Part shown: one piece after another, positions 1 through 38,186 of the stretch
Position numbering within the stretch: position 1 is the first letter of the stretch
Layout of the letters: every line of letters begins with the position of its first letter
Source of the DNA: a virus
Reading direction: 5' to 3' (one strand)
Virus record (IMG/VR): IMGVR_UViG_3300031973_001602
Span: 1 to 38,186 of that record
DNA: 38,186 nt
Notes under the pieces: generated by a model
What the model was told of the DNA's origin: nothing
The model's input: only the letters and a program-made list of their open reading frames with translations
Databases searched by the model: none
Position numbers and translations under genes: made by a program

Positions 1-307
1 TGATGCCCAGTTCTCGGTAGCAAAGGTAAGTTACAACACCATTGAACGAAGAAAGGGTTGAAAGCGTCTTGGCTGATGAGAAGCCAGAGCGAAACATTTG
101 GAGGCTTTGCTCAACAAAGATGTGCCTTATCTTGTGACTTGAAAGCAGATCCAACAGTTCGCCTTGAATGTGGTTGTATTTTGAGTAGATGTCTGGGAAG
201 TGGTTTTTGTTTCGCATGTCCCAAGCGTATGTTGCAATAACTTCGCCTGTGTCGGATACAATAGTAGCGCCGACGATGCTTGTTGAAATGTCTAGTCCTA
301 AAATCAT
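1..307 (-). CDS. RuvC-like Holliday junction resolvase / RNase H-fold nuclease (3' end cut by window edge)
   Basis: The gene starts at the ATG at 305-307 on the minus strand and stays open to base 1, giving 102 complete codons with no stop. The N-terminus MILGLDISTSIVGATIV is the first strand pair of a RuvC/RNase H fold, with Asp6 as the candidate first catalytic acid. IFVEQSLQ supplies Glu66; RuvC itself uses Asp7 and Glu66, so the spacing matches. The last two acidic residues would lie beyond the window. Phage RuvC-like enzymes usually resolve branched DNA before packaging, which fits a place after the virion genes. No good Shine-Dalgarno sequence precedes the ATG; the 24-base gap after the upstream stop holds only a short AGAAC/GTTCT inverted repeat. 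G+C is about 45% (134 of 300 bases by hand count), higher than the structural genes, with many C-ending codons (AAC, TTC, ATC, CAC). Fold assignment is fairly sure; the exact substrate is inferred. Confidence 0.8.
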   Translation of the reverse strand, partial: MILGLDISTSIVGATIVSDTGEVIATYAWDMRNKNHFPDIYSKYNHIQGELLDLLSSHKIRHIFVEQSLQMFRSGFSSAKTLSTLSSFNGVVTYLCYRELGI

Positions 308-331
308 AGAAGAACTATAGCAGAGGTTCTA

Positions 332-1495
332 TTAGATGTCAAGTTTTAATTTAAAAGTAAGATCTCTTTCTTGAGTTTTCTTGACAGGGGTGGCTAATTT
401 AGCAATACCTATGATGTATTTATTTTCGTCGTATATCGCTATCTCAGAAATATATGTCTCTTTCTGAAAGCTGGCAGTCACATTGGGATAGTTGCCAGAG
501 ACAACATTCTTAATTGCCAAATTTGAATTCTGAGTATATGTCTTTGATCCTGTCATGCTTCCGGTTACATTTTGTGAAGAACTGATATATGTTATATTAT
601 TCGAGTGATTCAGCTCATTCTGAGGGGCATCTGCAAATAAAGTCATCATTTCTGTTTGAGTAGATCCAGAGAATTTTATTTCAAAACTACTATTAGGCAA
701 TTGAAGCCCAAGGCTGGCTGTTTCTGCTCCTGCGCCAAAATATAGCCACTTTGGATTAATTGCACTAGCGCCAGTATAGGCTTCGGTATGAGGTGCGCCA
801 ATAACCCAGTTTCCCGTAAGAACAAAAAACCCTTCGGTATATAGTGCCACCCCAGCAACAGACCCCGATCCGACGCTTCCCTCTGGTCCTGTTTGGATAA
901 GCTCGCCATTTCCTGTCTCGTCCTCAAGGGTTCCAATTAGGGTGCCAGTAACATAGAAATTTAACTCAAGAGTATTTTTCTTCATTTTAGAGCCATAAAA
1001 TATCGAAGGAATTGATATCAAGTTCAAAGCTTGAGAAGATTTGTTTCCTAGACTTGAACTAAATTGATAGTGGCGGCTTCTATAATTATAATAGTTTAAA
1101 GTGTTTTTTAAAGCGTCGACCCTCTCCCTATTTAATCCAGAGCTAAAATATTCTCTAGAAATACTAGCGGATAGAGGATAACTGCCCACTATCGTGTCTC
1201 CGTATTGAAAGTCGGCATTAAACTGGGTTGTACTTATGGTGCTAAATGAGGTTAGACTACCGTTTTTAGTTATAAACGGATAAATAAGTTCAGCAGAGGG
1301 GCGATCTACATTTAACTCATACAAATTGGCGAACCCGATAGGTACACCACCAACATTAGAATTGCTTCTATCTCCGATTATCTCGGGGCGGTCATTATAA
1401 TAAATGGCATTCTTATAGATGAAGAAGTGCTGTCTGGGGTGTGTTTTTAATGTATTGTAAATTACATCATCTGGTCCAAATTCATAGTAAGGCAC
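332..1495 (-). CDS. Virion structural protein, paralogue of the upstream neighbour
   Basis: This 387-residue protein is of unknown exact role. I believe it belongs to a structural family seen in marine phage genomes (recollection, not a search). The start is GTG, not ATG, at 1493-1495. It is chosen because a perfect AGGAGGT lies ten bases upstream and overlaps the stop codon of the preceding gene. It is paralogous to the protein at 1511-2680. Both have a KK/IKKxxxExxFxxxG segment in the first half, an AGxxxYxxGxxVxxG segment in the middle, a NExNxSxNxTYxxSSQ segment, and a C-terminus with xxAKxxxPxKKTxxxxLTxxxxLD. The body is rich in Ser, Thr, Gly and Asn, as in beta-rich tail proteins. No enzyme motif, signal peptide or membrane segment is visible. 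It is the last structural gene before the RuvC-like gene. Confidence 0.85.
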   Translation of the reverse strand: MPYYEFGPDDVIYNTLKTHPRQHFFIYKNAIYYNDRPEIIGDRSNSNVGGVPIGFANLYELNVDRPSAELIYPFITKNGSLTSFSTISTTQFNADFQYGDTIVGSYPLSASISREYFSSGLNRERVDALKNTLNYYNYRSRHYQFSSSLGNKSSQALNLISIPSIFYGSKMKKNTLELNFYVTGTLIGTLEDETGNGELIQTGPEGSVGSGSVAGVALYTEGFFVLTGNWVIGAPHTEAYTGASAINPKWLYFGAGAETASLGLQLPNSSFEIKFSGSTQTEMMTLFADAPQNELNHSNNITYISSSQNVTGSMTGSKTYTQNSNLAIKNVVSGNYPNVTASFQKETYISEIAIYDENKYIIGIAKLATPVKKTQERDLTFKLKLDI

Positions 1496-1505
1496 AATGT
1501 ATAAT

Positions 1506-1512
1506 ACCTCCT
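1506..1512 (-). promoter_or_regulatory. Strong ribosome binding site fixing a GTG start
   Basis: The minus strand reads AGGAGGT here, followed by ten bases and then GTG at 1495-1493. The site overlaps the TAG stop (1511-1513) of the upstream paralogue, so the two genes are probably translated in sequence. There is no ATG at a usable distance. Confidence 0.75.
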
Positions 1513-2680
1513 AATAGTCCAGACGAACTCTGAGAGTGAGTTCCGTGTCTGGGGTCTTTTTTAATGGCTCTGATACTTTTGCCACTGCTAACAATTCATT
1601 AGCGGCACTATAAAGACCCACGGTTGTAACGTAGGAAACAGGCTGGTCTAAAGTTGTGTCTTTTACCCTGATTTGACTTGAAGTCAAATAAGTTGGGTTC
1701 GCACTATAGTTAAACTCGTTGTGAGAAGCTCTACAGAAATAGATCGTAGAGTTAAGCTCAGTTGTATTATTAAAACTAATGTTGTAAATTCTGTTTCTAA
1801 TCGCCTCACAAGATCCTGAGATAGAAGACCCTGAGACAAAGTTGAAGCCAGTCGCTCCACCCAGAAGAGTTGTGTTGGTGCTTCCTAGCCCAACAGTCCC
1901 TACTGTTGCCGCATTTGACAAGATGCCTGCATCGGCAATATCATTAAAAATAGATCCAGAAATCACAGCAATACCGGCTTGGTAATAAAGCAGACCTGCC
2001 GGGGTTGCAAAGGTGTTGGTTGTCCCTAAATAACTAGAACCATCTGTTGTGCTCGACGAAGCATAAAGAATTCCGTATTCCCCCGCTGGTGAATTTACAA
2101 AATATTGGGAGGATCCGCTCAAATCAACGAGCTTAATTCTTTTACCGAAGTTTTGACCTGCAAGGTTTGGAGTATTGTTGGTCAAGGCATGGGGGTTGGA
2201 GCCACTAATGCCAAACTCCATCTCAAAGCTACCTTTTTTAATTTCATCCTTATTGAGCAAACGTGCCATATTGACGACAAAAACTTCCTTTAAAGTTGTG
2301 CCTCCGGAAGCGAAATTCCCATCCTCATCAAACTCTCTGATTGTTCCATCAACATCATGCCCAGCGAGGAGTTGAGCCATCTGATTGTAGATGTCAATCT
2401 TATCTTCATTTTGAATGCTGGTTGAGCCAGACAATTTAGAATTATTAGAGTATCCGACAGTTAAGTCAAAAATGTGATTCGCAGAAGAACTAAGATAGGG
2501 ATAGTCATATACTGACTGAAACAGACCGTGAGAGTAATTTTTAATATTTACCGCTGTTGCCGTTCCCCCCTCATTGTATGTTCCGGAAACAATAGAGCCC
2601 GTCACAGGAATACTCTCGTGCAGTAAGGTTCTTGTTGTTGTTACGTCATTATTTAAAAACTGTTTATAAGTTGTAGCCAT
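1511..2680 (-). CDS. Virion structural protein, paralogue of the downstream neighbour
   Basis: This 389-residue protein shares its middle and C-terminal segments with the following 387-residue protein. Shared elements include IKKGSFEMEFGISG, AGLLYYQAGIAVISG, HNEFNYSANPTYLTSSQ and a C-terminus of AKVSEPLKKTPDTELTLRVR followed by LDY. The N-terminal 110 residues, including MATTYKQFLNNDVTTTRTLL and a long helical-looking DKIDIYNQMAQLLAGHD, do not clearly match the paralogue and may carry the partner-specific contact. Composition is Ser/Thr/Gly-rich and consistent with beta structure. The start follows an AGGA-type ribosome site (GCAGGAATTAATAATG). It lies 18 bases after the adaptor-motif protein gene, in the same short gene group. 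The role is inferred only as tail or baseplate structure. Confidence 0.85.
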   Translation of the reverse strand: MATTYKQFLNNDVTTTRTLLHESIPVTGSIVSGTYNEGGTATAVNIKNYSHGLFQSVYDYPYLSSSANHIFDLTVGYSNNSKLSGSTSIQNEDKIDIYNQMAQLLAGHDVDGTIREFDEDGNFASGGTTLKEVFVVNMARLLNKDEIKKGSFEMEFGISGSNPHALTNNTPNLAGQNFGKRIKLVDLSGSSQYFVNSPAGEYGILYASSSTTDGSSYLGTTNTFATPAGLLYYQAGIAVISGSIFNDIADAGILSNAATVGTVGLGSTNTTLLGGATGFNFVSGSSISGSCEAIRNRIYNISFNNTTELNSTIYFCRASHNEFNYSANPTYLTSSQIRVKDTTLDQPVSYVTTVGLYSAANELLAVAKVSEPLKKTPDTELTLRVRLDY

Positions 2681-2698
2681 TATTAATTCCTGCCTATT

Positions 2699-3637
2699 TT
2701 ATGCTGTTTTCTTGATATATCTTACTGGAATATCAATGCTATATCCTGTTGTTGCGCCAGTCACCTTTATAATTGTATCGATAAAAGAAAATGTTGCGCT
2801 GGATCCAGACCAGCTTCCGCCAGTAGAGCCAATTCTATCAAATAGATATGTGCTTGTTTGTAACTCAATTGAGGGGATAAATCTAAATTTAAATCCCACG
2901 CCTCTCGGACCTTGAATTGAACTATCATTTGGCTCAGTTCCCAGAGAGAGAAAGAATGATGTTCCCTGACCAGCGTTTGATATGTTATAGCTAGCCACGT
3001 TATCATCGTCCAAGTAGGAATAGTTAACTTGTGTTCCATTTGGGTTTGCCAAAGATCCAAGCCTATTATCCATTTCTACGATAAACTGAGTTTCTATCAA
3101 TGTTGTATCAAGGGTTGATTTTTGGCTAATTGCTGTTGTATCTAGCCCTTGGTCGACCTGTACAAACTTGTTATTGCTATTACTAACACCGAGCATCACC
3201 CCGACTTGATCGCTACTATTCAACCCTTGAAATTCCGTATCTGTGTCTACGTCTGATGATACAACAAAAGTGTCATTGGCTTGAGCAGCGGTTCCATTTC
3301 GAGGCATTCCTCCGCCAGACGCTTTGGATTGTAACTCATTAAGTTTTAAAACTGGCAGATATAGCAAATTTGTTCTTGGGATAGAGATTAATTTGCTTTT
3401 CATTGTGGAGGTGTTATTTGTGAAAGCCTCTAAAACAGGAGTTCTCAAAATATTAATGTCATAATATGCCGACCCACTAGCGTTATTCTTGTTGTATTTA
3501 GAGTAATCAATCTCATCGTCTGCGAATGCGTATTTGACTACTTTGAAAGACCCGTCTCCTGCCGCAAGCCTCGCACGACCCGCATCAGTTAGGACGGCAT
3601 CTAAAATAATATCCCCGCTGTTGTCCAAAAAACCCAT
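2699..3637 (-). CDS. Small tail/baseplate structural protein with LTxxG adaptor motif
   Basis: This 312-residue protein begins MGFLDNSGDIILDAVLTDAG and continues to a YAFADDEIDY stretch by residue 45. The pattern LT-xx-G-(+)-xxx-L-xx-G then YAFxDxxIxY also opens the protein at 11137-12168, so the two share an N-terminal module and differ afterwards. The remainder is Ser/Asn/Thr-rich and beta-like, ending SIDIPVRYIKKTA. No catalytic motif is seen. The start has a strong AAGGAGAC ribosome site seven bases before the ATG. The 88-base gap upstream is the longest in the window and contains a promoter candidate, so this may be the first gene of a three-gene unit with the two paralogues downstream. 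I think the family is common in marine phages; its precise position in the virion is unknown to me. Confidence 0.88.
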   Translation of the reverse strand: MGFLDNSGDIILDAVLTDAGRARLAAGDGSFKVVKYAFADDEIDYSKYNKNNASGSAYYDINILRTPVLEAFTNNTSTMKSKLISIPRTNLLYLPVLKLNELQSKASGGGMPRNGTAAQANDTFVVSSDVDTDTEFQGLNSSDQVGVMLGVSNSNNKFVQVDQGLDTTAISQKSTLDTTLIETQFIVEMDNRLGSLANPNGTQVNYSYLDDDNVASYNISNAGQGTSFFLSLGTEPNDSSIQGPRGVGFKFRFIPSIELQTSTYLFDRIGSTGGSWSGSSATFSFIDTIIKVTGATTGYSIDIPVRYIKKTA

Positions 3638-3686
3638 TTATTTTGTCTCCTTGTGATGCCTATCTATTTTATATAATTAGCATTTC

Positions 3687-3715
3687 GTTATAAATAGTGT
3701 GTAATTCCAATTCAA
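3687..3715 (-). promoter_or_regulatory. Candidate sigma70-like promoter in the longest intergenic gap
   Basis: On the minus strand a -35-like TTGAAT (3710-3715) is followed by exactly 17 bases and then a -10-like TATAAC (3687-3692). The predicted start near 3680 would give a leader of about 42 bases carrying the AAGGAG site of the gene starting at 3637. The plus strand also reads TATAAATA at 3689-3696, the T4 late-promoter octamer, but pointing the wrong way. Matches like this are common in AT-rich DNA, so confidence is low. Confidence 0.35.
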
Positions 3716-3725
3716 TCAAAAGTTT

Positions 3726-6700
3726 TTACTCTTCATCTGGGTTAAAACAACTTTCTATCGCCTCTTGGGGCTTATCAAAGGTTGTGTTGAAATCTACATT
3801 AATATCTATCTTTCTACCAGTATGCCTTGAAGTGAATCTAAATTTAAATACTTTATCATTCCAGAGTGAATGTGTTGCCACACCAAGGACCGGCTTGCTA
3901 TTTGGAACATTCGCCGTTTCTCCAGTTATGCCGGAAGCTTCTTCATTTAGAAGTATCTGTTGTTCCGCTGCTCTAATCTGAACTGTTTTCTTTAAAGTTT
4001 TTGTTTTTGTTGAAATTGTTTTTCTGTCGCTTTTATAATTCAACGCCTTTAAATCTTCAATGTCATAAGCATTAAATAGAGGATAAAAAACATCCTGACC
4101 TGCGTCGACCATCTCTACTTCGTATACTGGCGATGGATTGGAGGCGTTTCCGTGCATGTCTCTCGACCTAAACGTGTAGTAATATTTGGTATTTACCTTT
4201 ATCGTATCCTCAAACCCACCTTCTGGGATTGGTTTGAGTTTATCAGCGACTTGATAAAGTTTTCCCCTAAAGTCTTTATATGAGGATGGTCTATTATCTT
4301 CGCCCTCTATTCTAAATATTTCATATCTAGAAGAAGCATCGTCGGATTTGAATCTAAGTGTTTTATATACGTATTCTCCTCCGGGATAAACTATGTTTCT
4401 TTTCTGGGAGAATCTTTCTTTTATAAAATATGTCGTGTCCTCTACTTCTATTCCAACTGGTATCATTTCTCTGTCGCCAGTTTGTGTCTCAAAGGTCATG
4501 AGAACCTTATTCTTTTTTCCCGACATAGGATACATGTTAACAATTGGAGGCATTGGGGGGTTGTCTGTAATTAACACGTCCCTCTCCGTGTATAACGGAA
4601 CCTCATACACCTTAACAGTTGGTCTCAAGTTCACTTTTACTGGCAACACAACCTTATCTGATTGTGTTTCTTGGCTGGTATATACGGTATACAGGTCCGC
4701 CTTTTTATCACTAGAGGGGTCTTCTAACATCGTAATTATTGGGGCAAAAATTCCCTCACCAGAAGTGTTTAAGTTTTCGGTTGTTGCATTTTCAAAAAGA
4801 TCCTTTTCTTCACTTGTTGGGGCAATTGTATATTTATATTCTGTCCCAATCACAACCTTCGCTGCATGTATTTCATAGTTGTACAATTGGTTGTATTTTA
4901 CCTGTGTATCAATAATTTTAATTTGTGAGGAATAGCCTTTTTCTGGATCTATATCTTCTGGTAATACAAAGAAGTTTTGGATTACTTGACCTGTTGCAGC
5001 CGATTTCTTTTCTATTCTATAATATAAAATATCCGAAGAGGCAAAGTTAGATTGGTTTCCTGAATATATTTCATGAATGCCTCTGGCAAAACTTGATACT
5101 TGAGTGATAAACCTGCTCATAAACTTGATCAAGCTCACTGCCTTGTTGAAGGAATTTTTATTTTGATCATTGAATTTACCCGTAAACTCTAAATTTCCAT
5201 AAAAACTAGAATATTTTTTGTAAGTTTGTGGACTATAGAGAGAAAATTCCCCAGACTCTGGTGGATTGTCTAATTCTGTCAAATACCACTCCAGCCAAGA
5301 TAGCATATCAAAGCAAGATATATCTTCTTCGCTTGTAATATACTCTTCAGAGTCCTCGAATAGATCTAGAGAAGCAGGGTCTTTCAATCTAGATACTATA
5401 GACGCTGTTTTGCCCTCTAATATTCTTGGGTCAGTTGTCCCAAGAGCGATTATTTTTGCAAGCTTTTCAAAGCCGCTAGTTATAGATTTATCTGAATAGT
5501 CTCCATAAACATATGTCATCAAGGTCTTGAGAAATTCCACTGTAATTCCGCTCTCTCTAAGAGATAAAGCTAAGGAACCCGGTGCTTGCGGTGTAAACGA
5601 TATTTCATTGTACATGGGGAACTGACTTTTTAGGTCGTCGACCATATTAAGATAATCCTTGTCGGGATTTATAACAATATTGTGCGATGTCTTTACACTT
5701 TTCTCTTTTGAATATTGCTCTTTGTCCAAATCACAATTTATAAACTTTAGAGCAAATTTTTTAAAATTGTAATTGTCAAGAAGGTAGCCGTGAGTTTTTT
5801 GAAAGGCTGCTGTATATATGTCGCCTATAAAAAGTTCGGGAAGTGCGGGAGTGGCATATTCCCATTCTGGTAAGAAATAATTGTATATCGGCTTTACATC
5901 TGCGATTAAATTGCCTTGTAGGTTCTCGTTGCCAAAGAAAGGCACAGCTTCTTCAGAGAGTGCTGCCTGCGACCGTATAGTGTGGTCAGAGTACACTGTG
6001 TTTTCAATTTGATTAATCAAAGACATTTGACCAAATCTAAAATTTCCAACCGCATCCATGGCTACACCTTGATTCAGAAGATCTCCTGAGTCAGTGGAGG
6101 GCGAGAGAAAAAGCGCATTATGTCTAGTTTTATTATTATTTTTTGCTTTAAATTCCAAAATGCCAAATCCGGTTTCTGTGTTAGCATCAGAGAATGTATA
6201 TCCTTCTAATTTCTGTTTAACATCAAACAACATATTGAATGGCACCAAGGGCTTCATTGAGTCTGTATACTTGCTTAGATCAAAATATAAAAACACATAC
6301 TGCTCTTTTCCTAGATTGAGAACTCTAGAAGCGAAGTCAGTAGATGCGATAGGTGGAGAAATTTTAATGTGTGTAATGCCGTTATCGCTATAAAAATTGT
6401 TAAAATAATATTTTATTGATGGTATTACGGCTTGAGTAAATTTAATTCCTTGGGGACCTACTGATGCATCAACTTGCTTTATAGAACTATTTGATGCCAA
6501 TGCCTCAGTGCTTCCGTTTGGTGCTGGAGATAAATATCTTAGTTTATTTTGGGTCTTTGCCCAGATGGCTCCGAGCGAACTTCTAATTGGATCATAGTTG
6601 AAGTTTTCTGTATATAAAAATTGATCTCCGGGCGCAGGCTGGATGAGCATACCGTTCGTGGAAACCAGATCATGACTCTGAATAAACATCTGCTTCTTTT

Positions 6701-6956
6701 TGTTTTCAGACTCTATAATCAAAAACTCAAATTTAATTGCTTCTGATCCGGGTATAGTTCCAGCAGCAATTGATTGCTGCATAGCGCTGCCTTCGCCAGA
6801 CACAGAATTTTCTTTGTCTTTTTCGATAGCATCTATGTGGGCAATAGCACCCTTTTTTTCTTCTGTGCTGCTGCCATTATCCGTAGAAGTGCCCGTGGTC
6901 TCGTTACTGAGCCCAGAAGTTTTATCCCCACCTTGTCCAAAACCAAATCCAGCCAT
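3726..6956 (-). CDS. Large virion structural protein with fibronectin type III-like segments
   Basis: This 1076-residue protein has a low-complexity Gly/Ser/Thr-rich N-terminus (about residues 1-45). The C-terminal third contains two segments like the end of a fibronectin type III fold. One is near residues 680-715 (VKYNQLYNYEIHAAKVVIG). The other is within about 800-950 (IKVNTKYYYTFRSRDMHGNA followed by SNPSPVYEVEM). Such beta-sandwich domains are frequent on phage tail surfaces, where they may bind glycans or act as spacers. A Lys/Thr-rich linker follows (near TISTKTKTLKKTVQIR), then a final beta-rich domain. No enzyme motif is evident. The gene starts 14 bases after the stop of the 1389-residue gene, with a weak ribosome site. 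I read it as a baseplate-peripheral protein, but the exact role is not established. Confidence 0.82.
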   Translation of the reverse strand: MAGFGFGQGGDKTSGLSNETTGTSTDNGSSTEEKKGAIAHIDAIEKDKENSVSGEGSAMQQSIAAGTIPGSEAIKFEFLIIESENKKKQMFIQSHDLVSTNGMLIQPAPGDQFLYTENFNYDPIRSSLGAIWAKTQNKLRYLSPAPNGSTEALASNSSIKQVDASVGPQGIKFTQAVIPSIKYYFNNFYSDNGITHIKISPPIASTDFASRVLNLGKEQYVFLYFDLSKYTDSMKPLVPFNMLFDVKQKLEGYTFSDANTETGFGILEFKAKNNNKTRHNALFLSPSTDSGDLLNQGVAMDAVGNFRFGQMSLINQIENTVYSDHTIRSQAALSEEAVPFFGNENLQGNLIADVKPIYNYFLPEWEYATPALPELFIGDIYTAAFQKTHGYLLDNYNFKKFALKFINCDLDKEQYSKEKSVKTSHNIVINPDKDYLNMVDDLKSQFPMYNEISFTPQAPGSLALSLRESGITVEFLKTLMTYVYGDYSDKSITSGFEKLAKIIALGTTDPRILEGKTASIVSRLKDPASLDLFEDSEEYITSEEDISCFDMLSWLEWYLTELDNPPESGEFSLYSPQTYKKYSSFYGNLEFTGKFNDQNKNSFNKAVSLIKFMSRFITQVSSFARGIHEIYSGNQSNFASSDILYYRIEKKSAATGQVIQNFFVLPEDIDPEKGYSSQIKIIDTQVKYNQLYNYEIHAAKVVIGTEYKYTIAPTSEEKDLFENATTENLNTSGEGIFAPIITMLEDPSSDKKADLYTVYTSQETQSDKVVLPVKVNLRPTVKVYEVPLYTERDVLITDNPPMPPIVNMYPMSGKKNKVLMTFETQTGDREMIPVGIEVEDTTYFIKERFSQKRNIVYPGGEYVYKTLRFKSDDASSRYEIFRIEGEDNRPSSYKDFRGKLYQVADKLKPIPEGGFEDTIKVNTKYYYTFRSRDMHGNASNPSPVYEVEMVDAGQDVFYPLFNAYDIEDLKALNYKSDRKTISTKTKTLKKTVQIRAAEQQILLNEEASGITGETANVPNSKPVLGVATHSLWNDKVFKFRFTSRHTGRKIDINVDFNTTFDKPQEAIESCFNPDEE

Positions 6957-6970
6957 AATTCTATTCTACA

Positions 6971-9900
6971 TTAATATGCAGATCCTCCCCCGCCGCCCGA
7001 TCCATTACCAGAGGGCGGTTGTGTAGTTCCCCTATAAGCGCTAGATGTGCCAGATTTACCCTTTATCTTGCCTACAAGTTGTTCTAGCCCTTTGCCTTTG
7101 AGTGCGCTTTCTAACAATTCCAATTCCTCTCCTGTGATGTCTTCGTCTCTTGTCCTAACCTGACCGTTAGTTTTTTGTTGAGATGCATTAGAGTTTATAT
7201 TATTTAAGTTGCTAAGTTTAGACAATTTTAAAGAATCTAGTATTTCTACTTGTTCTAACGTGCTTAATTTACTAAACGCCTCTTTGTTTTTTTGCGCTGT
7301 TCTTCTTTTGGGCACAGATAATGGTGGCGTTTTGCCGCCCTTATCGACCAAAATATTAGAGTTAGTAGCTTCCGTTCTAAGGGTGCTAGACTCATTATTT
7401 CTTGATGGCTCATAAGTACCAACCCTATCCGATATATAGTCTAGCTTTGTTCTTAGGGCAGTATCAGCAAGGTATGGTCGGCTGGACTCATCTGGGCGGT
7501 CATTAGTTTCACTAAGGGGACTTCTCGGATTGTTAAAGGCTCCGACTGCTGCTGGACCTGCCTGACTAACTATGGAAAGGGTACTTAAAGTGTCCAAAAC
7601 TTCAAAATCCGTTTGTATATTTAACTCGTCCTGTACACTTTGCGATGTTATAAAGAAGTATTCATCAAAAAACGGCATCTCAATCAGTTTTGGAGGCAAG
7701 ACTCCATTGGTGTCATTATAATATCTTCTTTGTCGACAGAGTAAAAGCTCATCAGAATTAAAGTTTTCTTGGGAAATATCTGCCTCTTTCAAGTCTGTCC
7801 ACTTAGAGGACGATATTTGATAGTCTTGGTTAACAGCTTTGAAGCCCCTAAATACTTGTATGTTGTTCAGTAGCCTATAATTAAAATTTAAAAACCCATA
7901 CATCATTGGATCTTTAAATCCATCTAGTTTTTTTGTATTAATTGTCTTGTATAGAGTGCTATTAGCTGCTGATAATGATTTTGTAGCAGTCAAAATCAAA
8001 GCTTTAACATGATTGGGCGAATTAACCAGTGGTGGCTCGGTGGAGGCACCGGAATCCTCTCCTATAGATTTTGCTAGTGCTGAGATCAGAGCGTGAGCAA
8101 ACAAAGATTGTTTGAATTTCTTTCCCCCATTTGGTGATGTTATTCTATAATATGAAAGAGAATTGATTCTTTCTTGCTCTTCCAATTCGCTATTAATAAA
8201 ATTCAAGTCATCTAATACTGTCAGAGAGTACAATAATTTATTTGGATTGATCGAAGAATTAATTAATTCATTATTAGACAAGTTTACGCTCCTAGAAGAG
8301 GCATCTAATTCATCTCTGTTAGAAGTTCCAAGCGATTGAAAACGAGCCTCTGGTCTAAACGGCGTCTGATACAGTGGTGCTGGGCTTATGTTGGAGTTTT
8401 CGCCCCTCACCGTAGAGACAACAGTGGGTGCTAGGTCTCTTATGACCTCGATGTCTTGACCCACCTTCTCCAAAGTGCAGCCTTTTTCCGAGAAGTAATT
8501 GATCAAATCGATTCTTCTTCTCTGTGTCTTTTCGGGTAAATCGATTTCTTTTGCATTGCTAATCTCGGCAGAGGAAAACCCACTAGATGGATTATTGTTA
8601 TACCTTATTACATCCAGCATTAAATCACTAATTTCATTAACATCTTCATTTTTGAGCGAGCCATTCGACATGACATTGTATGCTGATCTTCTAGGCAAGT
8701 ATACATAAGACGGGGCAAGATAAGAGAACTTTTTATTGTTTATTGTATCGCCGGGATTAAAGATTGTAGGATTTTGCCCACTTGTTTTGATTACAATATC
8801 CGCGTCTTGGCTGCTAAAGAGCTTCTTTGTTTCCAATAGAAATCTCTGTTTAATATTTTCTGAATTTACGACTCTTAACCCACCCAAATTTGCAGGGGCG
8901 GACCCTTCCTTTAGGGACAGAAAATCAAATCCAATTGGTCTCCTTAATGACGTTTGTATGGCTAAAAAAGTCTTTTTGAAAACATGATCATACTCGAATG
9001 TCTTAACGGGGGTTCCACTAACAATATTTGGCGTTTGGGCTTTCGAATGAGGATCAGAAACACCAACAAGATCTTTCAATTTTCTATAATTACTGTTTTG
9101 CTTCAACACAAAATACAACTTTTCAATTAAATCGTTTATCAGCTTGGCGACCAGTTGGACACCTTCCGGGTTGCCAGTATTTGGGCTAGAAATATTTGTT
9201 AGATATTGTATCATTTTAAGAGCTTTTGTTGCTTCAGATGTCGCATCTTCGTCAACATTCAACAAGAAGAGCGTTGATACGTATTTTGCAATTACATCAA
9301 CGGCAAATGAAGATCCGTTAACCGAAGCGAGTGATTTGTTGTATGCTGATAAGAATTTAATATTAAACCGATTTAAAATATCGTCCGAATATTGCGGATA
9401 ATTTGACAAACTAACATAGTCATTCCACCCCTTTGATCCATCTGTCCCGTTTAAAAGCTGTTCTAGTGCTATAATTTTTGTTTTTAAAAATTCAGCCATT
9501 GGGTCCTTGACTTTCAGTGTCAAAGTGTATTGAAATTCCCCTTGGTTTTCCGAAGATACTGCTATATCTGTTCCACTAAATGTTCTTATGCCTTGTTGTT
9601 GATTTTTTAAAAACACTTCGTTTATTGTTCCGAGCTTACTTACATCTTTAGTCCTAACTGGACCTATTTGGTCCGAAAGGCTTACCTTCTCTATTAGTCT
9701 CCCCGCCGCGCCATCTTTAGAATGTACAATTGCAACGGGAACAGAGCTTTTGGAAAATAATATACTGTTGAGAGAAGAATCGGCAACTTGGCTTTCTTTT
9801 ATTCTAATTCTTGATATTTTAAAATCTAATATTTTTACGCTAGAAATAATCTTAATATACTCTGCCTGATTTGTTTTCTTTATAGTGTCTAACAGCCCCG

Positions 9901-11140
9901 GAAAGATGGTGTTCTTCCTCAATAAGTTACAAATATCTAAAGAAAAAGTAAATCTATTCTTGCCGCCGATGTCAGGTCCGCACCAAAAATTAGATATAAT
10001 CGGATATTTCTTTCTTATGAGACCTTCCGTTCCAAAATTTTGTGCCAAGCTATTGACGACATCATCGTTCGTTATGAATTCGGATACTCTTGCATAATTA
10101 AAATTAGCTTTGCCTATTTTTATTGTTTCTCTATTGTCAACAACTTTTGCGTTTGGGACAGTTTTCTTTTTCAGATATTCTGATTGACTATATGATCGGT
10201 TTGCAAGGTGAGCTTTGCCCTTCATGTATTGACCATCCGGCATTAAATGCTTTGCTCCAGAGTAATATTTCCCATCTCCATCAACAAAAACAAATGAATC
10301 TTGTTGAGCATTTCCGTCCAATATGACAATATCGGAAACAACATTTCCCATTAGATGGCTTGAAAAACCGCTGGTTGGGATGGGTATCTGATCGAATACT
10401 GGTCCGAGTTTTTGCTTTGTGTCCTCTAGAAACTTCTCGATATCAAAATATGCATATGCAAAATAAGATAAGAAACCCACATTAGATCCGCCAACCTTTG
10501 GGCTAATATTGAACTTGACCTCTAGAGGAATGTTGTACATTATATTTCCATTAGCATCCTGTTCTTTTGAAAAGGGTATCTGTTTTATCAACTCTGATGA
10601 TTTGATTTGAGTAATGTTGTCCGTATTTGAGTCAACAGTGTGAGCAGCAGGGTTTGCCATGGCACTCAATATCAAATTTGCTTTTCCCTGTATTGAGTTT
10701 ATTAAGCCTAATTTCTTTGTCTTGATGCCCGAAATTGATGAATTTTTAAACACTTGCCCATTTTCTGGGTTAAGAAATTTATAATAATTTTTAGATATTT
10801 GACTAGACTTTGAAGGACTAGTGCATTGAACAACAAAAATATTAACATACTCAAGAAAATCTTTTTTTGACAAGAAAGAAAAATTCCCATCATCATCTAT
10901 AGTCTCTTTAAACACCATCTTGATTGAAACATCCATAGAGGTATTTTCCTGAGCCTCCTGAACGTCCTTTAAAGAAGCAGCGCTCACTTCGTTGGGGTGA
11001 TCGATGTGCGGATCCTGCTTTGTTCTTGGCAAAGATATTGAATTGGATAAAGTTATGCTAGAAATGCCAACATTAGGCATACCTATACCAAGCTCATCCT
11101 TGACGTTTATATTTAATTGTATATTATCTATTCCTATCAT
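6971..11140 (-). CDS. Very large virion structural protein, unknown specific function
   Basis: This 1389-residue protein is not recognised. It opens with MIGIDNIQLNINVKDELGIG, a beta-like start. The centre mixes helical stretches (around KTKIIALEQLLNGTD and the segment after SPNTGNPEG) with beta-rich parts. From about residue 1240 it becomes polar and probably disordered. The last 25 residues are a Gly/Ser tail (GNGSGGGGGSAY at the end). No signal peptide, membrane helix or catalytic motif is visible. The start overlaps the stop of the 343-residue gene by four bases (ATGA at 11137-11140), implying coupled translation, with a GAGGAG sequence about 14 bases upstream. Its position between the two adaptor-motif proteins suggests a tail or baseplate part. 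A structural role comes from context only. Confidence 0.8.
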   Translation of the reverse strand: MIGIDNIQLNINVKDELGIGMPNVGISSITLSNSISLPRTKQDPHIDHPNEVSAASLKDVQEAQENTSMDVSIKMVFKETIDDDGNFSFLSKKDFLEYVNIFVVQCTSPSKSSQISKNYYKFLNPENGQVFKNSSISGIKTKKLGLINSIQGKANLILSAMANPAAHTVDSNTDNITQIKSSELIKQIPFSKEQDANGNIMYNIPLEVKFNISPKVGGSNVGFLSYFAYAYFDIEKFLEDTKQKLGPVFDQIPIPTSGFSSHLMGNVVSDIVILDGNAQQDSFVFVDGDGKYYSGAKHLMPDGQYMKGKAHLANRSYSQSEYLKKKTVPNAKVVDNRETIKIGKANFNYARVSEFITNDDVVNSLAQNFGTEGLIRKKYPIISNFWCGPDIGGKNRFTFSLDICNLLRKNTIFPGLLDTIKKTNQAEYIKIISSVKILDFKISRIRIKESQVADSSLNSILFSKSSVPVAIVHSKDGAAGRLIEKVSLSDQIGPVRTKDVSKLGTINEVFLKNQQQGIRTFSGTDIAVSSENQGEFQYTLTLKVKDPMAEFLKTKIIALEQLLNGTDGSKGWNDYVSLSNYPQYSDDILNRFNIKFLSAYNKSLASVNGSSFAVDVIAKYVSTLFLLNVDEDATSEATKALKMIQYLTNISSPNTGNPEGVQLVAKLINDLIEKLYFVLKQNSNYRKLKDLVGVSDPHSKAQTPNIVSGTPVKTFEYDHVFKKTFLAIQTSLRRPIGFDFLSLKEGSAPANLGGLRVVNSENIKQRFLLETKKLFSSQDADIVIKTSGQNPTIFNPGDTINNKKFSYLAPSYVYLPRRSAYNVMSNGSLKNEDVNEISDLMLDVIRYNNNPSSGFSSAEISNAKEIDLPEKTQRRRIDLINYFSEKGCTLEKVGQDIEVIRDLAPTVVSTVRGENSNISPAPLYQTPFRPEARFQSLGTSNRDELDASSRSVNLSNNELINSSINPNKLLYSLTVLDDLNFINSELEEQERINSLSYYRITSPNGGKKFKQSLFAHALISALAKSIGEDSGASTEPPLVNSPNHVKALILTATKSLSAANSTLYKTINTKKLDGFKDPMMYGFLNFNYRLLNNIQVFRGFKAVNQDYQISSSKWTDLKEADISQENFNSDELLLCRQRRYYNDTNGVLPPKLIEMPFFDEYFFITSQSVQDELNIQTDFEVLDTLSTLSIVSQAGPAAVGAFNNPRSPLSETNDRPDESSRPYLADTALRTKLDYISDRVGTYEPSRNNESSTLRTEATNSNILVDKGGKTPPLSVPKRRTAQKNKEAFSKLSTLEQVEILDSLKLSKLSNLNNINSNASQQKTNGQVRTRDEDITGEELELLESALKGKGLEQLVGKIKGKSGTSSAYRGTTQPPSGNGSGGGGGSAY

Positions 11141-12168
11141 TCGTCAGCACAAGGCTCCTCTGGGTTTGGTGGTTGCTCGACAATATTCGCTGGGATGTTT
11201 ATTGGCGTCTCAATTTCGTTGTCTGTTCTTAAATCAAAATAATATTCTACATAATTATGATTGATAGCAAATGTTTCTTTTGTTTGTCTATTATAGATTA
11301 CATCTCCATAATTAATCAATTGCTCACCCAAGTCATCTCTTATAAATTTCATACGTTTTAAGTTTTCGTATTCATATGAAGAGGCTCGCCCCTCATTCAT
11401 AGAGACTGTATCTACCCTGAATACCTCTAAATCAAAATCTTCTTTTTCTAAGGGTATATGTTTTTCTATAATATCAAATAACAACTGTTTAGCCTGAATG
11501 GTAACATATGTGCCGTCTTTATATACTTCTGGGCTGTATAGCCTATCCTCTTCTGGCTCGTCTGCTAGACCCGGCTCAATAACATCTGGTCCAAACTCTG
11601 TTGATGCCCCCTCTTCGTTGCTATCAAATACGACCCCTCCAGATTTTACTTTTGTTATGAAATTAACTTTACAATTTATCTGCGGGATTTGCTCAGGCTG
11701 ACCTAAAGACCCAGTATAGTTATCGAAAGAGCTAGATATGTTTCCTGCAAAAAAATTAGCTGCAAAAGAAGGATAGTAGGATGAATTTAAGTTCGAATTG
11801 CCCAAAGGGTTGTCCAAGTCTTTGAGGTTGAGATTTGGAGGCGGAGGATTCACGGAAGCAAAAGTCAAGTCTGCTGGTGGTGTCCAAGTTCCTTGCTGTT
11901 CCGAAACATCGTACTCTTGTGTGACTCTTTCAAAGTGTGACTCAATGCCATATGTAATTGCTTGAGGTTTAGGTCTTACAGCGCTTTTAATTCTATCGGA
12001 CGTATCTTTTTGATTTTCCGCATAGCCGCTATATTCTACATCATATGTTATGTCTCTATCGAAAAAAGCATAGAATTTAGGACGCCATTTACCCTTCGAC
12101 AACAAATGCTTGCCGTGAGGAGTAAGTTGTATGTCTACAACTTCTTGTTTTTGATCAAAGAATTCCAT
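11137..12168 (-). CDS. Small tail/baseplate structural protein with LTxxG adaptor motif (second member)
   Basis: This 343-residue protein begins MEFFDQKQEVVDIQLTPHGK and reaches FYAFFDRDITYD by residue 43. The Thr16, Gly19, Leu23, Gly26, Tyr33, Asp37, Ile40 and Tyr42 pattern matches the 312-residue protein at 2699-3637 with one two-residue gap. The rest differs: it has a proline-rich stretch (PPPPNLNLKDLDNPLG), an acidic middle, and a C-terminus with IPANIVEQPPNPEEPCADE. The ATG at 12166-12168 has an in-frame TAA two codons upstream, which rules out a nearby upstream start. No Shine-Dalgarno sequence sits at normal spacing (GGGAG is about 17 bases away). The gene follows the 3252-residue giant after a 37-base gap and overlaps the 1389-residue gene. 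It is likely a structural connector; the function is inferred. Confidence 0.85.
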   Translation of the reverse strand: MEFFDQKQEVVDIQLTPHGKHLLSKGKWRPKFYAFFDRDITYDVEYSGYAENQKDTSDRIKSAVRPKPQAITYGIESHFERVTQEYDVSEQQGTWTPPADLTFASVNPPPPNLNLKDLDNPLGNSNLNSSYYPSFAANFFAGNISSSFDNYTGSLGQPEQIPQINCKVNFITKVKSGGVVFDSNEEGASTEFGPDVIEPGLADEPEEDRLYSPEVYKDGTYVTIQAKQLLFDIIEKHIPLEKEDFDLEVFRVDTVSMNEGRASSYEYENLKRMKFIRDDLGEQLINYGDVIYNRQTKETFAINHNYVEYYFDLRTDNEIETPINIPANIVEQPPNPEEPCADE

Positions 12169-12205
12169 AGCTTATTTATAATTAGCTCCCTTATACAAAT
12201 TTGTT

Positions 12206-15200
12206 TTAAAATCGCGTTAGTTCTGCATCATCAATATCAACTGTCGTCCTTGGCTTTACCTCTGGTGGTGATTGTGTCCCTTGTGTTGCAGCCCCCAGAC
12301 CTTGCTGAATTACGTTTTGTTGAACAAATTCCGATGCTTGTCCTGTTGCGGGGGCTACTTCTTCAGTTGCGGGAGAAAGCACGAAAGATGTCTCAAGTTG
12401 TGCCAATTCTACAAGAGAAAAGAAGTCATACGGCCAGTTATAACTGTAATTTAATTCTTTATCTGGAGATGATGTGAAGGCAGCCAATTCTTTATTTGAT
12501 GTAAACGGGAACCCTTGTCCTCTTTCGGATTTCTTTGTAACGTTATTATAGTTGTTTCTTCCCCTCTGCTTTACCTTAAACACCATCCACCTAATATCAC
12601 TAGTTGTACTTAGGAACGGAGAGGTTGTGTACGCCTCATTTCCAAAAAATTCAAACTTAGACCTCAAATTGTGTTCAATGACCGAATGATCTTTTTCTGC
12701 TGTCATAGCAATGTCTGGCATTAAGTTTTGCCAGATATAAGATAGGTCCTTCTTGTCTAGAGTGTGATTAAACTCAAATATATACATGACAACTGGCTTT
12801 GCATTGGCATTTTTTATCGGATCAAGTTGAGGGGGTATATAAAACTTCTTCATCTTCTTGATCATGCCACTAATCGAAGTTTCTTTGATGTCGGTTCCAG
12901 CACCAAATTGGTCTTTTTTGATTGCCGGATCTCCATTATCTATATTAATGAGTTGCTGTAAAAACATCCCCTCGTCGATACTATAAAATTCACCATTTGA
13001 GTTAATAGGTACTGCAACAATCGCTTCCGAAATCTCTTTTCTTGATGCTATTTCTCCTACTCGAACCTTATCGGACTCAAACCCACAAACGTTTATTAAG
13101 GATCCGGTTAGTGAGGCATTCCCGGCAGCATTAAGTATTTTACTGGACTCTACACGTTGTGGAGCCGATTCCCTTATTGCTAAGTAAATTCCATCAGATC
13201 CAGTTGGAGGATTTCCGAAGCCTTTCCATACGCCACGAGTGTAGTATTTTTCATTTCCGTTGGGTCCAGCTCCGAGAGATGCCACATCCATGTCATGCAT
13301 GTTGATGCTTGGGCACTCAAACTTACTCTCAATAACCCACGCATCTTGCGAGTCTTGAAGAACAGTAGTGGATACACCTTCGGGAATAAAATTACCATCT
13401 TCATCTGTTTGTGAACTATAATTGACCTGCTTTAGTGTAAGGCTTCCAAATAGATCCACAGAGGAGCTAATTTGCATTTGATTTCTTGCAACAGGGAGAG
13501 TATAATTAGATGGAACTAACAAGTCTTGTGCTCTCTCGTTTGTATTAAAATACCTTGTAAAGACCTTAGCATTTGCTAATATGTCCCTAAGCTCAAACTT
13601 TCGACTGGAGCCTTCTACCATGTCTTCTATCTCATGCGGTCTAACCTCGATTCTAGCCACAGCATCGCCATAAAAATAAGGCGGCGTGTGAATAGCATAG
13701 CACGGGTCTTCAAAGAAGGCACTTTCATTAACAGTATTGCCAAAATACTTTGGCTGAGCGAGATATGGTGGTCCATAGTGCATACCTCGAACTGAAACCT
13801 TGGGATTTCCTGATCTTCCTCTACCCAATTTATTACTAGGATCAGATTGACTAGCTAGCCCGGAAGACCCTGTAAATGGGTAATATTCAAATGATCCGGA
13901 TGGTCCCTCGTAAGAAACATAGTCTTGTGTTTTAGACAATACCACATCCATTATATATACAGACCCAGACACCATCGATCTAAAATCTTTTTCTGCCTTT
14001 GATATAAACGAGGTTGGTGCTTTTCTCTCCAAGAAAAACTCTTCTACCTCGGCAAAGAAATTGTTAGCTGCCAACGAATACCTAATGTCGGATTGACCCT
14101 TCCAGTTAAAAAAGTAATTTGGCTTGGGTACGCTAGAAAGAGCGCCTGCTTGCCAAGGCTCTCCTCTGCGAGTACCAGCTTGTCCAGTATTAAAAGAACC
14201 AGTGAAATGTGGATACACCAAGAATACACTACCAGAAGCATAACCTACGGTGTTCTGGACTTCTCCAGCAGTTCTATAGTTGTTTGATGCTGTGATGGGC
14301 AAATATCTATCTGGATTTATGATGGCTTCGAATGGAAATGAATAATTTGGCTCATTAACAATTATATTCAAAGGAGTGTTAGAGGCAGAATGTAATGTGT
14401 CTACTCCAATAATGTCTGCTATAGCGTTTCCAGTCCTGCCACCCATTTCGGCTAAATTAGACGGCAATGATCCGGTATGTACCGAATAATCAACTGCGAT
14501 TCCAGATTTAATCGTATTAAAGAAAATACCGGGGGCAAAAAATGGCTGATATAATGCCGCCAACCTTCCTTGCGGAGCCTGTGCCTCTGTTGCTGCCGTA
14601 GATCCGCTTATGTATGGCGAATAAGAAGAGGAAAACAAGTGACCCAACTGGACCGATCTTAATGCTGGATAGAATCCTTGGTATGGGAGTAGTTTTTTGA
14701 TCGCATTAACTTTGAGACTAATTTTAGTTGGACCAGCAGTGCTATTCTTCTTGTGATCTTCTTTCAACTCAACAAACTTAGACATAAAATCTGAATTTGA
14801 ATATATTGTGAAAAATTGATTTTGAAAACTTGCTGTTTCTGAGGTAGCACTCCCTGTTGTATCTAGGGAAGCCCCTATTAAGTCCAAGAATTTATTGTTT
14901 TCAGATGAAAATCCGTTATTAACATAATAGTCCATATGGTCAGAGATCTTAAACTCCGGTAGAATGGAATGATTTTTCCCCATCAGTCTGATGTCTTTGG
15001 AATATTCTTCATATGAGTCATACCAAGGGGTTCTGCCACTAAGCACGTCGGCTCTATATGGCGGAATAAGGTGCAGCGATGCCGAAGCATGATTAATTAT
15101 AAACCCAAGATTTGCTGTTCCCGCATTCTCATTGAAGGCATTATCTGGTCGTCGCCCATAAGGGAAGGAACCAGACCAAATTAAGTTTGGATACTCATAT

Positions 15201-18200
15201 TGGATAGAAGCACTAACCTTTATGCCAAGGGCAGTCGCAGAGCCGATATCAGCCACGGCTCCGTTTCTTGTACCGGCGGTGAGGTATGGGTTTTTGCCGC
15301 CGAGTTCCATAGAATTATATAACCCATAGACCCACCCGGCGTAAGATAGTTCGCCATTTTTATTTACATTGTTCCACCTAGGCTCAACTGAAGGGTTTAG
15401 TTGCGCTCCGGATGGACCTAAAGGTGCCCAGAAATAGGGGTCGAACCCCTCCTCATTCGCCACCACTCCTGCGGAAGCTGATTGCAAATAATAATCGAAA
15501 AATGGCTCTTCTGCATCAAGAGGCCATATGCTAAGATCAATCATTCCGATTGGTCCACTTCCGCTAAATATGGTTATACCCTCTGCGTTTTTTGCAACGC
15601 CTTCGGACCTTATCCTACTGTCAATATTGTCTTTCCAAAATGCAGTGGAATCGCCCAGTCTTAGGTTGAAATTAGATGACCCACTGGATACGGTGTAGTT
15701 TTCCCTGCCTCTCGTTCTAGATAATCCCATCTGGTTCTTTTTCGGGAAGACAATTTCTCCATATGTCAGAGACTTAAAAGTATTAATGGGGCTAAAATCT
15801 CCCAAGTCTTTATCGATGTATATCCTTTTTAGGTCATCATATACCTCTTCGCCTCTCTTGGCTTCAAAACCAATAATTTCATTTATTACCTTGTTATTGA
15901 AAGTGTGGAGATTATTACCATATGTGCTTTTTACAACAACTTCCTCACCGTTTTTTAAAGTAAATTTATGTACAAGGGGCTTATAACTACTAATAACAGC
16001 AGGGTCTCTAAAGCTTACTAAGTTCTTCTCTCTCAATATAGAGCCATCATCAGCATATTTAACAACAGATTGAGTCATTAAAGAAATAAAATTATTTTTA
16101 TTATGATATCTAACAATTGGGTTTTCAGATTGTCTAACCTGTTTCCAAGATGAGAACCCTCCGGGTCCGTTTCGGCGTAGATTCATAGCGTTTAAAAATG
16201 AACCAGTACCTATTGACCCGTCAGCGGAATTAAAGATTGGAGCGTCAAAGAGGGCTCCTCCAGCAATGAAAGTCGTGTTTAGTGATGTATCAAATATTAT
16301 ATTTGTATATGGGCTAAATGTATCAACAAAGTGAGTATTTAAGCCCACAAAACTAACTGGTATTTTAGTAGGATCTAAGTTAGCCGATGACGAGTTATAT
16401 ACGGACCCGCCGGGACTAGTTGAGAACATCCTGTGTCTTCTATCGGTTGGAGCGCCAGCGGCAGAAAATGTTGTTACGCCAATAGTTGAGCCAGCGCCAC
16501 TCCATGTTGGTGTAGATAACACCGTCGAAGCTAGTGGTCCGGGGACAATCTGGACAATAGCCATGTTTGACGATCCATACCCTGCTGTTACTACACTATT
16601 TGGTAATCCCCCATTGTGACCATTAGCACTATTAATAGCTGCCTGAAGTTGGGCTGCATATGCGTCCTTAGAAGACATCCCATTGATTTGAACAACGATT
16701 GACGATCCGTCAGAGTGGATTGCCCCTGTAGAGCCTTCTCCACTATCATCGGTAAATTTATAAGTTTTAAGCGTTCCCATGGTCGACCTAAAAGCGACAG
16801 TCTGGTTGTCATAGTTGCCGATTGTGTCACTGAGAAAAAGAAGATTTGACACCCCTTGGTCAGCATAAATTAAAAATGAATTTGTATCGCTTGTTAAAAC
16901 AAAACTAATATCACTTGATGCTTCACTAGCGTTATTGGCATTAGGTTGAGAATATCCGAACGGTGCGGTCAAGGCTGAAGCGGTTATCCAAGCATATTGC
17001 AAATCACTTTGGGGGACCATGTGTTGAACCCAATAATTGTCATATACACTTGCTGTCACAACTGATTCTGCTGTGCTATAAATCCCTGCCGCTGAAAGTT
17101 CTATTCTTTTTGCCCCATTTCGTTGTGTCTTTTGGTAAGAAGCAGAAGGCTCTCCAAGGACGCTATCATATCCACCGAAAGCAGTGTGCTTTGTTAAAAG
17201 AGTTCTTAAGGGACTTCGCACAGCCAAGTTTCTAAATGGCAAAGCATTGTATACTGAAAAAGTCTCTGATTCGTAATCTAGATATCCCGAACTGTTAACC
17301 TCTGGACCTCCGGGGGCGGAAAATCTGCTAACCATAATGCTAGCATGTCTGCCCCTGTCTGGGACCACGTAATCTTTAAGTCCAAAAACCGAAGTTGACG
17401 CAACTGAAGCGGTTGGTATGCCATTGTTTTCGACAAGATATCTGTTATTAATACTTCTATCTGGTATCTGTACAATTTCATAATTATGGGCGTAATTTCC
17501 CATACTTACTATCGAGCCATAGCTACTACTAAGGGTGGCGGTAGTTGTTTTGATATTCTTTATATTAACTGGGCTTTTTGCTATAAAGTCTCTTGTGAAG
17601 TCTGATCGCGTGAATGTAGAGCCAAAATAACTTGGATTTAATATATTATAATATATATTTCCTCCCGCGAATGTCGGCACCGCATACCATGCTTCGGGTC
17701 TCTGATCCTTCCTTGGCTCTGTTGGTCCGCTTAATTGAACTGGCTTCCAAACATAACCTATGTTTCTATATTGATTGCCCCCAACATGTTGTCTGGTAAA
17801 GGGACCCTGAGCCGGTACTTCTTTTGTGTCCAAGTAGTAATCTCTTAAGTGATCTGGTCCAGCCTGATATCCGGTTGGGACACCAGTAGCGGCGGTAGTG
17901 ACACTTGATGAGAAGAAAGTATAGGGCGACACTAAGGCATTTGAATACTTTGATTGAGTATTTGTTGCGTCATTTAGCTGCACCTGATAATCGGCAGATC
18001 TTTTTATATTGGGGTTGATCTTGATATCATCGGCACATAAGATGCTACTGGTTGTGAATGTGGTTGTGTCATAAGTTATTGTTCTATTTGTAAAAGGTCG
18101 TGTTTCAGCCATTACAATTGATCTTTTATTGTATTTTGTTTTGAGTGGACCGCCACCTTCCTTTGCTGTAATATTGTAAGGGGAGCCAAATCTCCTGTTG

Positions 18201-21200
18201 AATACTTGCAGGGATGCCGAATGGATCATTTTCCTATCCGCGTCGACCGAAGCAACCCCAGTCTCTAAAAATGATTCCCCTCTTGATGCCTTTTTATTCC
18301 ACCAATTACAGTTATCAGTCTGGCTTAGACTCAGTGGCGCATGACCATGTTGCCAATCATAAAGAAGCTCATTAATGCCCCTTATTGACCCCGTAGGATC
18401 ATTAGACCCAAATTCCATCGTTGGAAACTTGTGAGCATATTTGCTTCTTTCAAAAACATGACTTTCAACAATGTTTTTTACGCCCTCAATCTGTGAGGAT
18501 GCTGGTACAAGCTGGTTGACCATTTGGCTGACTGAGCTATCTAGCCACTTAAAATATTCTAGATATTTATCTAAATCTGGTGTATTGCCGATTCTTTCGA
18601 AGAAAATCTCTCTTATTTTTGTTAGCAACTTATAGTTTGGTCTATACTTGTTAATCGGATCTCCGATAAGATTCTCCAACCCGCTGGCTTCAGCCGAACA
18701 TGCCAAGAAGTTAAGCATTTGTTCAGAAATCGCTTGGTACATGCTTTTCTCAACCGCAAAACTAAATTTAGTTGGTCTGGTTCTAGGGGAGAAAAACTCT
18801 TGATCTCTAGTCAAAATCTTGACAGTATCTGAAACGTCTAGATTTTCTGGTACTTGTTGCTTATAACTATAGACATGCTGTTTTGATATCGCATCTGTGC
18901 TTGATGGGTAAAAATATAAACCCCTTCCTGTATGCTGCTTGAGAAGTAGGTCAGAAAGGTCTCCTCTAAATTTACTATCAGCGGATCCAGATGAGAAATC
19001 TTGTACAACAAATTCTCCACTAGCATCGGAACCAGTCACTGTGTTGAAATCCCAATTTAATGCCAAAGTTCTTATTTTTGGTACATTAACTTTGTAGTTT
19101 TGAAACAAATAGGCACTTTCCATGGGATCAAAAAGACCATAGTTCGATGCGTCAATGGCATGTGATATAATTTCGTCTTTCTCTAGCGGCAAAGCCCAAT
19201 ACCTACAAGACGAGATCTTCGTATTCGTCCCCACAATTAAAGAGCCTGTGTAGTTTGTCCTGTGAGACCCAACATATAATCTTTTTTTGCTAGCTAGGAA
19301 CTCGTTTCCGGATGAAACAGAACCAGTCAAAACAAAACTGTTCACCACTATATCGGCTTGTGTATTGTAGCCATGGAACTCTACATTATATCCAGATGTT
19401 CCGGATACTATTCCCAAATTTGGATAAGTTGATGGCAAAACCTTTACGGCAAAATGCCATTTCTCATCTTCGTATACATCTTCAAAGAAACTAGATGTTA
19501 AATATGGAACTGTTGCTACAGTGGTAGAGTTAACATTCGTTCCAGTTAATACAAACTTAACTTGATTTAAATTATATTGACTTTCAATCTTTGAATTGAC
19601 ATCTCTAACAGCATAAACTTGAAAACTTGCGTAGTCATTGTCCGCCCAAGTTGTATCTCCCTCATTGGATGGCTGTATTGTTGCCCCGTGCATACCAAAA
19701 AGTGATGCCGAGATAGGGACATACTCTGTATCAGCCTTTCTTGGGTTATTAATATCCAATTCTTTTGGAAATATCACATCCGTTTCAACAGTAAAGCCAA
19801 TTTCGGCATCAAACCCTGCCGATTTATTGCTGCCTGTAATATACATGGCAGAATTAGAATTTGAGGAAGCCGTGCTTTGATATACTAGTGCGTTGAAATT
19901 ACTAGCCGTAGCAAAGTTAGCGAAGTTTTTAGTTATTATTTTTGGAGTGATCGACTGATTTAAAGTAATATCAGCATTGTTTGCATAAAAAGACAAAGCA
20001 TACAGGTCATCGTCGACTCCAAAACACCTAATCAAGTTTCTTATTGACTTTTCTGTACCTTTTGATTTATTAATAAAATTAAGGTTATTGTAAATATTTG
20101 TATATATTTGATTTTTTACATTTACCAATTCCGTTTTATATTCTCGAACATTGTCTCTATTGGCGAAAAAAGGTAATACATCTGCCATAGAAAACAACTC
20201 TGGTGCTACAAAACCTTTGGATTCTAAAAGTCGCCCTGCGAAGGGGATGGGCTTATAGGCACTCCCCGAAACACTTCCGCTTATGTATGAGTGATTTTTT
20301 ATTTTTGGAAGTTGTTCTGTCTGAATATAGAGTTCATCAAAATAACTGGCAACAATTTGAGTCAATTTTCTGATCGAAAATCGGTCTTTGTCTGAATCCT
20401 CATCCAACATCCATTGAGGCATTAGCCTGTATACACCCATGCTATTCTTGTTATCATATTCAAGACCCTCGGCTACTTTTTCATTCATCAATGAAACAAC
20501 TGATGGGTGATTATTGTATACGATTGGGTCTTTGAATTCTCGTTCTGCCGCACTAGCACTAACAAGGGCTGACCCTACATACCGGATTGTTGGACTTGAC
20601 GCATGAGTGCTGTAATTTTCATACAACCCATTGGAAACTCTCCCTGAATAATCAAGAATTGTTTTGTCTTGGGCAGAATATCCCGTAATGCCCTCATTAA
20701 ACTTATAATAAACACCTAGGTTTACAGGATTTGATGATCCACTAAACTTTGAATTTTGTGAACCATAGTCAGAATTTGTTCCACCAGCTACCTGTGTAAA
20801 CCAATTTAAATTAATATCTTTTTCGTTTCTAGCTGTTTTCCAAAATCTAAACTCGTCAAATAAAGAACCAGAAAGTGCTCCATAGCCACTATCGTCAACC
20901 CCTGTAAAGTTAGATGCTGGTTTATATCTATACGATCCAATGTTTGCATTAAAAGGACCCTCTTTAACTTCGGAAACCTGTGATCCTGAATGAACTGAGT
21001 CGATCAAGTTTCCATTAATATAAAGGTTGAATAGTAGATGGTCTGACCCTGTTGGATTATTTTGTGCAATAAAGGCATAATGATTCCAATCAGTTAAATC
21101 AATATTATACGCGCCAGAAAGGCTTGTTGGACCGAGTGGGACTCTTTCAGCACCTGTATTCCCAGACATGTAAGTGATGTGAAACACAGAGTTGTCTACG

Positions 21201-21964
21201 TAAGAACCGTTTAATGTCTTGTTGAGCCTTGTTTCAATTAAAAAACGTCCGTATGTCCCACTTGAAGTTTTGCTTGTTCCCTCGTTCCACAAATCAAAGT
21301 ATGCATGAGAGGGGGATGTTTGGCTTTTCGATGGTTCGGTTGGCAATTTCATCCAGAATTCAACTGTATTGCCCTTTGTACCATCAATTGTTAAGTTTTG
21401 TGCCTGACTGCTAGTCAGATTGAAGATGTTTGCTTTTTGTTTAGGATCCTTATAAGTTATTTGCTTATCGTAATCTGGATCATAAGTAGGGGCAGTTGGA
21501 CCATGTGGTCCACCCTTTATAGAAATGATCTGCGGATTTAATGACTGAACAAATTTATCAGTGGCATCGAAGGCTACAGCCCCGACATCATTGAAGTATG
21601 CTCCAATTGTGATGTATCCGTTAGTCCTAGGATATTCATACTCGAAGAAATAATTGTCAAAGTAAGAGGAGGAATTGTGCCAGCTATATTTCTCCTGCAA
21701 AGAGCCATCATAGGGGTAGGTTCTGTAAATGTTGTGAATAGCTTTTTTATAATACTCTTCAGCGGATCCGAACTTAGCAAAGTTTGCTGGATTTGAGAAG
21801 TCTATATTTGGCTTAAACCTGTCTCTGTCCTTGAGAAAAGCTTCGACATAATTTGGAGACTCTACTTCTCTTGAGATACCGCCAAAACTAGAAGAGACCA
21901 AACTTTTATTGGGTCTCGCTCTTTTTTGAGATTTAAAAAGGCTTTTTGCATCTTTTCTCGACAT
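12206..21964 (-). CDS. Giant LamG/concanavalin A-like tail or baseplate protein
   Basis: This is a 3252-residue protein. Residues about 195-380 form a LamG-like (laminin G/concanavalin A) jelly roll, from TVEFWMKLP to FDEFRFWKTARN. A second, more diverged copy is likely at about 720-925, from GFTVETDVIFP to SSCRYWALPLEKDEI. Between them, near residue 634, is INKSKGTEKSIRNLIRCFG, a helical element I associate with large phage tail proteins. Residues about 1720-1835 hold a module also found in the 649-residue neighbour. The C-terminal region contains IRWMVFKVKQRGRNNYNN (near 3125) and SYNWPYDFFSLVEL (near 3175), then a disordered tail. LamG folds often bind carbohydrate, so a receptor or peripheral baseplate role is plausible. 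Its start overlaps the previous stop (TAATG). Its position after gp6 parallels T4 gene 7, but homology to gp7 is not shown. Confidence 0.9.
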   Translation of the reverse strand: MSRKDAKSLFKSQKRARPNKSLVSSSFGGISREVESPNYVEAFLKDRDRFKPNIDFSNPANFAKFGSAEEYYKKAIHNIYRTYPYDGSLQEKYSWHNSSSYFDNYFFEYEYPRTNGYITIGAYFNDVGAVAFDATDKFVQSLNPQIISIKGGPHGPTAPTYDPDYDKQITYKDPKQKANIFNLTSSQAQNLTIDGTKGNTVEFWMKLPTEPSKSQTSPSHAYFDLWNEGTSKTSSGTYGRFLIETRLNKTLNGSYVDNSVFHITYMSGNTGAERVPLGPTSLSGAYNIDLTDWNHYAFIAQNNPTGSDHLLFNLYINGNLIDSVHSGSQVSEVKEGPFNANIGSYRYKPASNFTGVDDSGYGALSGSLFDEFRFWKTARNEKDINLNWFTQVAGGTNSDYGSQNSKFSGSSNPVNLGVYYKFNEGITGYSAQDKTILDYSGRVSNGLYENYSTHASSPTIRYVGSALVSASAAEREFKDPIVYNNHPSVVSLMNEKVAEGLEYDNKNSMGVYRLMPQWMLDEDSDKDRFSIRKLTQIVASYFDELYIQTEQLPKIKNHSYISGSVSGSAYKPIPFAGRLLESKGFVAPELFSMADVLPFFANRDNVREYKTELVNVKNQIYTNIYNNLNFINKSKGTEKSIRNLIRCFGVDDDLYALSFYANNADITLNQSITPKIITKNFANFATASNFNALVYQSTASSNSNSAMYITGSNKSAGFDAEIGFTVETDVIFPKELDINNPRKADTEYVPISASLFGMHGATIQPSNEGDTTWADNDYASFQVYAVRDVNSKIESQYNLNQVKFVLTGTNVNSTTVATVPYLTSSFFEDVYEDEKWHFAVKVLPSTYPNLGIVSGTSGYNVEFHGYNTQADIVVNSFVLTGSVSSGNEFLASKKRLYVGSHRTNYTGSLIVGTNTKISSCRYWALPLEKDEIISHAIDASNYGLFDPMESAYLFQNYKVNVPKIRTLALNWDFNTVTGSDASGEFVVQDFSSGSADSKFRGDLSDLLLKQHTGRGLYFYPSSTDAISKQHVYSYKQQVPENLDVSDTVKILTRDQEFFSPRTRPTKFSFAVEKSMYQAISEQMLNFLACSAEASGLENLIGDPINKYRPNYKLLTKIREIFFERIGNTPDLDKYLEYFKWLDSSVSQMVNQLVPASSQIEGVKNIVESHVFERSKYAHKFPTMEFGSNDPTGSIRGINELLYDWQHGHAPLSLSQTDNCNWWNKKASRGESFLETGVASVDADRKMIHSASLQVFNRRFGSPYNITAKEGGGPLKTKYNKRSIVMAETRPFTNRTITYDTTTFTTSSILCADDIKINPNIKRSADYQVQLNDATNTQSKYSNALVSPYTFFSSSVTTAATGVPTGYQAGPDHLRDYYLDTKEVPAQGPFTRQHVGGNQYRNIGYVWKPVQLSGPTEPRKDQRPEAWYAVPTFAGGNIYYNILNPSYFGSTFTRSDFTRDFIAKSPVNIKNIKTTTATLSSSYGSIVSMGNYAHNYEIVQIPDRSINNRYLVENNGIPTASVASTSVFGLKDYVVPDRGRHASIMVSRFSAPGGPEVNSSGYLDYESETFSVYNALPFRNLAVRSPLRTLLTKHTAFGGYDSVLGEPSASYQKTQRNGAKRIELSAAGIYSTAESVVTASVYDNYWVQHMVPQSDLQYAWITASALTAPFGYSQPNANNASEASSDISFVLTSDTNSFLIYADQGVSNLLFLSDTIGNYDNQTVAFRSTMGTLKTYKFTDDSGEGSTGAIHSDGSSIVVQINGMSSKDAYAAQLQAAINSANGHNGGLPNSVVTAGYGSSNMAIVQIVPGPLASTVLSTPTWSGAGSTIGVTTFSAAGAPTDRRHRMFSTSPGGSVYNSSSANLDPTKIPVSFVGLNTHFVDTFSPYTNIIFDTSLNTTFIAGGALFDAPIFNSADGSIGTGSFLNAMNLRRNGPGGFSSWKQVRQSENPIVRYHNKNNFISLMTQSVVKYADDGSILREKNLVSFRDPAVISSYKPLVHKFTLKNGEEVVVKSTYGNNLHTFNNKVINEIIGFEAKRGEEVYDDLKRIYIDKDLGDFSPINTFKSLTYGEIVFPKKNQMGLSRTRGRENYTVSSGSSNFNLRLGDSTAFWKDNIDSRIRSEGVAKNAEGITIFSGSGPIGMIDLSIWPLDAEEPFFDYYLQSASAGVVANEEGFDPYFWAPLGPSGAQLNPSVEPRWNNVNKNGELSYAGWVYGLYNSMELGGKNPYLTAGTRNGAVADIGSATALGIKVSASIQYEYPNLIWSGSFPYGRRPDNAFNENAGTANLGFIINHASASLHLIPPYRADVLSGRTPWYDSYEEYSKDIRLMGKNHSILPEFKISDHMDYYVNNGFSSENNKFLDLIGASLDTTGSATSETASFQNQFFTIYSNSDFMSKFVELKEDHKKNSTAGPTKISLKVNAIKKLLPYQGFYPALRSVQLGHLFSSSYSPYISGSTAATEAQAPQGRLAALYQPFFAPGIFFNTIKSGIAVDYSVHTGSLPSNLAEMGGRTGNAIADIIGVDTLHSASNTPLNIIVNEPNYSFPFEAIINPDRYLPITASNNYRTAGEVQNTVGYASGSVFLVYPHFTGSFNTGQAGTRRGEPWQAGALSSVPKPNYFFNWKGQSDIRYSLAANNFFAEVEEFFLERKAPTSFISKAEKDFRSMVSGSVYIMDVVLSKTQDYVSYEGPSGSFEYYPFTGSSGLASQSDPSNKLGRGRSGNPKVSVRGMHYGPPYLAQPKYFGNTVNESAFFEDPCYAIHTPPYFYGDAVARIEVRPHEIEDMVEGSSRKFELRDILANAKVFTRYFNTNERAQDLLVPSNYTLPVARNQMQISSSVDLFGSLTLKQVNYSSQTDEDGNFIPEGVSTTVLQDSQDAWVIESKFECPSINMHDMDVASLGAGPNGNEKYYTRGVWKGFGNPPTGSDGIYLAIRESAPQRVESSKILNAAGNASLTGSLINVCGFESDKVRVGEIASRKEISEAIVAVPINSNGEFYSIDEGMFLQQLINIDNGDPAIKKDQFGAGTDIKETSISGMIKKMKKFYIPPQLDPIKNANAKPVVMYIFEFNHTLDKKDLSYIWQNLMPDIAMTAEKDHSVIEHNLRSKFEFFGNEAYTTSPFLSTTSDIRWMVFKVKQRGRNNYNNVTKKSERGQGFPFTSNKELAAFTSSPDKELNYSYNWPYDFFSLVELAQLETSFVLSPATEEVAPATGQASEFVQQNVIQQGLGAATQGTQSPPEVKPRTTVDIDDAELTRF
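16460..16807 (-). other. Recurrent module inside the 3252-residue protein (copy 1)
   Basis: This region encodes residues about 1720-1835 of the giant protein. It starts near NQTVAFRSTMGTLKTYKF, continues through AYAAQLQAAINSANGHNG and ends near GVTTFSAAG. The pattern F-x5/6-GT-x3-(Y/F)-KF-x-(D/K)-D, then an A-x-x-A helix, then Gly/Ser/Thr-rich strands, is also seen in the 649-residue protein. Boundaries are approximate. I interpret it as an inserted domain shared between proteins. Confidence 0.55.
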
Positions 21965-23913
21965 TACTCTTCTACCTTAAATTTAAAAACTTCTTTTTGC
22001 TCTCTATACGACCCGTTGCTATAATAAGCAAATTTTAACGCATATTCATATCCAGTTTGTAATAACTTCATGTCTAAATCAAAATAATTCCCAGAAATAT
22101 CGTAAGATAGGCGAGTATATGCTCCTGTTGACCCTTCAGCCAAGGGAGACAAGGCAGACCCTGTTCCAAAAGGAATTACTTGGTATTCATCGGATGTTCT
22201 GTACAGACTAAAGTATGCGTCTTCAATAACTTCGCTGGGTAGACTAGTTTGCATTGCTGTATAATTATTTGGATTCCAGTTTTTAGATCTAACAAATAGC
22301 CTAAATCTTGCCTCTTCCTCTCTAGAGTAAGAAGGCTTCAAGTTGTCGACGACCGTAACATAATCAGGATCGGGATTATAATTTGAAGCATTGATAGTTG
22401 AGACATCTATGCCTGAACTGGTATGGTATGATACTACATCATTAAAATGCCATGCCGCGTAAACTGTATCAAGAGAGTGTGACATTGCTAGAGATGCTGT
22501 ATATATACCAGTGACGGCTCCCTGTGGTCCATTATAAATTCCACCCGTTGCATTAAGAAAATTAACAGTTGTTACGTCTCCGCCTTTTGGTAATGCTAGT
22601 TTATCATATATGTTTCCTGCTGAGTTTGAATATAAACTTACGTGGATCACATTTGTGTCTGCATGTACGGAATTGGCTGGTATGTTTTGTAACTGACCAC
22701 GGACATAATTATATAAGTATATTGTATTGAGATTGTCCTCACCAGTTGCTAAAGAACTGCTTAAAACAAAATTAGCTGTATTGTCTTTTGTGGAAGAATC
22801 CCACCTAGCCTCCAAATTTGGTCTTTTCAGGAAATATTCGCTTGATCTAGCAAAGAACTTCTTTGTGTAGTATGAATGAGAGCCTGTCTCATAGCTAGAA
22901 GATAAGAAAACGCCCAATCCGTAGTTTGGGATTCCTGTGCCGTTAACGAATTTATTTGAACTAACAAGACCATTTGTTCCAATCGATCCGGTTATTACAA
23001 GGTTGCCGGGACCTCCAACAGTATTTCCAGCCAAACCTAAGTCGTCTTGGGAAAGAGTGAAATAATCTGTTCCAGTATCGTTGGTAGTAGCAGTTATCCT
23101 AAGTTCGGACACATTATTCACTGATGCTATTATTTTAGTTGCTATAGCCGCGACAGATCCTAGACCACTCAGTCCTATTATTTTATGTTCTCCGATTGCA
23201 CCCTGACCTTCTGTTGTTACATCTTTATCAAATTTAAAAATAACAGTAGTGCCTTGAGAATCTACAAGGGTAAACTTCTTATCATCTAGGTTTGTAGAGG
23301 TTGCTGAACTATGCACTTGCACTGCTGCCGAAGCCTTTACTCCTCCAGTCATCCAATCTTCAACAGCGTTGCTGATATCTACTGAGAGGTCCTCTGTTCC
23401 GTCTGTAAATGAAGTTGTGTATACTGGAGACAAAATACTTTCTGCGAAATCTCCGCCCTCTGTTAGCCAATCAGAATTGCCATCTCCGGGAGAACCTTTT
23501 CTTATCCAGTTAGATCCAGTCCCTTCGTATGTTTGGTCTGTATAGTTATCCATATCCAAACCATATCCCTCTTGCCAAGAACCAGAGCAAACCTTAATAA
23601 CCATCTTAAAGTCTTTTGGTAAAGAGTAGGCATGGGCAGCGTTATACATATTGAGGTACCACGAAACATTTCCGCTAGCCGGTATTAAACCGTTGGTTCT
23701 ATCCTCGTTCATTTTATCTATATCAAATTGAATAAGAATTCTTGATTTCTCTGAGGATAATCCAGAAGAGGCTGATGTCTGACCGGCGATATAAAAAGCC
23801 TCAAGAACATCTGCTGCACCCATATTGGATCCAGTGCCTCTTGTTTGTAGATCCTCCTTGAGGGCATTTGAAATTGTATTATCTGAATTAGCAATATATC
23901 TTTTAATAGCCAT
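21964..23913 (-). CDS. Virion structural protein with a DNRLRE-like domain split by an insertion
   Basis: This 649-residue protein lies between gp6 and the LamG giant. Residues about 1-190 resemble a DNRLRE-type beta sandwich: SRILIQFDID, then SGSWQEGYGLD, then VDISNAVEDWMTGG at 178-191. In that family the W-x-x-G element is normally followed closely by NYGL and an F-x-S/R-S strand. Here those occur only at 330-333 (NYGL) and 353-359 (FFARSSE), so residues about 192-327 look like an insertion. The C-terminal domain (about 525-649) ends in strands such as YEYALKFAYYSNGSYREQK. No catalytic residues are apparent. Start and stop both overlap neighbours in TAATG junctions (23913 and 21964), and GGGAG precedes the ATG by nine bases. 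A wedge or peripheral baseplate role is likely from context. Confidence 0.86.
   Translation of the reverse strand: MAIKRYIANSDNTISNALKEDLQTRGTGSNMGAADVLEAFYIAGQTSASSGLSSEKSRILIQFDIDKMNEDRTNGLIPASGNVSWYLNMYNAAHAYSLPKDFKMVIKVCSGSWQEGYGLDMDNYTDQTYEGTGSNWIRKGSPGDGNSDWLTEGGDFAESILSPVYTTSFTDGTEDLSVDISNAVEDWMTGGVKASAAVQVHSSATSTNLDDKKFTLVDSQGTTVIFKFDKDVTTEGQGAIGEHKIIGLSGLGSVAAIATKIIASVNNVSELRITATTNDTGTDYFTLSQDDLGLAGNTVGGPGNLVITGSIGTNGLVSSNKFVNGTGIPNYGLGVFLSSSYETGSHSYYTKKFFARSSEYFLKRPNLEARWDSSTKDNTANFVLSSSLATGEDNLNTIYLYNYVRGQLQNIPANSVHADTNVIHVSLYSNSAGNIYDKLALPKGGDVTTVNFLNATGGIYNGPQGAVTGIYTASLAMSHSLDTVYAAWHFNDVVSYHTSSGIDVSTINASNYNPDPDYVTVVDNLKPSYSREEEARFRLFVRSKNWNPNNYTAMQTSLPSEVIEDAYFSLYRTSDEYQVIPFGTGSALSPLAEGSTGAYTRLSYDISGNYFDLDMKLLQTGYEYALKFAYYSNGSYREQKEVFKFKVEE
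22933..23340 (-). other. Recurrent module inside the 649-residue protein (copy 2), splitting a DNRLRE-like domain
   Basis: This region encodes residues about 192-327. Key elements are FTLVDSQGTTVIFKFDKD (214-231), a helix SVAAIATKIIASVNN (253-267), ITATTNDTGTDYFTLSQ (273-289) and LGLAGNT (292-298). It resembles the module at residues 1720-1835 of the adjacent giant and separates the W-x-x-G and NYGL elements of the surrounding domain. Confidence 0.6.
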
Positions 23914-25718
23914 TAAATAACGCTCCCTACTATGTCTTCTGAGGGGGATTTTATCTCGAATATGAAATCTTCTGGTGCCATAATCATCCTGCCATCGGGA
24001 GAAATATATTTATCGACGCTGAAATTGACATCAGAATAAGAAGCTCCCAACTGCTGAACTACCCTTACCTCTCCCACGTCTAAGACACTATCAATATTTT
24101 TTAAAACTTGAAATATGTCAGAATAGTTAAATGGTTCACCAAATTCAAATTTATTTCTAGAAAATCGCGATGATAAAGCGGCGTTTGCCTGAGATAACGC
24201 ACTAAATCGGTTTTCTTCTCTGTCTACCATAATCTCATATTGAATTGAAAGGTTTACTATCTTGCCATCCAAGATGTCAATAGTGTCATTGACCATTTTA
24301 TAGTTTGTGATCCAAGTTTTTAAATTATTTTTCAAAGTTGTTGGGGAAGGGATCAAATTTCCATTTCGATTCTCAGATACAATATACAAATTTAAATTTC
24401 TCTTAAATGAATCTTTATCTTGAACAATATTTATCCTTTTGACGGATCCAAACTTTCCGGGCATATTGTAAATAAGGGCTTTATAATCCTCCCTCGTCAC
24501 TGCTCTATTCTGTGCGGAATAAGCACCGTAGGCTCTTTGCCTTATTTCTTCAGACGAAGCCTTTGATGTATCCCCAACAATTGGCTCTTCGTTTTCAAAC
24601 TCCAAGCTCGATATAACTCCTCTAATACTTTGTTCGGAAAGTCCAGATGGGTTTTTAAACTTAATATTGACATCAGTTACTGAATCTAGAGAGTCGGTTG
24701 ATATATTGATATTGTTTGAACCATTTGACCTGTATACGACCGCCAAAGTTGTGTTAGATGGAGCAATGCCCAACTTATCAGTTTCAATTAACTGCGTTGG
24801 GTCAAAAGACCTATCTGTAACATAGTTTTTCCCATGCATGTCTAGAATAACATTTGATGGGTCGGATACTACATCAGAAGTCATATTGCTGTCTGATCCA
24901 TATCCAAATTGAATTGTTGTATCCTGCCCTACATGCTCAACAATGAATCTCCTAGGCACAGCCTTTGGCTTCATGATGTAAGGGACAGCGTTCCTGTCAG
25001 ACGATCTATTGGTGATCGGAACATACACCGTATCTTGAGTTAAATAATCGACTTCAAAGTAGCGATTACCAGATGTGTCTGTTATGGAAACAACTTCAGT
25101 TATATTAAAATCGTCTAGAGCAAACTTTGGAAATCTCTGGTATTCTCCAACGCTTATATATTGCACTTTTAATTCCCCAGACCTTACTCTGCCCTGCGCT
25201 CTGATGGCGTAATTTGTTGGGAGACCCGTTGAAGAGTTTGTAGCAGCTACTATTATTTCATTATTGCTGTTTCCAAAATCAACATCTTCTATTAGAGTAA
25301 AGACTGCTCCTGAGTCGGCACCAAACTTTGTTCCGTTTTTTAATACAGGAGCATATCTTAAATCAGGACCTACAGCCGTGTTTGATGCCGGGACAACTAC
25401 GTATAAAGTTACCATGCCTTCCGAATGAGCAGCACCCGACTGTTTATATCCCAGTTGTTTTGCTAGCCTATTAACATTATTGAATTCTAGTGCGGTATCT
25501 AGAAACGACTCGTTAACTTGATAATCTAGATAAAAGGAAAGAACGTCTCCAACATACGCAGTCATATCAAGCATCATAGATCCGAATGAAGCCTCACTAA
25601 AATCTTGATGGGTGTCTGGATAGTATCTTCTGGCATATGATTCCAAATCTACCTTGATAGATGCGAAATCTCTACTAGTATAATTTATTGGAGGTAATTT
25701 TACTTTTTTGCTAGCCAT
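23913..25718 (-). CDS. gp6: Baseplate wedge protein gp6-like (Baseplate_J family)
   Basis: This 601-residue protein is close to the length of T4 gp6 (660). The N-terminus shows the family signature: INYTSRDFASIKVDLESYAR (11-30), FGSMMLDMTAYVGDVLSFYL (45-64), then an E-SFLDTA and NVNRLAKQLGYK run to residue 92. A second hallmark near residues 395-425 reads NRAVTREDYKALIYNMPGKF, typical of the J/gp6 core. In T4, gp6 forms the inner baseplate ring that links wedges and, with gp25, helps control sheath contraction. It follows gp25, as expected for a wedge module. The gene is preceded by a 49-base gap with two copies of a Shine-Dalgarno-containing 10-mer; AAGGAA nine bases from the ATG is the probable ribosome site. 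The stop overlaps the next start (TAATG). Family assignment is confident. Confidence 0.94.
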   Translation of the reverse strand: MASKKVKLPPINYTSRDFASIKVDLESYARRYYPDTHQDFSEASFGSMMLDMTAYVGDVLSFYLDYQVNESFLDTALEFNNVNRLAKQLGYKQSGAAHSEGMVTLYVVVPASNTAVGPDLRYAPVLKNGTKFGADSGAVFTLIEDVDFGNSNNEIIVAATNSSTGLPTNYAIRAQGRVRSGELKVQYISVGEYQRFPKFALDDFNITEVVSITDTSGNRYFEVDYLTQDTVYVPITNRSSDRNAVPYIMKPKAVPRRFIVEHVGQDTTIQFGYGSDSNMTSDVVSDPSNVILDMHGKNYVTDRSFDPTQLIETDKLGIAPSNTTLAVVYRSNGSNNINISTDSLDSVTDVNIKFKNPSGLSEQSIRGVISSLEFENEEPIVGDTSKASSEEIRQRAYGAYSAQNRAVTREDYKALIYNMPGKFGSVKRINIVQDKDSFKRNLNLYIVSENRNGNLIPSPTTLKNNLKTWITNYKMVNDTIDILDGKIVNLSIQYEIMVDREENRFSALSQANAALSSRFSRNKFEFGEPFNYSDIFQVLKNIDSVLDVGEVRVVQQLGASYSDVNFSVDKYISPDGRMIMAPEDFIFEIKSPSEDIVGSVI

Positions 25719-25727
25719 AAAACAGTT

Positions 25728-25761
25728 TTCCTTTTGCTTCTAGGTAATTAGTTCCTTTTGC
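25728..25761 (-). repeat. Direct repeat of a ribosome-binding 10-mer upstream of gp6
   Basis: TTCCTTTTGC occurs on the plus strand at 25728-25737 and again at 25752-25761, so the minus strand carries GCAAAAGGAA twice with a 24-base period. Each copy contains an AAAGGA Shine-Dalgarno core; only the copy nearer the ATG is at working distance. Confidence 0.6.
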
Positions 25762-25767
25762 CTAAAT

Positions 25768-26169
25768 TTAAAATTGTTGATTAACATTTATTTTTACGGA
25801 ATCAGAAAAGTTTAATGGCTCAATAAAATACTCTATTACTATATTAAGACTATTGGCATCTATTTCGGCTGATCCGAATGATTGCGGCTCTGGTCCGAAC
25901 TGTATATTCTTTATCTTTAAATAAGGTAAGAATTTTCTTACTTGCGATCTTATCTCTGCTGATATTCTATTATTTAAATCGGGACCATAGTTTTCAAATA
26001 AAAACTTATAAATCCCAACACCAAAGTCGGGAATCATAATTCTTTCTCCCGGATTTGTTAATATTAGCATTTTAAAATTTTGCTTGACCACATCTCTCAG
26101 GTCTTCTAGCATTTTATATCCGTTAACACGATCCCTTGTTAATGGCAAGAATGGACTATAAAAAGACAT
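25768..26169 (-). CDS. gp25: Baseplate wedge protein gp25-like (GPW/gp25 family)
   Basis: This 133-residue protein matches T4 gp25 (132 residues) in length. The family core is clear: LTNPGERIMIPDFGVGIYKF (37-56), followed by LFENYGPD and a helix NNRISAEIRSQVRKFLPYLK. In T4 and related contractile systems, gp25 sits at the junction of inner baseplate and sheath, and the E-R-(x)n-P-x-FG segment is the conserved assembly element. Conserved helix 1 (LEDLRDVVKQNFKMLI) precedes it. The gene starts after a 51-base gap downstream of the 3034-residue giant, with GGAG seven bases before the ATG. It lies just upstream of the gp6-like gene. This is one of the most certain calls in the window and anchors the interpretation of the whole block as a baseplate module. 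Confidence 0.95.
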   Translation of the reverse strand: MSFYSPFLPLTRDRVNGYKMLEDLRDVVKQNFKMLILTNPGERIMIPDFGVGIYKFLFENYGPDLNNRISAEIRSQVRKFLPYLKIKNIQFGPEPQSFGSAEIDANSLNIVIEYFIEPLNFSDSVKINVNQQF

Positions 26170-26220
26170 ATTAATTCTCCCTCTTTCTTAATAAATAGCA
26201 ATATTTAAATGTTTTCTTGC

Positions 26221-29200
26221 CTAGTATGGGTCAGTAAAGCTATTTTTATACTGTTGCTTGCCCTTGAGGAGGCATACTTGACTTATCAATGCCCTAATCG
26301 TGTTTTTAGTGGGGTTAAAGGCTTTCCTGAATGGTTCACTTCTACTAGCAACCAAAACACTATGTAGTACCACTAGGCTACACATCTTTGGGACAGGAAA
26401 GCTATAACTTAAAATACCCTCATACGCTGGATTTGATGCTATATTTTCAACTATATCTTGAACGACTTGCTTTCCATATGGCGTTTTCGTAAAAACACTA
26501 AATTGGTCCGCGACGTAGTTTATCTCATCCGATCTATCACTTAAGAATTTCCAACCTCCATTAAAAGAACTAGGTCCATTAATTTTTACCTTTTGGTCAA
26601 ACAGTGGCAATATTAAGCTAAATATCGGATCAGTCAAATTGTCATCCCCAGATTGAACAGTATCACTATAGTGAACATTTTTATTTTCTATTAGCATTAA
26701 AGATTTTGTTTCTTTGACAAAATCGATATAATCGTTTACTTCCGGCTCTTGATGTGGTCCAGTTTTTAATTTAGCTGAAGAGATTATATTTAATCCATTA
26801 ATGTCTAGAAGATCCTTAAACTCATCGAACATCTTTTTTACTGGTTCTACTTGGTCCTTTATTAATGGTTCGCCGTTTTCGTCAAGAGCATCAGTTTGGA
26901 CCGCCCCATAGCACCACCTTATGCCAAAATTTATTTCTTTAAATAAGTCCTGTAACTCTATTTGAATATTATTAGTATCGACAGTGCCATCACCATCCAT
27001 GCTCAACAAGGGCTCAACGGGCGGTGTATTCGAAGGATATAGAGAAGGTATGCCACACATTAATGATATTAGTTCAATAAAATTGTCTTCGCTTAAAATT
27101 CCTTTTAGTCTTTTGTCGCGATTTACTAACGATTCTATATAATTATCGTCTCCCTCTTCCCAATCGATCAATTCATAATAATATTGAAAGAAAAATTTAC
27201 CGTTCTTAAACAGGTCTATCCTGTTTGGAGAAGCAATAGAAACGTTTTCCACGCCGTCAACAAAGGGTTCATCATAAACCTGAAGCATCAATGGGTAAGA
27301 TACAGACGCTAGTGGATTTAATTTTTCAATACCTACGCCGCTGCCCTTAAGAGTAAAGGAGTTCAGTTTGTTTTGTATATAAGGAATTGGATTGGCTAGA
27401 TTTTCTTTAATCAAGTACCTTAGCCCATCTTTCCAACTCTCAATCCTATAGTCTGTTTCACCAAAAACTGTTTGGCTCTTAGCAATACCGGGAATACCTC
27501 GCTCTGGGTCTTCAAGGTCATCAGCCACAAAAGGAATTGATGCTCCATTACATGCTTTGAATAGACCTTCAATAACCTCAGAAACATTTTTCTCGAAAAG
27601 GCTAGGTCCATTTGTGATATAATCAATCATGTTTCTGTAAGTCAATTCAACAATTGCGTCATCTTGCAGAACAATGTCCGTTGGCAACTTGGATAATGGG
27701 ATTAATCCCCTTATATACATCTCTCCAACAAATATTTGAATTAAAGACGAAATTAATCCCTGCAATATTGCGTAATGGGGCATACCAAGCTCGTCACTAT
27801 TCGGGTCGTAAAATCTCGAAAAGTCGTAATTTTCTTGAACTAATTTCTCAACAACCTCAAAGTCAATCAGTTGTTTTTTCTCATTAGCAGAGGACGCTAG
27901 ATTCAACCTTGTCATTTGTTTTCTAAGGTATGTTCCGTTATAAAAACTTTCAATTAAGTCATCTGTAATCCCATCTAATCCGGCAGCCAGTGCAGCGAGT
28001 TCCAAAAATGCAAACTGTAGACCAAGACCCGGAATAATATATAGGGGGTTAAAGCCTCCCAAAATATCATCGGTTGGATCTAATTCAAATTCTTGCAACA
28101 ATTCGGCATTTGAAATACTTTCAGCGAGGGTATCCATCACCGAGGACCAGATAGACCAATAAATGTCGTTTTGAAAAATTGATTTAAATCCATCAATTGT
28201 TTTATCATTTAATTTAAAATTTCCAGATTGAATATTTTTTAAAATTAATTCTGAAAAATATTGAGCCTGTGGGGGGGCGGACAAGTTTTTATTCAGAGGA
28301 TATTGATTCAAATGATCCAATAATAACATTGGTATCTTCTTTGTGTTTTCATCCAGAAGAGTTAAATCAATAGTTTGCTTATTGTCCTTGGCTCCAAATA
28401 GATTTGCTACTTTTACTTTGGTTACTAAGTTGTTCTCATAGAGCAAATTACCATCTTCATCTTTTGAGGGGGGTAACATCTCTAAAATAATATCCGCTTT
28501 TTCATCAACTTTGATCTTTATAGAGGCTGCACTCTCTTCTGTTGATTTGTTGATCTGGATATTCTGCTCCAAAGTTTGTAACATATCGTCTATGCCTAGA
28601 ACTTCTTTTCCATCTTTATCTGTTGCCTTTATAGCAACACCTCTGCTTTTCAAAGAGAAACTGGATCCTTGGGTAAAGCCAGCATTTGTCCCTCCAGCAG
28701 ACCATTTTGCGGGATACAATAAGTCTTTTCTGTCGATATCTGAATTTGACAACAGATTCGTGAGTGCTATAGGAAGGGAACTATCAAGAAGAGAATCTGT
28801 TACTGGGTTTTTGCTGACCAGAACATTTTGCTGGAGATTTATTAGGTCTCTATTCATTGCTGCCTTAATAGGAGTTACCATTTGCTGAACAGTTTGCTCT
28901 ATCACATGATCCATTGTCGGATTGGGAAGACCGGATAGAACACCTTGATTACCCACGCAATCCCCAAAAATGGATGGCAATTGATTAGACATATCTTGGT
29001 TTTTCCTGATTGCATCTGCCAAAGCTCTGTATTTATCTAAATCAAAATTGAGAGCCCTCTGAGCAGAAGCATCAAATAAATCACTAACACCACACCTCTC
29101 TGCCAGTTGAGCTTTTGCGTCAGCAAGTAGATTACTACACAGTTCTGGGTTTTCATATTTGTCGATGATATCATTTTCAATATCCGCCAGAACTTTCCTA

Positions 29201-32200
29201 GGCAATCCAAGACCAGCGCAAGTAAAGAAATCTTCTATTCTAGACTTGTTGTTTAGCTGAATTTTAATCTCGGGATATTTTGATATTTCTTCTTCTCCAA
29301 CTTTGAGAATAGAATCGGTTATGCTGTTTCCAAGTAGACCCAAGACCTCTCCAGAACTAAGCCTGTTAGATATCGAAGTCATCATTGTTAATACCATATC
29401 TCCCGTAACATTCTCCCCATCTATCAATATTCCGCACTCAGAGAAGTAATCCTCTAGGGGTGGGAGATTTAAGTCAGGATTACTAAATATTTCTCCCAAA
29501 TCTTGACCGCCATAATCTTTTACTTGCTTTTGACCTTCTGGGCAAGTGATTTCGGGACATTGCAGGAGTAAGTCCAAAAGCGCCTTGACCAATTCCAGTA
29601 ACAATTGTGCTAAAATAAATTCTAACGCTGCCAATAGAGCATTCAAAAGTTCGTCTAATATATTTGTTGTCGGTAATCTCAAAAAGAAATCTGGTATTTC
29701 CATACAAAAAGAGCATATCAAATCTGAGGCTTCTAGTTCTTTTGGATCAGTATTTATATCCGCCTTTGGACCCTTTGATTGATTTTTGATCTCCGACTTA
29801 TTTTCACCAGAAAGGGCTGATTGTGCTGGATTTGGGCTTATGTTTGCTCCCACAGACCCCGCATTAGCATCTATCTCCAAGTTTGGTACTGTTATTGTAT
29901 CAATCCCGATTTGATCAAGAAAACATTTGCAAATCTTTGCGTATAAAGTTGCTGGATCAATATAATCCAAAACGTATTCTTGAAGGTCATCGAGGTCAAT
30001 TACTTTATTTTTAATATCTTCTATAGCTGGTGCTGATGCTAACCAATCTCCGACATATTCTTTAATATTTTCTCCGTCGAAAGCCTCTCCAAAAGCAGTG
30101 ATGGCGTCGATATTTTCAAAAGTAAACCTTTCGTCATTGACCTCAAAGGTGCCTTTAAATAATGTGTCTCCAACTCCAGAAGGAGGCTTTGGGCACGGGG
30201 GGAAATATTTATTTAAACTAAATTGAAACGACCCTAAATCAAATCGCGGATCTAATTGTAATTGCTTATCCAACGCTGAAGCGATTGGACCCAAAACATC
30301 TTCCCACCTAGGAAGAACAAAGTTTAAAGGCTCACAAGGTGTTGAGGGATATCCGTTTGAATCAAGCTCCTTTTCTACGATTGAGGGCTTTGGGTTGACA
30401 AAGTATTTTTTAATGGCATCTTGCCACTTTAACATAGGGTTTCTTATCAGCCTGTGGTTATAAAACAAACTCATCGTGTTTGTATTGTTGAGCGGCAATG
30501 TGTTTTTAAAATGTTCCAATCCTATATTCAATAATTCAAACTTTTTCTTATCATGATGTTTGTATGCTATATAGACTAGTTTATAATCCTCATTCATACC
30601 AACTTCTATTATGTTATCAAGACCAGACCCAAGAACAATATTATTAATGGATAAATATTTCTTTATAAGCGTCGGAATAAATTCAAGACGCTTCATTTCT
30701 TGCATCAAATCAACACCAACTAGTCTATATTTTGACGCGAATATTTCTAGATACATCCTGTTGAGACCAAACAATGCTTGATTAATGTGGCTTGCATAAT
30801 ACTGTTCGTTTAGAGTTATTTGATAAATTGATTGATCTCTCAGCGTTTTTAAACTTTTTTCGACAGTCTGAAAAGCATTTAAATATATTCCTCCGACTTT
30901 TACTAAAAACTTAATACTCGAACCCGGTCGCAAATCTAAGTGATAATCTTCAACAGAGGTTACAAGATAGGCGTCTGCCATATTGTCTATATCTTTTTCA
31001 TTATAAGACTTCCCATAAAAATCAAAAAGATTTTTTATGCCTATCTTCTCTGCTACTTTCTTCTTTTCTTCCAAATCAGAATCGTCTACTACGCAGCTTT
31101 CTCCAGTCAGTTCAACTGATATCCAATACTCTCCGTCTTCCAAATGATAGTATGGCTCTTCTAATTTCCACCAAGTCGGAGCCAATGCTCTTGACATATC
31201 AGACATGGGCTTTATGATGATTTTTGCTAAATCCAATACAGTTGGCGGATTATCATATATTCCCTTTCCGCCAGATTTATATGGAGTTGAGAAGAATAGC
31301 CCCTTCTCAACTGGTTCGAGGTGCTTGGGGTGTATAAATCCAATTTCTCTATCCATCTCCCCCGCTTCGGGATCAATTATTTGTATTCTATTCCACTTGC
31401 CCTCGCCGTTTACCCACTCTTTTAGCACTTTTACAGTTGTAAAATTGTCAATATATCCCAGAATTCTACTTCCGGATCCCGGCTTTGTATATATTGCTAC
31501 TTCTTTTGGCAAACCCTTATCCCATATGTAACTGCTTACTGGGGCATTTACCTTTGGAACGTTCTCTATATCTGAATATAATGTCTTTGATTGCTCTATT
31601 TTTTCACTAATTTTCCCCATAGCCTTTAATGCTGCTTGGGCTGCCTCATATGATATATTGTCCACTACCTGTATTGTTGGAAACACGCCAAAATCAAAAC
31701 TTAAACCAGCAGATTCAGATCCGTACAAGCTGTTCTCAAAGCTTTGATATGCCTTCGATAAGGAGTCTGAATATAGGTTGGCTCCACCTTGGTACAAAGA
31801 CGCCTCGAATAGTTCTGTCAGGTCCATGCCTATGTCTGTATATTCAGAACTTTCTCCCGCAAGACCAACGATTCCCGCCTTCACAAGATCAATAATCATT
31901 CTATTTTCATCAATTTCCATCTCTACTGCGTAGGAAAGATTAACATGAGGTTTGTCGACATTGTTTCTATAATTTTCGCTAGTGATATCATTGTCTAACT
32001 CATAGTTTAGAGTCATATATGGCTTACAAGAGTCAGAAATGTTGTTTGAAGTCTTGTAAGTCTTAACACCAAATCCATCTGTCGACTTATTAGAGAAATA
32101 CTGCTTCTGGTATACCTCGACTGTGCCAGCCTCGCCCTGCGCGAATCCTGCTCCGGGCTCCCCAATAACAAATTGCTCTTTAGTATAATAAATTCCGAGA

Positions 32201-35200
32201 TCAGTTTCTTCGGAACCAAAGCCTGCGGCTCCTGCATTTGCAGCAGCGGCGAGTGCCGAAGAATGATTGTCAGCGCTGAACGTAAATGTTTGTGAGGACA
32301 GTGGCAGGTTTGGGGGGACCAAGCCATATTGAGCCGCATCCTGTTTCACAGTTGGATATATTCTTAAAGATTGAACCCAGTTGGGCACACATTTCCTCTT
32401 TTGACCAAAAAGTCTCGGGTTTTGTTGTAGATATGAAGACCACTTTTCAAATATTTCAGAAGTGTATTCTGTTGTATCCGCAGGTGCTCCTTGGGGATCT
32501 TGAATTAGTGGTGCCCAACTAATATCATCCAAGTTAGACCAACCCTCATCTCCGCCCCTGCACCAACTCCATATCGGAAATTCAAGCAATGAGAATCTGT
32601 TAACAAAGATGGGAACATTTGTTCCTTTATACACACTATCAATATTATTTTTGTTGTAATCTATGGCATTTTGTACTTTTTGCTTCTTTTCATTAATCGA
32701 ATATGCATTGTCTTGCACACTCACAACATCAGATCCTTGGTAGTCGCTTGCGGGTCCGTATTGAGCAAAGTATTCATTTGCAATGTCATCCCAGCCTTGG
32801 GCGTTGTCGACAATATAATTAACAACTGGGTACCTCGGAGTACCTGCAAAGTATTTTTGATAGTGTGAATAAGAATCACTTAGCCCGGATTCAGGAAGAT
32901 ATTCTTTTTCAAACAACAATGGATGCATATCATCATAGTTGCTTTGCTTGAAGCTTGTAGCGCTTCCGTCCAATGTTGCAATGGTGTCGTCATCACCCGA
33001 GCCAGAATCTGCAAGATAATTGATTTTTAAATCAAATCCAACACTAATTTCGAAATTCATTTGTTTGGATTTATTCCACACGGGGGAAATTCCCTCTAAC
33101 AAATCGGGGATCCAATTTTGCCCAGAAAAACCCATTCCATTAGGTTTCGTTGCAAAATGATATGATAACCACAAATCAGATAAAGCTTTAGTTATAGCTA
33201 TGGGGGGCAGATCTTTTTCAAGCATTTTTGCAATAGTTTGCCGACCAGTGCCATAACTTGGAAGCGAATTGACCATGCTAGCGATTGTTCTTGGGTTTCT
33301 AGGTAGTAGCGCAAATCCACCGGCACTCACAGCATAATAGTCCCCAAAGCCACTTTTTGGCTGATAACTTCCATCTTTTTGCCAATATTTTGTATCGTCT
33401 CCACCAATCCAGTCGTTGTTCCAAAGTCCGAATTTTGTTGAAAAATCTATATTCTTTTGGGGTATCATCGGTATCCATTTTTCAGAAATTCCAACCTTTC
33501 CGGGTGCAATATCCTGAAACTTACTGGCTTCCGGTGCTCCTATTTTTTCATAATTTACATTTTCAATCACAGTGTCTGGTGATACTGGAGAAGGGATGGA
33601 TTTTCTTGGATCCCTAGCTAAAACTGGAGCGTTTATCCACTTTCTTCCGACTTGAAATTCAAAAAAACTACCGGACATAACCCTTTGTGTCTGAAGCTCA
33701 TTGCAACCAAAGTCTTCCTCAGAATATGGTAAGTAAAAAGGTTTCTCAAGTTTCATTGATGTATATCTTTCTGTTTTACTATTCGGCTCCTTTGTTGCTG
33801 GCTTAGGTCCAGCAAATCTGGGATTTTGAGGAACTACTTGGGTAATGTATTCCAAAACTTTTGGAAGTATAAAATTTAAGGTATAATGAGGATTATCTAA
33901 ATAAAGTTGCTTCTTATCATCAGGGACTCCTGCTGGTATTAGTTTATACATCGATACTAAGTTGGATGTTTTAAAATTGGCTTTATATGACTTATTGTTT
34001 AACTCTTTGGCTTCTATAAAGTTACCTTCTAATGCCGCCAAGTCAATAGAATTATAATACCATTTTGTAGTTGCAAATCCCGCTTCCGAACCCATCGAAG
34101 CATGAAGTGGGCTGGTTGTCATGGCTGTTTTCATACTAGGAAACCAAAGACGAGCTTGTGTTGGGGTAATCGGCTGGAATGGGTTATCGAATTGTTTGTT
34201 TGCGTTTGAAGAAAGCTTGTTAATATGCCCTTCCAATTCTCCTTCTAGCTGTGCTATACCAGCAGAAGCATTTCCGTCGACATTGTTTTTAATTGTAAGG
34301 TAATTTGTATCCGGACATTTTCCACTTTCATAATCTTTATATTCTTCATTTGAATAGCTTTTGGCTTTCGGAGTGCCAGAGACACCAGAGGCTCCCGGTT
34401 TTTGCGCTGTTGGATTGTTAAGACTGGGGCTTTTACTTCCATCTAGATTTGCCTCTCCGGGGAAACCTCTAATTTCAAAAATATGAGAATTTGTGTAATA
34501 TTTATTAAATTCATCATCCTTAACAAAGGCAGTATCACTTGTCCTTGAGGCACCCAACATATGATAAAATCTCGAAACAAGATCATCGTTTTGATTTTCT
34601 ACAGAAAACTTTGGAGAAAGTTGTCTGCCCATTTGAACGGGATCTGCGCCAGCTAATCCGGTCATACCTCCGTTCTTTTCGACTATTGTAAATAAGCCCC
34701 CTACAGATCCCGCTTGCATACTTAGGTTTTCAAAAGGCACTGCACTGTCTGGATTGGCGGACCCAAAATTTGGCATTCTACCAAAACCCCACGATTTTTT
34801 TATATCATTATCGTAATTTTGATCGATTCTTCTATTGACATTTCCAACAGGGTATCCAAAATAATTGTAGGCAATTGCTTGTGTTAACGCCTTTCCGACC
34901 AAGGACTCTAAAACAAAATTGGCGAATTTATTTCTATCCCATTCACAGTATATTGACTGGAATGATACAGCATCATCTGTTCCATCATTAACTTGAATTG
35001 GCTGCTCTTGACCATACCTGTAGGCAAAAAACTCTTCGGGGGTGCTAAATCCGTATTTATTATTCAAGGGGTTAAACGGGCTGCTAATCGTGTTATTTCC
35101 GGCTGTGGTTACCGTGGTGGTACTTAAGTATTGGGGATCTCCCTCAGATATTTGTACACCGTCAATCTCAATTTGCCTCGATGTTGCTCCAGTATCTGGT

Positions 35201-35325
35201 ATTGATAAACCGGCATAATACTGTGCGCCATCATTTGAGAATAATGGTAGATTTATGGAAGCGACTGCTTTAACAAGTGCATTCGTTTTTGGCTTGACTT
35301 TAAAATAAAATTCGTTTGATGACAT
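26221..35325 (-). CDS. Giant baseplate/hub-associated structural protein with SH3-like domain and Cys-rich hydrophobic region
   Basis: This 3034-residue protein has no overall family that I recognise. The N-terminal half is mixed and aromatic-rich. Residues about 1270-1340 look like a bacterial SH3 domain: VAIYTKPGSGSRILGYIDNF, then VKVLKEW, GKWNRIQI and a closing IGFIHPKHLEPV. Such domains often bind peptidoglycan. From about 1710 to 2125 there are 12 cysteines, including C1871/C1874 (CSFC) and C1923/C1928 (CPEITC), which bracket a leucine-rich helix at about 1888-1922. The last third is helical in parts (near ISSLIQIFVGEMYIRGLIPL). It lies between the spike-like gene and gp25, so a hub or inner baseplate position is plausible. 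The ATG follows the preceding stop by 12 bases and has only a weak GAGCG ribosome site. The function is inferred. Confidence 0.85.
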   Translation of the reverse strand: MSSNEFYFKVKPKTNALVKAVASINLPLFSNDGAQYYAGLSIPDTGATSRQIEIDGVQISEGDPQYLSTTTVTTAGNNTISSPFNPLNNKYGFSTPEEFFAYRYGQEQPIQVNDGTDDAVSFQSIYCEWDRNKFANFVLESLVGKALTQAIAYNYFGYPVGNVNRRIDQNYDNDIKKSWGFGRMPNFGSANPDSAVPFENLSMQAGSVGGLFTIVEKNGGMTGLAGADPVQMGRQLSPKFSVENQNDDLVSRFYHMLGASRTSDTAFVKDDEFNKYYTNSHIFEIRGFPGEANLDGSKSPSLNNPTAQKPGASGVSGTPKAKSYSNEEYKDYESGKCPDTNYLTIKNNVDGNASAGIAQLEGELEGHINKLSSNANKQFDNPFQPITPTQARLWFPSMKTAMTTSPLHASMGSEAGFATTKWYYNSIDLAALEGNFIEAKELNNKSYKANFKTSNLVSMYKLIPAGVPDDKKQLYLDNPHYTLNFILPKVLEYITQVVPQNPRFAGPKPATKEPNSKTERYTSMKLEKPFYLPYSEEDFGCNELQTQRVMSGSFFEFQVGRKWINAPVLARDPRKSIPSPVSPDTVIENVNYEKIGAPEASKFQDIAPGKVGISEKWIPMIPQKNIDFSTKFGLWNNDWIGGDDTKYWQKDGSYQPKSGFGDYYAVSAGGFALLPRNPRTIASMVNSLPSYGTGRQTIAKMLEKDLPPIAITKALSDLWLSYHFATKPNGMGFSGQNWIPDLLEGISPVWNKSKQMNFEISVGFDLKINYLADSGSGDDDTIATLDGSATSFKQSNYDDMHPLLFEKEYLPESGLSDSYSHYQKYFAGTPRYPVVNYIVDNAQGWDDIANEYFAQYGPASDYQGSDVVSVQDNAYSINEKKQKVQNAIDYNKNNIDSVYKGTNVPIFVNRFSLLEFPIWSWCRGGDEGWSNLDDISWAPLIQDPQGAPADTTEYTSEIFEKWSSYLQQNPRLFGQKRKCVPNWVQSLRIYPTVKQDAAQYGLVPPNLPLSSQTFTFSADNHSSALAAAANAGAAGFGSEETDLGIYYTKEQFVIGEPGAGFAQGEAGTVEVYQKQYFSNKSTDGFGVKTYKTSNNISDSCKPYMTLNYELDNDITSENYRNNVDKPHVNLSYAVEMEIDENRMIIDLVKAGIVGLAGESSEYTDIGMDLTELFEASLYQGGANLYSDSLSKAYQSFENSLYGSESAGLSFDFGVFPTIQVVDNISYEAAQAALKAMGKISEKIEQSKTLYSDIENVPKVNAPVSSYIWDKGLPKEVAIYTKPGSGSRILGYIDNFTTVKVLKEWVNGEGKWNRIQIIDPEAGEMDREIGFIHPKHLEPVEKGLFFSTPYKSGGKGIYDNPPTVLDLAKIIIKPMSDMSRALAPTWWKLEEPYYHLEDGEYWISVELTGESCVVDDSDLEEKKKVAEKIGIKNLFDFYGKSYNEKDIDNMADAYLVTSVEDYHLDLRPGSSIKFLVKVGGIYLNAFQTVEKSLKTLRDQSIYQITLNEQYYASHINQALFGLNRMYLEIFASKYRLVGVDLMQEMKRLEFIPTLIKKYLSINNIVLGSGLDNIIEVGMNEDYKLVYIAYKHHDKKKFELLNIGLEHFKNTLPLNNTNTMSLFYNHRLIRNPMLKWQDAIKKYFVNPKPSIVEKELDSNGYPSTPCEPLNFVLPRWEDVLGPIASALDKQLQLDPRFDLGSFQFSLNKYFPPCPKPPSGVGDTLFKGTFEVNDERFTFENIDAITAFGEAFDGENIKEYVGDWLASAPAIEDIKNKVIDLDDLQEYVLDYIDPATLYAKICKCFLDQIGIDTITVPNLEIDANAGSVGANISPNPAQSALSGENKSEIKNQSKGPKADINTDPKELEASDLICSFCMEIPDFFLRLPTTNILDELLNALLAALEFILAQLLLELVKALLDLLLQCPEITCPEGQKQVKDYGGQDLGEIFSNPDLNLPPLEDYFSECGILIDGENVTGDMVLTMMTSISNRLSSGEVLGLLGNSITDSILKVGEEEISKYPEIKIQLNNKSRIEDFFTCAGLGLPRKVLADIENDIIDKYENPELCSNLLADAKAQLAERCGVSDLFDASAQRALNFDLDKYRALADAIRKNQDMSNQLPSIFGDCVGNQGVLSGLPNPTMDHVIEQTVQQMVTPIKAAMNRDLINLQQNVLVSKNPVTDSLLDSSLPIALTNLLSNSDIDRKDLLYPAKWSAGGTNAGFTQGSSFSLKSRGVAIKATDKDGKEVLGIDDMLQTLEQNIQINKSTEESAASIKIKVDEKADIILEMLPPSKDEDGNLLYENNLVTKVKVANLFGAKDNKQTIDLTLLDENTKKIPMLLLDHLNQYPLNKNLSAPPQAQYFSELILKNIQSGNFKLNDKTIDGFKSIFQNDIYWSIWSSVMDTLAESISNAELLQEFELDPTDDILGGFNPLYIIPGLGLQFAFLELAALAAGLDGITDDLIESFYNGTYLRKQMTRLNLASSANEKKQLIDFEVVEKLVQENYDFSRFYDPNSDELGMPHYAILQGLISSLIQIFVGEMYIRGLIPLSKLPTDIVLQDDAIVELTYRNMIDYITNGPSLFEKNVSEVIEGLFKACNGASIPFVADDLEDPERGIPGIAKSQTVFGETDYRIESWKDGLRYLIKENLANPIPYIQNKLNSFTLKGSGVGIEKLNPLASVSYPLMLQVYDEPFVDGVENVSIASPNRIDLFKNGKFFFQYYYELIDWEEGDDNYIESLVNRDKRLKGILSEDNFIELISLMCGIPSLYPSNTPPVEPLLSMDGDGTVDTNNIQIELQDLFKEINFGIRWCYGAVQTDALDENGEPLIKDQVEPVKKMFDEFKDLLDINGLNIISSAKLKTGPHQEPEVNDYIDFVKETKSLMLIENKNVHYSDTVQSGDDNLTDPIFSLILPLFDQKVKINGPSSFNGGWKFLSDRSDEINYVADQFSVFTKTPYGKQVVQDIVENIASNPAYEGILSYSFPVPKMCSLVVLHSVLVASRSEPFRKAFNPTKNTIRALISQVCLLKGKQQYKNSFTDPY

Positions 35326-35337
35326 AGTTTTTACGCT

Positions 35338-36336
35338 CTAGTTTGTATTGTTTTTCTTACTTAGAATTGATCTAGATCCGGTTCCTTTTAAATATCCAAA
35401 TTGCTCCAACTTAGTATTGATTGCCAAAGTGATTTCATTTGGGAATTTTATAATCAAGTCTTGTATTGATTTTATAGCTGTCCCTATCATAACTTCTGGT
35501 GACGGTCCCGTAACACCCGTCAGGGGATCAATATGTATATGGTTCTGGACAATAGTCTCTAGTGTTTGAGTAGCAATACTGACTTGATGCAAGTGATTCG
35601 CAATCCTCTCTATATCGTTAAGCATGTGACCAAGGAGTTCTTTTAAATTTTTGCCTTTTACTAAAGGCTGCAAATCAGAATCATCATTTCCCGCAATCAG
35701 GTCAATGCCACCGATAACATCTACCTTTCCTTTTTGTGAATTCTCATCGTCAGTTCTTGTAACAATTTTTATATTCTCTCTTGCTACAATCCTAACAAGG
35801 TCTGCTTTCATTCCGATGGCAGACCTTGGCTTTGGGCTTAATTGTTTACCCGGACAAATACCAAAATTAAAATCAATATTTGTTTTTTGGCTTATATATA
35901 TTCTTGCTGCGTCTGTTAAAAAATCATTATCGACTTGCAAAAGCTCTTCAGGAACTTTTCCATTGTTATATAATCCATCTATAATTAATTTGTCAGTTTT
36001 CTCGTCAGTGCAATCTGTTGTTGTTGATTTTGCTTCTTTTGATCCTCTCCCAACAACAATGTCTATCGCCCCAGCATGAGAGTCTCCAGACCCACCATAC
36101 CCTGTGGCGATTGATCCGGGGCGGTCTCTCCCAAGTGTAATCCAAGTATTATTTTCACCATTAATCACTTTCTCGCAAGGAGCTTTCACAAAATTTGGGA
36201 TTGGTTCAATCTTTTTACCATTTCCGTATCCTGCATACTTTAACCTATCGACTTGCGTTAAGCCATCGAGCTTTTCTTTCAATTTATCCGATAAACAAGA
36301 TATATTACTTCTTGGTTGTGATCTTTTGCTAGCCAT
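35338..36336 (-). CDS. Central spike-like baseplate protein with HxH motifs
   Basis: This 332-residue protein has a beta-rich stretch GDSHAGAIDIVVGRGSK (84-100) and another from SAIGMKADLVRIVARENIKI (172-191) to VDVIGGIDLIAGN (205-217). The latter is typical of the gp5/gpV-like spike region of baseplates, as I remember it. A helix (LKELLGHMLNDIERIANHLHQ) leads to NHIHIDPLTGVTGPSPE, where His266 and His268 form an HxH. In P2 gpV and phage phi92 gp138, an HxH at the spike tip binds iron; here the motif is followed by 64 more residues, so equivalence is uncertain. It starts in a TAATG overlap with the upstream M15 gene. It may be the spike part that T4 carries on the same chain as its lysozyme. 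The role is a reasonable inference. Confidence 0.7.
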   Translation of the reverse strand: MASKRSQPRSNISCLSDKLKEKLDGLTQVDRLKYAGYGNGKKIEPIPNFVKAPCEKVINGENNTWITLGRDRPGSIATGYGGSGDSHAGAIDIVVGRGSKEAKSTTTDCTDEKTDKLIIDGLYNNGKVPEELLQVDNDFLTDAARIYISQKTNIDFNFGICPGKQLSPKPRSAIGMKADLVRIVARENIKIVTRTDDENSQKGKVDVIGGIDLIAGNDDSDLQPLVKGKNLKELLGHMLNDIERIANHLHQVSIATQTLETIVQNHIHIDPLTGVTGPSPEVMIGTAIKSIQDLIIKFPNEITLAINTKLEQFGYLKGTGSRSILSKKNNTN

Positions 36337-37913
36337 TACGCCCCTATTCCTCTCGGTAATCTAAAAGTTTCTGCTCCGGGTTTCCAAGTTCTTAATCCAG
36401 CAAAAGACGAATCAGAAGTCTTTGCTCCAGTTGTTTTTACTTTTTCATCAACCCATATTGCATATGGAAATTGTTCCCCTGCCAGCCAATCATAGTCTGG
36501 TCCGGAGAAAGTGTTAACCGAAAAAGCATCCATGGCATCGAGCATGGAAGGTTCACTAGAGACAATCTTTAAGGGCTCTAGTTCTCCATACTTTGGATTT
36601 CCAGCAAACTCTTCTCCTGTTTTCCAAGCCTCTCTTGGCACTTGAACTTCCCAGTGCCAAGTTTCGCCATTGTATATATAAAGTCCAAATAGCCAAGCAT
36701 ATTTTACTAAAAATATAAAAGCTGGTGTTTTTGCTTGCGCTGACATTGTTTTTGATACTGCGCGAAGTCCGTTGTTTGAGAAGTCTATCGCCAATCCCGT
36801 TTCATGGGGGCTAGCAAAAGCCCTTAACACAGAAGCTTGGCGGCAGTTATAGCCCCTATCGGTATAAGCAGCAACAACTTTACTACACCACTTTCTAAAC
36901 CCAGCATCATCTAAAGAATATGCCTTCTTATCCCTAAATCCATTGCTAACATTCAAGGTGGATGTTATTGATTCGATTCCGTTTCCGCTTCCTTTTGGAA
37001 CAGTTTTTCCAATTAACTTTTCTTTTTGAACATACCTTCTCCACAAGTCGTTCAAAGCCTCAAGCCTAACTGCCAGAAGGGGATGACCTTTTGCTCCTCC
37101 CGGAAGGGGAACAAGCGCTGGACCTTCTCTTTTGCAATTTCCATAAGCAAATCTACGAACTCTATTCTCTCTCAACTTCCTTAAGTTTGATTTTTTGAAA
37201 ACATATCCGGGGGGAGCGATGGGTTGGGCAGCAGACAAAGTTACCACTGTTAAGTCCGAAGAATAATCTGTTGTCTGAACATTATTGAACTCGCTGTCAC
37301 CTGTTGTTGTGCCTCCGGATGCATATAAATCTGAGGCGCTTTCCTGTTGTTTTCCGCTTCTTGGGAGTGATGACCCATTATTATTGACAAGCCCATAATA
37401 TACTGCCCCCGTTAAATTTGCTCTATTTTGAAAATCAACCCACACCAATGACCCCGGCTCTGGTGTTACGTTAGATAGTTCTTCGTTTTCAGCCAAAAAA
37501 ACAGGATACATATTAATAATATCGTGGTCGGGATCCTCTAGGGAAACATCTGGTAGGGATTTCGGCACAGGCAAGTATCCGTGTACTTCTGGTATTCTGA
37601 CTCTTATTTGTAATAAATTTGGTGCTTCATTGCTGTCATTTTTGTTTACTACCTGAGTTGTTAAGGAGGACCAAGAATTTAAATCTAAAAATCCGTCTTT
37701 GGTTGACCCGTCGACCCTTAAAACTATTCCAATAAATCTTCCAGCTCTCTGTAGTATAGTATCAGAATAAAAATTGACAGTTGCGTTTTTTACCGCTTCC
37801 AACGAAGTGGTGGTGGCAGCATCAAAATACTTGCCACTCATAGTATCAGAGAGGGGATTCAAGACCCCAAATCCAACATTCAACATATTTTCTTCTAAGT
37901 ATTTTTTAGCCAT
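36336..37913 (-). CDS. Cell-puncturing protein: gp5-like OB fold plus M15 (VanY/VanX-type) metallopeptidase
   Basis: This 525-residue protein has two parts. Residues about 55-180 look like the OB fold of baseplate hub gp5/gpV: GRFIGIVLRVDG, LQIRVRIPEVHGYLP, PVFLAENEELS, PGSLVWVDF and GAVYYGLV in order. Residues about 320-440 hold an M15 peptidase site: GFR at 325-327, SPHETGLAIDF with His370 and Asp377, and GETWHWEV with Glu417 and His420. The seven-residue H-to-D spacing and three-residue E-to-H spacing equal those of VanX (His116, Asp123, Glu181, His184). It should bind zinc and cut peptide cross-links or D-Ala termini of peptidoglycan, opening the wall for the tail tube. T4 gp5 uses lysozyme at this step. 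The start overlaps the upstream stop by eight bases; AAAGGA precedes the ATG. The M15 call is strong; the OB fold is likely. Confidence 0.88.
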   Translation of the reverse strand: MAKKYLEENMLNVGFGVLNPLSDTMSGKYFDAATTTSLEAVKNATVNFYSDTILQRAGRFIGIVLRVDGSTKDGFLDLNSWSSLTTQVVNKNDSNEAPNLLQIRVRIPEVHGYLPVPKSLPDVSLEDPDHDIINMYPVFLAENEELSNVTPEPGSLVWVDFQNRANLTGAVYYGLVNNNGSSLPRSGKQQESASDLYASGGTTTGDSEFNNVQTTDYSSDLTVVTLSAAQPIAPPGYVFKKSNLRKLRENRVRRFAYGNCKREGPALVPLPGGAKGHPLLAVRLEALNDLWRRYVQKEKLIGKTVPKGSGNGIESITSTLNVSNGFRDKKAYSLDDAGFRKWCSKVVAAYTDRGYNCRQASVLRAFASPHETGLAIDFSNNGLRAVSKTMSAQAKTPAFIFLVKYAWLFGLYIYNGETWHWEVQVPREAWKTGEEFAGNPKYGELEPLKIVSSEPSMLDAMDAFSVNTFSGPDYDWLAGEQFPYAIWVDEKVKTTGAKTSDSSFAGLRTWKPGAETFRLPRGIGA

Positions 37914-38186
37914 TACTTGAATCCTTTATGAGGTCAAACAATTCACTTTTGTCTTCTTCAGTTAAACCTTGTTCCTTGCCTGCTTTCTTCTGGAGCAGGG
38001 TAGAGATCTTCACAAGTTGTTCGTTTGATCTTTGAAGTGTCTCAACATACTTGGCAGCGATTGTGCCCACAGACTCTTTTCTGTCTTCATCCTTTTTGAT
38101 GTAGTCCATTAACTCCATCAGAAGGGCTGTCGTGATGGCACGATCACTTCTTATGTTTTTGATTGCTTCGTCGATGTATGCTTCTA
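37906..38186 (-). CDS. Helical hypothetical protein (5' end cut by window edge)
   Basis: The reading frame stays open from the stop at 37906-37908 to the right edge, so the visible 92 codons are the C-terminal part and the true start lies outside. An internal ATG at 38116-38118 is possible but has no clear ribosome site, and the coding-like sequence continues upstream of it (EAYIDEAIKNIRSDRAITTA). The protein is charged and almost wholly helical, with heptad-like stretches (YVETLQRSNEQLVKISTLLQ) that suggest a coiled coil. There are no membrane segments or catalytic motifs. The stop lies inside the start of the M15 gene (ATGGCTAA, eight-base overlap), implying coupled translation. G+C is about 45% in the stretch 37981-38100, closer to the RuvC-like gene than to the structural genes. 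I do not recognise its function. Confidence 0.75.
   Translation of the reverse strand, partial: EAYIDEAIKNIRSDRAITTALLMELMDYIKKDEDRKESVGTIAAKYVETLQRSNEQLVKISTLLQKKAGKEQGLTEEDKSELFDLIKDSSNG

Follow-up and report, generated by a model that had tools for sequence, protein, structure and literature searches.

Promiscuous Ig-like domains are known from the structural proteins of tailed phages and are thought to aid adhesion. In phage T4, Hoc carries strings of Ig domains (PMC10385173), and the ongoing domain shuffling in phage proteins includes the recent exchange of fragments concerned with host interaction (PMC10684548). We describe here another accessory domain, about 115–135 residues in length, which is present in two virion proteins of one marine virus. 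On the basis of sequence comparison and structural models, we consider it probable that this module is a phage-exchanged, self-contained domain cassette, spliced in frame into the loops of virion proteins and having an accessory binding role.

Two modules and their setting

The window, by which we mean the whole stretch of 38,186 bases that was analysed, is an IMG/VR virus record of an uncultivated marine virus, and its gene content suggests the baseplate–tail region of a myovirus-like phage. Next to the gene of host protein A are those for gp25 (PF04965) and for a baseplate wedge protein resembling gp6, and the gene of A is followed by that of host protein B (Table 1). When Pfam and PHROGs were searched with protein A there was no match, and no PHROGs family rose above noise for protein B, whose Laminin_G_3 domain was detected by a separate scan of the N-terminal part. 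Orthologs of A were found at 79 loci in IMG/VR, and orthologs of B were located in the same loci; among isolated phages protein A was unmatched, and the sole match of protein B, a weak one, was in a Flavobacterium phage. Elsewhere on the minus strand of the window, positions 332–1495 and 1511–2680 are neighbouring structural genes with paralogous C-terminal parts (24.5% identity, E 7e-11), and positions 26221–35325 encode a second giant protein of 3034 aa, in which residues 1276–1315 match SH3_3 below threshold (E 6e-4). The product of positions 36336–37913, on the same strand, had no Pfam match at E 0.01; its C-terminal half resembles a VanY-type peptidase (HETGLAIDF ... WHWEV).

Table 1. Positions in the window of the host proteins, the modules and two acceptor sites that are empty here
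Feature	Position	Strand	Evidence or remark
Host protein A, 649 aa, virion-type	21964..23913	-	ORF; flanked by B and the gene of the gp6-like wedge protein
Host protein B, 3252 aa, giant mosaic tail protein	12206..21964	-	ORF; ortholog insertions at many sites
Laminin_G_3 (concanavalin A-like lectin) domain, B residues ~189-384	20813..21400	-	PF13385, E 1.9e-9, above cut-off
Module a, A residues 192-327	22933..23340	-	Profile match 22939-23337, E 7.8e-32; clean gap in orthologs
Module b, B residues ~1703-1835	16460..16858	-	Profile match 16460-16852, E 8.9e-22; missing in ortholog L009
A acceptor site ~138-144, empty in window	23482..23502	-	Filled in relatives by module or lectin-like domain
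B acceptor site, residue 1212, empty in window	18329..18331	-	Modules in L024, L027, L031, L131

The earlier note had reported a pair of similar segments in A and B, sharing the motif GT-x3-[FY]-KF-x-[DK]-D, and had regarded the two proteins as otherwise unrelated. Both segments are present, with their limits refined as in Table 1, and the motif occurs exactly twice among all proteins of the window, at A 221 and B 1730. The module stretch gave the one significant blastp alignment between the two proteins (A 203–266 with B 1712–1778, 28% identity), all other A/B pairs being far below, and A and B are in this sense unrelated elsewhere. This pairwise evidence alone is marginal (28 bits, E 0.007), and it is the profiles that decide. 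A convergence of Gly/Ser/Thr-rich strands, instead of homology, would agree with the low pairwise identity and the biased composition, but it is extremely unlikely, because the local score of module a against B (70) was never reached by composition-preserving shuffles (maximum of 67 in 1000 shuffles of module a) and because profiles and predicted folds agree; the next best score of module a against non-overlapping tiles of B was 37. An independent profile, built solely from inserts at another site in A orthologs, matched A 191–325 (E 1.3e-11) and B 1710–1786 (E 3.4e-7), all other proteins of the window staying outside the inclusion threshold. Profile–profile alignment, which had been proposed as a check, joined the A-module and B-module profiles with an hhalign probability of 97.6% (E 3e-12); the A-module profile against the single B sequence gave a probability of 28% only, and relatives are therefore needed to reveal the kinship.

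We regard it as confirmed by these profiles, and by the models described below, that modules a and b belong to one domain family. Since they are only ~20–28% identical to each other, their split should be old, and module b is degenerate and poorly conserved in its second half, with a 3' limit that is approximate. Residues 36–188 of the gp6-like baseplate protein, once taken as a module, reflected early iterative-profile drift and were removed by stricter iteration. As sole queries, module a retrieves only the contig of locus L009 and module b only 7 weak loci, and the breadth of the family was therefore assessed via a canonical subfamily.

Optional presence and movement between host proteins

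On a backbone tree of protein A, constructed from 71 distinct ortholog rows with inserts left out, 38 rows lack inserts, the module is at residue ~140 (137–144) in 15 and at ~192 in 14, and another insert is at ~140 in 4; this distribution requires at least 16 changes of insert state. The nearest ortholog of B, that of L009, is also without module b (residues 1703–1861 are missing), yet module a is kept in its protein A; the segments are thus not universal parts of their host families, being absent from 38/71 A orthologs and from this B. Carriers at A residue ~192 are the window and L002–L010, and a clean gap at 191/329 is seen in most of the remaining orthologs, among them L011 and L026, the latter being the closest carrier-free ortholog (78% identity in the best segment). 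Among these carriers the modules often diverge more than the backbone, a pattern that would fit either faster change or replacement; L003 has 81% identity in the backbone and 43% in the module, but L009 has 86% in the backbone and 93% in the module. In relatives of B, the module is found at about a dozen sites (reference residues near 246, 320, 704, 775, 860, 995, 1212, 1430, 1600 and 2693), some of these positions being approximate, with flanks that align poorly.

A virus record of 192.6 kb (L031, IMGVR_UViG_3300025127_000009) contains the module five times; four copies lie in a single frame of 5536 aa, which also carries an FG-GAP propeller. In L090–L095, L115, L116 and L128 module copies are tandem or truncated within one protein. 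The B inserts near 960 and 1212 in L006 and L011 are of a second type (VTTPIIFTSTTDINSAASRNGEHIQF...), which is missed by the module profile and is perhaps another mobile domain. Similar inserts with FTVTVPTAAGG... (B of L010 and L035; A of L014 and L019) form a divergent group at differing sites, borderline to the module profile.

The search of viromes for other contexts, which the earlier note had also suggested, found the module in at least 17 unrelated virion proteins of related viruses. A scan of viral contigs with the module of L024 gave 76 loci, and these, together with the relatives of A and B, contain 176 module domains in 127 proteins, which fall into 17 host families, defined as sharing no similarity after module masking. 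The hosts include the tail sheath (PF04984, PF17482; L108), a phrog_376 tail protein (L120) and a Tail_P2_I protein (L115). The canonical module has sharp edges at [AP]ATATIT and FTGG. Between site 1212 of L024 and site ~775 of L046 the identity is 83% over 343 nucleotides and 90% at the amino acid level; the similarity stops at the module edges, and the host proteins are 39–44% identical. For modules in unrelated hosts, the nucleotide identity reaches 96% over 254 bases and 90.7% over 343 bases (median 74%), and in the module tree the host families are interleaved, the tail sheath family requiring four separate arrivals.

The carriers at A ~192 around the window form one group on the tree, as would be expected if the module were an ancestral domain of both host families that has been lost many times and has never moved. 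This explanation is scarcely credible, in view of the differing sites within one protein family, the 17 unrelated hosts and module DNA that is 83–96% identical between hosts sharing nothing else. Presence and absence, differing sites and near-identical DNA in unrelated hosts bear out the mobility that had been proposed for the module, and by such sequence comparison recent movement is established for the canonical subfamily, modules a and b lying outside that evidence. An assembly artefact is unlikely, because the same module is found at the same B site in L081–L084, whose records belong to four datasets with different numbers.

Sharp edges, high DNA identity and multi-site spread might also indicate a selfish DNA-level element, which has its own mobilisation signal or enzyme and is translated in frame incidentally. 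We consider this very unlikely, because the module is without its own reading frame, the constraint is on the protein, and the ends show no clear target duplication (shared words in the flanks 3.66 against 3.44 ± 0.13 in shuffled sequences, p 0.05), no clear terminal inverted repeat (6/18 matching positions against 4.6 in shuffled sequences) and no extra synonymous conservation. As no clear end signals were found, ordinary recombination would be the simplest route. A bolder possibility, to which we give a small chance, is that the module is itself a protein-coding mobile element, which spreads among unrelated virion genes in marine phages along a recombination route that is either dedicated to it or strongly biased; if true, different virus families would share one stock of exchangeable surface parts. 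An intein was rejected, since the splicing residues (Cys/Ser/Thr first, His-Asn last) are absent and the canonical ends are those given above, and so was a transposon or homing element, because the module and ends examined showed neither a further reading frame nor clear end signals.

Predicted fold, constraint and probable role

In AlphaFold models, another check proposed earlier, modules a and b share the order of strands and helices: a strand, a short helix, three strands, a helix, two strands and two short terminal strands. The core of module a, taken from the full-length model of A, is E-E-E-E-H-E-E, module b modelled alone reached a mean pLDDT of 81.6 and a pTM of 0.79, and in each model strands 4 and 5 are separated by a helix of ~14 residues. 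A Foldseek search with the full 649-aa model of A retrieved multi-domain all-beta matches only. With the module itself, a fold search of the PDB gave nothing at E <= 0.001, and that of predicted viral proteins gave ten matches at E <= 0.001 (module-normalised TM 0.49–0.70), two of which are annotated as baseplate J-like and several as belonging to uncultured tailed phages.

Across unrelated hosts the dN/dS of the canonical module has a median of ~0.16 (pairs with dS < 1), which indicates that its protein sequence is kept for its own sake. An inert spacer, a ligand-free domain that makes surface proteins longer and is tolerated as bulk or stiffening, would be consistent with the many positions and proteins, with the tandem copies in L090 and L115 and with the lack of an obvious conserved catalytic motif; part of the constraint could be explained by folding stability alone. 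On the other hand, this low dN/dS and the near-invariant loop stretches of the canonical form (GDQSSV, NLMNVINTSSGPAG and FTGG) suggest a specific role shared among hosts, and we therefore regard the spacer as unlikely, though with a real chance of being correct. The earlier note had pictured a mobile decoration domain in surface loops that changes the binding or the bulk of the virion surface: its mobility stands, an effect of bulk only is disfavoured by the strong purifying selection across unrelated hosts, and we infer that the loops face outward and that the effect is on binding.

The reading that we prefer, that of an exchanged binding cassette, would work as follows. A self-contained mixed alpha/beta domain of this size would be exchanged among phages as a DNA cassette, by ordinary phage recombination, either illegitimate joining or homologous exchange between resident modules, and selection would then favour the in-frame products. 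Both ends of the domain probably lie near each other, and its insertion in a loop would then leave the host fold intact. Facing outward on the virion, the domain may provide accessory binding in the manner of lectin-like domains, its probable targets being glycans or matrix of the host surface or the environment. By analogy, adhesion is the likely role of the module. Laminin_G_3 (PF13385) is found at the same or neighbouring acceptor sites (A ~140 in L035; B near 1610; and B near 305, where it is a second such domain in L014, L061 and L069), and relatives have an FG-GAP propeller in B near 1523; this sharing of sites fits loops that display accessory binding domains. The module gave no match to lectin profiles.

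Comparison with known systems

The module family has no convincing match in Pfam, NCBIfam or PHROGs, and its canonical form was found neither in 50,697 phage records nor in GTDB species genomes. Three module types gave no match in phage isolates, where module a had three weak matches (E 0.4) and module b none. Among the papers listed in searches of the open-access literature, none describes the module. Against Ig-type profiles nothing exceeded the curated cut-off, and Big_3 appeared below threshold in single members only.

Weak likenesses were noticed in two directions. The outer domain of the phrog_165 tail sheath has a weak profile match to the module over strands-helix-strands (4/43 members, best E 6e-4), and that of the A-1(L) sheath gp9 (PDB 8kee) has a weak profile similarity (E 0.019); no tail sheath is among the PDB fold matches listed for the module, and these profiles give hints of homology with, or origin in, the sheath outer domain. 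The best PDB fold match is the outer domain of the Pseudomonas FliC flagellin (4nx9; TM 0.49), and another flagellin, 5gy2, has a weak profile match; with E 0.37 and 0.22 neither is significant, and the flagellin likeness is a lead only.

In uncultivated marine phages the family is shared by a wide range of unrelated structural proteins, and its movement, being legible in DNA, provides a natural system for measuring the exchange of virion-protein parts among phages. Maps of its insertions mark the loops of core tail proteins, the sheath included, that tolerate a whole extra domain. Like the phage Ig-like domains, the module is optional and has been shuffled as an accessory part among unrelated virion proteins, but it is a mixed alpha/beta domain with a central helix, placed inside loops, whereas those domains are all-beta Ig sandwiches. 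It follows the same general process as the shuffling described in PMC10684548. None of the libraries tested contains the family, nor do the isolates tested contain its canonical form, and a search of the text of that paper gave no mention of the sheath, which is one of the hosts here. Domain shuffling and promiscuous Ig-like domains are thus already known, and what is new here is a fold family other than Ig that has no library entry, together with the large number of its acceptor sites within a single giant protein and the evidence, at the DNA level, that it has moved between virion genes unrelated to each other.
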